Below, piece by piece: positions 1-64,000 of a stretch of DNA of 64,000 nt. Below the pieces are notes generated by a model. That model saw only the letters and a program-made list of their open reading frames with translations. It had not been told where the DNA came from and did not search any database. The position numbers and the translations under genes are program-made. Origin of the DNA: Promethearchaeota archaeon (lineage in GTDB: Archaea; Asgardarchaeota; Lokiarchaeia; Sigyniarchaeales; SOKP01); contig JAEOTS010000025.1 of NCBI GenBank assembly GCA_016839745.1, positions 1 through 64,000 of the forward strand, given 5' to 3'. Numbering within the stretch: the stretch's first letter is position 1; each line of letters starts with the position of its first letter.

Positions 1-1454
1 AATTTAACTAATTCTTTGTATTTATTTACCGTTTTTCCTTCTGATTCAATCTCAGAGAGGATATCAAGGGCTTTTTTAGTTTTACCGTTCAGAATAGAAG
101 AAATGGCAGCCATCACATATGATTGAACGATATGAGAGTATCCAATTTTCTTTATATTCGCCGCTCGATAGTAATAACGATACACATTTTTAAGCATCTC
201 GTTAACCAGAAAGTCTTTTGCGGTGTCGAGTTGTTGATAAAATTTTATGCTTTCCATAATAAGAGTAGCTGCTGTATAAAATTGTTTATTTTTTAGTCCT
301 TCTTTGGCAATAATGTTTAAACCTCTAACAATCTGGTTGAAAATACCAAATCTATTATATTCTAAGCTTCCTTCAACAGCTATATCATACGCGTTTAAAT
401 AACACTCTGTTGAATCGTTCACATTCTCAATTTTCCAATAATTATCACCGGCTTTTACGTAATGCTTATAAGTCATCTCAAAATTGTCTAACTCCTTAAA
501 TGTCACCGCTGCATTAAAAAAATTTGTCGCGGCTTCATTGAAATCCTCAATCCCCTCAGAATAATTTCCAGCCAAAACAAAACAAGAAGCAGATTCAATT
601 AGATTATTATGAATTTCTTGATAACATAATGCTGCCCCGCGATAATACCTTGCAATTTTGTAAAAATTTTCTTTCTTTTTTTCTAATCTTTCTGCTAAAT
701 TGATATAGGCACCAGCTTCTTTCTTAGAATAGTTAATAAATTGTTCTTCATCATCGATAATTTGATAGAGAGATTTTAAAACTTGTGAAATTTGAGATAT
801 TGCTAGATTATCATTTTTTTCTTCAAAAGTTTGAAAAAGTAACGAGAAAAACTCTATTCCATCGTAAATCATGCTGTTAGATTTATCGATCTCGTCTACC
901 TCTTGATAGCATGACGAAATTTGTTTATAAGAATAAGAAAGTAAATCAAAATATTGATAATCTTTTGCGATATTGACTACATTTAAATAATATTTTATTG
1001 CGTTTTTAAAATCATTAAATTTAAGGTATAATCCAGCAATATTTTCATAATTTTGAGCCAGCTTTCTTGTTTCATTAAATTCTTTTAATATTTTACTTTC
1101 TTGCTTCAGGTAATTAATACTTCCTAAGATATTCTTTCTACAAGACTTAGGCTCGTTTAATTTTTCATATAAATCTGCGATTCGTAAGAAAATCTCTGCT
1201 ACCTCATGTAACTTTCCTTGAAGTTTAAATGAGTTTATCTGATTGTTCCAAAATTTAACTATTAATTTATATAACTTAGCAGATTGAACAGAAGCAATTT
1301 TTTCTAATAATTCTGTTATTGAATAGAGAAATTCACCAGCTTCAAAAAGTTCTCCAGAATCAGCAATTTCAATTGCAGATAAAATAGAATCATTTATCGT
1401 TTTTTGGATAAGGTTGTTCTTTTTCTTCTCGTTTTTGATTGTTTCAATTTGCAT
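1..1454 (-). CDS. Helical repeat (TPR-like) protein, 3' end beyond window edge
   Basis: Continuous minus-strand frame open to the window start (absent from ORF track because unterminated); translated part reads ...MQIETIKNEKKKNNLIQKTINDSILSAIEIADSGELFEAGEFLYSITELLEKIASVQSAK..., alpha-helical. Start codon ambiguous. Confidence 0.6.
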   Translation of the reverse strand, partial: MQIETIKNEKKKNNLIQKTINDSILSAIEIADSGELFEAGEFLYSITELLEKIASVQSAKLYKLIVKFWNNQINSFKLQGKLHEVAEIFLRIADLYEKLNEPKSCRKNILGSINYLKQESKILKEFNETRKLAQNYENIAGLYLKFNDFKNAIKYYLNVVNIAKDYQYFDLLSYSYKQISSCYQEVDEIDKSNSMIYDGIEFFSLLFQTFEEKNDNLAISQISQVLKSLYQIIDDEEQFINYSKKEAGAYINLAERLEKKKENFYKIARYYRGAALCYQEIHNNLIESASCFVLAGNYSEGIEDFNEAATNFFNAAVTFKELDNFEMTYKHYVKAGDNYWKIENVNDSTECYLNAYDIAVEGSLEYNRFGIFNQIVRGLNIIAKEGLKNKQFYTAATLIMESIKFYQQLDTAKDFLVNEMLKNVYRYYYRAANIKKIGYSHIVQSYVMAAISSILNGKTKKALDILSEIESEGKTVNKYKELVK

Positions 1455-1788
1455 TAAGGATTCTCTTATACTCTCGATATCATCGCCATAATCGCTAAAT
1501 GTGTCCTCCTGAAGAATCTGAGATCAACCCTATTAATAATGCTTTAATTTATGCATTAAAATTAAAAAACACATAAAAAATAATGGTTTTAAGAAAAGAA
1601 TAGAAAAATTTTTAATTCTAGATTAACAAAATCTAAATTATTCAACACAAACACAAAACTGAGATAAATATAACGATTTAAATTTCTTTAGTATTAAAAC
1701 TCCACATTTATTGATTTCTTGAATTAATTTTAAATACTAAAAAGGTTTTATTTATAATAGTTAAATTAACATCATGAGGTAATACAAA

Positions 1789-1998
1789 TTGAAACAAACA
1801 GCAGATATTTTAGAAACAGGTATTATTGAAACCTATATTCCCGAGCGGAAAATGTTAGTTAAGGATTTACTCAGAGAGTTAAATCTGGAAGGGAAGTATT
1901 TTGGAATACTCATAAACGGGAAGAAAGCCGACGAAGACACTGAAATTTCTCCTAAAGATGACATTACAATACTTCCCCACATTGCTGGTGGGAACTAG
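1789..1998 (+). CDS. MoaD/ThiS-family ubiquitin-like protein
   Basis: 69 aa beta-grasp-like sequence ending ...ILPHIAGGN; TTG start preceded by GAGGT. Confidence 0.75.
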   Translation: MKQTADILETGIIETYIPERKMLVKDLLRELNLEGKYFGILINGKKADEDTEISPKDDITILPHIAGGN

Positions 1999-2033
1999 AA
2001 ATAATTCATATCCTCTTATTTTTCTAAAGTATT

Positions 2034-3014
2034 TTAATCTAAAGATATTCTCATTAGATCTATAGCTAAAATAGAGTTGGGGAATACTTCTTTAGCATCT
2101 TCTAATAATTTATTAGCGTCTTCTTGATATCTTGACGATATGTGCGTTAATATTAATTGTTTTGCTCCCATTTTTTTTGCATCAGTAGCAGCATCTACAC
2201 TAGTAGAATGCAGTTTTTCCTGAGCAACATCAGAAAGGTCTTTTGAAAAAGTTGCTTCGTGAATTAATATATCAGAATTTTTTCCTAATTCTATTAAGTT
2301 TTCGCAAGGGACTGTGTCTCCTGAGTATGTTACTTTTCTCCCGGGTCTTTTTGGACCTACAATTCCTTCTTTAACGGGATTAATTGTTTTTCCTTCATAT
2401 TCGATATTTTCCCCTTCCTGTAATTTCTTCCAAAGTTTACTCTGAGGGATTCCAAGTTCAATTACTCTTTCAGGTTTAAATTTACCATAACGAGGTTTCT
2501 CGACGAATGAATAAGCAAAAGTTAACACTGAATGATGAACTTCTGTATATTTGAGAGTGTATTTATCGTTTTCATAGATAATATCATTTTTTAAGTCAAC
2601 TTCTTTACTTGGGATTTCGGAGTCTAGACTTTCGAAGATAATTAATTTCTTATTTTCATTATCGATTTCTACTATACTAATGGGATAATTTGCTTTAAGT
2701 CCGAGTATTTTTTTATGGATAAATAAATAGAGAAAAAGGTTTCTCGGTCCAAAAATTGTAATAGGAGCAGTTCTATGGTTTAATCCGAACCTAAATAAAA
2801 GGCCTGGAAGCCCAATAATGTGGTCCCCATGAAAGTGTGAAATTAATATTTTTAAAGATTTGTTGAATTTTAAACCTGCCTCAACAAATTTTCTTTGGAG
2901 ATCTTCCCCACAATCAAATAACAGGAGTTCATTTTTGTATTTAAGAGCAGTAGAAGGAAGATTTCTTTCGCGAACGGGAATTGCAGCGGAAGAACCTAAG
3001 ATTATTAATTCCAT
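2034..3014 (-). CDS. rnz: Ribonuclease Z (tRNA 3'-processing)
   Basis: Metallo-beta-lactamase motif SHFHGDHIIGLPGLL, YSGDT, HEATF, LTHISSRY. Confidence 0.93.
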   Translation of the reverse strand: MELIILGSSAAIPVRERNLPSTALKYKNELLLFDCGEDLQRKFVEAGLKFNKSLKILISHFHGDHIIGLPGLLFRFGLNHRTAPITIFGPRNLFLYLFIHKKILGLKANYPISIVEIDNENKKLIIFESLDSEIPSKEVDLKNDIIYENDKYTLKYTEVHHSVLTFAYSFVEKPRYGKFKPERVIELGIPQSKLWKKLQEGENIEYEGKTINPVKEGIVGPKRPGRKVTYSGDTVPCENLIELGKNSDILIHEATFSKDLSDVAQEKLHSTSVDAATDAKKMGAKQLILTHISSRYQEDANKLLEDAKEVFPNSILAIDLMRISLD

Positions 3015-3034
3015 AAAGCTTCATTTGGTATCCA

Positions 3035-4363
3035 TTATTTACTTTTTCTTAATTGAGAAATTTCTAACCTTTGTTGAATATTTTGTTTGTTCAAATCATC
3101 AACCAAACTTTGGAGTTCTTTAAGTCTTAAATTGGATTCGGGACTAACAGTTTGAGTTGCTTGAGTTTGAGTTGTTTGAGTTTGAAATCTAAGCGAATCT
3201 AAGTCAGCCTTTAATTCGTTAGTTTTTTGATCCTTTAATTTGAGTTGGTTATTCAATTCCTCATATTTTCTTTTTATCCTTATTGCCTCGTTTTTGATTG
3301 TAGCAATTTCTTCTTCTTTAGTTTTAATTGCATGTTTTGATTCATCTAGTTGTTGTTGTAAAAAGCTTGCCATTTCTCTTTGAATTTTTAATTTTCCTCC
3401 AACATCTCCTTGAGGTAGAGTATCTGTGGGGATATTTTGATTTGTAGTAAGTTGTTGCTTAAGGTTTGTAATTTGCGTTTTTGATTTATTTAATTTACTT
3501 GTTAATTCTTCAACTACTTTTTTTAATGAATCAGGTCCGGATAAGCTTTCCAAATGTATCGCCGAAGTATTAAGCTTTTCAATTTCTTTATTCTTATATT
3601 CTAATTCTCCAGATAATTGGGATATTTTATCTTTTAACTCCCGAACATTTTTATCTTCTTTTGGTTCTTTCTTCTTCTTATCTTTTTTCTCGTATTTATC
3701 TAACTTCTTCTTTAATTCTTCATTTTGTCTCTTTAGTTTATTAAGTGAACTCTGTAGTTCTTCTAGGAGGCTTTTTGAAATGTCCCTGCTGGTTTCTTTT
3801 GGTTCTACTTCCATTTGAATAGGTTTTTTTTCTAAATTCTCCTTTAAATCGGCAATTTGATCAGTTAGCATTTCAATATTTTTATCCTTTTCTATCAATT
3901 TTTCGTTAAATTCATCGCTTCCAATATCTTTACTTTTCAATCTCCTAATTAATGATTCTTGCTTGTTAATTTTATCTTGCAATTCATGGAGGAGGAGATT
4001 TAGAGGTGCTTTCTCCTTTTCTCTTAACTCTTCGACACTAATGACAGAAGTAGTACTAGATTTTTTAATTTCAAGATCGAGTTTCTTTTGTAATTCTATT
4101 TTTTCCATCCTTAGAAAACCCATTCTATCTTTTAGTTCTCTGATTTCTCGATCTTTTGCATCTAATTCAAGGTTTAATTTTTCTTCCTTTGCTTTTTTTA
4201 TTTTTGATTTTGGAGCTTTTTCATCGAACATTTCCTCATAGTTCATAATTTCTACTTCAAGCGTTTCAATTTTATCAAGGTATGTATTAATTTGTTCATC
4301 CCTTTCTATTAATTCTGATTCTAAATCGTTAATTTTCTTCTTTAAGCTCTCTTCTTCTGTCAT
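3035..4363 (-). CDS. Long coiled-coil protein
   Basis: Heptad-rich, K/E/L-rich 442 aa (LKDRMGFLRMEKIELQKKLD...). Confidence 0.75.
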   Translation of the reverse strand: MTEEESLKKKINDLESELIERDEQINTYLDKIETLEVEIMNYEEMFDEKAPKSKIKKAKEEKLNLELDAKDREIRELKDRMGFLRMEKIELQKKLDLEIKKSSTTSVISVEELREKEKAPLNLLLHELQDKINKQESLIRRLKSKDIGSDEFNEKLIEKDKNIEMLTDQIADLKENLEKKPIQMEVEPKETSRDISKSLLEELQSSLNKLKRQNEELKKKLDKYEKKDKKKKEPKEDKNVRELKDKISQLSGELEYKNKEIEKLNTSAIHLESLSGPDSLKKVVEELTSKLNKSKTQITNLKQQLTTNQNIPTDTLPQGDVGGKLKIQREMASFLQQQLDESKHAIKTKEEEIATIKNEAIRIKRKYEELNNQLKLKDQKTNELKADLDSLRFQTQTTQTQATQTVSPESNLRLKELQSLVDDLNKQNIQQRLEISQLRKSK

Positions 4364-4452
4364 TTTCGCACCTTACAATTTAATTAGAAATAATAATTTT
4401 ATATTATTTATATAAAATCAGTTTTTTAATCTTTTTCTTTCCGAAAATAAAA

Positions 4453-6300
4453 TTAATACATATCGAAATCTTTGATAGTAAATTTCTTTATTCTCCCAAG
4501 TATAGGAAAGAGGCTCAAGTAATTGAAGATTAAAAAAGCTACAAAAAGAATTCCACTAATAATAAAAGGAATTGAAATATGAGGTAAATAAGCTCTATAC
4601 AATAGAATTGTGGAATTCAATATCATTCCAATGGCCAAACTTAATAGAAGCGAAGGGATAATTATATAAAGAGCTTCTAAGAAGAGAATTCTCTTAATTG
4701 ATTTATACTGTGACCCGACTGCCCTCATAATTAAGAAATCTTTAGCTTTTTCTAAAATATTACCTTTTTGGTAATTATATAAAGAAATAATTGAAATAAT
4801 GGCCATCATAATAATAATTAGAGAGGGATATAAAGTTAAACTATTAAGGAAATCGTAATTAATCTCGAAAATTTGATTTAAATTAATATAACTGAAATTT
4901 CCTCCGAGATTTGCATTAATAATTGATTCGATGATCCCAATTATATTATTATATTCACCAGATTTAACTTTTAATAAAAGTAGATTAATCTCATTCGAGC
5001 TATAATTTAACTCTCCTTGCATAACTTTTAAATCTATATAGCCTGCGAATCCACTATAAAAACTGTCTATCACTACACCAGAAACGTGAAAGGAGTGACC
5101 TAAACCTAAATCCTCAATTCTCATACTCTGATCTAAAGGATAATCGAAAAAATTATTACCTAATCCATCCCCAATCATCATATAGATTGGATCAGCCTCC
5201 TCAAAATAGTTCCCATCCATTTCGAAATCTTGAATTATTTCAGTGGTATTTATTCCGACAATTGGAATAGACGCTGAACGCTGTTGCCCGGCAACTATAT
5301 ACCCTCCATTTTCAAGAAAATGATAACCATCCAATTCTGTGACACTGAAAAAGCTAATTAACCGTTGATCAATTTCTTCAATCTCAGAAATATTCAAAAG
5401 ATCTTCGACATCACTAAGATTGAATAAGTAATTTGGATCGAAAAAATCAATATCGTTCTCAGTAATAATGATTTCCGGGCTAGAAAACATAGAATACATT
5501 GAAGTATAGTTTTGAATGACATTCCTATGACCAATAGCAATAACATCTGTACCTTGAGATTTTGCTATCCATTCTTGAGATGAATTACTTAATACGCTAC
5601 TACCTAACCCTAATGTAAAAATTATTAAGGAAATTATGGAAAAAACTATTATATATCTCTTAAATTCACCTTTTCTTCTAATTGTATTAATTATAGAAAT
5701 TTTAAAATTATAGCCAATTGAGCTCAACCATCTTGGGATTGATGTAAGTTTTTTTGAAGCATCATAATTATATGAAATATCTCTTGAAAACAATTTAATA
5801 GTATTTTGGGTTCCTATTTTCCTTAAAAGTACACCAGGAACAATATATATTCCTCCAAGACATGAAAAAAACAAAATTGGAGTAAAAATATAATCAATTT
5901 GAAATGATGTAAAAATTCCAAAAAATGGAGCTACGAACGCGAGAATACCGTACGAAATATATCCGATTATTAAACCTAATAGAAAACCAATAATAAACAC
6001 GAGATAAGCTTCGGTCAAATAAAAACTATACAATTTTTTAGGTAGAGATCCCAATGCTTTCATAATAGCAATGTCACGCTTTTTGTTAATAATTAGAGTA
6101 CTAGTAACAATTATCACCACAGCAAAAGCCATAATTAACATCAGGATGAGAACAAGCGTAGTAAAATCTGTATATACAATACTGATCCCTCCAGAGAAAT
6201 AATAGGCGTTTTCATAATTATATGTTATAAACGTATTAAAACCTATTGCCGATATAAAATTTATTAAGAATATTGTTAAGGCAATAACTAAAGCAATCAT
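4453..6300 (-). CDS. FtsX-like ABC transporter permease (N-terminus probably extends to about 6366)
   Basis: Multi-TM protein with FtsX/MacB-type motifs, next to its ATPase; in-frame upstream codons give DFAIKDFYRKRETTFSYTL, typical of FtsX permease N-termini. Confidence 0.85.
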   Translation of the reverse strand: MIALVIALTIFLINFISAIGFNTFITYNYENAYYFSGGISIVYTDFTTLVLILMLIMAFAVVIIVTSTLIINKKRDIAIMKALGSLPKKLYSFYLTEAYLVFIIGFLLGLIIGYISYGILAFVAPFFGIFTSFQIDYIFTPILFFSCLGGIYIVPGVLLRKIGTQNTIKLFSRDISYNYDASKKLTSIPRWLSSIGYNFKISIINTIRRKGEFKRYIIVFSIISLIIFTLGLGSSVLSNSSQEWIAKSQGTDVIAIGHRNVIQNYTSMYSMFSSPEIIITENDIDFFDPNYLFNLSDVEDLLNISEIEEIDQRLISFFSVTELDGYHFLENGGYIVAGQQRSASIPIVGINTTEIIQDFEMDGNYFEEADPIYMMIGDGLGNNFFDYPLDQSMRIEDLGLGHSFHVSGVVIDSFYSGFAGYIDLKVMQGELNYSSNEINLLLLKVKSGEYNNIIGIIESIINANLGGNFSYINLNQIFEINYDFLNSLTLYPSLIIIMMAIISIISLYNYQKGNILEKAKDFLIMRAVGSQYKSIKRILFLEALYIIIPSLLLSLAIGMILNSTILLYRAYLPHISIPFIISGILFVAFLIFNYLSLFPILGRIKKFTIKDFDMY

Positions 6301-6410
6301 TAATGTGTAAGAAAAAGTCGTTTCCCGTTTCCTATAGAAATCTTTTATAGCAAAATCAAACGAAATGTAATTAACACCAGATTTTTATAATTTTAAATTT
6401 AAGTTTTAAC

Positions 6411-7157
6411 TTATTCATCCTTGATTATTTTTCCATCCTCAAAAGATATAATTCGATTTGCAAGTTCGATTAGAAAATCATCGTGAGTGGCAATAACAAT
6501 TGTTTTATTATCTTTCTTCATGTCATTAAAGAGATCTCGTATAAACAAACTTGTTTTTTTATCTAAATTTGCAGTAGGTTCGTCTGCTAAAATTATCTCA
6601 GGATCATTCGCTAAAGCTCTTGCTATTGCTACTCTCTGTTGTTCACCAGCTGAAAGTTGGAACGGAAGATGTTCTCTTCTTTCTCCTAAACCCACTTGTT
6701 TCAATAGACTCACCGCTTTTTCTCTTTGTTCTTTTAAATTCAAACCAGCTAATTTCATAGGGAACATTACATTTTCTTCAGCAGTTAGAGTGCTAATAAG
6801 GTTATAATTTTGAAAAATGAATCCCACATTTATTAACCTAAATGTGGCAAGAGATTCTTCCTGCAAATTAGTTATTTTAACCCCATTTGAATAAATTACT
6901 CCCCCATTAGGAGAGTCAAGCCCGCCTATCAAATTTAATAAAGTAGTTTTACCAGCTCCAGATGGACCTTTTATTATTACAAAATCGGATTCCTTTATTC
7001 TTAAGGAGACATCATCAACAGCTCTTACAATGAATTCACCAATTTCATAGTCTTTAACTAAATGATTCGCTAAAATAACAATATTGTTCGTTTTAACTTC
7101 TTCTAAAAGGTCGATATCCTCAATATCTTGAGGTTCTTCAAGAAATTCTTTCTCCAT
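6411..7157 (-). CDS. ABC transporter ATP-binding protein (LolD/MacB-type)
   Basis: Walker A GPSGAGKTT, signature LSAGEQQRVAIARAL, Walker B IILADEPTANLD. Confidence 0.95.
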   Translation of the reverse strand: MEKEFLEEPQDIEDIDLLEEVKTNNIVILANHLVKDYEIGEFIVRAVDDVSLRIKESDFVIIKGPSGAGKTTLLNLIGGLDSPNGGVIYSNGVKITNLQEESLATFRLINVGFIFQNYNLISTLTAEENVMFPMKLAGLNLKEQREKAVSLLKQVGLGERREHLPFQLSAGEQQRVAIARALANDPEIILADEPTANLDKKTSLFIRDLFNDMKKDNKTIVIATHDDFLIELANRIISFEDGKIIKDE

Positions 7158-7375
7158 TTTTAATCCTATTTCACATTCTTTTTCGAATTCTTCTTTCTAT
7201 AATTTTTAGTTCTTTAAAATCTTATGCTATGAATTAAGCTATAGAGTCAATATTAGGTTGAAATTTTCTATCTAATTTCTAGATGAATATATAAATACCA
7301 TAGAAAGAAAATTAATAACAAATTAAAATTTAAAACATTATCCTGCAGAAATTCTCTCTTAGATCAACATAAAAC

Positions 7376-7538
7376 AAAAAAAAGGAGAAAGAGAGAAGCC
7401 GGAAATTGAGCAGGTTGCCCTGCAAGATTTTGGGATAAAATTTAGTTCCGTACGTTACCATTTAAATGTTCCCTTCAACGGGGAAAACCCGAGGAAATAG
7501 GAAATTAGGGGATATTTTTATTTGCGACTTCCTCTCTA
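7376..7538 (-). ncRNA. Putative structured non-coding RNA, family unknown
   Basis: Closing stem AGAGAGgAAGUC (7537-7526) with GGCUUCUCUCU (7400-7390), 11 bp with one bulge; hairpin GCAGG[GCAA]CCUGC; hairpin UUCCC[CGUUGAA]GGGAA; TATA box about 25 nt upstream of the stem; U8 tract at 3' end; no ORF. Confidence 0.5.
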
Positions 7539-7559
7539 AACTACAATGTAACGCGGCAC

Positions 7560-7567
7560 TATATAAA
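7560..7567 (-). promoter_or_regulatory. Archaeal TATA box for the putative ncRNA
   Basis: Minus strand gaaaaagTTTATATAgtgcc; centre about 25 nt from the closing stem's first base. Confidence 0.45.
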
Positions 7568-7721
7568 CTTTTTCAATATTTTACTATTTTGTAGTTTAAA
7601 CCGTTAAGTCTGAGCTTCTCTCTATTTCCTTTTTTTTGGAGAGATTATACTATATTGTCCTAATTATATTGGAAAATATTTATCTTAAGTAAGATATTTT
7701 ATTATTAAATATATACAAATC

Positions 7722-8369
7722 ATGGATTTTATTATGGATTTTGAGAAGTTAACAGAACTAATAATTGAATTAGAAGTAGATGATATTGAAGCTGCTGTAA
7801 AGGAAGCGTTGGAAGTAGATGGGAAGGAACCTTTTGATATTCTAAATGCTTTAACTAAAGGAATGGACGAGGTAGGGCGTAGATACGAAGAAAAAGAATA
7901 TTATCTTACTGAACTCGTACTCGCTGGCGAAACAATGAAAGAAGCGTTTAAAGTGCTCCAACCAGCTTTAGCGGCATCAGATCAATCGCAAGATAAGATT
8001 AAAATCATCCTCGCAACTGTAAAGGGCGATAACCATGACATAGGTAAGAACATCCTAGGCTCATTATTACTAAGTTCTGGTTTTGAATTGTTTGACTTAG
8101 GAATGGATGTTGATGAAAATGTTATAGTGGATAAAGTGAGGGAAACTGGGGCTCATATTGTTGCTTTAAGTTCCTTGTTAACAATGACAGTTGAACAAAT
8201 TAAGGCGGTTCACGAGGCTTTAATCGCAGCCGGACTTCGGGATTCAGTAAAATTGATAGTTGGTGGAGCGCCTTTGAATATGGAACTTGCCCAAAAGCTA
8301 GGTGCAGACCTATTCGCAGACGATGCTGTTTCAGGTGTAAAAGTAATCAAAGAAGCATTTGGAATATAA
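7722..8369 (+). CDS. Corrinoid (B12-binding) protein, MtbC/methyltransferase cognate corrinoid family
   Basis: DNHDIGKNILGSLL (DxHxxG cobalamin motif), GGAPLN; N-terminal helical cap domain. Confidence 0.92.
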   Translation: MDFIMDFEKLTELIIELEVDDIEAAVKEALEVDGKEPFDILNALTKGMDEVGRRYEEKEYYLTELVLAGETMKEAFKVLQPALAASDQSQDKIKIILATVKGDNHDIGKNILGSLLLSSGFELFDLGMDVDENVIVDKVRETGAHIVALSSLLTMTVEQIKAVHEALIAAGLRDSVKLIVGGAPLNMELAQKLGADLFADDAVSGVKVIKEAFGI

Positions 8370-8620
8370 TTCACTTTTTATCTATTTTTATTTTTAAACT
8401 TTCAAACTTTATTATCTCAAATCTGAGATTTATAAATTATAAAGTCGCTTTATATGAAGTTGATTTTTCCAATTTTAAATGACAAAAAAGGTGTTTAAAA
8501 TATAATAAGAACTTTTATCTTCTTAAGGAAAGTATATCTCATAGGAGAATTATAAATTAAATTAATTCTAAATACAAAAAATCTTTATATAACATATACA
8601 AGTAATAGAAGGTTGTTAAA

Positions 8621-8872
8621 ATGTCTGGAGATAAAAAGGAGATCGAATACGACGAAGAATTAGATACGAGAGGTTTGTTTTGTCCAGAGCCATTATTTGA
8701 AGTTAGAAATTTTTCAGAAACCCTGGATGTTGGTCAGTGTTTTAAAGTTTTAGCGGACGATCCAGCAGCGGAAGAAGATTTAACAAGATGGGCGAAGAGA
8801 ACAGGAACAGAATTGGTAGAATTGGTGAAAGATGGAGAAGATCTGATATTTTACTTCAAGAAAAAGAAATAG
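8621..8872 (+). CDS. TusA/SirA-family sulfurtransferase
   Basis: DTRGLFCPEPLFEVRNF...VLADDPAAEEDLTRWAKRTG. Confidence 0.9.
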   Translation: MSGDKKEIEYDEELDTRGLFCPEPLFEVRNFSETLDVGQCFKVLADDPAAEEDLTRWAKRTGTELVELVKDGEDLIFYFKKKK

Positions 8873-8903
8873 TAAGCTAAAAACGCTAATAGAGGATAAA
8901 ATT

Positions 8904-10094
8904 ATGAGTGTTTATTTAGACAATCAAGCTGCAAAACCAGTTGATGAAAGGGTAGTATCTGAAATGATGTTATATTTTAACGAGAAATTTGCTAACCCTG
9001 CTTCACTACATTATGATGGCGATGTTGCTACGGATATTTTAGAAAAATCACGGGAAAAAGTTGCGAAATTTGTAAATGCACCTGATCGCGCTGACATTAT
9101 ATTTACTTCAGGAGCGACAGAATCAAATAACTTAGGGATAATCGGAGCTGCAATGAGACAGAAGAAAAAAGGGAACCATGTAATTATTTCTGAAATCGAG
9201 CACATCTCGATCTTAAATATTGGCAAGTATCTTGAAAAAGAAGGATTTCGAGTAAGCAGACTACCTGTCGATCGGTTTGGTATTGTCCGATTAGACAAAC
9301 TTGAAAAGTATATTACCGATGAGACGATTCTAATTTCAATATCTACTGCGAGTAATGAAGTTGGTTCAGTACAACCAACAGCTGAGATTAGCAAACTAGC
9401 TCAAGAAAAAGGAATCTTATTCCATACTGATGCATTAGCAAGTGAAAGCGTGCTTCCTATTGATGTTAAAAAAGTACCAATCGATCTTATCACACTCTCG
9501 TCAAACGATATTTATGGACCGCGAGGAGTTGGTGCTCTTTACATGAAAAAAGGAGTGAGAGTAAACCCTATAATAATTGGGGGCGGACAAGAGAGAGGGT
9601 TTAGATCCGGTTCAGAAAATGTCCCAGGAATCGTAGGATTCGCTAAAGCTGCAGAAATCATGAAAGAAGAAATGCCAAAAGAATCAGAAAATTTGAAAAA
9701 ATTAAGAGATAAGCTAATAAAAAACGTTTTGGATACAATCCCTAAGTCCCATTTAAACGGACATCCTGAAAAAAGACTTCCTCATAACGCGCATTTTCGA
9801 TTTGATTACATTGAAGGAGAATCGTTAATTCTCACACTAAAAGAGCACAATATTGCTGCCGCTACGGGTTCAGCTTGCAGTTCAAAAACATTAGAACCAT
9901 CCCACACACTAATTGCTATGGGACTTCTTCATGAAGAAGCTCATGGAAGTCTGCTTGTTTCTTTGGGTAGAACAACTCGTGAAAGTGACATTGATAAACT
10001 TTTAGAAGTATTACCCGATCAAGTAATAAGGTTGAGAAAGTTGTCGCCTTTAACGCCTTCTGATTTTTTAAAGAAAAATGAAGAGGTGAAATAA
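8904..10094 (+). CDS. Cysteine desulfurase (IscS/NifS family)
   Basis: TSGATESNN, active-site Cys GSACSSKTLEPSHTL. Confidence 0.95.
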   Translation: MSVYLDNQAAKPVDERVVSEMMLYFNEKFANPASLHYDGDVATDILEKSREKVAKFVNAPDRADIIFTSGATESNNLGIIGAAMRQKKKGNHVIISEIEHISILNIGKYLEKEGFRVSRLPVDRFGIVRLDKLEKYITDETILISISTASNEVGSVQPTAEISKLAQEKGILFHTDALASESVLPIDVKKVPIDLITLSSNDIYGPRGVGALYMKKGVRVNPIIIGGGQERGFRSGSENVPGIVGFAKAAEIMKEEMPKESENLKKLRDKLIKNVLDTIPKSHLNGHPEKRLPHNAHFRFDYIEGESLILTLKEHNIAAATGSACSSKTLEPSHTLIAMGLLHEEAHGSLLVSLGRTTRESDIDKLLEVLPDQVIRLRKLSPLTPSDFLKKNEEVK

Positions 10095-10098
10095 TAAT

Positions 10099-10902
10099 AT
10101 GAAATCTACTCAATATTCAGATAAAGTTTTAGATCATTTCAAAAATCCACGTAATGTGGGTGAAATAGAAGATGCAGATGGAATTGGTCAAGTTGGGAAT
10201 CCAGTTTGTGGCGATCTCATGTGGATATACATAAAAGTTGGCAAAAATGATGCAGGCGAGGAGATAATAGACGATATTAAATTTAAAACGTTTGGTTGTG
10301 GATCAGCAGTTTCTACATCTTCAATGGTAACTGAGATGGCAAAAGGAATGACTCTTGACGAAGCCTACAAAATCACGAGACAGGATGTAGCTGATGAATT
10401 AGACGGGCTACCACCTATTAAAATGCATTGTTCGAATCTTGCTGCTGATGCTTTGCAGGCTGCGATTGACAACTACCGTTTAGGTACGAACCCAGAAATA
10501 GAAGTTGCAACTTCATGTCAACTAGGTGTTAGAGTAATATTAGGAATTGAAAAGTTTTTTGGAACGGGCGTTTACGATCATATTCCAGCTGATTTGGAGG
10601 AACTTAGAGAGAAAAGAGTCTTAGTAGTTGATTCTGGAGATGAATCGTTAGCATTTGCAGTAAAGTTAACGGAATATACTGGACGAGTAATTGTAGTGAC
10701 CTCAGCAAAATCTATTCCGGGTAACGTCGAAGTAAGGAAAGAATTAAAGCGCTCGGAAGTTAAGATAATACACGAATCAGAACTTATAGAAGTTAAAGGA
10801 GAACTGGACGAAGTTGAAAAGGTCGTGATACATGATAATGACGAAGATGAGAATTACGACCTTTTTGTGGATGTTGTTATAGTTTTAGATTATAGAGGTT
10901 AA
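10099..10902 (+). CDS. IscU/NifU-like Fe-S scaffold with C-terminal TrxR-like extension
   Basis: Scaffold cysteines GNPVCGDLM, TFGCGSA, KMHCSNLA; C-term extension KRVLVVDSGDESLAFAVKLTEYTGRVIVVTSAKS...VEKVVIHDNDEDENYDLFVDVVIVL. Confidence 0.88.
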   Translation: MKSTQYSDKVLDHFKNPRNVGEIEDADGIGQVGNPVCGDLMWIYIKVGKNDAGEEIIDDIKFKTFGCGSAVSTSSMVTEMAKGMTLDEAYKITRQDVADELDGLPPIKMHCSNLAADALQAAIDNYRLGTNPEIEVATSCQLGVRVILGIEKFFGTGVYDHIPADLEELREKRVLVVDSGDESLAFAVKLTEYTGRVIVVTSAKSIPGNVEVRKELKRSEVKIIHESELIEVKGELDEVEKVVIHDNDEDENYDLFVDVVIVLDYRG

Positions 10903-11097
10903 TTTTTTTCAATATATTTTCTTATTTTTTAAACTCGTATTTTATAATTCTAATTGTTTTTATTAAGTTCAAAAAAGCAAATTTTTAGTTCTTAGATTAA
11001 TCAATACATCATAAGAACGCTCTTTAAATGGAATAACGAATTTTTAAAGTTATAAGTAGTGATAACACATCTAAAAAATGTAATAGCTGATTCTAAA

Positions 11098-13485
11098 ATG
11101 GAAAAAGTAATTATTGTAGGTGGAGTAGCTGGTGGAGCTTCAGCTGCAGCCAGACTCCGAAGATTAAGAGAAGATTTAGAGATAACTGTGCTTGAAAGAG
11201 GTCCATTTGTTTCTTTTGCAAATTGTGGTTTACCTTATTATATTGGTCAGGTAATAAAAGAAGAAGAACGGTTAAAACTTATGACTCCAGAGAAATTTCT
11301 CGATCGGTTTAATATTAATATCAAGATAGACCATGAAGTAAAGAGTATTGAGAGAATTAATAAAAATATTACCGTTGAAAATTTAAAAAACGGGGATATA
11401 ATACAATTAGATTATGATTATCTTATTCTTTCTCCTGGAGCATCTCCGATTGTTCCTCCTTTTACAGGGATGAACGATGTTCCGGTTTTTACCTTAAGAA
11501 ATATTCCTGATTCTAATAAAATTATTCATCATATAGAGAGTAATAGCGTTAAACATGCGACAGTGATCGGAGGAGGATTTATTGGCTTAGAAATGGCAGA
11601 AAATCTTAGGCATCGTGGGATTAAAGTAAAGGTTACGGAAATGCTTGACCAAGTCATGGCTTCTTTAGATAAGGAAATTGCTCAGTTCGTGCACCAAGAA
11701 TTACTCCTAAACGGCGTTTGTTTACAGTTAGAAGATCCAGTAGACTCTTTTGAAGTTAGCAGCGAAGGATCCAATTATGTAATCACTAAGAGTGGGGGGA
11801 GAATTAAAACAGATATGATAATACTAGCTATTGGCGTAAAACCTGAGAATCAGTTAGCTGAAGAAGCAGGATTAGATATTGGTCCTAAAGGTCATATTAT
11901 TGTAGATGAGCAAATGAGGACATCTGATCCTTCAATATTTGCTGTTGGAGATGCCATTCAGATTAAAAATTTCGTTACAAAAAAACCAACTGGAGTACCA
12001 TTAGCAGGACCAGCTAATAAACAAGGTAGAATTGTCGCTGATGTCATAGCTGGGCGTAACTCAAGGTATAATGGAGTGTTAGGTGCTTCTGTCGTCAAAG
12101 TATTCGATTTAACCGTTTCTTCAGTTGGATTAAATGAAAAAGAATTAAGTAAAACTGAACTAAAATATGAAAAAATATATGTTCATCCTAATAATCACGC
12201 CGGATACTATCCTGGAGCAGTACCTATAACCTTGAAACTCATTTTTGAAACCCCAAATGGAAGAATTCTTGGAGTACAAGCAGTAGGAGGTTCGGGAACA
12301 GATAAAAGAATTGATGTAATCTCCACTGTTATGAAATTTGATGGGACTGTTTTTGATTTAGAGGAACTTGAGCTTACATATGCACCTCCGTACGGTTCTG
12401 CCAAAGACCCCGTAAACATGGCTGGTTTTGTTGCATCAAATGTGCTTAAAGGTGATATGCCTATCTGGCACTGGAACGATCTAGACAAAATTAAAGCAAA
12501 TAATAGTATTATCCTAGATGTTCGAACAGCTGATGAATATGAAGTTGGGACTATTGAGGGAGCAATAAATATAAGCGATTTAGAGTTAAGAAATCGACTG
12601 AATGAAATACCACAAAATAAGAAGATTTATCTTTTCTGTGAAGTGGGATTCAGAGCTTACCTTGCTACTAGGCTCTTAATCCAAAAAGGATATCAAGTTA
12701 GAAATTTAACTGGCGGATATAAACTCTATAAAACGGCTAAAGCTACAACTGAAGAAATAGCTGCTGAGTGCGGTGCATCCGAAGAAGTAATAGAAGAATT
12801 TATTGAAAAAAAACACAAGATAACCGAAGACTATATCGAAATAGATGCTTCTGGTTTAGCTTGTCCTGGTCCTTTAAATGCTCTTATAAAATCTCTTGAA
12901 ATGTTGCCCGAGAATAAAAAGTTAAAAATATATGCTACAGATCCAGGATTTAAAGCCAGTGTCGAGGCATACGCAAAATTGAATGAAGCTGTTAAGTTAT
13001 TAACGCTGGGAAAAGAAGAAGGAAAGTTAGTTGCCACATTAGAAAAAGGTATTGCAACACATGAAGAAATTGAAGCGCCAGTGAAACCTGAGAAAAAGAC
13101 AAGGAAACAAATAAGAGCTAAAGAAGCACCTGCTTTATCAAATATAACTGCGAATGAACTATATGAGAGAATGGATTCAGACGAGGCTCCAACAATTTTA
13201 ATAGATGTAAGGACACCACAAGAGTATAAGGGAAGAACTGGACATATAAAAAATTCCAAATTGATGCCCTTAGGCGAATTAATGCACAATTTTGATGCTT
13301 TAGAACAATATAAAGATGAGGAAATTGTTATAATTTGTCATAGTGGATCGCGCTCGATGATGGCAGCTCAACTCTTAGTTAGAGCAGGCTTCAAAGACGT
13401 CAGAAATTTAACCGGTGGAATGATAATGTGGCACAGAAGTGGTTATCCTGTAGAAAATGGCGGTGTTAAAAGTACAAACTATTAA
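11098..13485 (+). CDS. CoA-disulfide reductase-like NAD(P)H oxidoreductase fused to rhodanese, TusA and second rhodanese domains
   Basis: IIVGGVAGGASAAARLRRL, FANCGLPYYIG; rhodanese KIYLFCEVGFRA; TusA DASGLACPGPLNALIK; rhodanese IICHSGSRSMMAA. ATG at 11098 preferred over GTG at 11059. Confidence 0.92.
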   Translation: MEKVIIVGGVAGGASAAARLRRLREDLEITVLERGPFVSFANCGLPYYIGQVIKEEERLKLMTPEKFLDRFNINIKIDHEVKSIERINKNITVENLKNGDIIQLDYDYLILSPGASPIVPPFTGMNDVPVFTLRNIPDSNKIIHHIESNSVKHATVIGGGFIGLEMAENLRHRGIKVKVTEMLDQVMASLDKEIAQFVHQELLLNGVCLQLEDPVDSFEVSSEGSNYVITKSGGRIKTDMIILAIGVKPENQLAEEAGLDIGPKGHIIVDEQMRTSDPSIFAVGDAIQIKNFVTKKPTGVPLAGPANKQGRIVADVIAGRNSRYNGVLGASVVKVFDLTVSSVGLNEKELSKTELKYEKIYVHPNNHAGYYPGAVPITLKLIFETPNGRILGVQAVGGSGTDKRIDVISTVMKFDGTVFDLEELELTYAPPYGSAKDPVNMAGFVASNVLKGDMPIWHWNDLDKIKANNSIILDVRTADEYEVGTIEGAINISDLELRNRLNEIPQNKKIYLFCEVGFRAYLATRLLIQKGYQVRNLTGGYKLYKTAKATTEEIAAECGASEEVIEEFIEKKHKITEDYIEIDASGLACPGPLNALIKSLEMLPENKKLKIYATDPGFKASVEAYAKLNEAVKLLTLGKEEGKLVATLEKGIATHEEIEAPVKPEKKTRKQIRAKEAPALSNITANELYERMDSDEAPTILIDVRTPQEYKGRTGHIKNSKLMPLGELMHNFDALEQYKDEEIVIICHSGSRSMMAAQLLVRAGFKDVRNLTGGMIMWHRSGYPVENGGVKSTNY

Positions 13486-13510
13486 TTTTAAAGAAATAAT
13501 TAGTTTCACT

Positions 13511-14653
13511 TTACTTTTTAATGGATTCTAAAACATAATCTGTTATGTATTTAATTTCTTTATCTGATTGAGTTTTATAATTTACATATCTAAAATTAAA
13601 AATGCATAATGGACAAGATGATGCGATCTCCTTAGTTTGGGTTTTTTCAAATATTTTTTTCCCAATTTTTATACTAATACTACTATCAACACCTCTAATT
13701 CCAGATCCAGCCCCACAACAAGGACAATCGTTATGATCCTCTGCTAGCTCTTTTACTTCTATTCCACATTTTCTTAATAACGCTCTAGGTTCTGTATATA
13801 GAGGTCCGCTCTTATATTTTCTTCCAAGTCTGCAAGGATCGTGATATGTAACGGATTTATTTAAAGGCGTTAAGTCAATTTTTTTCTTGTTTTCTAATTC
13901 ATAAATAACATCAATAATGTGCCTTACATTTATATCATAATCTTTTAAATAAAGAGAGTAAACTTTATCGAAAGCATATAGACATCCACCGCAAGTAACG
14001 ATTAAATTTTTTATTCCATTAGATTTAAAGAGTTCCAAATTCGTTTGAAATACTTTTTTGGCGAGACCTAAATTACCTGCTGAATATATATATTCTCCAC
14101 AGCACGGTTCACTTTTAAAAATCTTAAAATCGTAATTACACTCCTTTAGGATTTTATAAGCTGCGCTCGCACTCTCTTTTACCCGAAAGGAGGACATACA
14201 TCCTAAAAACAATAATGTATCTGAATCTTTTTTTTCGTAAACTTCTTCATCTCTATATTCTTCAGGTAACCAATCTAAGCGCTCATCTGGATTTCCATTT
14301 ACAGAATTATCCTTTTCTATAATGTCTTTAATGATTTTTTTATGAATAGATAAAGGAGCTTTATTCTGCTCAACTAATTCCATTTTAGAGGAATGAATTA
14401 TTTCAGATATCAAAATATTTTGTTGACATACTAAATCACATAGAGCGCACAAAGTACACGTATATAATCCGATAATTTCTTCTTCAGATATTTCTTTATT
14501 TGTAAATATCTTTTCAGCAATTTTTAATCTCCCGTTCGGAGATTTTAATACATCATTTGATACCATAAAGGTATCACAATATTCCATACATGTTTTGCAA
14601 TCTATACAAGCATCAATATTTTGAATAATATTATTCTTATCCATTTTTTTCAT
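13511..14653 (-). CDS. HdrD/GlpC-type Fe-S oxidoreductase (4Fe-4S plus CCG domains)
   Basis: CIDCKTCMEYCDTF, CTLCALCDLVCQQN, EPCCGEY, CPCCGAGSG, SSCPLCIFNF. Confidence 0.88.
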   Translation of the reverse strand: MKKMDKNNIIQNIDACIDCKTCMEYCDTFMVSNDVLKSPNGRLKIAEKIFTNKEISEEEIIGLYTCTLCALCDLVCQQNILISEIIHSSKMELVEQNKAPLSIHKKIIKDIIEKDNSVNGNPDERLDWLPEEYRDEEVYEKKDSDTLLFLGCMSSFRVKESASAAYKILKECNYDFKIFKSEPCCGEYIYSAGNLGLAKKVFQTNLELFKSNGIKNLIVTCGGCLYAFDKVYSLYLKDYDINVRHIIDVIYELENKKKIDLTPLNKSVTYHDPCRLGRKYKSGPLYTEPRALLRKCGIEVKELAEDHNDCPCCGAGSGIRGVDSSISIKIGKKIFEKTQTKEIASSCPLCIFNFRYVNYKTQSDKEIKYITDYVLESIKK

Positions 14654-14860
14654 CTATACCTTCGTATATTATTTTAGAAGAACGGTTTTCCTAGATAAAT
14701 TTAAGAAATACTTTATAGTTAATTATCGAGGTGAATATCAAAACATCATCTTTTCCTTTAAATTATAAGTAAAAAAGTTATTTTTAACGAAATAAATATA
14801 TATTCAAAAATATTCAATTTACTGAAAATTTCCAATAAATAAATTAAAAAAGGTGAGAAA

Positions 14861-15445
14861 ATGAAAAAGACAGTAGAAAACTTATTTGCCGCGTTCTTGG
14901 GAGAATCTCAAGCGAGGAACAGATATACTTTGTTTTCAAAAATTGCTAAAAAAGAAGGATATATTCTTATTTCAAAGGTATTTGAGGAGACTGCAAATCA
15001 AGAAAGGGAACATGGTGGTTGGAATTATAAAATGCTCCAAGACCTTAAGAAGGAAGAGAAATTCGGAGAATTAGAGATAAAGGCTGGTGGTCCTACTACT
15101 TATGGAACCACAGAAGAAAATCTAAAATCGGCTATTGCGGGTGAAGATTACGAGTGGCAGGAAATGTATCCTGGTTTCGCTGATATCGCAGAAAAGGAAG
15201 GATATCCAGAAATAGCTAAGAGATTTCGAGCTATTGCCTCCGCAGAAAAACATCATTCAGAGAGATATGGCAAATTGTTAAAGTTAGTAGGCGACGATAT
15301 CTTCTTTAAACGAGGAGATAAAGTAGTATGGATATGCCTTGAATGTGGTTACCAAGTTGAATTAGATAAGCTTCCAGAAGACTTTGAATGTCCAAGCTGT
15401 TCACATCCAAGAAGTTATTTCAGAAAAAGATGCGAAGACTACTAA
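14861..15445 (+). CDS. Rubrerythrin
   Basis: [28 protein letters not shown]-terminal rubredoxin-like CLECGY...CPSCSH. Confidence 0.95.
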
Positions 15446-15537
15446 ATTTTGGATATATCTTATAAAATTTAAACAAAATAATTAAATATTAACTTTCAAA
15501 TATTAGAAACAACGCTGTTCTTAATTAAAGAAAGTGA

Positions 15538-15933
15538 ATGATAAATATGAGATCAATAGCAAAGTGTAACATATGTGGAAAGGTAATTGAAATCCTTAAT
15601 CCTGGGGTTCCAGAGACTATCTGCTGCGGACAACCTATGGTTTTAATGGAGGAAAAAACTGCTGATTGGAAAGGTGAAAAGCATGTTCCTAAAATAACGA
15701 TTGATGGTAATAAGGTTACCGTTGATGTTGGTATTTCTATAGGAACACCACACCCCATGACAGAAGAGCATTATATAATGTGGATTGAATTAATCTGTAA
15801 GAATAACTGCTATAAAAGGCAAATGTTAGCTCCTGGAATGGAACCTAAAGCAGTATTTGTTGTTAGTGATACAACAGGGTTAATCGCCAGGGAATATTGC
15901 AATCTTCATGGATTATGGAAAGGTACCGAATAA
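15538..15933 (+). CDS. Desulfoferrodoxin / superoxide reductase
   Basis: CNICGKV...CCGQPM; EKHVPKI; HPMTEEHYIMWIEL; YCNLHGLW. Confidence 0.95.
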   Translation: MINMRSIAKCNICGKVIEILNPGVPETICCGQPMVLMEEKTADWKGEKHVPKITIDGNKVTVDVGISIGTPHPMTEEHYIMWIELICKNNCYKRQMLAPGMEPKAVFVVSDTTGLIAREYCNLHGLWKGTE

Positions 15934-16018
15934 ATTAAGGAATAATTCTTATTTTTATTTTTTTTTTAAAAATTAATATTAACTTTTTAATTAGGTAATG
16001 AGTTTTAAAGTATAGAAT

Positions 16019-17377
16019 ATGTTATTATTACTCCAAATTATTGTCTTATGTTGTTTTATTATTGTAATTATTGCTCTTTTTAGAGAGAAATCTGATTTTC
16101 TTTATTATTCTATGGTAGCTATGTTAGTTTCAGCAGCAGCTACTTTTTTATTATCTCCCGGTGTTTCGACCGAAGAAGTTTTTCTTGCTGTAGATTGGGA
16201 GGTTATATTTTTCTTAGTTTCTTTATTTACAATTGTTGCGATTCTAGAAGAACAATGCATATTTCAGGAAGTCGCGAGAAGGATTACGACGAAATTTAGT
16301 ACTAATACGCGAAAATTTTTCTGGGTGATATGTCTTATTTCTACTATAAGTGCTGCGTTCATTGAAGATATCAGCGTCGCAGTTATATTTGTTCCAATGA
16401 TAATTAGCACCAGTCAAAAGATGAAAATTAATCCCGCTCCAATACTATTGGGTATGACTATTTGCATCAATCTTGCGTCTACTTTAACTCCATTTGGTTC
16501 TGCACAGAATATTTTAATAGCAAATCATTTTGCTCTTTCATCCACATGGTTTTTTACTAATCTTAGTATTTATTTCATTGTAGGTACACTGTCTACACTT
16601 TTTTTACTTGATAGATTTATATTAAAGAAACATCTAGGCGATATATGGATCCCACACTGTGAAGAAAACGAGGAACCGCAAGAAATTGAACATTACGAGG
16701 ATCATGAACTAGTAATCCTAGAAGAACCAATAGATAAAAAAATATTTTATCGAAACATTATTGGACTAGCTATTTTTTTCATTTTGTTAATTTTTATTCA
16801 AAACATTTTGTTTGTTGGTTTATTAGGTATGCTTCTTTTTGTGTTTATAAATCCAAGATTCAATACTGCAGGAAAGAAAAAACCCGATATTTCCTTTTAT
16901 TTAACGAAAGTAGATTTCAAATTAATATTTTTTTTTATAAGCCTTTTTGTATTAATATTTTCGTTTGAGAAAGCAGGGATAATCACCCTGTTGGAGAATT
17001 TTGTGTTAGCTATAACCCCATCTAATTTATTTTTATTATGTGTTATGATACTAGTTATTACCTCTGTTCTCTCGGGTTTGCTTGATAACGTACCTGTTAC
17101 AATTCTATTCATTCCAATTATAGAGGTCTTGACGGAACCTCCCGTTGCATTTTCCACTATTCCTATGCTGATAGCTTTTATATTAGGGATTAACTTAGGA
17201 GGAAATATCTTACCTCAAGGTTCAGCAGCAGATATGATGACCTTAGAACTCTCAAAGAGATATTGTGCTGATGATTTAAATTATAAAAGGTTATTAAAAG
17301 TGGGAGGGTTATTCGCAATATATCATATTATATTAGGGATTGGTTATTTAGCTTTGATGATATTCTTCTTTTTTTAA
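16019..17377 (+). CDS. ArsB/NhaD (ion transporter superfamily) membrane transporter
   Basis: Multiple TM segments, SAFIEDISVAVIFVPM, GLLDNVPVTILFIPI, LGGNILPQGSAADM. Confidence 0.85.
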   Translation: MLLLLQIIVLCCFIIVIIALFREKSDFLYYSMVAMLVSAAATFLLSPGVSTEEVFLAVDWEVIFFLVSLFTIVAILEEQCIFQEVARRITTKFSTNTRKFFWVICLISTISAAFIEDISVAVIFVPMIISTSQKMKINPAPILLGMTICINLASTLTPFGSAQNILIANHFALSSTWFFTNLSIYFIVGTLSTLFLLDRFILKKHLGDIWIPHCEENEEPQEIEHYEDHELVILEEPIDKKIFYRNIIGLAIFFILLIFIQNILFVGLLGMLLFVFINPRFNTAGKKKPDISFYLTKVDFKLIFFFISLFVLIFSFEKAGIITLLENFVLAITPSNLFLLCVMILVITSVLSGLLDNVPVTILFIPIIEVLTEPPVAFSTIPMLIAFILGINLGGNILPQGSAADMMTLELSKRYCADDLNYKRLLKVGGLFAIYHIILGIGYLALMIFFFF

Positions 17378-17379
17378 TC

Positions 17380-18222
17380 TTAAGCTAGAATCTCAAAATT
17401 TAGAGATTCTAATTTTAAATATTTGTTATAAATTTGTTGAGGATCACCAACAAACATCTTTTTGAATTGTGGTTTTAAAAATAAATTAAGTAATCCCGCA
17501 ATAATCCTCTTAAAAATCCCTATTCTAGTGTCGTAATAATATTGCTTATCATCTTCTAACCATCCTTGTTCAAACCAATAATTATAATCGGCATTAGTTT
17601 CATCCCTTGCAATATTATGCAGTGCTTTCCTCACTTTAAATCCAAGAACACCTCCTAAGCTTGGTTTTTGATATCTCTGACCATTTAATGCCTTTAAGAA
17701 TATTTTGCATGTTTTCTTAATTTTCTTAACAATTTTTGTTTCTGCTCCTTCAATGGGCATCGTCCGTATCTCTAATCGATGTACGAAATTAAATCCCCAA
17801 GAGTTAGCTACTTGATTGAAATAGTTTGTAACCTTCTTCGCATCAGCAATACCACAATTACAAACACCAATTGCGATTTTTCCGAAAAAACAAGGTCTGT
17901 GGAAAATGTAGGATAACCTGTCAAAAAAATTTTTCATAAGAGCAGGAATGTGCAAGGCATAAGCGGGAGCCATGAAAATTACACCATTAGCTTGATCAAT
18001 CTTATTGAAGATTATATCGCGATCGTCTTTTCCTACTGGGCATTTATCTTCACCTTTAAAAAAGCAGTTATGACACCCTCTACATTGTTCTAGATGAACA
18101 TCTTTAAGATATAAATATTCGAACTCAACTTCCTGAAGCAATTTTAGTTGATATTCTAGTTGTTGCATTATCATGGTCCCATAACCCTTTCTAGGACCAC
18201 CCATTATAGCTAAGATTCTCAT
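17380..18222 (-). CDS. NADPH-dependent FMN reductase / flavodoxin-fold protein with cysteine motif
   Basis: MRILAIMGGPRKGYGTM; CRGCHNCFFKGEDKCPVGKDD. Confidence 0.85.
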   Translation of the reverse strand: MRILAIMGGPRKGYGTMIMQQLEYQLKLLQEVEFEYLYLKDVHLEQCRGCHNCFFKGEDKCPVGKDDRDIIFNKIDQANGVIFMAPAYALHIPALMKNFFDRLSYIFHRPCFFGKIAIGVCNCGIADAKKVTNYFNQVANSWGFNFVHRLEIRTMPIEGAETKIVKKIKKTCKIFLKALNGQRYQKPSLGGVLGFKVRKALHNIARDETNADYNYWFEQGWLEDDKQYYYDTRIGIFKRIIAGLLNLFLKPQFKKMFVGDPQQIYNKYLKLESLNFEILA

Positions 18223-18404
18223 TTTCTATTCTCATTAATGTTGTATTAACTTAAATAATAAATATTTGACTTTCTATTTAAACTTATTGTTGGTTCTACA
18301 TAGTATGTGTTAAGTCTATATAGTAAAAAACTGAGATTTCACAGCGTCTATCGCGATTTAAAGCAATTTGACTACTTTAAGTAAGTTGAAAAATTATTAA
18401 AAAT

Positions 18405-18947
18405 ATGAGTAAAAAAAAAGCGATTATTTTAGATAGAGATGGTGTATTGATAGAGGATAAAAATTATTCATACAAAATTGAAGATTTAGAAGTCTTACCC
18501 GGAGTTATTGAGGGATTAAAACAATTACAGGAGGAATTTATCTTTTTTATAGTGACCAATCAATCTGGTATAGGGAGAGGCTACTATACAGTAAAAGATT
18601 TCCACAAATATAACGATTATTTGATATCTATTTTAAATGAAAACAATATTAAAATTGAAAAGACCTTTTTCTGTCCACATGTTAAGGAAGATAAGTGTGA
18701 TTGTAGAAAGCCTAATCCTAAATATTTAAAACTAATAGCTGATCAATGGAATGTTAATCTAGAATCCTCTTGGATGATCGGTGATCACCCATCAGATATA
18801 AAATTTGGAATTAATGGAGGATGTAGGACCGTCTATATGGTTACAGGACACGGAAAGAAGCATTTACAGGATTTAGAAGCTAAGGACATTAAACCAACTT
18901 TAGTCCATTCTAACTTTTTAGACGCAACTAAAGAAATAATGAAATGA
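18405..18947 (+). CDS. HAD-IIIA phosphatase (GmhB/HisB-N-like)
   Basis: ILDRDGVLIED, VTNQSGIGRGYY, CPHVKEDKCDCRKPNP, MIGDHPSDIKFG. Confidence 0.9.
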   Translation: MSKKKAIILDRDGVLIEDKNYSYKIEDLEVLPGVIEGLKQLQEEFIFFIVTNQSGIGRGYYTVKDFHKYNDYLISILNENNIKIEKTFFCPHVKEDKCDCRKPNPKYLKLIADQWNVNLESSWMIGDHPSDIKFGINGGCRTVYMVTGHGKKHLQDLEAKDIKPTLVHSNFLDATKEIMK

Positions 18948-18987
18948 GATAAATAAAAAACTGAATTCAGATTATTGAATTAATATA

Positions 18988-20478
18988 TTATGAATTACGC
19001 CTTTCTTCGTATTCGTTTCTTTTTTGTTCATGAAGAATGCTAACTTCTTTTTTCATCCTTTTAACAATTTCTCCAGTTAAAGGATAAAATTTAATCCATA
19101 TTAGTAAACCGATTAAACATACGATTCCAGGTAGAAGCGTCATGCTTATATTAACGCTTAAAGATGCTCTGGCTAAACCTTCAGTTGCTGATAATCCTTC
19201 GCCTACAAATATTAAACCAAATGCGGTCATTAAAGCTGGTGGTACCGCTAAAGCGACACTTATCATAGGTTTGCTAAGTAACGGTCCTATACCCGCATAA
19301 AGACCCTCTCTTCTTTCACCCGAAATTTTCCAATAATCATAATCTATAGTGTCTGCTCTCATGGGATTATGTTGGACAAATTCACCGGGAAAACCCAGCA
19401 TAAATATTGAAAACCCAATCGATACAAGAATCCAATTACCTGAAAGTCCAGCGAAAAAGCTAAAGAAACCACCTATAGCTAAAGCTCCAAAATAAAATGA
19501 AATGGATGCTTTTGTTGAGTATTTTGAAGCAATTTTTAAAATAATAGGAATTGAAATAATTACACAGAGGATTGGGCCAATCCAGAAGAGAAGCATGTTA
19601 AATCCTTCCATTGGTCCTAAAACCCACGTCAGATAGAAAGGTAAACTCACCATAACTAAGTTCAGAAACAATACTGAAACCCCGTCATATATTATATATA
19701 CTCTAAAAGATGGATTTTTAAAAGCGAGCTTTAAGGATTTAAATAAAGGAGTTTTATTTTCGGGAATATGTTCACTATGTTCGTGTACGTATTTTGATAA
19801 AATTAAGTAAGGAAAGATGCCAAAAACAGCGATAATTACTACTAGCACTTGAAATTGAGCAATAGTATCCGGATTAGGATCTGCTAAGTATATAATTGGA
19901 ATAATGAAACCAATTAAAATCGCCGGTAATTGAAACATGGTACCATAGAGTTGTATTTTCTCTCTCTCCCTTTGATTTAATGTCATTTGAGGGAGCAAAG
20001 CAACATACGCGCATAAAACGAGAGTAAACAACGCATCATAGGCAATTTGGGTCACAAGATACCATACAAACAGCCAAACTTGAATTTGGAGATTTGAAGT
20101 TTGCCCTCTCCACGCCTCTGGGGGAAAAAACACTAAAGCAAAGCACAAACTAAAGATTGGAGCCCCAAACTTAATATATGGGATATATCTTTGTACCTCT
20201 CCTCTTTTTTTGTTATTATACCGAGTATTTCCAATTGCATTACCAAAAATCGGGTCGTTTACTACATTCCAAATCGCATAGATAATTTGTGCGATAGTTA
20301 TCCAAATCGTTAAAAGACCCATCCACGCAAAGTAAAAGGATTGTATTACTCCCATAACGGAACCATAGAACGTACCCGGCATTTGAGCAAAAGCATAAGC
20401 AAACTTTTCCTTCATCGGTACGATTCCCGATGTTACATTTTCTATAGAATGAGCTTCCTCAGTAGATTTATCAGACAT
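18988..20478 (-). CDS. MFS transporter, glycoside/pentoside/hexuronide (GPH)-like
   Basis: 12-TM-like, NVVNDPIFGNAIGNTRYNNKKRGEVQRYI motif typical of GPH symporters. Confidence 0.8.
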   Translation of the reverse strand: MSDKSTEEAHSIENVTSGIVPMKEKFAYAFAQMPGTFYGSVMGVIQSFYFAWMGLLTIWITIAQIIYAIWNVVNDPIFGNAIGNTRYNNKKRGEVQRYIPYIKFGAPIFSLCFALVFFPPEAWRGQTSNLQIQVWLFVWYLVTQIAYDALFTLVLCAYVALLPQMTLNQREREKIQLYGTMFQLPAILIGFIIPIIYLADPNPDTIAQFQVLVVIIAVFGIFPYLILSKYVHEHSEHIPENKTPLFKSLKLAFKNPSFRVYIIYDGVSVLFLNLVMVSLPFYLTWVLGPMEGFNMLLFWIGPILCVIISIPIILKIASKYSTKASISFYFGALAIGGFFSFFAGLSGNWILVSIGFSIFMLGFPGEFVQHNPMRADTIDYDYWKISGERREGLYAGIGPLLSKPMISVALAVPPALMTAFGLIFVGEGLSATEGLARASLSVNISMTLLPGIVCLIGLLIWIKFYPLTGEIVKRMKKEVSILHEQKRNEYEERRNS

Positions 20479-20599
20479 GTTTTAACCCCCAAATTCGTAA
20501 AAATCTCAAAATATCTAATAAATTAGAAAATTCGAATCGATATTTTAATATTATGTAAAATATAGGTAAAAAAAAAGTAAAAATAAAAAAATTTAATCT

Positions 20600-21781
20600 T
20601 TAAGCTCTATCTCGTTTGAATACGCTTGGCATTGCGTGTTCATATTTTTTCATCGCGAAGCGTGATATGATAATGCGTTGTATTTCACTTGTTCCTTCAT
20701 AGATTTGATAAAGCTTTGCGTCTCTGAATAATTTTTCAACAGGATATGTCCTTAAATAACCATATCCTCCATATATTTGTACTGCTTCGGTTGTTACATT
20801 CATTGCAACATCAGAGGCGAAAGCTTTAGCAATAGCAGAACTCATATTATTATCTAATCCTTGATCCGCTTCCCAAGCTGCTTTGTGGGTCAATAATCGA
20901 GCTGCTTCAATATCTTTATACATATTCGCTATTTTTTCTTGAATTACTTGATAATTCGCAATAGGTCTACCAAACGCTTCTCTTTTCTGAGCATAATCAA
21001 TTGAATATTCCATAGCTGAGCGAGCACAGCCTACAGCAAAAGCCCCTATTGCAGGACGAGTGTGAGCAAAAGTCTGCATCCCTAAGACAAATCCTCTACC
21101 AGGTTTAGCTAGAACATTCTCTTTGGGGATTCTTACATTCTTTAGAGCTACGGCAACAGTATTGGATGATCTCTGACCAAGTTTTGGGATATGTTTCCCT
21201 AATTTCACTCCCTCCGTCTTAGTATCTACGATAAAAGCTCCAATTCCTTTATGTTTTTTTTCAGGATCGGCTGTAGCAAAAACTGTAATATAATCAGCAT
21301 ATCCACCATTCGTAATCCAGAATTTAGCCCCATTTAATATATATTCTTCCCCATCTTTTTCAGCGCGACATTTCATGCCAGCCACATCAGATCCCATTGT
21401 TGGTTCTGATGTTGCGAATGCGATAAGCTTAGGTTCATTAATTAACTCACCTAAAATTCTCTCCTTTTGCTCCTCATTTCCTCCAATAACGATTGGTTCA
21501 GCACCAAGGTTATTATCAAAAATAGAAGTAGCCATTCCGGGACATGCTGAAGACATTTCTTCTACTACTAAACAAGCATCAAGCAATCCATAGCCTTGCC
21601 CTCCGTATTTCTTTGGTATTCCTAAATTTAATAATTTTTCTTCCCATGCTTTTTTAATTACCGGTAAGGGGAATTCTTCAGATTCATCGTATTTTCGAGC
21701 AACGGGTAAGACTTCTCTAATGGCAAATTCTCTTGCTTTTGCTTTTAATTTCTTTTGTTCTTCTGTTAATGTAAAATCCAT
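20600..21781 (-). CDS. Acyl-CoA dehydrogenase
   Basis: FATSEPTMGSDVAGM, KFWITNGGYADYI, QIYGGYGYLRTYPVEKLFRDAK, IYEGTSEIQR. Confidence 0.95.
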   Translation of the reverse strand: MDFTLTEEQKKLKAKAREFAIREVLPVARKYDESEEFPLPVIKKAWEEKLLNLGIPKKYGGQGYGLLDACLVVEEMSSACPGMATSIFDNNLGAEPIVIGGNEEQKERILGELINEPKLIAFATSEPTMGSDVAGMKCRAEKDGEEYILNGAKFWITNGGYADYITVFATADPEKKHKGIGAFIVDTKTEGVKLGKHIPKLGQRSSNTVAVALKNVRIPKENVLAKPGRGFVLGMQTFAHTRPAIGAFAVGCARSAMEYSIDYAQKREAFGRPIANYQVIQEKIANMYKDIEAARLLTHKAAWEADQGLDNNMSSAIAKAFASDVAMNVTTEAVQIYGGYGYLRTYPVEKLFRDAKLYQIYEGTSEIQRIIISRFAMKKYEHAMPSVFKRDRA

Positions 21782-21785
21782 AAAT

Positions 21786-22997
21786 TTATACCTCCATTTT
21801 TTTAACTAATTTATCCACAATTTCCTTAAAGTTTAAATCACTAGGTTTTGGAACGAATTGTATTTCAATTGAATCGTCCAACATCGCTATTCCAGTGGCT
21901 TCCATTTCACTGATTATAGCTCTAACCGCACCTCTGCTCCAACCATATGATCCAAAAGCTAAACCAACCTTGTTCATTGGTTTTAAGCCTTTCTGGTAAC
22001 ATAAATATTCTGCTACGGAGGGAAAAAGTCCCCGATTTAAAGTTGGACTTCCAATAATAATAGCTTTAGCTTTCATTGCTTCAGTTATTACATCACTATA
22101 ATCAGAAGAGGTTAAATTGAACCGTTTTACTGGAATTCCCCTACGCCAAATCTCGTGGTAGAGTTCTTTCGCAATCTTGGTTGTACTTTCCCACATGCTG
22201 TCATATATAATCACAACTGAATTTTCTTCAATTTCTCCGGTTGACCATTTTGTATAAGCTTCTATGATTTCAGGGATATTCTTTCTCCAACACACCCCAT
22301 GTGAAGGACAAATAACATCTATCGGTAAAGCTCCAACGACGGGGAGAGTCTTAGCAATTAAGTTAGATAAATGAAGCAAAATATTTGCATAATATTTTTC
22401 TGCTTCCCACATTATTTCTGAAAATTTATTTTCATCATCCCAGTGTTTTGATGCAGCAAAATGTTGCCCGAAAGCATCGTTGGAAAATAACACATTTTTT
22501 CCTTTTTCGTCAGTCATAAAAGAAACCATCGAATCAGGCCAATGGATCATTGGAATAGGAACAAAAGTAAAAACTTTACCATTTCCAACATCTAAAGTAT
22601 CACCATTTTTTACTGCTCGTATTTTTTCAAAAATACTTTTATCTACTTCTTCATGATAATGTTGTTCTAAAATTTCAACCCCCTTTGTGGAGGCAATAAT
22701 CTCAGCATTTGGTAAATATTCCAATACTAACGGAAAAGAACCCGAATGATCTGGTTCGATATGATTCATAATAAGATAATCAATGTCTTTGAATTCACAC
22801 ACCGATTGAATGTGTTCTAAATAATACTTGAAGTACTGTCTTTTTACGGTATCAATTAATATCGTTTTATCTCCACTTTTTACAACATATGCATTATAAG
22901 AAGAACCCTTATGAGTCGAATATCCGTGAAAATTCCTTACTTCCCAGTCAACATAACCAACATAATATACATCTTTTAGTAATTCTAAACTTGACAT
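21786..22997 (-). CDS. A-type flavoprotein (FprA-like, diiron beta-lactamase plus flavodoxin)
   Basis: MNHIEPDHSGSFPLV, SNDAFGQHFAASKHWDDE, flavodoxin VIIYDSMWESTTKIA. Confidence 0.93.
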   Translation of the reverse strand: MSSLELLKDVYYVGYVDWEVRNFHGYSTHKGSSYNAYVVKSGDKTILIDTVKRQYFKYYLEHIQSVCEFKDIDYLIMNHIEPDHSGSFPLVLEYLPNAEIIASTKGVEILEQHYHEEVDKSIFEKIRAVKNGDTLDVGNGKVFTFVPIPMIHWPDSMVSFMTDEKGKNVLFSNDAFGQHFAASKHWDDENKFSEIMWEAEKYYANILLHLSNLIAKTLPVVGALPIDVICPSHGVCWRKNIPEIIEAYTKWSTGEIEENSVVIIYDSMWESTTKIAKELYHEIWRRGIPVKRFNLTSSDYSDVITEAMKAKAIIIGSPTLNRGLFPSVAEYLCYQKGLKPMNKVGLAFGSYGWSRGAVRAIISEMEATGIAMLDDSIEIQFVPKPSDLNFKEIVDKLVKKMEV

Positions 22998-23178
22998 TCT
23001 CTTCTCCCTTTTACTTATTAATAGAATATTGTTAATTAAGTTATTAGAACTTTGAAGTTATTTTAAAGTTAATTTATATATCCTATAAATTCTTAACAAC
23101 TAATCGAGTCTAAAATTAGTCCATTCTCAAAATTTCATGTAAAAAGGAAGAAAAAAATAAAATTAATTAAAGTATATC

Positions 23179-23313
23179 TTAAATTTGTGTAAAGAAACTC
23201 TTATCAACTCCGCAGACTGGGCATACCCAATCATCAGGGAGATCTTCGAACTTGGTGCCTTCTTTATCTTCGTCGTAAACATAACCGCAAGCGCCACATT
23301 CCCATTTAGCCAC
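23179..23313 (-). CDS. Rubredoxin (44 aa, GTG start; not in ORF track)
   Basis: My translation: [44 protein letters not shown]. Confidence 0.93.
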
Positions 23314-23562
23314 AATAAACTACCTTTATTTTAATTTGTTTAATATTTTATAAATAAATGTATAATAATCTTTATCTTTCTTTTATTTTTAATAAATTTA
23401 ATTTCTTTAGGTTATAAAGTTCATATACTTGGGTTACCCAAAAAATTGCTGAAAAGTATAAATTTCTTTTACTATCAATTTAAATTTTTAAATTCATTGA
23501 TATAATCAATTTTAGATTATAATCAGAATAAGCCTAATTAATAAGAAATAGAGGGAGTATAA

Positions 23563-24285
23563 TTGGATTTAATTACTACTTATTTAAGTTTTCCTTATGA
23601 AAAAATTGATGATGCGAATAGAATATTCATAGAAACAGTACAGAAAAATCTGATAGATCCTGATTTATTCGAAAAAAAACCCATACAACCAGTGATGATA
23701 TGGTATTCAGAAGATTATGTTATAATTACTTCTATACTTGAAGTGAAGGAAGGTAAGCTTAAAGAGGCTTTTAATTTTCTTGATATTAGAAAAAAGTGGT
23801 GGCCTCTAGAGGAAGGGTATAAAGTAGATGCTTGGGTGTCACCTCAAAGTGGAAAAACAAGGCCTACTTTTTTTGGAGAAAAGTATTTGATCTTTGTAAG
23901 CTACGCAACAAAAGATGCTCAAACCTTTAAAATTAATGAATTCGCCAAAAAATTAAAAGGCTTTCCAGAAATTAAGAAAGTTCTTTATTGGCAGGAACAT
24001 ATGCAGGATAACATCTTTAAGTTTATGAATGATAATCTAGGAAAATGTGACATAATGTTGTTATTTTGTTCAAAGAACGCGCTAAACTCCAAACCTGTTG
24101 AGAAGGAATGGACAGCAGCCGAAGCAATTGGTGTTCCAATTATTCCAATATTTATTGATACAGATCATATTCCTCCCCTTCTTAAATCAAGATTAGGTAT
24201 TGAATATGATATTAATGATATAGATAAAAATATTCGAGATTTGCGTACTTTAATCTTAAAAAAGATTAAAGGAGTATCAGACTAA
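23563..24285 (+). CDS. TIR-like domain protein with unknown N-terminal domain
   Basis: YLIFVSYATKDAQTFKINEFAKKL...VLYWQEHMQDNIFKFMNDNLGKCDIMLLFCSKNALNSKPVEKEWTAAEA; similar to the TIR region of the 3619-aa protein. TTG start. Confidence 0.8.
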   Translation: MDLITTYLSFPYEKIDDANRIFIETVQKNLIDPDLFEKKPIQPVMIWYSEDYVIITSILEVKEGKLKEAFNFLDIRKKWWPLEEGYKVDAWVSPQSGKTRPTFFGEKYLIFVSYATKDAQTFKINEFAKKLKGFPEIKKVLYWQEHMQDNIFKFMNDNLGKCDIMLLFCSKNALNSKPVEKEWTAAEAIGVPIIPIFIDTDHIPPLLKSRLGIEYDINDIDKNIRDLRTLILKKIKGVSD

Positions 24286-24325
24286 TTAAAATTGAAAAAT
24301 ACAAATATAAACAGGATGCTTAGAG

Positions 24326-24454
24326 ATGAAAGACAAATATCTGCCAACTTTAGAATCGCTAGGCCGTCATCCTTTACCAGAGTGGTATGATGATGCAAAA
24401 TTGGGCATGTTTATAGGTTGGGGTTTGTATTCAATCGCTGGTTGGAACTATTAG
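24326..24454 (+). pseudogene. Truncated alpha-L-fucosidase (GH29) N-terminal remnant
   Basis: 42-aa [64 protein letters not shown] matches the GH29 N-terminal signature (LPEWFRDAKFGIFIHWGLYS). Confidence 0.7.
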
Positions 24455-24456
24455 AA

Positions 24457-24777
24457 CTAAGAAGGAAAAAATCCTGCTTTTTTCAACGCTTCCATAGAAA
24501 TTCTGCTACTTGGGCTATCTCCTCTTGCTACATTGACACTGACTTCACCCTCTACTGCTTTAAAAATTTCAGCTACATCACCATGTGTGAATCCAGGGCA
24601 TAACATAATAGCTTCTATCGACTCATTTTGCCAATATTCTTTTGATACTTGTACTGCCTCTTCTTGGGTTTTAACAACAACAGAATACAATTTATACATT
24701 CCAGTATCAATTACAGTTCTATGTTTTTTATAATCTGCATCAGGTGCGTGTGCAATGAATAAAGCTTTAAATGTCAT
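24457..24777 (-). CDS. Small conserved protein, DUF6506-like
   Basis: MTFKALFIAHAPDADYKKHRTVIDTGMYKLYSVVVKTQEEAV...LCPGFTHGDVAEI. Confidence 0.65.
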   Translation of the reverse strand: MTFKALFIAHAPDADYKKHRTVIDTGMYKLYSVVVKTQEEAVQVSKEYWQNESIEAIMLCPGFTHGDVAEIFKAVEGEVSVNVARGDSPSSRISMEALKKAGFFPS

Positions 24778-24900
24778 ATTAATGATTATCCATGGTTAAT
24801 ATTAAGTTTTTACTAAGCTATTGTTAATGAATAGAAAATTGTATTAACATGGAGTTTAAGGAATTTATTTAAGTTTTAAAATAATTTATACAAAAAGAAC

Positions 24901-26532
24901 CTATTTAGGTCGTCTAATCACTCTTCCTGGAGATTTTCGATTCTTTTTTCCGCTTTCGACGACGATAACACCATTTACAAAGACATATGGAATACCTTCA
25001 GGAAGTTGATAAGGTTGTTCGTAGGTTGCTTTATCAATAACCTTTTCAGGGTCAAAGATAACAATATCAGCCCAATTTCCTTCTCTAATAAGTCCTCTGT
25101 CTTGGAGTCCAAGCCGTTGCGCTGGAAACGATGTCATCTTACGAATTGCCTGTTCTAAGGTCAAAACTTTTTCTTTTCTGACATATTTACCCAGAATACG
25201 AGGATATGTTCCAAAGAACCTTGGATGGAATGCTCCAGCGCTAAAAGAAGCGGGAACTCCAGAACCATCTGTCCCAACCATTTGATAACGGCTAGTCATG
25301 ATTCTCTGAATATCTTCTTCTCCCATACTTTGTATGGTGGTCATGACATTTAGTTCGTTGTCAATTAATAGATTAAAAAAAGTATCAAAATCGTCTGAGA
25401 ATCCTTTGATTTTTGTGATTTCTGTGATATTCTTTGATATTATATCCTTCCATTTATCGTGAGTAACCGTTGAAATAAAGAAATTATGAAAACTCTCGTC
25501 ACGAATCCAATTTTCCCATCCTTTAATTCCTTCTTTAACCTCTGTTCTTATTCGCTCTTGATTTTCTGGTTTCCTTATGCGATTTAAAATATCTTCATTT
25601 TTTCCTTCGCGTACCCATGGAGGTAATGCCGTCATAAGTCCAGCCATACCACGATTATAAGGATATTGATCACATGTTATACTAATGCCTCGCTCGTTAG
25701 CCTCTTCAATTAAACTTAAAGTTTCCTTGCTAGTACCCCAGTAAGGTTTGCCAGATATTTTGTGATGAGCTATTTGTCCTCCAACACAACCGGATTTCTC
25801 AACGATTTCAATAACTTCCCCTACGGCTTTTAAAACCGTTGCCCCCTCACCACGTATGTGAGAAAAATACAATCCATTATATTCAGCAACTACTTTGGCT
25901 AATTCAATTATTTCATCTGTTTTTGCGAATACTTGAGGAGCATAGATCAAACCCGTACTCATACCAAAAGCTCCAGCCTCCATTGCTTCACGTAAATAAC
26001 CCTTCATTTTTTGGATTTGTTCTGGATTAGCAGGACGATTTTCGCCCCCTTGACCAGCAGCCCACTGTAAATTGCCATAACCTACAAAAAACACTAAATT
26101 TGCAGAATTCCGTTTCTTTTCGTTATAATTTAGGTATTCTGCGAATGTATGATAAGGAAACTCAAATTGAGAAAGGTTTGGGTCGATTTTACTTATTAAC
26201 TTAAGGAAGTCTTCTTCTCTTCCCTCAGGAATGGGGGCCATACCTTCTCCACACATTCCGACCACTGCTGTTGTTACTCCTTGGTATAATGTACACTCTT
26301 GACCTCTGCTACCCGGTAAAATATAATCAGTATGGGAGTGAATATCTATAAATCCGGGACATATTATCAAACCCCTGGCATCTATAACTTTCTTAGCGTC
26401 ACTTTTTATCTTTGGACTTATTTCCACTATTTTTCCGTCCTTAATTCCGATTTCTCCAGAATACCAGGGATTTCCCGTTCCATCAATTATTCTTCCATCT
26501 TTGATAATAATTTCATAATCCATGCTTAACAA
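24901..26532 (-). CDS. N-acyl-D-amino-acid deacylase / D-aminoacylase-like amidohydrolase
   Basis: IIKDGRIIDGTGNPWY, CPGFIDIHSHTD, YQGVTTAVVGMCGEGMAP, GADIVIFDPEKV-type C-terminus. Confidence 0.92.
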   Translation of the reverse strand: MLSMDYEIIIKDGRIIDGTGNPWYSGEIGIKDGKIVEISPKIKSDAKKVIDARGLIICPGFIDIHSHTDYILPGSRGQECTLYQGVTTAVVGMCGEGMAPIPEGREEDFLKLISKIDPNLSQFEFPYHTFAEYLNYNEKKRNSANLVFFVGYGNLQWAAGQGGENRPANPEQIQKMKGYLREAMEAGAFGMSTGLIYAPQVFAKTDEIIELAKVVAEYNGLYFSHIRGEGATVLKAVGEVIEIVEKSGCVGGQIAHHKISGKPYWGTSKETLSLIEEANERGISITCDQYPYNRGMAGLMTALPPWVREGKNEDILNRIRKPENQERIRTEVKEGIKGWENWIRDESFHNFFISTVTHDKWKDIISKNITEITKIKGFSDDFDTFFNLLIDNELNVMTTIQSMGEEDIQRIMTSRYQMVGTDGSGVPASFSAGAFHPRFFGTYPRILGKYVRKEKVLTLEQAIRKMTSFPAQRLGLQDRGLIREGNWADIVIFDPEKVIDKATYEQPYQLPEGIPYVFVNGVIVVESGKKNRKSPGRVIRRPK

Positions 26533-26616
26533 ATCTAAGAGTTATATGAGTAGATTAAATAATTATATATTAAAAAAATAGTAGATTTTCTCAAATTTGA
26601 GCAACTAAATTTGAAT

Positions 26617-26763
26617 TTATTTTGGAGATTGCTTTTTCACGAAAAAATTCTTAGAGGTACGACACCTTGGGCATTTATAGTTGTCACCAACCTTTTCAAA
26701 CGGAATCTCGTGTTCTTCGTCTATATATACGTAATTACATCTTTTACAGCGGTGTATTGTCAT
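26617..26763 (-). CDS. Rubredoxin-like zinc/iron protein (48 aa; not in ORF track)
   Basis: My translation: MTIHRCKRCNYVYIDEEHEIPFEKVGDNYKCPRCRTSKNFFVKKQSPK. Confidence 0.85.
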   Translation of the reverse strand: MTIHRCKRCNYVYIDEEHEIPFEKVGDNYKCPRCRTSKNFFVKKQSPK

Positions 26764-26771
26764 AATCTTCA

Positions 26772-28118
26772 CTATTTATTTTGTTGTTTTTTGAAACCTT
26801 CTTTTGGGTGTTTACAATTTAGACATTTCCAATCGTTTGGTAAATCTTTGAAGAGAATTTCCCTTTTTGTTTCATCATATTCCGCTCCACAATTAGAGCA
26901 TATATAGAGATATAGCTCAAGAATATCCATAAGTTCTTCTCGGGTGACATCTTGCTCCATCTTTTTATAAACAAACGACATAGCTTTGTTGTCTCCAAAG
27001 AGAATGGCTCCTTTAAGAGTGTTATCTTTTAATACTAACTTCTGATAGCAGCAATCTTTCTTATCTGCTCTTTTTAGAATATCCCAACCGCCTCCTACTT
27101 CCTGTGAAGGATCAAAAACTCCAATTGAAGTCAATTCTAAACCTACAATTTTTAAGGTATTTTTTGGTGTAGTTCCCTTGTATTCTATCTTTTTTAAGCC
27201 CAAGACAGATGCAGCGACGATTTTTGACTGTTCCATGCAAGCTGGGATAATTCCCCAAGTTTGATTTTTATATTCCACGCAATCTCCTACGGCAAAAATA
27301 TTTTTTTTACTTGTCTCCAAGTATTCATCAACTATGATGCCTCGATTGGTTTCTAATCCGGAATTTTGTGCAAGATCGATTGTAGCTCTAATTCCCGCTT
27401 GGATTAAAACAATATCAGCATCAATTTTTTGCCCATCTTTTAACTTAATTCCATTGACAGCTCCATTACCCACGATTTCTTCGGTTGCTGCATTTAAAAC
27501 AACATTAATACCTTTAGATTCAATTTCATTCTTTAACATGCCACTACATTCGTCATCTAGCTGCCTTGGTAATAATCGTGGAAAAAATTCAACGACCGTA
27601 GCATCCAAATTAGCGTTTTTAATTTGGTTAGCTAATTCTAATCCTAGTAGCCCTCCTCCTATAATAATAGCTTTTTTAGCTTTGACATTTTGAATAAATT
27701 CTTTTATTTCTAACGCATCATCAATGGTTCTTAACGTAAATACGCCTTTTCCTACCATTTCTCTGGCGTTTTTAATGGGAGGGATATTTGGAACACTACC
27801 CAAAGCTAATATTAACTTGTCATAAGAAACAGGGTCGTCCTGACCTTCAATAAAGAGAACTTTTTGATCTGGTTCAATTTTGGTCACCTTACTGTTTAGG
27901 TTTAGTTTGATATTTTTATCCTTATACCAATCATCTTTAAAAACGATCAAATCTTCAGCTTGAATTTTACCAGGAATTAATTCTGGTAAATTAACTCTCG
28001 TGTAATAGGGATACCGCTCTTGAGTAAAAATTTCAATTTCTACATCTTCATTTAAAAAATGTATGTTTTGAGCTGTAAATGTTCCAGCGACATTATTCCC
28101 CACGATTACAACTTTCAT
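26772..28118 (-). CDS. NADH:rubredoxin oxidoreductase-like flavoprotein with C-terminal rubredoxin domain
   Basis: VIVGNNVAGTFTAQNI, AIIIGGGLLGLELANQI, FAVGDCVEY; C-term CSNCGAEYDETKREILFKDLPNDWKCLNCKHP. Confidence 0.92.
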   Translation of the reverse strand: MKVVIVGNNVAGTFTAQNIHFLNEDVEIEIFTQERYPYYTRVNLPELIPGKIQAEDLIVFKDDWYKDKNIKLNLNSKVTKIEPDQKVLFIEGQDDPVSYDKLILALGSVPNIPPIKNAREMVGKGVFTLRTIDDALEIKEFIQNVKAKKAIIIGGGLLGLELANQIKNANLDATVVEFFPRLLPRQLDDECSGMLKNEIESKGINVVLNAATEEIVGNGAVNGIKLKDGQKIDADIVLIQAGIRATIDLAQNSGLETNRGIIVDEYLETSKKNIFAVGDCVEYKNQTWGIIPACMEQSKIVAASVLGLKKIEYKGTTPKNTLKIVGLELTSIGVFDPSQEVGGGWDILKRADKKDCCYQKLVLKDNTLKGAILFGDNKAMSFVYKKMEQDVTREELMDILELYLYICSNCGAEYDETKREILFKDLPNDWKCLNCKHPKEGFKKQQNK

Positions 28119-28241
28119 AGTTTTTATACTGATTTTTTCTTATTTTAAAGTTATCATTATATTCTGAAAATTATAACGATTCGAGCTGAAAAGAACATGT
28201 TCGAAATTAAAAATATATAATCATCTCCATTTGTTCTAAAT

Positions 28242-29027
28242 ATGACTGAAATAGAACACCAAAATAAAGTTGTAAGAAAAATAATTCACATTGATGAAGA
28301 ACTTTGTACCGGTTGCGGTAATTGTATCGTAGATTGTGCTGAAGCTGCTCTTGAAATTGTCGATGGAAAAGCCAAAGTTGTCAATGATCTTTTCTGTGAT
28401 GGTTTAGGTGCTTGTATCCAAGGATGTCCTACAGGTGCCCTTGAAATAATTGAAAGAGAAGCTGCAGAATTCGACGAAGAAGCTGTCGAAAAAAGACTAG
28501 AAACTTTAAAGAGCACGGAAGAAGCAGAATTAAAGCAAGTTAAGGAAATCGTTGCCGAACATTCACACCAATGTGGTTGTCCATCCTCTCAGACGATGGT
28601 TTTTGATGAACCTAAAGTTCAAAATGAAGCTACAGGAAAGATATCTTCTACTTTACGACAATGGCCAGTTCAAATGCATTTAATCAATCCGAATGCTCCA
28701 TATTATCAAGGGGCTGATGTCTTAATTTCTGCAGACTGTGTTGGTTATTCTTATGGAGATTTTCATAGAGATTTCTTAAATTCCAAATCAATTGCTATTG
28801 CTTGTCCAAAACTAGACCAAGGGAAAGAAGTTTATATTGAAAAAATTAAGAGTTTAATAGATGATGCCAAGATTAATACGCTTACTGTAGCTATCATGGA
28901 AGTTCCGTGTTGTTCTGGATTATTAGCTTTAGCTCAAGAAGGTGCTAAACGAGCAAGTAGAAAGGTCCCTATAAAGTACGTTGTAATAGGAGTCAAAGGG
29001 GATCTTCTAAAGGAAGAATGGTTATAA
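28242..29027 (+). CDS. Ferredoxin with two 4Fe-4S motifs and C-terminal extension
   Basis: CTGCGNCIVDCAEAALEI...CDGLGACIQGCPTGALEI. Confidence 0.9.
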   Translation: MTEIEHQNKVVRKIIHIDEELCTGCGNCIVDCAEAALEIVDGKAKVVNDLFCDGLGACIQGCPTGALEIIEREAAEFDEEAVEKRLETLKSTEEAELKQVKEIVAEHSHQCGCPSSQTMVFDEPKVQNEATGKISSTLRQWPVQMHLINPNAPYYQGADVLISADCVGYSYGDFHRDFLNSKSIAIACPKLDQGKEVYIEKIKSLIDDAKINTLTVAIMEVPCCSGLLALAQEGAKRASRKVPIKYVVIGVKGDLLKEEWL

Positions 29028-29177
29028 AACAATTTTTTTCTTTTTCTTTTTAATTTTATATTATGTAAATCCTATTATCCCATTTATTAACTAGTATTAT
29101 TTTTTTTGAAGTTATTCACATTCTCATAGTTTAATTTTAATAAGTTTAAACTTCAATGAAAAATTAAGTATAACATT

Positions 29178-29687
29178 ATGAAAATAGTTATAGTTCTTGC
29201 AATGCATGGCATGCCACCTAATGATTTTCCTCAAAAAGAAACTCTTGACTATTTTATGCTCCATTCTAGATTAGAAAACATGCCAGGACCTCCACCTCCA
29301 AATATGCAAAAACAATACGAAGAATTAGACACTAAAATGCGAAAATGGCCTCGAACTAAGGAAAATGATCAATACTATTTAACTTCAAATGAAATAGCTG
29401 CTACTCTTTCAAATCAGACAAGCTTTAGTGTTGTAGTGGGATTTAACGAATTTTGTTCTCCATCTCTGGATGAGGCATTTGAGGAAGCATTACAACTAAA
29501 TCCTGATAAAATTATTGTTGTTACTCCTATGATGACTCAAGGGGGCGAACATTCTGAAAAAGACATCCCTGAAGCAATTGAACGAGCAAAAAAGAAAAAT
29601 CCTAACATTAAGTTTTCTTATGTATGGCCCTTTGATATTTCTAAAATAGCAGCATTCTTAGCAGAACAAATTAGGGATTATTCTTAA
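29178..29687 (+). CDS. CbiX-like sirohydrochlorin cobaltochelatase-related protein
   Basis: IVLAMHGMPPNDFPQKE; PDKIIVVTPMMTQGGEHSEKDIPEAIERAKKKNP. Confidence 0.75.
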   Translation: MKIVIVLAMHGMPPNDFPQKETLDYFMLHSRLENMPGPPPPNMQKQYEELDTKMRKWPRTKENDQYYLTSNEIAATLSNQTSFSVVVGFNEFCSPSLDEAFEEALQLNPDKIIVVTPMMTQGGEHSEKDIPEAIERAKKKNPNIKFSYVWPFDISKIAAFLAEQIRDYS

Positions 29688-29700
29688 GATTTAGTCAAAT

Positions 29701-30354
29701 TTACATTTCGAACATTACTTTTTTTTTAATTATTTTCCTAAGAGTAACAGATAGAGCAGACTTGGACTTCCCTAACTCGTTAGCTAATTCCTCTAAAGAA
29801 ATTTTTCTCGGAATTTCAAAAAATCCTGAAGAAATAGCTTTATTCAAGATTGTTGATTCGTCTAGAGTTAATTTATTCTTATCGTCGTCAACACTATAAG
29901 GAGAAGTCCCAATTCTGAGGAGTGTATAATTGATGCCTTTCTGTTCAAAAAGATTTAATAGATCGTCTATTCTTTCCCTACTTGACACTAACCTCCAGTA
30001 AGCGTATCCTTCTCTTACTCGAACTGGAAAGTTAACTAAAACACCACATTTGATTATTGCATATAATAAAAATGGATCCTTTGTTTTTACATTAAACTTT
30101 ACTCGCGTCTCTTCTTTTTCCATAACGCTAATTTCAATAACAGATTTATGGTGCGTAATTTCTTCTATTATTAAATCGATGCTGTGATGAAAAATCTCAA
30201 TGATTGAATTTCCAATGGATTTTTCAAAATCATAAGGAAGAAAGTGTTCAATTTCCATTCGCACATCATGAAATTTTTTGAAGATTTCCGATATCCATAG
30301 TTGGTCTGGAAACTTAATCTTAATCCTTGCTAGACTCGATTTCGATGAATTCAT
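29701..30354 (-). CDS. HTH-10 / bacterio-opsin activator-like transcription regulator
   Basis: C-term LTLDESTILNKAISSGFFEIPRKISLEELANELGKSKSALSVTLRKIIKK. Confidence 0.85.
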   Translation of the reverse strand: MNSSKSSLARIKIKFPDQLWISEIFKKFHDVRMEIEHFLPYDFEKSIGNSIIEIFHHSIDLIIEEITHHKSVIEISVMEKEETRVKFNVKTKDPFLLYAIIKCGVLVNFPVRVREGYAYWRLVSSRERIDDLLNLFEQKGINYTLLRIGTSPYSVDDDKNKLTLDESTILNKAISSGFFEIPRKISLEELANELGKSKSALSVTLRKIIKKKVMFEM

Positions 30355-30443
30355 CGTAATTAGTAATAACCAAGAATTTAAAACATTTTTTAGAATTAAA
30401 ATAAAAAATAATAAATAAAGAAAGAAATAGCTATATTGTAACT

Positions 30444-31043
30444 ATGGTGGAAAATAAGAATTTGCTTTTAGGAATCTGTGGAAGTCCCAGAAAACAAGGA
30501 ACTGCTTATGCCGTTGAATATGCCTTGACTTACGCTTCCGAAAAATTTGAGTTTGACACTGAATTCTGGACAGTAAGAGGAAAGGAAATCAAGTATTGCA
30601 CGCACTGCGACTATTGTATTAGAGAGAAAAAAGGATGCATAAATGAAGATGATGTTCAAAAACTTTATCATATGTTAGAAGAAGCCAAATTTTTGCTCAT
30701 AGGTACACCGGTGTTTCAAGGTAATCTTTCAGGGCAACTCAAAACTATATTAGATCGCTGTCGTGGATTAGTCGCTAAAAATCCTAATGTTTTTAAGGGT
30801 AAATATGGAATTGCGCTTGCAGTGGGGGGAGATCGAAGCGGAGGGCAAGAAATTGCGATTAGAAGCGTTTTAGATTTCTACCAACAAAATCATATAATAT
30901 CCGTTTCGGGTGGTGCGTTTGGAGCTAATTTGGGTGCTTCTTTATGGAGTAGGGATAATGGCAAGGAAGGAGTTCAAAAAGATCAAGAGGGATTAAAAAC
31001 AATTAGGAAAGTCATAAAAAGATTAGCAGAGTTTAAAGAATAG
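30444..31043 (+). CDS. NADPH-dependent FMN reductase (intact left copy)
   Basis: LLLGICGSPRKQGTAYAVEYAL; YCTHCDYCIREKKGCINEDD; TPVFQGNLSGQLKTILDRC. Confidence 0.9.
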   Translation: MVENKNLLLGICGSPRKQGTAYAVEYALTYASEKFEFDTEFWTVRGKEIKYCTHCDYCIREKKGCINEDDVQKLYHMLEEAKFLLIGTPVFQGNLSGQLKTILDRCRGLVAKNPNVFKGKYGIALAVGGDRSGGQEIAIRSVLDFYQQNHIISVSGGAFGANLGASLWSRDNGKEGVQKDQEGLKTIRKVIKRLAEFKE

Positions 31044-31072
31044 AAAAGAAAAATAATTGTACTTATTGTACC

Positions 31073-31367
31073 CTATTTAACTCCAAAGAGTTTCTTAGCT
31101 TCTTTTTCTCTGAGTCCTGAGATACCCCAGAGCTCTTTAAACCAATATTTTCCATCCATAATTACAACTGGCGTATTTACAATACACCCATCTGCGTCAC
31201 AGAAAGTTTTGGTGAAATTTTTATCGTGTAACAGCTTATGAACGAATTCTTCGTCGTCTATATCATGTTCTATATACTCGACATTGTGTTTGCGGCCAAT
31301 CTTTCAATTCTGTACATCTTGAGCAATCAGTTTTTGATATTATTATTGGAATTTGCATTTTTGACAT
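31073..31367 (-). pseudogene. Glutaredoxin-like gene, frameshifted left copy
   Basis: Near-identical to 45434-45730 but a net 2-bp deletion (tcgacattgtgtttgcggccaatctttc vs tcgacatcgtgcttatgaagccactctttc) breaks the frame. Confidence 0.8.
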
Positions 31368-31570
31368 ATTAATCTACCTTAATATTAATTTTGTTTTTAA
31401 TTGTATTATAAAAACATGATGTAAAAAAACTTATTTCCCTAAATTATAAATAAACTTTAATCTTTTTCAACAAAATACTTGCGAAATTTCAATTTTTTTT
31501 ATAATTTCTTGGTCTCTCGTTATTCTCTATTAACCGGATAAAAAAAAGTTACCAGTGTTTCTAAAATGAA

Positions 31571-34500
31571 TTATTTAAAGAATTTGTTGCCTCTTGACCG
31601 CATAATCTCTTGATAAAGATTCTTGATAAAAATATTAAATTGTTTTTTATCATATTTAACATTCAAGAAGTGTCCTAATATGGTTGGAATGTCATCCAAT
31701 TTTTCATAAACAGGAATAATTGTAATTAAATCCTTTTTCCTTTTTTCGAATGCTACTTGCCATTCATCTTTTACAGAAGCTGATTTCATAGAATTTTCAC
31801 TACAAAATAACACAAATACATCATATTCTTTGAGCGTTTCATCCATAAATTCCGTATAATCTGCAACTTTTTGTGCTTTATCCGATTCCCAATACATTAC
31901 TTTATCAATCTCTGGGTATTCTTCTAAACTTTTTATAACACTTAAAATTTGGAAGTGATCAATATCCAGAGTAGAATAACTTATGAAAATATTAAGCTCT
32001 TTGAATTTCTCAGGCAATAATTTAGAAACTATAGCTTTTGGTTTTATTTCTTGAGAGCGAACTTCTTCTAATAGAAGGTCCGAATCATCCCTGTCAAGAT
32101 TTAGCATCTCCCATTCTCTATAAATTTTTATGAATTGTTTAATTTGTTCGATATTCGATTGTTTGTCAAAAGCAACTGCTTTCGATTTTGAAAAGTATTC
32201 ACCATTAATCTCATTATTTTGAATCATTTCTTGTAAGACTTCAATAATGAAATCATCATCACTTATTCCAGTTTGTTCACTAATGTCAGTTATTTCTAAT
32301 CTCGCAAATTTTGTAGCTAAATTTAAAACAATTCTTTTTATTATATTAATCATTTCTAAATGTTTACTATTACATTGAGTGATTTTTTCATCACATTCGT
32401 TTAACATTTCGAATAGACCATATACTTTGCATAAATCTTTGATTTCTTCAAGGTCTTTCAGTGCATCTTTTACACTTTTTTCCTCTATCAGATGATCAAC
32501 AGTTAACAACCTATTATGAAGTTTTTGTTCGATTTTAATTTTCTTTTTGTCATATACTTTTATTTCTCTTCCTTTTTTTGGAATAATTACTCTCTTCCGA
32601 ACAACTACGAAACTTACTCCAGCTATACTAATTATACTAACAACAGTCATAATGATTACAATTAAATAATCTGGTTTCGTTATTACAGTATTTCCTTGAA
32701 ATGTATTTCCAAAACTATCTTCCTCAACATAAGCTTCATCATTTAAGTAGAAATAATTTTCAGTTATTGAATTATTGTTAGATTGTTTAAAGAATAATCC
32801 GAATTGATTACTTCCTAGGAAACTTCCACTGATGATGTTACTGTGACTCAATAATAGATAAATACCCCAACGGTTATAACTTATTGTTTCTGTATTGTTT
32901 ATAATGGAAATCAAACGACTTTCATTCAAGAAAATACCCGCTAACTTATTATGGTTCATATTACTTTCTAATATCGTGATATTCTCACAATCGTATAAAC
33001 ATACTCCATGTCCATTATTATTCGAGCAATCCAGATTAATTAATATAGCATTAGAAACATGCTCTAATTTAAGTCCTGCATCATTAAATCCTCCACCTGA
33101 GTTATGTAAAATACTATATCTTACAATGAAAAACGCAATAGAATTTCTAATTATTAAATTACTTCCAGTATTCTGACCATCAATTACTAAAAATTCAATA
33201 ATATATGGATCATTCCAAGTGCCTGAACCAAAGCACCACTCTTGAGCTTCTGCTTGATCCCAAGTGTAATTACCTGCACCAGTATCGTCAATAGTAGTAG
33301 TTTCCAAAACAACATAATCTGGGACTTTTTTAATAGATACATTTTGATAGCCGATATTTCCTACCAAATCAGCAGCATAAAAATGAATAAAAATTGTTTC
33401 AATCGGACCAGTAATAAAATTATCCCAAAGCCCTTGATCTATCTTTCCTGTTAAATCTGAAAAAGTATAATTACCTGTTATATATGTATCGTTAGATAGG
33501 GAATACCATGTGAGATCTAAATTTCCCTCAGTGATAGAAAGATTAAATTCAGGACTACTTAGTTGAAATGTCTCGTCTAATATTGGATTATGAATTGTAA
33601 TCACTGGTATTTCGATATCTTTCCCAACCATTATATCCATAAAGCTTAAAGTCCCTAAAGTATTATTTGCGTAAAATCTTATTATTACTGTTCCGTTTCC
33701 TAGAGCATCCCATTCAGCCTGATCTATAGTACCATTAGCTATAAATGTAATATTTGTGAGTCCTCCATCAAGTGTATACCACATCGAATCTATGCCATTA
33801 ACATTAGATATTTCTACATTAAAAATCGGAGGATTGTACCTAAATAAACTATTAGTAATTGGTGTATTTATTAAAATGGTTGGACCTGATAAAATATCTT
33901 TCCTGACCACAATTGAATTGGAGGCTAGATTCCCTAGGGTGTCATTCCCATAGAAAGTGATTGTTACTGTTCCATTTACTTGAGCATCCCATTCTGTCTG
34001 GTCTATGGAGCCATTAGTTATAAATATAATATTTGTGAGCCCGCCATCAAGCGTATACCACATCGTGTCAATACCATTAATAGCAGTTATTATCACATTG
34101 AAATTTGGCGCAAGAATTCCAAAAAGTTCATTAAGAATTGGAGATATGATGAAGATGTTTGGCAATTGGATATCCTTCCTAACCACAACAGAATTAGAGG
34201 CTAAATTCCCAACGGTATCATTTGCATAGAAAGTTATAGTTACAGTACCATTTGCTTGATTATCCCATTCAATTGGATCTATGGTACCATTGATTGTAAA
34301 TGTAATATTTATGAACCCGCCATCAAGCGTGTACCACATCATATCCACACCATTGATATCCGAGATTTCTACATTAAAAGTGGGGGGGAGAGGTCCAAAG
34401 AGCTCATTTGGTATAGGTGAATTAATGGTAATATTCGGAATTTCGATATCTTTTCGAACTACTACGGAATTAGAAGCTATATTCCCTAAGGTATCGTTTG

Positions 34501-37500
34501 CGTAGAAAATTATGGTAACGGTTCCATTTGATAGAGCATCCCATTCTGTCTGATCAATTGTCCCATTAGTTATAAATGTAATATTGGTTATACCTCCATC
34601 AAGTGTATACCACATTGTATCTACAATATTAATAGCAGTTATTTCTACATTATAGTTCGGAGAAGTATACCCAAACAAGTTATTTGAAGCTGGAGTATTT
34701 ATTAAAATGGTTGGACCAGATAAAATATCTTTCCTAACTACTAAAGAATTGGAAGCTAGATTCCCTAGGGTGTCATTCCCATAGAAAGTGATGGTTACAG
34801 TTCCATTCCCTTGAGCATCCCATTCTGTCTGATCTATTGTTCCATTAGCTATAAATGTTATATTAGTTAAACCTCCATCAAGTGTATACCACATTGTATC
34901 TATTCCGTTGATATCCGAAATTTCCACAGTAAAATTTGGTGCAAGGGCTCCAAAGAGCTCGTTTGGAAGGGGGAAATTAATGATAATATTTGGTAATTCG
35001 ATATCCTTACGTACTACAACAGAACTAGAAGCTAAATTCCCAACGGTATCATTTGCATAGAATATGATGGTAAGAGTTCCATTTGATTGAGCATCCCATT
35101 CAGTCTGGTCTATGGTACCATTGGTTATAAATGTAACATTAGTTATACCTCCGTCAAGCGTATACCACATTGCACCTATTCCATTGATATCGGTAATTTC
35201 TACAGTAAAAGATGGCGCAAGAGATCCAAAGAGCTCATTTGGTAAAGGTGAAATAATGTTAATATTAGGAACTTCGATATCCTTCCGAACTACAACAGAA
35301 CTAGAGTCAAAATTTCCAATGGTATCATTAGCATAGAATGTGATGGTAACAGTCCCATTTGATTGAGCATCCCATTCTGTCTGATCAATGGTTCCATTGG
35401 TTATAAATGTAATATTCGTGAGCCCGCCATTAAGTGTATACCACATTGTATCTATTCCATTGATATCAGCAATTTCTACAGTAAAAGTTGGTGCAAGAGA
35501 TCCAAAGAGCTCATTTGGTAAAGGAGAAATAATAAAAATATTAGGAGCTTCGATATCCTTCCGAACTACAACAGAATTAAAGGCTAGATTTCCTAGGGTG
35601 TCATTCCCATAAAAAGTTATGGTTATGGTTCCATTCCCTTGAGCATCCCATTCGATCTGATCAATGTTCCCGTTAGCTATAAACGTGATATTTATGAGCC
35701 CGCCATCAAGTGTATACCACATCGTATCTATTCCGTTGATATCCGTAATTTCAACGTTAAAAGTTGGTGCGATAACTCCAAAGAGCTCATTAGGAAGAGG
35801 TGAATTTATGATAATATCTGGCAATTCGATATCTTTCCTAACAATTACAGAATTAGAAGCTAAATTCCCAATAGTATCATTTGCATAGAAATTGATCGTA
35901 ACGGTACCATTTACCCGATTATCCCATTCTGTCTGATCAATGGTCCCATTGGTTATAAATGTAATATTCGTGAGCCCGCCATCAAGTGTATACCACATTG
36001 TATCTATTCCATTGATATCCGAAATTTCTACTGAAAAAATTGGCGCCAGGGATCCAAAGAGCTCATTAGGAAGAGGTGAATTTATGAAAATATCTGGCAA
36101 TTCGATATCTTTCCTAACAATTACAGAATTAGAAGCTAAATTCCCAACGGTATCATTTGCATAGAATGTGATGGTAACAGTTCCATTTGATTGAGCATCC
36201 CATTCAGTCTGGTCTATAGTACCATTGGTTATAAATGTAATATTCGTGAGCCCGCCATCAAGTGTATACCACATTGTATCTATTCCGTTGATATCGGTAA
36301 TTTCCACAGTAAAGGTTGGTGCAAGAGATCCAAAAAGCTCATTTGGTAAAGGAGAAATAATAAAAATATTAGGAAGTTCGATATCTTTCAGAATTACAAC
36401 AGAATTAAAGGCTAGATTTCCTATGGTATCATTCGCATAAAAATTTATAGTTAGGGTGCCATTTCCTTGAGCATCCCATTCAGTCTGGTATATAGTACCA
36501 TTGGTTATAAATGTAATATTCGTGAGCCCGCCATCAAGTGTATACCACATTGTATCTATTCCGTTGATATCCGTTATTTCAACATTAAAAGTTGGTGCAA
36601 TAACTCCAAAGAGCTCATTTGGAAGAGGTGAATTTATGATAATATTTGGTAGTTCGATATCTTTCCTAACTGCTACTGAATTAAAGGCTAGGTTTCCAAT
36701 AGTATCATTTGCATAGAAAGTGATCGTAACGGTACCATTTACCCGATTATCCCATTCTGTCTGATCAATGGTTCCATTAGCAATAAATGTAATATTTGTG
36801 AGGCCTCCATCGAGTGTATACCACATCATATCTATTCCATTGATATCCGAAATTTCTACATCAAACGATGGCGCAAGAGACCCAAAGAGCTCATTTAGTA
36901 AAGGTGAATTAATATTTATATCTGGTATTTCGACGTCCTTCCGAACTACAACAGAATTAGAAGCTAAATTCCCAACGGTATCATTTGTATAGAAAATGAC
37001 GGTAATCGTTCCATTTACTTGATTATCCCATTCAATTTGGTCTATGGTACCATTGGTTATAAATGTAATATTAGTTAAACCTCCGTCAAGCGTGTACCAC
37101 ATTACATCTATTCCGTTGATATCAGTAATTTCCACAATATAAGTTGGCGTTAGGACTCCGAAAAGTTCATTTGATAAAGGAGAAATAATAATAATATCTG
37201 GCGCTACGATATCTTTCCTAACTAAAACAGCAGCAGAGGCCAGCTTTCCAAGTGTACCATTCACATAGAAAGTAATTAATACTGTTCCATTTGCTAATTT
37301 ATTCCATTCAATCTGATCAATAGTCCCATTAGCTATAAATGTAATATTTGTGAGACCACCATCAAGCGTATACCACATTGTATCTACGCCATCTGTATCG
37401 TTTATTTCTACATTAAAATTTGGAGAAGTGATCCCAAATAAACTGTTTGAAATCGGCGCATTTATTACAACAGTTGGAACCGATTCAATTCCATCATCCC

Positions 37501-40500
37501 ATATTGGAAAATTATCTTGACTTCCTGCGGTACCAGGTATTAAATATGGACTATCTCCTATTCCATCATCATTTGCATCTACTCCTCCATAATCATCCCA
37601 ATAATTACCAATAGTTCCATTATCCCAATCATTATTCGTTCCATTATCGAGTGCGTTGATACCATTTCCTATAATTAAATTATTAAAAATTAAAGAATAA
37701 TTAGCTTCTGTTAAAAAAAATCCATAATTAATAGTATTATTTATGGTGTTTCCCGAAATAACATTATCAATATTTTCGAATAAATATATTCCATAGAGGT
37801 CATAGTTATTTACTATATTATTCGAGATTATGTTACTACTACTATTAAGAAGTATTCCTATCCCAAAACCAGTTGGAAACCAGTTGGAATTAATGGTGTT
37901 TCCTGTAATACTGTTATTATTACTATACAATGAAACTATCCCAAAGTTGTTACTATTTAAGGTGTTTCCTGTAATGTTATTATTATTACACTCGCTTATC
38001 CATATACCATAATAGTTTCCTGAAATCGAGTTGTTTCCTGAAATTGAGTTATTTACACTCCTTCCCAGGTATATCCCACGAGAATTATTTGAACAATTGT
38101 TTCTTGTAGATAGTGAATTAGTAACATTAACCAATTCAATCCCCGCTCTTGTTGAATTGAATACAGTACAATTTTCAATTCTAAAATATACATCAGAATT
38201 TTCAATGTAAATACAACTAACCGAATTGTTTTGAGCATTAATTGCTAAATCTTCTATTACATAAGGATCCGAACTTGTACCCTGTCCAGTACACTTTCCT
38301 GCATCTTTAAAATATTGCCACTCTTGATTACCCTCTAAATAAATAGTCTGTGGAGCTATTGCACTGTCCTGTGTCACATCATAAAAGCTTAATATCCCCA
38401 ACGCATTCGATTGAAATCCAAGAATATGACTTCGATAGGCGTCATAATTATACGGAATACAACCATATGCCCATGGCATATCATCTTCAACTAAAAGTTG
38501 TTGGATTCTTTCGTAAAATACTTTCCTTGCATTTGGATCAGTTTCGAATAATGCTGCTTCCATTAAAAGCTGCACATTGGCCCAAGGATCAAATGGATCT
38601 CTACCCGCTCCCATTGCTGCTGTATAACCATTATATTGAACTCCATTATATGCGATAGATCTATTAGTGAAATGTGGGTTGATATAATTGCTTGGATCAA
38701 CATAATCAGGACCCCATCCCATCCAAAAGAGTTCCAGCATATTTCTTGTATAGGGAGGAATTTCAACCAATCTATAAAAATAATCCGTCCAGGTCATGCC
38801 CTCATCAGTAACTTCGATTCCTATTTTATCAAGATTATTTTGCAATAAAGGTAAAATATTTTCGCGAAGGGTGTTACCTATATTATAAGTATAATTGAAA
38901 GTGCGGAATGATGCGGCAGACCATAGAGCCTCATCCATTCCGGGGTAATTTGCGTCCCATCCTATTCCAAAGCCCATACTTTGCATGATTTCTCTAGCTT
39001 GTGTTATGTTGTATATTGCAACATCAAAGGACCAATTGGCGTAGGGCATATTTTCAGGTATAGGCGACTTTAATCTTACGGCATTTCCTCCATATAATTC
39101 ATCAATAATGTAAGAGTAGTTTATTGCATACGAAATTGCTTTTCGCCATGTATTATTAATAATTTGATTATTCATACCGAGATATTGAACAATCATGCTT
39201 TGTCCAGCGTTAAATAACGTAATATCGGGATCAGCATCAAAAGTTGAAAACATTGAAGTCAATGGATCAACCAGTAAGTCAACTTCACCTGATAACAGTG
39301 CGTTATTTCTGTCTACTGCATCTGGAATAATGGAAAATTTAAGGATGGAAACATTGGCTTTTCCTGCCCAGTAATTCTCAAAAGCGTGAAACTTTACTTC
39401 ATTATCAGGTAAATAATGATCATAAACAAACGGACCTGTCCCTATTAAATCACCTGTAGTGGTATTAATAGCTGCAAATTGAGGTGTAGATATAGGAGAT
39501 AGAATATATGAACCAGGAAAGCACAATAAATTATCAAATACACCATAAGGTTTATTCAACTCGAATCTAATTGTATATTCATCTACAATTACAGTATCGT
39601 TAATAATAGGAAAATACATACTAACATCAGGATCATAATATTGATAAAGTTCAGCCGCATAAGCCATAGTATTATTTATGAAGTATGCTAACCTATCAAA
39701 AGAAAATTTTACTGCAGTCGCGTTAAATTTAGTTCCATCGTGGAAAATTACATTAGACCTGAGAGAAACAGTGTACCATGTGTCTGTGGAATTGATCATC
39801 CATGTACCCATTGATGTTGCAAGATTTGGTATAACTGGTAAATTAGGATCCGATATTTTATATTTAAATAAACCCTCACACACTTGATATATTACATCAA
39901 ATGATACTGTATCATAAGCAACGTGAGGATCAAGATCAAATGGACCATAAGCAGTACCAAAAACAATTTTAAATATATCATCTCCTTGGTCGATCCCATC
40001 ATCCCAAATTGGAAAGTTATCTTGACTTACTGTTGGGCCAGATATTGGATAAGATGTATCCCCCATTCCGTCATCATTTTCATCTACTCCTGGATAATCA
40101 TCCCAAAAATTACCAAGACTTCCATTATCCCATGAATTGCTAATCAAACTTTCAAAAGCATTGATATTATTTGAGATAAATGAATTGTTATAAATTAGAA
40201 TGCTATTACTATTATTTACATTCATTCCATATTGAACATTATTATTTACATTATTACCAGTGATGGTAAAGTTGGTATTAAGATTGAATAGATGTATCCC
40301 TACGCCGTTATTTGAACAATTGTTCCCAATTATTTGTCCATTACTAGCATTTAGCAATTTAATTCCTGCATCTGCAGAATTAAATAATGTACAATTTTCA
40401 ATTCTAAAATATACCTCAGAATTTTCAATAAAAATACAACTAACAGATTCATTTTGGCCATCGATTACTAAATCTTCGATTACATAAGGATCAGAAATTG

Positions 40501-42430
40501 TGCCCTCTCCCGTGCATTTACTTGCGTTTTTAAAATATTGCCATTCTTGATTACCATCTAAATATATCGTTTGTGGGGCAATCGCACTATTTTGGGTAAC
40601 ACCACGAAAATCTAAAATTTCCATAGCGTTCGATTGAAATCCAAGAATACGGCTCCGATAGGCATCATAATTGCGCGTGACGAAACAAAATGCCCATGGC
40701 ATATCTTCTTCTACAAGAATTTCTTGAATCCTATTGTAATATGATTCTCTTATATTTTGATTGGTTTCGAATAATGCTGCTTCCATTAAAAGTTGTACAT
40801 TATCCCATAGATTAAACGGATCTCTACCAGATTCTATCGCTGCCCAATAGCCATTATACATACCATTATTCCAACTACTAAGATCAAGTGTTCTATTGGT
40901 TAACATACTATTGATATAATTACTTGGGTCATTATAGTCATGCCCCCAACCCATCCAGAAGAGTTGCAGCATCTTCCAGCCATCCACTCCTAAAATAAAC
41001 AATCTATCTAGATATTCTGACCAGGTCATACCAGCATCAGTAACTTCGATACCAATTTTATCAAGATTATTTTGTAATAAAGGTAAAATATCTTCTCGAA
41101 ATGAGTTGCCTATATTATAGGTATAATTGTAAGTCTCGAATGATGCGGCAGACCATAGAGCCTCATCACTTCCGGGATAAGTTGTATCCCAAGCTACTCC
41201 AAAACCCATACTTTGCATTATTTCTCTTGCTTTAGAAACATTATATGTTGCTACATCAAGCGACCAGTTAGCGAATATTATACTTTCAGGAAGAGGAGAC
41301 TCTAATCTCAGTGCGTTTCCTTCACGTAATTCATTAAGAATATAAGAATAGTTAATAGCATAAGAAATTGCGTTTCTAAAAGTAACATTGATATAATAAT
41401 TACTCATTACAAGAGGCGAAATTACTGTCCCCTGTCCAGCGTCAATTAACGTAATATCAGGATCAGCATCAAGAGTAGAAAACATTGAGGAATATGGATT
41501 AAGTATTAAGTCGACTTCACCTGATAACAATGCGTTGTTTCTGTCTACTGCATCTGGAATAATGGAAAATTTAAGGATTGTAATATTTGCTTTTCCTGCC
41601 CAATAATTCTCAAAAGCGTGAAATTTTACTTCATCATCGGGTATATAATGGTCATAAACAAACGGCCCTGTACCGACTAGAGTTCCAGTAGTGATATTAA
41701 TATACTCAAATTGAGGTGTAGATGTGGGAGATAAAATATATGATCCAGGAAAGCATAATAATGCCTCGAATGGTCCATATGGCTTATTCAACTCGAATCT
41801 AATTGTATATTCATCGATAATAACAGTGTCACTAATAATAGGGAAAGTAGTTCCGAGATCAGGATCAAAATATTCATAAAGTGTAGCTGCGGTAGCCATA
41901 GAATTATTTATAAAATATTTTAACCTTTCAAAAGTAAATTTTACTGCTGTTGCGTTAAATTTAGTTCCATCGTGAAAAATCACATTAGGTCGAAGGGACA
42001 CGGTATACCATGTGTCTGTAGAATTAATCATCCATGTACCTTTTGATGTTGCTAAACGGGGTATAATCTGTAAATTTTGATCGGTTAAATTGTATGTGAA
42101 TAAACCTTCGCAAACTTGATCTATCACATTATATGAATTAGAATCCCAAGAGTTTTGAGGATCAAGATCATATGGACCAGCCTGAGTACCAAATACTAAC
42201 TTAAATATATTATTATCTTGATTACTAGAGTTGAGATCTTTATCGTAAGAAATTAGTCCCTCTCTAGTTTTAGCATTTATATTTATATTCGAATTTATTA
42301 TGAAATTTGAAAAAAATATAATTAAGAGGAAAAATAAAATTAAAACTCGTTTTAATTTCTTATTGAATTTTATTGAATATGATTTACCTTTTATATTCCT
42401 ATATAGACGAATATTGACTTTGGATTTCAT
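31571..42430 (-). CDS. Giant surface receptor-like protein: N-terminal membrane segment, SBP_bac_5, NosD, SBP_bac_5, NosD, ~15 Ig-like repeats, NosD, TM, helical/wHTH linker, TIR-like domain
   Basis: SBP: FKLVFGTQAGPYDLDPQ...FHDGTKFNATAVKFTFERL (second copy FKIVFGTAYGPFDLDPH...); NosD/Asgard linker NYWDDYGGVDANDDGIGDSPYLIPG; TM LIVIIMTVVSIISIAGVSFVVV then positive charges; TIR ELNIFISYSTLDIDHF...YDVFVLFCSENSMKSASVKDEWQ. Confidence 0.9.
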   Translation of the reverse strand: MKSKVNIRLYRNIKGKSYSIKFNKKLKRVLILFFLLIIFFSNFIINSNININAKTREGLISYDKDLNSSNQDNNIFKLVFGTQAGPYDLDPQNSWDSNSYNVIDQVCEGLFTYNLTDQNLQIIPRLATSKGTWMINSTDTWYTVSLRPNVIFHDGTKFNATAVKFTFERLKYFINNSMATAATLYEYFDPDLGTTFPIISDTVIIDEYTIRFELNKPYGPFEALLCFPGSYILSPTSTPQFEYINITTGTLVGTGPFVYDHYIPDDEVKFHAFENYWAGKANITILKFSIIPDAVDRNNALLSGEVDLILNPYSSMFSTLDADPDITLIDAGQGTVISPLVMSNYYINVTFRNAISYAINYSYILNELREGNALRLESPLPESIIFANWSLDVATYNVSKAREIMQSMGFGVAWDTTYPGSDEALWSAASFETYNYTYNIGNSFREDILPLLQNNLDKIGIEVTDAGMTWSEYLDRLFILGVDGWKMLQLFWMGWGHDYNDPSNYINSMLTNRTLDLSSWNNGMYNGYWAAIESGRDPFNLWDNVQLLMEAALFETNQNIRESYYNRIQEILVEEDMPWAFCFVTRNYDAYRSRILGFQSNAMEILDFRGVTQNSAIAPQTIYLDGNQEWQYFKNASKCTGEGTISDPYVIEDLVIDGQNESVSCIFIENSEVYFRIENCTLFNSADAGIKLLNASNGQIIGNNCSNNGVGIHLFNLNTNFTITGNNVNNNVQYGMNVNNSNSILIYNNSFISNNINAFESLISNSWDNGSLGNFWDDYPGVDENDDGMGDTSYPISGPTVSQDNFPIWDDGIDQGDDIFKIVFGTAYGPFDLDPHVAYDTVSFDVIYQVCEGLFKYKISDPNLPVIPNLATSMGTWMINSTDTWYTVSLRSNVIFHDGTKFNATAVKFSFDRLAYFINNTMAYAAELYQYYDPDVSMYFPIINDTVIVDEYTIRFELNKPYGVFDNLLCFPGSYILSPISTPQFAAINTTTGDLIGTGPFVYDHYLPDNEVKFHAFENYWAGKANVSILKFSIIPDAVDRNNALLSGEVDLLVDPLTSMFSTFDADPDITLFNAGQSMIVQYLGMNNQIINNTWRKAISYAINYSYIIDELYGGNAVRLKSPIPENMPYANWSFDVAIYNITQAREIMQSMGFGIGWDANYPGMDEALWSAASFRTFNYTYNIGNTLRENILPLLQNNLDKIGIEVTDEGMTWTDYFYRLVEIPPYTRNMLELFWMGWGPDYVDPSNYINPHFTNRSIAYNGVQYNGYTAAMGAGRDPFDPWANVQLLMEAALFETDPNARKVFYERIQQLLVEDDMPWAYGCIPYNYDAYRSHILGFQSNALGILSFYDVTQDSAIAPQTIYLEGNQEWQYFKDAGKCTGQGTSSDPYVIEDLAINAQNNSVSCIYIENSDVYFRIENCTVFNSTRAGIELVNVTNSLSTRNNCSNNSRGIYLGRSVNNSISGNNSISGNYYGIWISECNNNNITGNTLNSNNFGIVSLYSNNNSITGNTINSNWFPTGFGIGILLNSSSNIISNNIVNNYDLYGIYLFENIDNVISGNTINNTINYGFFLTEANYSLIFNNLIIGNGINALDNGTNNDWDNGTIGNYWDDYGGVDANDDGIGDSPYLIPGTAGSQDNFPIWDDGIESVPTVVINAPISNSLFGITSPNFNVEINDTDGVDTMWYTLDGGLTNITFIANGTIDQIEWNKLANGTVLITFYVNGTLGKLASAAVLVRKDIVAPDIIIISPLSNELFGVLTPTYIVEITDINGIDVMWYTLDGGLTNITFITNGTIDQIEWDNQVNGTITVIFYTNDTVGNLASNSVVVRKDVEIPDININSPLLNELFGSLAPSFDVEISDINGIDMMWYTLDGGLTNITFIANGTIDQTEWDNRVNGTVTITFYANDTIGNLAFNSVAVRKDIELPNIIINSPLPNELFGVIAPTFNVEITDINGIDTMWYTLDGGLTNITFITNGTIYQTEWDAQGNGTLTINFYANDTIGNLAFNSVVILKDIELPNIFIISPLPNELFGSLAPTFTVEITDINGIDTMWYTLDGGLTNITFITNGTIDQTEWDAQSNGTVTITFYANDTVGNLASNSVIVRKDIELPDIFINSPLPNELFGSLAPIFSVEISDINGIDTMWYTLDGGLTNITFITNGTIDQTEWDNRVNGTVTINFYANDTIGNLASNSVIVRKDIELPDIIINSPLPNELFGVIAPTFNVEITDINGIDTMWYTLDGGLINITFIANGNIDQIEWDAQGNGTITITFYGNDTLGNLAFNSVVVRKDIEAPNIFIISPLPNELFGSLAPTFTVEIADINGIDTMWYTLNGGLTNITFITNGTIDQTEWDAQSNGTVTITFYANDTIGNFDSSSVVVRKDIEVPNINIISPLPNELFGSLAPSFTVEITDINGIGAMWYTLDGGITNVTFITNGTIDQTEWDAQSNGTLTIIFYANDTVGNLASSSVVVRKDIELPNIIINFPLPNELFGALAPNFTVEISDINGIDTMWYTLDGGLTNITFIANGTIDQTEWDAQGNGTVTITFYGNDTLGNLASNSLVVRKDILSGPTILINTPASNNLFGYTSPNYNVEITAINIVDTMWYTLDGGITNITFITNGTIDQTEWDALSNGTVTIIFYANDTLGNIASNSVVVRKDIEIPNITINSPIPNELFGPLPPTFNVEISDINGVDMMWYTLDGGFINITFTINGTIDPIEWDNQANGTVTITFYANDTVGNLASNSVVVRKDIQLPNIFIISPILNELFGILAPNFNVIITAINGIDTMWYTLDGGLTNIIFITNGSIDQTEWDAQVNGTVTITFYGNDTLGNLASNSIVVRKDILSGPTILINTPITNSLFRYNPPIFNVEISNVNGIDSMWYTLDGGLTNITFIANGTIDQAEWDALGNGTVIIRFYANNTLGTLSFMDIMVGKDIEIPVITIHNPILDETFQLSSPEFNLSITEGNLDLTWYSLSNDTYITGNYTFSDLTGKIDQGLWDNFITGPIETIFIHFYAADLVGNIGYQNVSIKKVPDYVVLETTTIDDTGAGNYTWDQAEAQEWCFGSGTWNDPYIIEFLVIDGQNTGSNLIIRNSIAFFIVRYSILHNSGGGFNDAGLKLEHVSNAILINLDCSNNNGHGVCLYDCENITILESNMNHNKLAGIFLNESRLISIINNTETISYNRWGIYLLLSHSNIISGSFLGSNQFGLFFKQSNNNSITENYFYLNDEAYVEEDSFGNTFQGNTVITKPDYLIVIIMTVVSIISIAGVSFVVVRKRVIIPKKGREIKVYDKKKIKIEQKLHNRLLTVDHLIEEKSVKDALKDLEEIKDLCKVYGLFEMLNECDEKITQCNSKHLEMINIIKRIVLNLATKFARLEITDISEQTGISDDDFIIEVLQEMIQNNEINGEYFSKSKAVAFDKQSNIEQIKQFIKIYREWEMLNLDRDDSDLLLEEVRSQEIKPKAIVSKLLPEKFKELNIFISYSTLDIDHFQILSVIKSLEEYPEIDKVMYWESDKAQKVADYTEFMDETLKEYDVFVLFCSENSMKSASVKDEWQVAFEKRKKDLITIIPVYEKLDDIPTILGHFLNVKYDKKQFNIFIKNLYQEIMRSRGNKFFK
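33330..37490 (-). repeat. Tandem 276-bp (92-aa) coding repeats, 14 clear plus 1 degenerate
   Basis: Unit P(N/D)I.I.SPLPNELFG.LAPTF.VEI.DINGIDTMWYTLDGGLTNITFITNGTIDQTEWDAQ.NGT.TI.FYANDT.GNLASNSVVVRKDIE; antisense ORFs at 34005, 34281, 35112, 35388, 35664, 35940 confirm a 276-bp period. Confidence 0.95.
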
Positions 42431-42512
42431 TTTATCAAATTATGTCTTTGTATAGAAAGAATTGAAGTCTTGGAATTCTTTTAGAATCAATATTAACTAA
42501 ATATATAATGAC

Positions 42513-42560
42513 TAATGATAAATAGGATGTTCATCTTTTTAAGACTTTATCTTTTTGACA
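42513..42560 (-). promoter_or_regulatory. Conserved upstream element of the giant TIR gene (paired with 44603-44650)
   Basis: taatgataaataggatgttcatctttttaagactttatctttttgaca; 45/48 identical to the element upstream of the 639-aa paralog. Confidence 0.5.
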
Positions 42561-42643
42561 TTTTATTCTAAATTTATTATTTTAAAAACGGTTATTGAAA
42601 TAACTTAAGAATCTAGTATATATTTTTAATAGAAACTTTATAT

Positions 42644-44563
42644 TTAAGCGATTATCTCGGGAATTCTTCTGCCCTTTGAGCGCATAATCTCCTGATAAAG
42701 TTCGGTGGTAAAACTATTAAAATCAGTTTTATCATATTTAACATTTAAAAAGTGACCTAATATTACTGGAATGTGTTCGGCTTGTTCATAAACTGGAATA
42801 ATTGTAACTAATCCCTTTTTCCTTCTCTGGAATGCTGCTTGCCACTCATCTCTTACAGAAACGGATTTCATGGAGTTTTCACTACAAAATAAAACAAACA
42901 CATCGCAATTTTCAAGCATTTTATCCATATATTCTACAATATTTTGTGTACTATCCGCCTCCCAATACATTACTTTGTTAATATCTGGGTATTCTTCTAA
43001 ACTTTTTGCAACTCGTGATATCTGAAAATGATCTGTATCTATAGTGGAATAACTTAAAAAGACATTAAGATCTTTGAATTCATCAGGTTTAGACTTAGAA
43101 ATTATTGCTTTCGATCTTAATTCCCGAGGTAGAATCTCTTCTATTAGAAAGTCCGAATCATCCCTATCAAGGTTATTTTTCTCCCATTCTCCGTACGTTT
43201 TTATGAGGTTCTCAATTTGTTCGATATTCGATTGTTGATCAAAATTAATTCTTTTTGAAAAGTATTCAGCATATACCTCATTATTTTGAATCATATCTTC
43301 TATAACTTCAATAATGAAATCTTCATCATTTATTCCAGTTTTTTCACTAATATCAGTTATTTCTAATCTCGCAAATTTAGTAGCTAAATTTATCACAATT
43401 CTTTTAATTATATTAATCATCTCTAAGTACAAATAATTACAATGTTCAATTTTTTCATCACAATCGTTTATCATTTCAAATAGACCATATACGTTGCATA
43501 AATCCTTAATCTCTTCCAGATTTTTGAGAGCCTCTTTTACATTTTTTTCCCTTATCAAGTAGTCAATAAAGGATAACCTATCATGAAGATTTTCTTCGAC
43601 TTTAATTTTTGTTTTTCCGTCTACTTTCACTTCTCCTCTTTTTTTAGGAATAATTACTCTCTTCCAAATAGTTAGGATACTTACAGCGGATACACCAACT
43701 ATAATAACGATAATTATAATGGTTAAAAGTAATACATTAAATTTCGGTATTATTTCATTATTTTTAAAACTATTATTTTGACTATCTTCAAGATCATAAG
43801 CTTCATTATTTTCCATAAAGATATTTTCAATTATAGAATTATTGCTCGATTGCTTAAGAAATAATCCTAATTGATTATATCCTATAAAGTTTCCACTGAT
43901 GTTGTTATTATGACTCATTAAGAGAAAAATACCCCTTACCTTATTATTGTTCAGATCACTTTCTAATATAGAAATATTCTGAGAGTTATCCAAACAAACC
44001 CCATGGTCTTTGTTGTTTGAGCAATCTATATTAATTAATTTACCATTTGAAACATTTACTAATTTAACTCCCGCATCATTAGCTCCTCCACCAGAATTAT
44101 AGAAAATACTATCTCTTATAATGAAAAACACACTAGAATTTCTAATTATTAAACAACTTGCACCATTCTGACCATCAATTTCTAAGGATTCAATAATATA
44201 AGGATCATTCCAAGTACCAGAGCCATTACACCATTCTTGAGCTTGTGCTTGAGTCCAAGTGTAATCTCCTTCTCCAGTATCGTCAATAATCATCGATTCT
44301 GAAATATAATTATCTGATACTTTAATAATAGAAACATCTTGAGATCCAATATCCTTATTATATGGCAATTGATTGAGTCTAATTGTGAAAATTAAGCAGA
44401 ATAATACCAAGATGAAAAATAGTAATGAAACTCTCTTTAAAGTTAAATTTTTATTTGAATTAATTGAAACTGAATTTTTACTTTTATCCTTAGAGACACT
44501 AGCATTAACTTTAGATTTCATTTTATCAAATTTGGTATTTGTGATAAAGGGATTAAAATCCAA
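42644..44563 (-). CDS. Short paralog of the giant receptor: NosD-like ectodomain, TM, helical/wHTH linker, TIR-like domain
   Basis: TYTWTQAQAQEWCNGSGTWNDPYIIE-type ectodomain, NVLLLTIIIIVIIVGVSAVSIL TM, DLNVFLSYSTIDTDHF...CDVFVLFCSENSMKSVSVRDEWQ. Internal ATG at 44521 aligns with the start of the giant protein (MKSKVN). Confidence 0.9.
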   Translation of the reverse strand: MDFNPFITNTKFDKMKSKVNASVSKDKSKNSVSINSNKNLTLKRVSLLFFILVLFCLIFTIRLNQLPYNKDIGSQDVSIIKVSDNYISESMIIDDTGEGDYTWTQAQAQEWCNGSGTWNDPYIIESLEIDGQNGASCLIIRNSSVFFIIRDSIFYNSGGGANDAGVKLVNVSNGKLINIDCSNNKDHGVCLDNSQNISILESDLNNNKVRGIFLLMSHNNNISGNFIGYNQLGLFLKQSSNNSIIENIFMENNEAYDLEDSQNNSFKNNEIIPKFNVLLLTIIIIVIIVGVSAVSILTIWKRVIIPKKRGEVKVDGKTKIKVEENLHDRLSFIDYLIREKNVKEALKNLEEIKDLCNVYGLFEMINDCDEKIEHCNYLYLEMINIIKRIVINLATKFARLEITDISEKTGINDEDFIIEVIEDMIQNNEVYAEYFSKRINFDQQSNIEQIENLIKTYGEWEKNNLDRDDSDFLIEEILPRELRSKAIISKSKPDEFKDLNVFLSYSTIDTDHFQISRVAKSLEEYPDINKVMYWEADSTQNIVEYMDKMLENCDVFVLFCSENSMKSVSVRDEWQAAFQRRKKGLVTIIPVYEQAEHIPVILGHFLNVKYDKTDFNSFTTELYQEIMRSKGRRIPEIIA

Positions 44564-44602
44564 GAAATCTTTTAAAATCGATATACAAAGTTGTATATTG
44601 AT

Positions 44603-44650
44603 TAATGATAAATAGGATGTTTATCTTTTTAAGGCTTTATTTTTTTGACA
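44603..44650 (-). promoter_or_regulatory. Conserved upstream element of the short TIR paralog
   Basis: taatgataaataggatgtttatctttttaaggctttatttttttgaca; see 42513-42560. Confidence 0.5.
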
Positions 44651-44724
44651 CTATATACTACATTTGTCAATCAAAACATGGTTTAAAAGACAGTATTATT
44701 CAATTGAGAAAGATTACTTAAGAT

Positions 44725-44964
44725 TCTAAATCAGGGGTTTTAGATAACAAATAATTGTAAACATCAGTAATTTCGTCCTTAAAGTAGGCGGCTCTAATCA
44801 TATAAATTATCATTAAGAGTTCTTTTCCTCCCCGCGCTAATTCTGATTCAATATAAAAAATGTGATTAATTGTTTGGTACTTTCTAAAAGTAAATATAAA
44901 AATTCCTTCTTCCTCAGTGAATTCTAGAATTCTACCTAAATCTGGATGTTCTTGAGTATTTAAT
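44725..44964 (-). pseudogene. Fragment duplicated from the 5' part of the GTPase gene at 45950-46993
   Basis: caggggttttagataacaaataattgtaaacatcagtaatttcgtc... is near-identical to 46684 onward; ends abruptly at ggggaacta. Confidence 0.85.
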
Positions 44965-45404
44965 GGGGAACTAATTGTATTAGAGAAAAAAAAGGGTGCA
45001 TTAATGAAGATGATGAATAAAAACTTTATCGCATGTTAGAAGAAGCCAAATTTTTGCTTATAGGTACACCGGTATTTCAAGGTAGTCTTTCAGGGCAGCT
45101 AAAAACTGTATTAGATCGCTGTCGTGGATTAGTCGCTAAAAACCCTAATGTATTTAAGGGTAAATATGGAATTGCGCTTGCAGTGGGGGGAGATCGAAGC
45201 GGAGGTCAAGAAATTGCGATTAGAGGCATCTTAGATTTTTACCAACAAAATCATATAATAACGATTTCTGGAGGCGCATTCGGAGCTAACTTGGGTGCCT
45301 CTTTATGGAGTAGGGATAGAGGTAAGGAAGGAGTTCAAAACGATGAAGTGGGATTAAGAACTATTAGGAAAGTCATAAAAAGATTAGCAGAATTTAAAGA
45401 ATAG
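44965..45404 (+). pseudogene. 5'-truncated FMN reductase copy with in-frame stop
   Basis: Matches 30610-31043; reads CIREKKGCINEDDE-stop where the intact copy reads CIREKKGCINEDDVQ; residual ORF 45033-45404. Confidence 0.85.
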
Positions 45405-45433
45405 AAAAGAAAAATAATAGTACTTATTCTAAC

Positions 45434-45730
45434 TTATTTTACTCCAAAGAGTTTCTTAGCTTCTTTTTCTCTGAGTCCGGAGATACCCCAGAGCTCTTTA
45501 AACCAATATTTTCCGTCCATTATTACAACTGGCGTATTTACAATACACCCATCTGCATCACAGAAAGTTTTGGTGAAATTTTTATCGTGTAATAACTTAT
45601 GTGTGAATTCCTCGTCGTCTATATCACGTTCTATGTATTCGACATCGTGCTTATGAAGCCACTCTTTCAATTCTGCGCACCTATGACAATCAGTTTTTGA
45701 TATTACTATTGGGACTTGCATTTTGCTCAT
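45434..45730 (-). CDS. Glutaredoxin-like protein (intact copy)
   Basis: VPIVISKTDCHRCAELKEWLHKHDVEYIERDIDDEEF; CxxC and thioredoxin fold. Confidence 0.85.
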   Translation of the reverse strand: MSKMQVPIVISKTDCHRCAELKEWLHKHDVEYIERDIDDEEFTHKLLHDKNFTKTFCDADGCIVNTPVVIMDGKYWFKELWGISGLREKEAKKLFGVK

Positions 45731-45949
45731 AATATTTATATCATAACTTCTCTCTGTAAAAAAAGTTTAGCTTCTAATCTATAAATAAGTACAAAAGAAA
45801 TATGATAACAAATCAAATTTACATGAAAATATATTATAAATCATACAAAATTTTCAATCTTAAAATACTTCTTACTTAAGAAGTATGATCTTTATTCCAG
45901 AAAGTGGAAGTCTCCGTATAAATAAGACAAGATTAAATTAAAATGATAA

Positions 45950-46993
45950 TTATATCATTTTTTTTAACAACCAACGAATTGCATTGATAATTTTATCATT
46001 TTCATTAAGAACATTAATAGAGAAATATTCTATAGATAGTCCACACTCTTCTAACTCCACCATGTTGAATTTCTCATAAATCATATTCGAGGTTATTTCC
46101 TCTTTATCGTCAAATTTATTGCCAATAATAAGTATTGGCATAGTATCTCCCTTATCCTGGCATCTATTTAATACCAACTGGAACATTTCAATGGTTTCTT
46201 TAATAGAGTCCTTAGTAGAGGCATTAAAGATTAAGATAAAGCCCTGAGCATTATCTATACAATCTTCATACAAACTAGTTCGTTCATCATCCGTATCCTC
46301 ATCAATACATTCGTACGTCAAAACTTCGATGTTATCAATTATGAAGTCGTAAATTTTGCTAGATAAATCTCGCTTCATATTGTTATTTTTATATTGTAGG
46401 AATTGTATAACCTCCAAATTTTTAACGAGCTCTGTTTTTCCTGCGTTTCTAGGGCCAAAAATATAAATCTTCTTTAAATTTCCTTTATCTAATAAATGAG
46501 TCGTTAAATCTAGCTGTGGGCTCATTTTTTCTAGATATTTGTTGAAGAGCCTAAAGAATTCTTTTTTAAATTTTTTCGATGCTACGCTAAGAGTTTCTTT
46601 TTGATTTACACGATTTTTATGGTTGTGTAGTACTTCTTTGAGTTCTCGAAGATTTTTGAGTTCTGAAGCGTAAGATTCGAGATCAGGGGTTTTAGATAAC
46701 AAATAATTGTAAACATCAGTAATTTCGTCTTTGAAGTAAGCGGCTCTAATCATAAAAGTTATCATTAAGAGTTCTTTTCCCCCTCGCGCAAATTCTGAGT
46801 CAATATAAAAAATGTGATTAATGGTTTGATACTTCCTATAAGTAAAAATAAAATTTCCTTCTAGATCAGTGAAATCCAGAATTCTACCTAAATCGGGGTG
46901 CTCTTGGGTATTCAATGGGGAACTACAATACAAGTTAGTGGGTCCGAGAGTAGTGTCAAAATATGACACACAAAGGATAACCTCTTTTGGCAT
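45950..46993 (-). CDS. Ras/Arf-like small GTPase with N-terminal sensor-like domain (longin/roadblock type, tentative)
   Basis: P-loop GPRNAGKTE, G4 IGNKFD; N-term CVSYFDTTLGPTNLYCSSP. G3 region atypical. Confidence 0.75.
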   Translation of the reverse strand: MPKEVILCVSYFDTTLGPTNLYCSSPLNTQEHPDLGRILDFTDLEGNFIFTYRKYQTINHIFYIDSEFARGGKELLMITFMIRAAYFKDEITDVYNYLLSKTPDLESYASELKNLRELKEVLHNHKNRVNQKETLSVASKKFKKEFFRLFNKYLEKMSPQLDLTTHLLDKGNLKKIYIFGPRNAGKTELVKNLEVIQFLQYKNNNMKRDLSSKIYDFIIDNIEVLTYECIDEDTDDERTSLYEDCIDNAQGFILIFNASTKDSIKETIEMFQLVLNRCQDKGDTMPILIIGNKFDDKEEITSNMIYEKFNMVELEECGLSIEYFSINVLNENDKIINAIRWLLKKMI

Positions 46994-47160
46994 AGGAATA
47001 TTAAACGAAATTTAGTTATATCTAAATTATATTTAAGACATGATTAGTTTTATATCAAATGTTTTTTACTTAAAATTGTATTGATATTAACCAATTATAT
47101 GCTTGAATTTAATAATTTATAAAAATCAAATTTTAATGTTTGTTCCCTATTTCATACTTA

Positions 47161-47610
47161 ATGGATTCTAATTTTAATTCTCGAGATGGCGAGTATAACC
47201 TCGCTTTTAAAAATTTGTTTCATGGCAAGATAATGGAACGTGCATCTGCTGCAAGGCAGATAGGACATTTAAAAGATGGAAGGGCTACGAATTTATTAGT
47301 AAGGGCCTTAAATTCAGAAGAAGACCCAATAGTGATAAATAGGATTATTGAGGCTATGGGTGAAATTAAAGATGCTAAAGCTACCATGGTTATCGTAGAA
47401 TTGTTAAAAAGAGAACTAGAAAAACATGAAACAGACCAAGATAAAAGTCTTCTGTTTTTAATTGTTGAGAGCTTAATGAAAATTGGAGATAAGAGGGCTT
47501 TGGAGCATTTAGGAATTCTTTCAAGATCTTGCGAAAGCGATTTGAAGACCTTCACAGAAGAAGCGATCGAATGTATAGATCCTGAATGGAAGAAAAATCT
47601 CGTAGAATAG
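47161..47610 (+). CDS. HEAT-repeat protein
   Basis: Repeats GRATNLLVRALNSEEDPIVINRIIEAMGEIKDAKATMVIVELL; ATG at 47161 preferred over TTG at 47140. Confidence 0.75.
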   Translation: MDSNFNSRDGEYNLAFKNLFHGKIMERASAARQIGHLKDGRATNLLVRALNSEEDPIVINRIIEAMGEIKDAKATMVIVELLKRELEKHETDQDKSLLFLIVESLMKIGDKRALEHLGILSRSCESDLKTFTEEAIECIDPEWKKNLVE

Positions 47611-47665
47611 TTAAAACCAATAATAATCCTAAATTTATAATTTTAAAAATTAAAAGGTAAAAGAA

Positions 47666-47983
47666 ATGTTCCCAGAAATAATTGAAAGGCTAGCGCAAGA
47701 AGTGAAAGGGGAAAACGACACGCATAATGTTATCATCTTTACTCTCTCCACTTGCATGTGGTGTAAGAAATGCAAAGTTTTTCTAGCTGAGAGGGGTATT
47801 AAGTATCGATATATAGATGTTGATAGAATTGATATCAGTGAAAAATCAAAGATATTAGAATTCTTAAGAGAAACTTATAAACCAGAAAGAATTTCTTATC
47901 CTTTTGTAGTATGGGATAACGAGTTTGTTGTAGGATACAATCCAAATAAATATGAAGAATTACTAAAGCTTGGAGGAAATTAA
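47666..47983 (+). CDS. Glutaredoxin-like protein
   Basis: VIIFTLSTCMWCKKCKVFLAERGIKYRYIDVDRID. Confidence 0.88.
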   Translation: MFPEIIERLAQEVKGENDTHNVIIFTLSTCMWCKKCKVFLAERGIKYRYIDVDRIDISEKSKILEFLRETYKPERISYPFVVWDNEFVVGYNPNKYEELLKLGGN

Positions 47984-47984
47984 A

Positions 47985-48353
47985 ATGGACATGGAAACCA
48001 AAGAGGGTATGGAAGAATATGTGAATAAGGTAAGTCAGAAAAATAATTGGATTTTAAATAGAAACTCTGGTACTTTTAATGACTTAATTACTGGTTTAGC
48101 AGATAACAAGAAATATTATGGTTATCAATCTTGTCCGTGTCGACTGGCTTCAGGAAATAGAGAATTAGATAGAGACCTAATTTGCCCTTGTAGTTATGCC
48201 TCCGAAGATGTGAAGGAATTTGGAGCGTGCTATTGTAATTTATACTTACGATTAGATTTTTACGAAACAATTAAAGCAGATTTTGTTAGCGTTCCAGAAA
48301 GACGGCCTTTTGAAAAGGAAAAGGCAGTTTTAGATCATTTTAAATCAATATGA
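47985..48353 (+). CDS. Ferredoxin:thioredoxin reductase catalytic subunit-like protein
   Basis: YGYQSCPCRLASGNRELDRDLICPCSYASEDVKEFGACYCNLYLRLD; FTR cysteine pattern. Confidence 0.85.
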   Translation: MDMETKEGMEEYVNKVSQKNNWILNRNSGTFNDLITGLADNKKYYGYQSCPCRLASGNRELDRDLICPCSYASEDVKEFGACYCNLYLRLDFYETIKADFVSVPERRPFEKEKAVLDHFKSI

Positions 48354-48466
48354 TTAACTTAGACTTAATCTTTTTTTTTTATCAGCATTAAAACTTAATT
48401 TTCTTATTTTTTTATCAATTTTTTATAAATATAATCCTTAAATATTTCGGATTCTCATTATATTAT

Positions 48467-48622
48467 ATGCCAAATAAAGAACTCACAGATGAAGAATTAG
48501 ATGACGAACTAGATAAAGCCTTTAAAGCGAATGAGGCAAAGAAAGATAATTGTGGTACTCCCATGCCTGAAAGTAAAGAAGTAGGAATACAAAGGACGGG
48601 AGTAAAGTTAAAAAAAGAATAA
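48467..48622 (+). CDS. Small charged protein (51 aa, unknown)
   Basis: My translation: MPNKELTDEELDDELDKAFKANEAKKDNCGTPMPESKEVGIQRTGVKLKKE. Confidence 0.45.
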   Translation: MPNKELTDEELDDELDKAFKANEAKKDNCGTPMPESKEVGIQRTGVKLKKE

Positions 48623-48764
48623 AATAAGATTAAATGTTTCTAATTTCTTTTTCTATTATTTTTAATTAATTAAAAAGTTACTCGATTAAAGTTAGTTTAG
48701 TAAAGGCTCCAATTTCGTTAAATTCAGAAGGTTTTTAATAAAGATTTTCAATTTCAAAATTTAG

Positions 48765-49757
48765 GTGAATACAATGAAAGAGAGAATTAAGGGTAGAAAA
48801 AATTATCCTACCGAGGAAGTTGACCCTGATAATTATCTGAGTGATGATGAAGTTAGAGAATTAATCAAAAATAGAGAAAAAGTAAAGTTTGTGCAAAATG
48901 ACTATTACAAACTTTACAATTGCGTTCATTGTGGTGAATGTGAAACAGAAGAAGAGCGTTTACTCCTTAAACAAAAATATCTCGAGGAAGGTAATACAGT
49001 TGATGGACTTGATGAGATGATAGAGTGTTTCAATAAATATCGAACCCCTTATCCATCTAATAAGATGCGGATTAGAAGACCTGAAGGAATTCCTACTGAA
49101 TCTGATACGCTTTTTTATATGGGTTGTCTTTCGACAATTCGGATTCCAAGATATACAGAGCATGCGCTTGAATATTTACTTAAACACAAAGTGGATTTTA
49201 CAATCTTAGAGAAGGAAATATGTTGTGGTTGGCCTTGGTTTGCTTCAGGTTGTAATGAAGAATTTGAAATTGCCAAAAAAGAAAACATCGAAATCTTCAA
49301 AGAATTCAAAAAAGTAATCTGCCTATGCCCTGCGTGTTATTTTCTTTTCAACAAATATTATAAACCTTCAATGGATTCGAAAACTGAATTTAAATATGTA
49401 TCCGATTATTTGAAACCATCTAATATTAAAAAATCGGGAAAGGTAGGAATACAACATCTCTGTCAATTAATGAATCGCGATAAAACTGGAGTTGATAAAC
49501 TGGTAAATAGTATTTTAGAAAAAAGCGGGTATGATATAGTAGATATACCCCATTGGTGTTGCGGTGGTGGTCTTGGTTATATGCATCGAAAAGATGTGAT
49601 CAACCAAGTTGCAAATAAAAGGATGAGCGATTTCGATGCTGCTGGTGGCGATTATTCAACGACATACTGTCCGAGTTGTTGGTGGATTTTAGCAAGGTAT
49701 AGTAAATTATGCAAAATAAGTCCAAAAGCTAAGGATCTATTTGAATTACTATTATAA
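48765..49757 (+). CDS. CCG-domain (HdrB/HdrD-like) Fe-S protein, copy 1
   Basis: NCVHCGECE; EICCGWPW; CPACYFL; HWCCGGGLGYMH; CPSCWWIL. Confidence 0.82.
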   Translation: MNTMKERIKGRKNYPTEEVDPDNYLSDDEVRELIKNREKVKFVQNDYYKLYNCVHCGECETEEERLLLKQKYLEEGNTVDGLDEMIECFNKYRTPYPSNKMRIRRPEGIPTESDTLFYMGCLSTIRIPRYTEHALEYLLKHKVDFTILEKEICCGWPWFASGCNEEFEIAKKENIEIFKEFKKVICLCPACYFLFNKYYKPSMDSKTEFKYVSDYLKPSNIKKSGKVGIQHLCQLMNRDKTGVDKLVNSILEKSGYDIVDIPHWCCGGGLGYMHRKDVINQVANKRMSDFDAAGGDYSTTYCPSCWWILARYSKLCKISPKAKDLFELLL

Positions 49758-50765
49758 ATGTGTAAAATGAACGAAGATTATAACTGCCCTTGTAGGGATG
49801 TCGATCCAGATCATTTCGTTACAAATGAAGAAGTAATTAAATTATTAGAAACTAAGGATAATTACAAGTTCAATCAAGAAGATTATCTAAGATTATATAA
49901 TTGCGTACATTGCGGCGCTTGCGGCACGCATTACGAACGTTTTCTATTAAAACAAAAATTTCTAAAAGATGGGAATAAGATTGAAGGCTTAAAAGAACAG
50001 ATTGAAGTTCTTAAAAACTACGGAACCCCGTTTAAATTAAATAAGAGTCGCATTAAACCATTAGATGGTATAAATGTAAAAAGTAAGACATTGTTATATT
50101 TTGGTTGTTTTACTACCGTGAAAACTCCGAAATATGGTGAAAACATCGCAAAGTATTTGCTTAGCAAAAATATAGATTTTAATGTTTTAGAAAAAGAGAT
50201 ATGCTGCGGTTATCCAATTTTATGCACTGGAGAGGTTAGTATTTACGATCTACTAATTGAGAGAAATAAAAAGCTTTTTATTGAAATGGGATTTGAAAAA
50301 ATCATAACAGTATGCCCGAGTTGCTACATGGTATTTAAAAAGCACTATCAAGAGTTAGGTATTAAGATAGAATATTTTACTGAATACCTAAAACCACGAA
50401 TAAGAAAAAATAAAGGTGATCTAATTATTCAACACGCTTGCCCTTTAAAATATATAGAATTTCCGGGTATAGAAAAAGAGTTAATACAAATATATGAAGA
50501 TAGTGGCTATAATGTTTTGCCTATCCCTCATAATTGCTGTGGAGGAGGTGTCGGGCATCAATTAAGAGTTGATATTTCTGAACTGATTTCAACTAAGAGA
50601 ATGAAAGAATTTAAAGATACCGAAGATGTTAATTCAGAAAATGCGAATTACTCTAGTTATATTACCACCTATTGTCCTGATGCTTATTGGATATTAAAAT
50701 TTTTTGGAAAAAAGCAAAGATCTAAACACAAACTTGTTGGTATGTGTGAATTATTAAGAGAATAG
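49758..50765 (+). CDS. CCG-domain (HdrB/HdrD-like) Fe-S protein, copy 2
   Basis: NCVHCGACG; EICCGYPIL; CPSCYMVF; HNCCGGGVGHQL; CPDAYWIL. Confidence 0.82.
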   Translation: MCKMNEDYNCPCRDVDPDHFVTNEEVIKLLETKDNYKFNQEDYLRLYNCVHCGACGTHYERFLLKQKFLKDGNKIEGLKEQIEVLKNYGTPFKLNKSRIKPLDGINVKSKTLLYFGCFTTVKTPKYGENIAKYLLSKNIDFNVLEKEICCGYPILCTGEVSIYDLLIERNKKLFIEMGFEKIITVCPSCYMVFKKHYQELGIKIEYFTEYLKPRIRKNKGDLIIQHACPLKYIEFPGIEKELIQIYEDSGYNVLPIPHNCCGGGVGHQLRVDISELISTKRMKEFKDTEDVNSENANYSSYITTYCPDAYWILKFFGKKQRSKHKLVGMCELLRE

Positions 50766-50909
50766 GATTCTTTATTTTTCTAAATCTAATATCTAAAAAA
50801 TTTTATTCTAAAATGGATATTTTATGAAGTTTTTTATAATTTAAACGAATAAAAATTTTAAGAGTAAATTCAAATATTCACAATAGAAAGAAATTTAAAT
50901 GGTGATCAG

Positions 50910-51602
50910 ATGTTATTTTCCCCAAATGAACTTGATAATGTAAAAAGAGAAATGGCTAAATTAAAAGGTAGTGTAAGGTTGAAATTATTTACCGATTTTA
51001 AAACTATGGAAGACGGATCGAAAAAAAGGGCGTGTATGGCGTGTGAGGGCGCTTATAATTTATTAAATACGCTTGAAGAATTATCAAACGAAAAGTTTAG
51101 TGCCGAAGAAATATCGATCGAAGAAAGTCCTGAAGAAGCGATAAAATACAGTGTCACGCGAATTCCCGCTATTTTATTCGTTAATGATGAAGGGAAGGAA
51201 ATCATCCGATATTCAGCGCACCCCACAGGATCTGAATTTGTACCTTTTCTAAACAGTATACAGTATTTCTCTGGTGTTAGACCCTATTATGCCGATCAAA
51301 TTTTAACTCATCTAAAGAAGATCGATAAATCTGAGATGAAGATATTCATAACTCCAACTTGCCCATATTGCCCAGCGACCGTTCCAGTTTTAACATTGTT
51401 CGCAATTGTATCTAAAGGTAAAATAACAGCAGAAGTCATTGATGTTAGCTTAAATCCTGACATCGCAAGAAAGTATGAGGTTCAGGGAGTTCCACTAACT
51501 GTCGTAAACGAGAGTGAAAGAATTGTTGGGATGTTTACACCACAAGATTTGTTAGATAAATTAACAAAAGGCCAAAGAGATTTTGGAGGAATGTATGCTT
51601 AA
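50910..51602 (+). CDS. Protein disulfide oxidoreductase (two thioredoxin folds), paralog 1
   Basis: N-domain CMAC, C-domain TPTCPYCPATV; QGVPLTVV cis-Pro. Confidence 0.88.
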   Translation: MLFSPNELDNVKREMAKLKGSVRLKLFTDFKTMEDGSKKRACMACEGAYNLLNTLEELSNEKFSAEEISIEESPEEAIKYSVTRIPAILFVNDEGKEIIRYSAHPTGSEFVPFLNSIQYFSGVRPYYADQILTHLKKIDKSEMKIFITPTCPYCPATVPVLTLFAIVSKGKITAEVIDVSLNPDIARKYEVQGVPLTVVNESERIVGMFTPQDLLDKLTKGQRDFGGMYA

Positions 51603-51628
51603 TCGAAATATTAAGAGGTATTTTAAAT

Positions 51629-52312
51629 ATGTCAGAGGACGATAAATATAAGGTAATTATTAAAAGAGAGATGGCAAAACTTACTAAACCTGTAAGGTTA
51701 AAGGTTTTTACATCTCAAAGAACAGAAGCCGATGGCGGTAAAATACGAGCTTGCATGAATTGTGGACAATTTATGTCACTTCTAAGAATTTATGAAGAAA
51801 ATTCGAATGGAATGTTAACGATAGAAGAATTATCTATTGATGATAATCCCGAATTCGCTAAACGCTACGACATTCAGAGGGTACCAACAATTTTATTTGT
51901 TAATGATGACGGTAGAGAATTGATTCGTTATTTAGCAGCACCAAAGGGTAGTGAAATCCAACCTTTTGTTCAAGCACTTTTTACCTTTGCGGGAGCGCCG
52001 AATTATTACGAAGCCACAATAAAGCAAAACCTTGATCGTATTGAACCATCAACAATCAAAGTAATGATCACAGAAACCTGCCCATATTGTCCTAGTGTTG
52101 TATCTACAGTCTCTCAATTTGCACTAGCATCTGGAGGGAAGATTAGAACAATAATCGTTGATATTATGGCGAATCCAGATATTGGACAATATTACGACGC
52201 CTCGGGAGTACCTTATACTATTATAAACGACAAAAAAACTATCGCCGGCATGGTCGGACCTGAGGTTTTACTCCGAGCGCTTATCGGAGGAAATATTAAG
52301 GTTCAATACTAA
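51629..52312 (+). CDS. Protein disulfide oxidoreductase, paralog 2
   Basis: N-domain CMNC, C-domain TETCPYCPSVV. Confidence 0.88.
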   Translation: MSEDDKYKVIIKREMAKLTKPVRLKVFTSQRTEADGGKIRACMNCGQFMSLLRIYEENSNGMLTIEELSIDDNPEFAKRYDIQRVPTILFVNDDGRELIRYLAAPKGSEIQPFVQALFTFAGAPNYYEATIKQNLDRIEPSTIKVMITETCPYCPSVVSTVSQFALASGGKIRTIIVDIMANPDIGQYYDASGVPYTIINDKKTIAGMVGPEVLLRALIGGNIKVQY

Positions 52313-52426
52313 TTTAAAATACAAAATGGAAATCAATACTAAACTTTTAAGTATAAAATTTTTAAGGATGATTTTTTATTTCTTTTACCTTATACCGAGT
52401 TAGAGAATATTAAGGATGTGAGATAA

Positions 52427-53071
52427 GTGCCGATATCATACATATATGAGAGAATGATTCGCGAAGAGATTAAAAAACTAAATAAGCCAGTAACATTGAA
52501 GATCTTTACCTCATCGAAGAACCTCAAAGAATCCGTAAAGATGTTGGAGGTTTTGGATATTTATCAGAAAGCCTCTAATGGGTTGCTTAAAATAGAAGAA
52601 TATAGGCTTGAAGATAATTCTACTCTTATAAAAAAGTATGAAATTCAACAAGTACCTATGATTTTAATGACAAGTGCTAAGGATCAAGTAATAATTCGTT
52701 ATTTAGCTGTACCCATGGCTGCAAAGATTCAACCTTTTATACAGGCATTAATGATCCTTACTGGAACTCCTAATTATTATGAAAATGTTATAAGAGAGAA
52801 TCTGAATAACATTAATCCTACAGATATAAAGGTATTAATTACTGATTATTGTGCTTATTGCTCAACAATTGTATCAATTTGCAGTCAGTTCGCGTTAGCA
52901 TCTGAAGGCAAACTACGAACAAGTGTTATTGACATAATGACCTTTCCTGATATCGGTGAAAAATATGATGTAGCCACTGTTCCAACTATAATTATTGATG
53001 AAGATAAAAAATTAATAGGCGATATAACTGCTGAGGAACTTTTAAATGAACTCATAAATAAGACTTTATGA
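52427..53071 (+). CDS. Protein disulfide oxidoreductase-like, paralog 3, lacking the N-domain CxxC
   Basis: Aligned N-domain region SSKNLKESVKMLEVLD has no cysteines; C-domain TDYCAYCSTIV. Confidence 0.85.
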   Translation: MPISYIYERMIREEIKKLNKPVTLKIFTSSKNLKESVKMLEVLDIYQKASNGLLKIEEYRLEDNSTLIKKYEIQQVPMILMTSAKDQVIIRYLAVPMAAKIQPFIQALMILTGTPNYYENVIRENLNNINPTDIKVLITDYCAYCSTIVSICSQFALASEGKLRTSVIDIMTFPDIGEKYDVATVPTIIIDEDKKLIGDITAEELLNELINKTL

Positions 53072-53118
53072 AGAAAAAAAAATAATAATTGCATATTACA
53101 TAAAAAGAGGATTTAATA

Positions 53119-54063
53119 ATGTTTAATATTGATATGGAAGGCATTGATCCAGAAAAGACTTACGATCTAATTGTTTTAGGGGGCGGACCAACTGCGATAG
53201 GTTGCGCAATCTATGCCGCTCGATTTGCATTGGATGTACTAGTTATAGGGAAAATTTTTGGAGGTTTGATTGCGACAACTCATCTTGTAGAAAATTATCC
53301 CGGAATTACCTCTACAAGCGGTCAAGGTTTAATGGAAATGTTTAAAGAACACATGAATTCCTTGCGTATTCCTTACATAACAGACGAAATTCGAAGTATA
53401 GAAAAAACTAGCGATCACTTCATTCTTCACTCATTTTTTCAGAAGTTTAAAACAAAAAGTGTTGTTATCGCCACCGGATCTGAGAGGAAAAAATTAGTTA
53501 TCCCCGGTGAAGATCAATTTGCTGGAAGAGGTGTTTCTTATTGTGCCACGTGCGACGGTCCATTTTACAAAGATAAAACCGTATGCGTAATTGGCGGAAG
53601 TGATTCTGCTGCAAAGGAAGCGTTATTTTTGTCTCAAAATGTAAAAAAAGTGTATATCATATATCGAGGAGAGGAAATACGAGCTGAGCCCATAAATAAG
53701 AGAAGAGTAAAGGAAATACCAAATATTGAAATCATATATAAAACCAAAATTGTCGAAATTAAAGGAGATAGCACTGTTAAATCGGTTATTTTCGATAATG
53801 GTAAAGAATTTGAAGTAGATGGAGTCTTTATCGAAGTAGGAGCTAATCCTAACTCAGATCTAGCAAAACGCATAGGTGTAAAAACAAATGAAAAGGAAGA
53901 AATTATGATTAGTAGAAAGTCGGAAACAAACATACCGGGTGTATTCGCTGCTGGCGACGTTGCAGACGCACCATTTAAACAAGCTATAACTGGAGTTGCA
54001 GAAGGAGTAGTTGCAGCATATTCTGCCTTTGATTACATTAAAGAGATGAATATTGAATATTAG
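53119..54063 (+). CDS. trxB: Thioredoxin reductase
   Basis: LIVLGGGPTAIGCAIYAARF, CATCDGPFYKDKTVCVIGGSDSAAKEA, GVFAAGDVAD. Confidence 0.95.
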   Translation: MFNIDMEGIDPEKTYDLIVLGGGPTAIGCAIYAARFALDVLVIGKIFGGLIATTHLVENYPGITSTSGQGLMEMFKEHMNSLRIPYITDEIRSIEKTSDHFILHSFFQKFKTKSVVIATGSERKKLVIPGEDQFAGRGVSYCATCDGPFYKDKTVCVIGGSDSAAKEALFLSQNVKKVYIIYRGEEIRAEPINKRRVKEIPNIEIIYKTKIVEIKGDSTVKSVIFDNGKEFEVDGVFIEVGANPNSDLAKRIGVKTNEKEEIMISRKSETNIPGVFAAGDVADAPFKQAITGVAEGVVAAYSAFDYIKEMNIEY

Positions 54064-54176
54064 ATCGATCAACCTTCACTAAATTGTTATTTTTTCAATC
54101 AATCGAAAAAAGGCTAATAATTATAAAACAAAGAAATTTAATTTTTATTAAAAAACCAAATAATTAGTCAATAATT

Positions 54177-54479
54177 ATGGAAGAAGAAAGACCAATTCCT
54201 CATATAGTAAGAATGGACCAAGTCTTTGCAGTTGGAGGAACTTACGAGGATCCTTCAGAATTTACTCGTAAAGTTAACAAAAATCTGATGATTTTGCGAC
54301 AAAGTGACAAGAACTGTAAGGTAAAGGATATAAAATTTAGTGCTTTTTCCGATCCTCGATATTCCAACGCGGGTCCTATTCTGCTAGCTTTTATTATTGC
54401 TGAAGTCGATGTGGACATTACTCCAGAGCCTGAAGAACATGGCAAAAAACGAAAAAAGAAAAAGAAAAAGAGCAAATGA
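54177..54479 (+). CDS. Small protein with lysine/arginine-rich C-terminal tail
   Basis: 100 aa ending HGKKRKKKKKKSK. Confidence 0.65.
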   Translation: MEEERPIPHIVRMDQVFAVGGTYEDPSEFTRKVNKNLMILRQSDKNCKVKDIKFSAFSDPRYSNAGPILLAFIIAEVDVDITPEPEEHGKKRKKKKKKSK

Positions 54480-54509
54480 ATTCCTTAATCCATCTTAATT
54501 TATCCTTGT

Positions 54510-55193
54510 TTAAAAGTCTGCTAATGGTATATTACCATCATAATATATAGTTTTTCCATCAAAACTAAGTTGTACTACATTAATTCTTATATTTTTCTCT
54601 CTTGCTTCAGATAGTTTTGTTGAAAATTTAGGGTCAGTTTCAAAGTTAGGTTTAAATCTGGAAGCTTTGCGGAATACCAAAAATAAAAGCATTCCATTAT
54701 TCTCAATAATTTCCTGTACATGTCGAGTTCCGCGTTCAGTAGGGGCGTCGGGAAATAATGCTAAATCCTCTTTTACAAGAGTAACTCCCTTTACTTCTAA
54801 AGGGACGCCATCTAAAAAGAAATCTATTCTACTTTTACCAAGTTGTACTTCCTTTCTTATTTCTTTTGCTTTGGCAGTTTCAGGTAGGTATGGAAAAACT
54901 CTCGAAGCTAATTTAGAATGGATCGCTGTATCGATAAGAACCCATTCATCTTTATGCTTTACAGCTTTAACATAATAATCCAGTTTTCCGCGAGAATCAG
55001 TGAATAGGATTTCTCGACCTTTAATTAATAACTCCGTTAACCTTCCAGGATCGTGAATATGAGCAATTTTTATTTCATTATTATACTTTATTTCGCTTAC
55101 AAATCGATTAGGGCGAGTCAAAAAAATTCCTTTTTTGAGATTTGGGAGTTCAAAAAGAGGTACCTTACTTTTATTCATTTCAAAATGGCTCAA
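54510..55193 (-). CDS. sfsA: SfsA family protein
   Basis: HIHDPGRLTELLIKGREI, SRIDFFLDGVPLEVKGVTLV, FPDAPTERGTRHVQEI. Confidence 0.93.
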   Translation of the reverse strand: MSHFEMNKSKVPLFELPNLKKGIFLTRPNRFVSEIKYNNEIKIAHIHDPGRLTELLIKGREILFTDSRGKLDYYVKAVKHKDEWVLIDTAIHSKLASRVFPYLPETAKAKEIRKEVQLGKSRIDFFLDGVPLEVKGVTLVKEDLALFPDAPTERGTRHVQEIIENNGMLLFLVFRKASRFKPNFETDPKFSTKLSEAREKNIRINVVQLSFDGKTIYYDGNIPLADF

Positions 55194-55296
55194 AATAGGA
55201 AGTATTTAATTAAGGTTATATTCATTGGATTTAAATAAATTTCATTATAGAATATAAACTATAGAGATAAATGGAGTTTCGCTTTAAACTAATATA

Positions 55297-55536
55297 ATGA
55301 GTGATACACCCGATAACAGTAAAATTGTGAGTTACAAGTTCCACCATATTGATACAAATAAATGTAAAAGATGCGAAGCTTTTTCGTGCGAAGAAGCTTG
55401 CTTTAGAGGAATTTATAAGGTCTTAAATAAAGATTCTGAACCTATGTGCGTTGTTGTAGAAGATCGAGAAGATCACTGCATTAAATGTCATATCTGTACT
55501 ACAGCATGCAAATTAAGAGCAATAACAATAGATTGA
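55297..55536 (+). CDS. Ferredoxin-like 4Fe-4S protein
   Basis: CKRCEAFSCEEACFRGIY; CIKCHICTTACKLRAI. Confidence 0.85.
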   Translation: MSDTPDNSKIVSYKFHHIDTNKCKRCEAFSCEEACFRGIYKVLNKDSEPMCVVVEDREDHCIKCHICTTACKLRAITID

Positions 55537-55701
55537 GTCTAAAATATTAATTAGATTTTTATTATTGAAGCGAATTCCTTTTATGTTGATATTTTAAATT
55601 AGTTGGTGTAGTTTTTTTCATAATTTATAAAATATAAGTATATTTTTAATTTGTAAAATCATTATCTAATATAAAATTAAAATTAATATTAGGAAATTAA
55701 T

Positions 55702-56247
55702 ATGATTTCAGACAAATTAAAGCTTGATGATATCGATCGCAGAATCATTACATTAGTACAAGACGATCCAAATTTAACTCACACTCAAATTGCTGAAAAA
55801 ATCAGTAGGTCTCAACCAACTGTTGGAATGAGAATAAAAAAGCTTGAAAAAGAAGGAATCCTACAATTCCAACCGGGGATTAATTTCAGAAAGGTAGACC
55901 TATTTTTAGCAACTGTGGAATTGAATACTAAACATCCAGATGAAATTCTTGCTATGGCGAAATTTTGTCCATTTATGCTGAACGCGTTTAGACTAAGTGG
56001 AGCTCATAACATTTGTATTTTACTTGCGAGTTCTAAACTTGATAAATTGGATAATATCGTAAATTACCATTTTAGAAGCGATCCTGGTGTTCAATCTGTC
56101 TCAATGAATATGATAACTGAAATCGCTAAAGACTTTATAATGCCCGTAGACTTCGCAAGTGAAGAACATCTTCCAACAATTGAGGCGGGATGCGGCGAAA
56201 AATGTAAATATAAGATGGCTAAACTAAAAGGATTAGAGACAGTTTAG
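55702..56247 (+). CDS. Lrp/AsnC-like regulator with C-terminal CGEKC
   Basis: DIDRRIITLVQDDPNLTHTQIAEKISRSQPTVGMRIKKLEKEGIL. Confidence 0.88.
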   Translation: MISDKLKLDDIDRRIITLVQDDPNLTHTQIAEKISRSQPTVGMRIKKLEKEGILQFQPGINFRKVDLFLATVELNTKHPDEILAMAKFCPFMLNAFRLSGAHNICILLASSKLDKLDNIVNYHFRSDPGVQSVSMNMITEIAKDFIMPVDFASEEHLPTIEAGCGEKCKYKMAKLKGLETV

Positions 56248-56263
56248 AATGATTTCTCTTTTT

Positions 56264-56833
56264 TTAGCTTTCCTCTTCACTTGTATTAAATTTATAATTT
56301 GGTAGATTAACATTCAAATTACAATCAGGACCGCAAACACTTGAATGAAAATCAAATTTCTCTATCTGAAAATCAATTGGAACTACAAAATCATGAACAG
56401 AGTCAATCAAAATGTTTGTTTTCACGTTGATAACATTTGGATCTTTTCTAAAGCATAAATCTACTAATTTTTCGATGGTTTGAAGATCAGAAGCTGCAAC
56501 AAAACAAAGCAAATTAAATTCTCCAGAGATTTTGAACGCATGGTTGATGAAAGGACACTTCTCTATTTTACTAACTATTGTCTCTACATCTTTAGTTGAT
56601 ACGAAAACGATTGCGACTTTGATATCTACTTTCTTAATATTGAATCCAACTTGTCTTGTAAGTAGATGTTTTCTTTCTAATTTAATGATTCTTGCCCCTA
56701 CAGCCGGTTGAGACTTCTCTATTTCTCTTGCTATGTCACTATGCGTGACTGATGGATCTTTCTCGAGCATCTCAATTATCTTATAATCGTCGTCATCAAT
56801 ACCTAATATTTCCTTAAAAGTTTTTTTTATCAT
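56264..56833 (-). CDS. Lrp/AsnC-like regulator with C-terminal CGPDC
   Basis: DDDYKIIEMLEKDPSVTHSDIAREIEKSQPAVGARIIKLERKHLL. Confidence 0.88.
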   Translation of the reverse strand: MIKKTFKEILGIDDDDYKIIEMLEKDPSVTHSDIAREIEKSQPAVGARIIKLERKHLLTRQVGFNIKKVDIKVAIVFVSTKDVETIVSKIEKCPFINHAFKISGEFNLLCFVAASDLQTIEKLVDLCFRKDPNVINVKTNILIDSVHDFVVPIDFQIEKFDFHSSVCGPDCNLNVNLPNYKFNTSEEES

Positions 56834-57015
56834 AGTCTTTTTCCTCTACTATCTAGAGAAGCTATTAATTAATTAATTTGATTTTAATAAATTAAAATTT
56901 ATTTAAATTTTAACTTAAACAATATGAATAGTTATAATCAAGTCGTTTTATTTTATAAATTATTTTAGTATTTTTAGTGCTAATTTACTCTAGAAAAAAT
57001 TTTTGAATTTTTTAC

Positions 57016-57978
57016 CTAAATTAAAGTTGTGAATATACTTAACATAAAAATAATGGCAGCAAAACCAATGAATCCAACTAAAAAATAAAGAGGTTGACCT
57101 TTTTCTTTTTCAGGAATTACTTCTCTAACTATTGTGTAGAGGATCACTCCCGAAACAAATGAAAAAAAGATATAGAATAACTCAGTGTACTCAAAACCTA
57201 TTAAATCTAAAATTAATCCAAACATAACTCCTAGGAAATTTGAAAGTGCGAGAACATATTTTCTGGTCATATTCTCATCAATATCGTAAGTATCGTAGAT
57301 TTCCAGATCAGTAAATATGATGTGGCTTTCTGATCTGTTTGTTATTATTGCTCTAAACCAAGCGAATAGAAAAAATAAAATCCCCGCAGTTAAATCAATA
57401 GTTAATAATCCTACTACGATAATCCCTACGAGAAGATGATATGAAAAATTCGTAAAAAAACGAAGACTGCTTAAATCTTCGTTGATGTGTGTTTGAATCT
57501 TAAACTTATAACGATTTATTTCTTCTTTGAACTCTCCACCTTGTTTGTGTAAATCTGCTATTGTTAGGGCTATGTCCTTCAGAGCCATATCGTCTAAATC
57601 ATCTTTTTCTAATTCTTTAGTTAATATATTCTCGATATTTTCTTCAACTTTCTGCAGAATTTGTTCTTTTTTGATTAATTTGCGCATTCGCTTTTGCGAT
57701 TTAGACTCTACCTTTTGTAAAATTAATTTTTCAGAAAGGTGGACAAATACAAAACCAATTAGCACAAATAAGTACTCAAAAAATGTAAGTTCAAATGGGA
57801 GTACGGGAATATTTTCGGCTATTTCTGGGAGAAGAACTAAGAAGAAATAGGAGATAGAAATGCCCGCTATTAAGGAAATGTTGAGTTTAGGATGTGTTTG
57901 TTGATAAAAATCGACTATGAAAAAAAGCACACTAAATATTATTGAAATAATAGCTATAATTGTAAAAGTAATTGGCAT
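57016..57978 (-). CDS. Integral membrane protein (ZIP-like tentative)
   Basis: About 8 hydrophobic segments with a charged cytoplasmic loop. Confidence 0.6.
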   Translation of the reverse strand: MPITFTIIAIISIIFSVLFFIVDFYQQTHPKLNISLIAGISISYFFLVLLPEIAENIPVLPFELTFFEYLFVLIGFVFVHLSEKLILQKVESKSQKRMRKLIKKEQILQKVEENIENILTKELEKDDLDDMALKDIALTIADLHKQGGEFKEEINRYKFKIQTHINEDLSSLRFFTNFSYHLLVGIIVVGLLTIDLTAGILFFLFAWFRAIITNRSESHIIFTDLEIYDTYDIDENMTRKYVLALSNFLGVMFGLILDLIGFEYTELFYIFFSFVSGVILYTIVREVIPEKEKGQPLYFLVGFIGFAAIIFMLSIFTTLI

Positions 57979-58192
57979 TAAATATTTGAATACGATTTTA
58001 ATTTAAAAGGTTTTTAATATTATATCGGGATTAAAAATACGCTCTTCACGATCCAAAGAATGAAAATCATAAATATTTAAGGTATTTTTACTTGAATTCT
58101 ATAATGACAATTTTAATAATTTCTATGAATTCTTAGAGAGGTGAGTCTTAATACAATTCTTCATTATCACTTCGAAAGAAGATAAAGCCTCC

Positions 58193-59062
58193 ATGAATAT
58201 GCGAGAGGTTTTTTTAAATTCTAAACATTATTCTTTTATAGAGACTGGTGCGATATGGCATGAAAATCCAGTATTTAGTCTAAAGAAGTTAGCATTTGAA
58301 GGGCATAACGATAATTTTCTTAATGAAAATCAAATATTTTTAGGTTTAACAATAGAGCCCCTCATATTCCTAGAAAATTTCGAAGTTGGTGGAGCTAATC
58401 TCAAACCCGATTTAATAATTTTCGCTAGTAGACATACATCAAAAACTGCACGACCCGCATTTTTAGTTCATACAACAGGTAATTGGAGTAATAATGCAGA
58501 TTTTGGAGGAAAGCCTCAAGATTTATCCAAAACAAGTGCTCTACTACAAAAGGCAGGTTTTGAATCATTAAGAGGGCAACTAGAAAAATTCGATATCCCT
58601 GATTTTTCTTTAGATATGGAAGTAACTCATCATGGACCAACCACTTTAGATACTCCTTTGATATTCATGGAATTAGGGAGTAGTAAACAGGAATGGCTCA
58701 TAAAAGAAGCAGGTGAAGTTGTAGCGAATGCTATTGTTAACACAGTTTTTAAATATCTAGTTTTTAAAAAGAAGAAAGATCAACAAGTTGGTTTAGGTTT
58801 TGGTGGTACTCACTATGCTCCTAATTTTAATAGGTTAATTACCAATACTAATATCGCACTTTCATTTATCTGTCCAAAGTATTACATCCAAGAGTTAAAC
58901 GAGATTTTTATTAAACTTATGATCAATAACACATTAGAAGATATTGATTACTTCATATTAGATTGGAAAGGTACTAATTCTGAAGACAAGAAACACTTGA
59001 TTCCCTTACTTGAAAAATTTGACATTCCTGTGAGGAAAACAAGAAGCTTTTCAACAAATTAA
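58193..59062 (+). CDS. dtdA: D-aminoacyl-tRNA deacylase, archaeal type
   Basis: IFASRHTSKTARPAFLVHTTGNW; MEVTHHGPTTLDTPLIFMELGSSKQEW; GFGGTHYAPNF. Confidence 0.93.
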   Translation: MNMREVFLNSKHYSFIETGAIWHENPVFSLKKLAFEGHNDNFLNENQIFLGLTIEPLIFLENFEVGGANLKPDLIIFASRHTSKTARPAFLVHTTGNWSNNADFGGKPQDLSKTSALLQKAGFESLRGQLEKFDIPDFSLDMEVTHHGPTTLDTPLIFMELGSSKQEWLIKEAGEVVANAIVNTVFKYLVFKKKKDQQVGLGFGGTHYAPNFNRLITNTNIALSFICPKYYIQELNEIFIKLMINNTLEDIDYFILDWKGTNSEDKKHLIPLLEKFDIPVRKTRSFSTN

Positions 59063-59091
59063 GTATGATTAATGTTCACAGTGGATAAATA

Positions 59092-59955
59092 CTACTCTTC
59101 TTTTAACTTCTCGTAGTATTCTACTAAATTTTTAAAAACATAATGACAAGCTACATAACCTTGAGTAGCTGCTTTTTGTAAAACGTTATTGAGAAACTCT
59201 TGATACTTAGAATCCTCATTTATTGTCACATTTAATTCCCTTACATTGTAATAGCTACGATAAAATAGAGTTGGCCAATCTACTAGTGAACGAATAGTTT
59301 GATTGTAGGTCTTTTTACCTTCTTCAGATAACTCTAACTCTTTTTTTAAGCTATAGGAAAGAGATTTACCCTTTTTTACTTTAGTAATAAATCCATCTGA
59401 GGCTACTTCATGCATGTACGTTTTAAGTTGGTTGGATTTTAGTTGGATGTTTATTTTTTTAAGATTATCAATAATTTCTGTGGTCTTCTGGTCTTTAAAT
59501 TTAATTAATAAATAATTTCTTGCTAAAATATTGTATTTCAGGGGAACTGTTTCGTGATCTAACTGATTATATTGGATTAAATTACCCAAAATTTCTTTTG
59601 CAACAAAATATTTAAGAATAATTCGATCTTCTTCGTTGAAATTTTTTATAAAAATTTCAGAATCTTCAAAATAAGAGTTATAAAGAGCTGTTAGCAGCGA
59701 TTTTATCGAATGAAATCCGTCTTCGAAGGAAATCTTTATAATGTTCAGAACTTTAATTCTATAATCTAAATTTGACAAAAATTTATCTTTCTCAACTTTA
59801 ATAGAGCGAACTAAGTGGGGTTTTTCTTTTAGAGATGAAAAATTCTCGCCCCATTCTTTTTCAAAGCGATCAGATTGCGTTTTTGCGATGGTGTAAAGCT
59901 TATACACAACAGTGTATAATTTATTTAAGAATTCCTCTCCAGATACATTAGTCAT
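59092..59955 (-). CDS. Hypothetical helical protein
   Basis: 287-aa ORF, helical, no recognised motif. Confidence 0.6.
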   Translation of the reverse strand: MTNVSGEEFLNKLYTVVYKLYTIAKTQSDRFEKEWGENFSSLKEKPHLVRSIKVEKDKFLSNLDYRIKVLNIIKISFEDGFHSIKSLLTALYNSYFEDSEIFIKNFNEEDRIILKYFVAKEILGNLIQYNQLDHETVPLKYNILARNYLLIKFKDQKTTEIIDNLKKINIQLKSNQLKTYMHEVASDGFITKVKKGKSLSYSLKKELELSEEGKKTYNQTIRSLVDWPTLFYRSYYNVRELNVTINEDSKYQEFLNNVLQKAATQGYVACHYVFKNLVEYYEKLKEE

Positions 59956-60059
59956 CTACGAATCCCTTAACTTTCTAGCTTCTGTTTTTTAGATTTAATT
60001 ATTATTAAACACTAAAAAGTATTAAAGTTTTATTTAAAATAAGTAATATGTTATTATAA

Positions 60060-60473
60060 TTGGGAAATTTAAAAAATAAGATGGCAATAACCTTGAGAAT
60101 AGATCACATTGCTGTAAGTTCGAATACCGAAGAAGATAGCGATAATTTTTTTGCCAAATTATTGGATATGAAAAAGGAGAGAGACTTCATTGTATCTAAT
60201 GACCTTATGGAACAATTTTTTGGAGTTAAAAAAGATCAAAGAATAGTTAGGTATGGAAATGATGAAGTAAGCGTTGAAGTTTTTATAACAGACGATAATA
60301 GCAAAATTCTAGATAAATTTACACATCTATGCCTAATAATTGAGGATCGAGAAAAACTCATAGAAAAAGCAAAGCAATTAAATTTCAAAGTAATAAAAGT
60401 CCCAAGAAAGAACAGTGACGGCTTTTATTTATTTTTAAAAGATCATTTCGGTAATCTATATGAGATTAAATAA
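60060..60473 (+). CDS. VOC/glyoxalase-like protein
   Basis: LRIDHIAVSSNTEEDSDNFFAKLL...FYLFLKDHFGNLYEIK. ATG at 60081 is an alternative start. Confidence 0.8.
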   Translation: MGNLKNKMAITLRIDHIAVSSNTEEDSDNFFAKLLDMKKERDFIVSNDLMEQFFGVKKDQRIVRYGNDEVSVEVFITDDNSKILDKFTHLCLIIEDREKLIEKAKQLNFKVIKVPRKNSDGFYLFLKDHFGNLYEIK

Positions 60474-60555
60474 CAATAACATTTTTTAGAGTAGATTTTT
60501 ATTTAAACATGGGGCGTTTAATAATGCCTTAAAATAATGAATGTGAATATCACAA

Positions 60556-61329
60556 ATGCCCGGATCATATAAGCTAAAATTAGTCTTAGGTGGATCACGA
60601 AATTCAGGAAAAACCACATTCATTAATAGCAATAGAAATAATAACAGCCCAATTGGTGTTTCTTTTGAATCTATTGAATGTTTCGTTAACGAAGGGGATC
60701 ATTTTAAATTTATTGTGTGGGATCTAAAAGATAACGCAAGATTTAAATTTCTTTTCCCTTATTTCTGTCGAGGCGCTAGTGCGGGATTATTATGTGTTGA
60801 TTTATCAAATAAAGAATCATTTTTAGACTTAAGTAGGTGGATAAATCTTTTTAGGGAGAGTGCGGGAGGTATTCCAATACTTTTAATTGGAACTAAAGCC
60901 GATTTAGCAAAGAGAGAAGTAACAGATGAACTAATTAATGAAATCGTTGCTACAGAAGGAATTGAATATGCGGGGCATACATCCATATTGAATTTAGATA
61001 GTAAGATAGAAGAAGTATTTAAAAAATTAGTTCAAACTTTAAACCCAAATATTTCTATTCATTATTTTCATCTTTCCAAAAAGGAAGAAGATGAAGAATT
61101 TAAGCTTTTAGAAAGGTTCTTTGATCACTGCCCTATATGCAAAAAAATAAACCATCATAGTGCAAATTTGAGAAGGATTTATGCAAATAAGACCAACCCT
61201 GATACTATGGGTTTAAGAGAAAACCTAATTAGATTAGTTGATAATTTTGATTTTATTAATTTCGAATACTCTAACAAAATTTCTGTTGGAATTCCTTGTT
61301 GTGAGTGCTATAAAGAATTATTCGACTAA
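60556..61329 (+). CDS. Ras-like GTPase with C-terminal Cys-rich extension
   Basis: P-loop GGSRNSGKTT, G3-like WDLKDNARF, G4-like GTKADL; C-term HCPICKKINHH...GIPCCECYKELFD. Confidence 0.82.
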   Translation: MPGSYKLKLVLGGSRNSGKTTFINSNRNNNSPIGVSFESIECFVNEGDHFKFIVWDLKDNARFKFLFPYFCRGASAGLLCVDLSNKESFLDLSRWINLFRESAGGIPILLIGTKADLAKREVTDELINEIVATEGIEYAGHTSILNLDSKIEEVFKKLVQTLNPNISIHYFHLSKKEEDEEFKLLERFFDHCPICKKINHHSANLRRIYANKTNPDTMGLRENLIRLVDNFDFINFEYSNKISVGIPCCECYKELFD

Positions 61330-61745
61330 TTTTGTAAAATTCCAGACGCAATGATTATGTCTTTGTGATCAAATGCTAGCTTTAAAGATTCAATTTCTGA
61401 AACTAGCACAATTTCTAAAGATTGAGCATCATCCTTTGCAATCGGGGTCTCAGTTTTAGTTAAAGGTTCACACAAAAAAGCAATAGAGAGATTATGCCCT
61501 CTGGGATCGCGTTTTGGTTCCGAAAATACCCCTATAAGATTAATAAGATTCACATTAATATTCGTTTCTTCATAAGCTTCTCTGATACACGCCGCTTCTA
61601 CAGTTTCGCCTACATTAACAAATCCTCCGGGTAGAGCTAATTCCCCTTTAAATGGCGGATTTTTTCTACGAATTAGAACTATAGAATTCTCTGGATATTT
61701 TATAACCGCATCAACAGCCACTAATGGAGTTATAGGTTTTTGCAT
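61326..61745 (-). CDS. NUDIX hydrolase
   Basis: GGFVNVGETVEAACIREAYEETNINVN (Nudix box). Confidence 0.93.
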   Translation of the reverse strand: MQKPITPLVAVDAVIKYPENSIVLIRRKNPPFKGELALPGGFVNVGETVEAACIREAYEETNINVNLINLIGVFSEPKRDPRGHNLSIAFLCEPLTKTETPIAKDDAQSLEIVLVSEIESLKLAFDHKDIIIASGILQN

Positions 61746-61747
61746 TA

Positions 61748-62554
61748 TTAATCATCCCATACATCGGAGCTCAATAAATGCTCTATCCGCGTTCGACGCG
61801 GTCTAACAAACTTAGTTCGACTTAATTTTCGTTCTAAAAGCAGACTGCTTTCGAGGTTTGTAGAATTTACTATAGATACTTCAATATCTCCCTCGTCTAA
61901 AATAATATGATTAAAGCTAGGACTATCATCTGCTCTAACTTTATTAGAAGCAGAAGTGCCACAGTAGAGGAATGTTGTCGGTCCAATGACATATGCGTGG
62001 GGTACGTGCCTATGTCCCATTAACACCAAATCAATTTCAAATAACTGAGTAAATTCGAGAATTTCCCCAGCATCTCTTACTGTTGTAAATTTTTGCCCTG
62101 AAAGAGGTACTGGTATTAAGTGATGGTGAAGTGCCATTACTCTATTTTCGAGGTTCTTATCGCAGCACCTGCCTAAATAGTCTAACTGTTCATCTCCGAT
62201 CATTCCTTCGCTCATATCATCCCTAGCGGAGCAAATTCCTACAATTAGAGTATCCAATTCATCCAATATTAATCTGGAACGACGAGGCCCAATTATTTTC
62301 TCGAAGTAGATTAGACCGGAATTTTTTGCATCGTGATTCCCTGGCACGACTAAAAATTTGGTGATATTCCTAATTCTCTGAATATAAGGAAGAATCGCGT
62401 GAAATTGAGTAACTCTTCCTTTATGAATTAAATCTCCAGTACAAATCACTACATCTGGCTTTTTATCCCCAATGTAATTTATAACATTTTCCATATAATC
62501 AGGTACAAACTCGCTACCATAATGTAAGTCAGATATATGGATAATTTCGACCAA
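61748..62554 (-). CDS. Calcineurin-like metallophosphoesterase
   Basis: HISDLHYGSEF, CTGDLIHKG, VPGNHDAKN, ALHHHLIPV, MGHRHVPH. Confidence 0.93.
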   Translation of the reverse strand: MVEIIHISDLHYGSEFVPDYMENVINYIGDKKPDVVICTGDLIHKGRVTQFHAILPYIQRIRNITKFLVVPGNHDAKNSGLIYFEKIIGPRRSRLILDELDTLIVGICSARDDMSEGMIGDEQLDYLGRCCDKNLENRVMALHHHLIPVPLSGQKFTTVRDAGEILEFTQLFEIDLVLMGHRHVPHAYVIGPTTFLYCGTSASNKVRADDSPSFNHIILDEGDIEVSIVNSTNLESSLLLERKLSRTKFVRPRRTRIEHLLSSDVWDD

Positions 62555-62731
62555 ATTTTCTCATCTCCATCTATAAATAAACCTATTTTTCTATAAGGTG
62601 TTCTAATGCATATTACATTTTAAACTATATTAAAGAATTTTAATTACATTTAGAAAAAGTTATAGTATTGTTTTCTCTACAAAAAAAACTGCTTTCAAAA
62701 TGAGTTTAAATGACTAAATTTTATAAAATTA

Positions 62732-62896
62732 TTAGACACATATTTGCTCGTTAAAAACATTCAGCATCTTCCTAGATTGAGATATTTTATCTAACAATAA
62801 TTTATCTTTACAATCTACGCATATATTTTTAGCTTTTAACCACCTAATTTGTCCACACTCAGGACAAAAAAACTCTTGATATACTAATTTCATCAT
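62732..62896 (-). CDS. Small zinc-ribbon-like protein (54 aa; not in ORF track)
   Basis: My translation: MMKLVYQEFFCPECGQIRWLKAKNICVDCKDKLLLDKISQSRKMLNVFNEQICV. Confidence 0.65.
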   Translation of the reverse strand: MMKLVYQEFFCPECGQIRWLKAKNICVDCKDKLLLDKISQSRKMLNVFNEQICV

Positions 62897-62907
62897 AAAT
62901 TTCACCA

Positions 62908-63066
62908 TTAAATTTTATTGTATTTTAGGATTTTAACTACGTCTAAATTAATCTGATCTATAATAATATCAAATGATTTCTCAAGTGGAGTGTCGATAAA
63001 ATTCCTCTTGAGTTTTGAATAATCTTCCTCTTTTTCCGTTAAATCTTCCAATATTTCTTCAAACAT
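62908..63066 (-). CDS. Small hypothetical protein (52 aa)
   Basis: My translation: MFEEILEDLTEKEEDYSKLKRNFIDTPLEKSFDIIIDQINLDVVKILKYNKI. Confidence 0.45.
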   Translation of the reverse strand: MFEEILEDLTEKEEDYSKLKRNFIDTPLEKSFDIIIDQINLDVVKILKYNKI

Positions 63067-63259
63067 AATTAATCTAATATTTTCTCTTTTCTCTTTATTA
63101 ATATAAGATTAATTTTTGTTATAAGCGATTTCGCCATAGTTTATAGATTCTATATAGTTAAAATTTATATGTAAATGTTAGAAAAAACCAGATTTTGCTA
63201 AATAATCTGAAAATATATATATAAAATTCTTAAAAAACCTAATGGAGACTATGAAAAAT

Positions 63260-64000
63260 TTAATTTTTATATAATTTCTCTTTTATATAATTAACCAGAT
63301 CGTCAATTTTTAGTTTTTTATCCCCGATAAACACTTGACCATAATCTTCCTTACCACCACCTTTACCACCGTATTTCGAAGCTATGTCTTTAACAAAGTT
63401 CCCCATATTAAAGTCTGATCTTTTCATAAGCCCTTTCCCTACCATTCCAATAATAGTAAATCCTTTCTCATCTCTATTGATAAAAATTGTGTTCAGATCT
63501 TCAGATTTCCTTAGAATTTTCACGCTTAGATTCTTAAGATCGTTTTGGGAAAGATTTTCAAAGGATTTAATAATCATTTTAGAGTTATTGAATAAGAACG
63601 CTGATTTAACAAGATTATCCATAAATTTTTCGTCAAACAAGTTTTCTACATCCTTTAATTTTACTTTAGCATCGTTCCATTCATTATATAATTTTTTTAC
63701 CTTCAGGGGAACATCTTCTTTTTTTGTATTTAGAATTCGAGATAATTCCATTAATATTTCCAATTCAAAAGTATTAGCTGAATTCAGAACCATGTCATTT
63801 TCATTAAATTTTCCAGTGTGTATTGCCTTATTTAAGTTCTTCCACTTATTTAATAATTCTTCAACTCTACCTATTATTTTGTTCTGTGGAATTTCTAATA
63901 ATTTCTCTAGTTGGTTTAAAATAAGAGAATCTTCTAAGTCTAGCTCTTGTGTCGCAGATCCTGCTGTAAAGGTCAATCTCACTATACCATCTTGAATTTT
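63260..64000 (-). CDS. alaS: Alanyl-tRNA synthetase C-terminal part (5' end beyond window)
   Basis: Frame continues past the listed GTG start to the window edge (KIQDGIVRLTFTAGSATQE); C-term DHHA1-type SKYGGKGGGKEDYGQVF. Confidence 0.85.
   Translation of the reverse strand, partial: KIQDGIVRLTFTAGSATQELDLEDSLILNQLEKLLEIPQNKIIGRVEELLNKWKNLNKAIHTGKFNENDMVLNSANTFELEILMELSRILNTKKEDVPLKVKKLYNEWNDAKVKLKDVENLFDEKFMDNLVKSAFLFNNSKMIIKSFENLSQNDLKNLSVKILRKSEDLNTIFINRDEKGFTIIGMVGKGLMKRSDFNMGNFVKDIASKYGGKGGGKEDYGQVFIGDKKLKIDDLVNYIKEKLYKN

What the first reader, a model, noticed from the sequence alone, without database searches (positions are those of the whole stretch)
31571..42430. 3619-aa predicted receptor joining two oligopeptide-binding-protein ectodomains to a cytoplasmic TIR-like domain
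One ORF encodes, in order: N-terminal membrane segment, SBP_bac_5-like domain, NosD-like beta-helix, second SBP domain, second NosD, a long Ig-like stalk, a third NosD, one TM helix, a basic/helical linker and a C-terminal TIR-like domain. SBP_bac_5 domains normally feed Opp/Dpp permeases, but no permease gene is adjacent. This suggests extracellular ligand sensing coupled to a TIR effector, a Toll-like architecture in an archaeon. The domains are read from motifs; the function is inference.
Basis: partly seen in the sequence, partly recalled or inferred. Interest (0 to 1): 0.9.

Follow-up and report, generated by a model that had tools for sequence, protein, structure and literature searches.

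The report
Archaeal peptide-binding receptors with TIR tails
A Lokiarchaeon makes a giant cell-surface protein with two peptide-binding "traps" outside and, inside, a TIR signalling domain of the kind used in animal and plant immunity; related archaea carry a whole set of similar receptors, which looks like a previously undescribed way for archaea to sense their surroundings.

Summary
A continuous minus-strand ORF (31571-42430, 3619 aa) encodes an N-terminal membrane segment, SBP_bac_5, beta-helix, a second SBP_bac_5 (71% identical to the first), beta-helix, about fifteen 92-aa repeats, a third beta-helix, one TM helix, a helical/winged-helix linker and a TIR domain. Pfam, AlphaFold2 and Foldseek confirm SBP and TIR. 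The TIR keeps the NADase glutamate (E3556); the SBPs keep DppA's amine-anchoring Asp (D498, D1242). Misassembly is unlikely: another Lokiarchaeal MAG has the same two-gene locus with a 1877-aa one-SBP ortholog, and every compared domain is under purifying selection (dN/dS 0.23-0.33). The upstream gene is a beta-helix-TM-TIR paralog. It belongs to a Lokiarchaeal family: of 66 TIR proteins examined, 26 are single-pass with large ectodomains; four carry SBP_bac_5 and eight Peripla_BP_6 (two carry both), apparently joined to TIR more than once. Its SBPs nest among ordinary SBPs, some encoded beside permeases. Most likely, extracellular peptide or amine ligands cluster the receptor and switch on TIR NADase or second-messenger signalling. 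Architecture is shown; ligand, NADase activity and immune purpose are inferred. The "Ig-like" label is unconfirmed. I found no published SBP-TM-TIR receptor.

The parts
31571..42430 (-). Whole ORF, 3619 aa: SBP-SBP-TM-TIR receptor
   Evidence: ortholog in L044
42290..42346 (-). N-terminal hydrophobic segment aa 29-47 after a basic N-terminus (signal sequence or anchor; no lipobox Cys)
   Evidence: hydropathy; sequence
40571..42223 (-). SBP1, SBP_bac_5 domain aa 70-620
   Evidence: phmmer to DppA/HpDppA, E 1e-30 to 1e-33
40937..40939 (-). D498, aligned with DppA Asp408 (mature) / D436 (precursor), the peptide amine anchor
39986..40570 (-). Beta-helix 1 (NosD/Beta_helix-like) aa 621-815
38348..39985 (-). 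SBP2, SBP_bac_5 domain aa 816-1361, 71% identical to SBP1
38705..38707 (-). D1242, aligned with DppA Asp408
37481..38347 (-). Beta-helix 2 aa 1362-1650
33305..37480 (-). Stalk: 14 repeats of 92 aa plus one divergent repeat, aa 1651-3042; fold unidentified
32675..33304 (-). Beta-helix 3 aa 3043-3252
32597..32674 (-). Single TM helix, within aa 3253-3278, followed by basic RKRVIIPKK
32015..32596 (-). Cytoplasmic helical linker aa 3279-3472 with PCI/winged-helix module at 3361-3422
31583..32014 (-). TIR domain aa 3473-3616
31763..31765 (-). E3556, catalytic-glutamate position of TIR NADases; E in 65 of 66 Lokiarchaeal TIRs aligned
42644..44521 (-). Upstream paralog (625 aa from the ATG; listed from a TTG at 44563 as 639 aa): signal segment, beta-helix, TM, winged helix, TIR
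   Evidence: (66% identity over the C-terminal 355 aa)

Best explanation
This is a ligand-gated, single-pass cell-surface receptor. Two venus-flytrap peptide-binding domains, related to Dpp-type ABC-transporter binding proteins and carried on beta-helix and repeat stalks, capture an extracellular peptide or other amine-bearing molecule. Closure or clustering of the ectodomains brings the cytoplasmic TIR domains together. The TIRs then assemble into an NAD-cleaving signalling complex that makes a nicotinamide/ADP-ribose-type product or depletes NAD; the winged-helix linker acts as spacer or partner-binding module. Shown: the domains, topology signature, intact purifying selection, conserved TIR glutamate, conserved SBP Asp, ortholog, and recurrence of SBP-type ectodomains on TIR receptors. 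Inferred: ligand binding, ligand-induced clustering, NADase activity, and the downstream response (defence, starvation or partner sensing).
For: Domains. One TM helix, and sequons only on the predicted outside. DppA Asp408 equivalent kept in both SBPs, while the DppA R383 position differs (SBP1 E, SBP2 R, ortholog A), suggesting distinct specificities. TIR glutamate in 65 of 66 Lokiarchaeal TIRs and 25 of 26 single-pass receptors. dN/dS 0.23-0.33 in SBP1, SBP2, two beta-helices, linker and TIR against the ortholog. Recurrence: SBP_bac_5+Peripla_BP_6+TM+TIR in two more genomes (L101, L102), Peripla_BP_6+TM+TIR in L045, L046, L049, L061 and two genes of L119. SBP-type ectodomains need at least four label changes on the TIR tree, and TIR-fused SBPs form two separate clades among non-fused SBPs (AU p 0.046). 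Two of the nearest ordinary-SBP loci (L141, L144) lie beside two permeases and an ATPase, whereas no permease is on this contig.
Against: No ligand, expression or enzymatic data. The glutamate alone does not prove NADase activity: of two archaeal TIR proteins tested in PMC10937652 one cleaved NAD+ and NAD-RNA, while the other lacked the NAD-RNA activity. No cognate effector gene was recognised nearby; the ThsA-type STALD search of the own genome was empty but its controls were silent too. The SBPs could have lost binding or serve adhesion. The AU test for separate fusions is only borderline.
Confidence: 0.6

Rival explanations
1. Scaffold receptor: the ectodomains bind ligand, but the TIR signals only by TIR-TIR assembly with adaptors, as in animal Toll-like receptors, without NAD chemistry.
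For: Foldseek matches include filament-forming MyD88 and MAL TIRs; the same genome has six further TIR_2 matches outside this ORF, four of them in proteins without a predicted TM helix that could act as adaptors.
Against: The NADase glutamate is almost invariant, whereas TLR-type TIRs signal without enzymatic activity (PMC11249213).
Confidence: 0.22
2. Surface nutrient-capture or adhesion protein: SBPs and beta-helices grip peptides or surfaces and hand peptides to an Opp/Dpp permease in trans; the TIR is a minor regulatory add-on.
For: Lokiarchaeal genomes have many long, membrane-anchored SBP proteins with beta-helix or Ig/cadherin regions and no TIR (L103-L114); at least three permease pairs exist elsewhere in the genome (C2, C43, C130).
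Against: The TIR is under the same purifying selection as the rest, its glutamate is kept, and SBP-type ectodomains recur on TIR tails, including a different SBP family.
Confidence: 0.13
3. Assembly or gene-calling artefact joining unrelated genes.
For: MAG in 192 contigs, 5.76% contamination; long repeat array in the middle.
Against: Ortholog in another MAG with the same order of domains and the same neighbour gene; dN/dS below 0.35 in all compared domains and the longest exact repeat is only 81 bp; third-position excess among repeats. Only the repeat copy number is uncertain.
Confidence: 0.03

Closest known systems
Animal Toll and Toll-like receptors (TIR groups 3, 7, 29 of PMC7075850)
   Same: Single-pass topology: ectodomain, one TM helix, cytoplasmic TIR; TIR fold match to TLR10, Hydra TRR-2, MyD88, MAL.
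   Different: Ectodomain is SBP plus beta-helix, not LRR; TIR keeps the NADase glutamate; winged-helix linker; no evidence of common descent of the whole architecture.
DppA/OppA-type solute-binding proteins (SBP_bac_5)
   Same: Sequence, fold and amine-anchor Asp; nearest relatives are ordinary SBPs of the same genus, some permease-linked.
   Different: Two tandem copies inside a receptor with TM and TIR; no linked permease; the Arg position mutated in the DppA ligand-site mutant is not conserved.
SBP-type sensor receptors of bacteria (sensor kinases and others; PMC9602780)
   Same: Binding-protein fold reused as extracellular sensor.
   Different: Output is a TIR rather than a kinase or methyl-accepting domain.
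TIR NADases of bacterial and archaeal defence (SPARTA, Thoeris ThsB, TcpA)
   Same: Best fold match is SPARTA TIR; glutamate kept.
   Different: Those are soluble and sense intracellular cues; PADLOC gives only a 14-bit ThsB match here.
Lokiarchaeal beta-helix-TM-TIR and Peripla_BP_6-TM-TIR proteins found here (L045-L061, L119)
   Same: Same topology; related TIRs, 31-53% identity across the aligned C-terminal regions outside the direct ortholog and paralog pair.
   Different: Different ectodomains; one subgroup (L101, L102, L119, L115) has a C-terminal extension after the TIR.

Membership tests
TIR domain superfamily | Pfam TIR_2 above curated cut-off | tested here: met
   40.2 bits against 28; paralog 59.5
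TIR domain superfamily | TIR fold | tested here: met
   AF2 model matches SPARTA, MyD88, MAL, TLR10 and AbTir TIRs, probability 1.00
TIR NADase | Catalytic glutamate | tested here: met
   E3556; 65 of 66 Lokiarchaeal TIRs
TIR NADase | NAD+ cleavage | not testable with these tools
   needs an assay
SBP_bac_5 solute-binding protein | Pfam above cut-off and two-lobed fold | tested here: met
   443.6 bits for two copies; model pLDDT 92.8, Foldseek E 1e-42
SBP_bac_5 solute-binding protein | Peptide amine-anchoring Asp (DppA D408) | tested here: met
   D498 and D1242
ABC peptide transporter component | Linked permease and ATPase genes | tested here: not met
   no BPD_transp_1 on contig C144
Toll-like receptor | Single-pass TM with cytoplasmic TIR | tested here: met
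Toll-like receptor | LRR ectodomain | tested here: not met
   no LRR match in the Pfam scan of the whole protein
Thoeris | ThsB-type TIR with ThsA (SIR2/STALD) partner | tested here: inconclusive
   ThsB 14.1 bits only; STALD absent in own genome, but controls silent too
NosD | TIGR04247 above cut-off | tested here: not met
   139.9 bits against 300; general right-handed beta-helix only
PCI domain | Pfam above cut-off | tested here: inconclusive
   24.2 bits against 22 when scanned alone, 17.7 in the full protein; the same model also hits what reads as an AsnC-like regulator, so winged helix is the safe name
Ig-like stalk | Match to a known Ig-like family or structure | tested here: not met
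   no Pfam match at E 10 for a three-repeat stretch, no PDB match better than E 0.48 for the repeat profile

The most novel reading that the evidence does not exclude
Lokiarchaea possess a modular class of membrane TIR receptors in which interchangeable extracellular sensors (peptide-binding SBP_bac_5, Peripla_BP_6, beta-helices, or combinations) control a cytoplasmic NAD-cleaving TIR: a prokaryotic, independently assembled counterpart of Toll-like receptors that turns extracellular small-molecule or peptide signals into NAD-derived messengers.
Probability: 0.4. Interest if true: 0.92.

Novelty: new variant of a known kind. Interest (0 to 1): 0.8.

Why it matters
Prokaryotic TIR proteins are known mainly as soluble intracellular defence enzymes, and Toll-type membrane TIR receptors as an animal feature. 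A diversified set of membrane TIR receptors in the archaea closest to eukaryotes, with ectodomains taken from nutrient-binding proteins, would show that this topology arose outside animals and would give the ligand-gated step something concrete to test: known peptide-binding folds outside, a known enzymatic fold inside. It also bears on how Lokiarchaea sense peptides and syntrophic partners.

Tried and rejected
Misassembly: rejected (ortholog, dN/dS, 81-bp longest exact repeat). True NosD: rejected. Ig-like stalk: searched, unsupported. Thoeris membership: no support. Direct TLR homology: LRR absent. Literature searches for SBP-TIR or Asgard TIR receptors gave nothing describing this; the Asgard defence survey PMC11291487 mentions TIR only in system names and the TIR survey PMC7075850 does not mention Asgard or periplasmic ectodomains. 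The library holds open-licence papers only. Two alignment calls and one PDB search failed on frame errors of mine. Whether bacteria hold SBP-TIR fusions was not tested.

Full report
OBSERVATION. The ORF at 31571-42430 lies on the minus strand and is open for 3619 codons from an ATG. Pfam places two SBP_bac_5 domains (443.6 bits together), several right-handed beta-helix stretches and a C-terminal TIR_2 domain (40.2 bits, cut-off 28). Hydropathy shows one N-terminal hydrophobic segment and one later TM helix at about 3253-3275, followed by a basic stretch. The segment before the TM helix has 115 N-X-S/T sequons (54 expected by shuffling, maximum 75 of 1000) and the segment after it none, which agrees with an outside ectodomain and an inside tail. 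The stalk is 14 repeats of 92 aa plus one divergent copy. I could not confirm that these repeats are Ig-like.

STRUCTURE. AlphaFold2 of SBP2 with 28 sequences in the alignment gave pLDDT 92.8 and pTM 0.89; Foldseek matched GbpA, Helicobacter DppA, E. coli DppA and AppA. The cytoplasmic 362 aa gave a moderate overall model (pLDDT 72, pTM 0.41), with the TIR part mostly at 80-93; Foldseek hits are almost all TIR domains, SPARTA first, then MyD88, MAL, Hydra TRR-2, TLR10 and AbTir. Between the TM helix and the TIR lies a helical segment with a winged-helix, PCI-like module.

KEY RESIDUES. The TIR glutamate needed for NAD cleavage corresponds to E3556 and is E in 65 of 66 Lokiarchaeal TIRs aligned, and in 25 of 26 single-pass receptors. 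Both SBPs keep the Asp aligned with DppA Asp408 (D498, D1242). That this Asp holds the peptide amine is established knowledge about DppA; a solved DppA mutant R383D+D436R (8z1z) changes this residue in precursor numbering. At the R383 position SBP1 has E, SBP2 has R and the ortholog has A (that stretch of the alignment is gappy, so this is tentative). Different specificities of the two traps are therefore possible but unproven.

NOT AN ARTEFACT. dN/dS against it is 0.23-0.33 for SBP1, SBP2, two beta-helices, linker and TIR. The longest exact repeat in the ORF is 81 bp, so only the repeat number is doubtful. DNA similarity to G054 is confined to the two-gene block, so the pair sits in different surroundings in the two genomes. 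Synonymous divergence is higher in the SBP part (pS 0.48) than in the TIR and linker (0.25), which may reflect recombination or ectodomain exchange.

NEIGHBOURHOOD. The upstream gene (42644-44521 from its likely ATG, minus) is a paralog with one beta-helix, TM, winged helix and TIR, 66% identical over the last 355 aa; both proteins begin MKSKVN. A third TIR gene (soluble, 240 aa) is at 23563-24285. The own genome has seven TIR_2 matches in all, among them WD40-TIR, a helical-repeat (TPR-like) TIR and a multi-TM TIR protein (repeats read by eye). No permease lies on this contig. The genome has at least three Opp/Dpp-type permease pairs elsewhere, and one SBP (L088) beside multi-TM genes that coincide with the C43 permease matches.

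FAMILY. The C-terminal region has relatives in 56 of 227 Asgard-phylum genomes, 55 of them in the same class; the named hits are Lokiarchaeota or Lokiarchaeia, with one Helarchaeote. In 66 distinct TIR proteins read from fetched loci, 26 are single-pass with a large ectodomain, 6 are multi-TM, 2 are unclear and 32 have no TM. The sample favours receptor-like hits and long frames, so these are not frequencies. Ectodomains include SBP_bac_5 (this protein and its ortholog), SBP_bac_5 plus Peripla_BP_6 (L101, L102), Peripla_BP_6 (L045, L046, L049, L061, two tandem genes in L119) and beta-helices. L101 and L102 have the TIR followed by a C-terminal extension of about 235 aa and belong to another, well-supported TIR clade. 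SBP-type ectodomains need at least four changes on the TIR tree. The TIR-fused SBP_bac_5 domains form two clades among unfused SBPs; a single clade is rejected only marginally (AU p 0.046). The nearest unfused SBPs are single-domain proteins in the same genus, and two of these loci lie next to two permease-like genes and an ATPase (L141, L144).

MECHANISM. The simplest reading is a ligand-gated receptor: the SBP ectodomain binds a peptide or amine-bearing ligand, ectodomains cluster, and the TIRs assemble and cleave NAD or NAD-capped RNA. Domains, topology signature, selection and recurrence are shown. Binding, gating, enzymatic activity and response are inferred. An archaeal TIR (TcpA) is known to cleave NAD+ and NAD-RNA through its glutamate (PMC10937652). 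Whether the purpose is defence, starvation sensing or partner recognition cannot be told from sequence.

COMPARISON AND NOVELTY. Topology resembles Toll-like receptors, but the LRR ectodomain is absent and the glutamate is kept. SBP-type sensor domains are known in bacterial receptors (PMC9602780) and TIR enzymes in prokaryotic defence. I found no paper describing their union in one membrane receptor, within an open-licence library. I rate it a new variant of a known kind, with a fair chance that the Lokiarchaeal set is a receptor class of its own.

Noticed in passing
L121:1539-3002, L121:6762-7760, L122:1531-2814, L123:539-1822, L125: The winged-helix/PCI-like module of the receptor linker recurs as the C-terminal end of unrelated Lokiarchaeal proteins (LRR, WD40, TPR, TM); in L121 they sit beside what reads as an E1/ThiF-like and a JAB/MPN-like gene (the last two read by eye).
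   Followed up: partly
L090:13883-14281, 14329-15114, 16139-16462, 16551-17780 (same contig, beyond the window): What reads as a ubiquitin-like gene cluster: two small Ub-like ORFs, a TM protein with a similar tail, and an E1-like protein (read by eye).
   Followed up: no
window 23563-24285: Third TIR gene in the window, soluble, 240 aa, tree neighbours WD40-TIR and multi-TM TIR proteins.
   Followed up: partly
window 45950-46993: Ras/Arf-like GTPase with about 170 extra N-terminal residues.
   Followed up: no
L104:2706-10967: A 2754-aa protein with four tandem SBP_bac_5 domains and no TIR.
   Followed up: no
L105:2-5947: SBP_bac_5 joined to many Big_9/cadherin-like repeats and a beta-helix.
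   Followed up: no
L062 (G033:C38): Cluster of at least four soluble TIR genes; two have C-terminal regions that read as leucine-rich repeats.
   Followed up: no
window 31571-44563 against L044: Synonymous divergence in the SBP part is twice that in the TIR part, and the homologous block ends at the gene pair, suggesting mobility or recombination.
   Followed up: partly
L086:4355-6883 and 8751-10622: An anchored 843-aa SBP_bac_5 protein without permease, near an ORF whose start (FLAGAGCSI) reads as SIR2-like.
   Followed up: no
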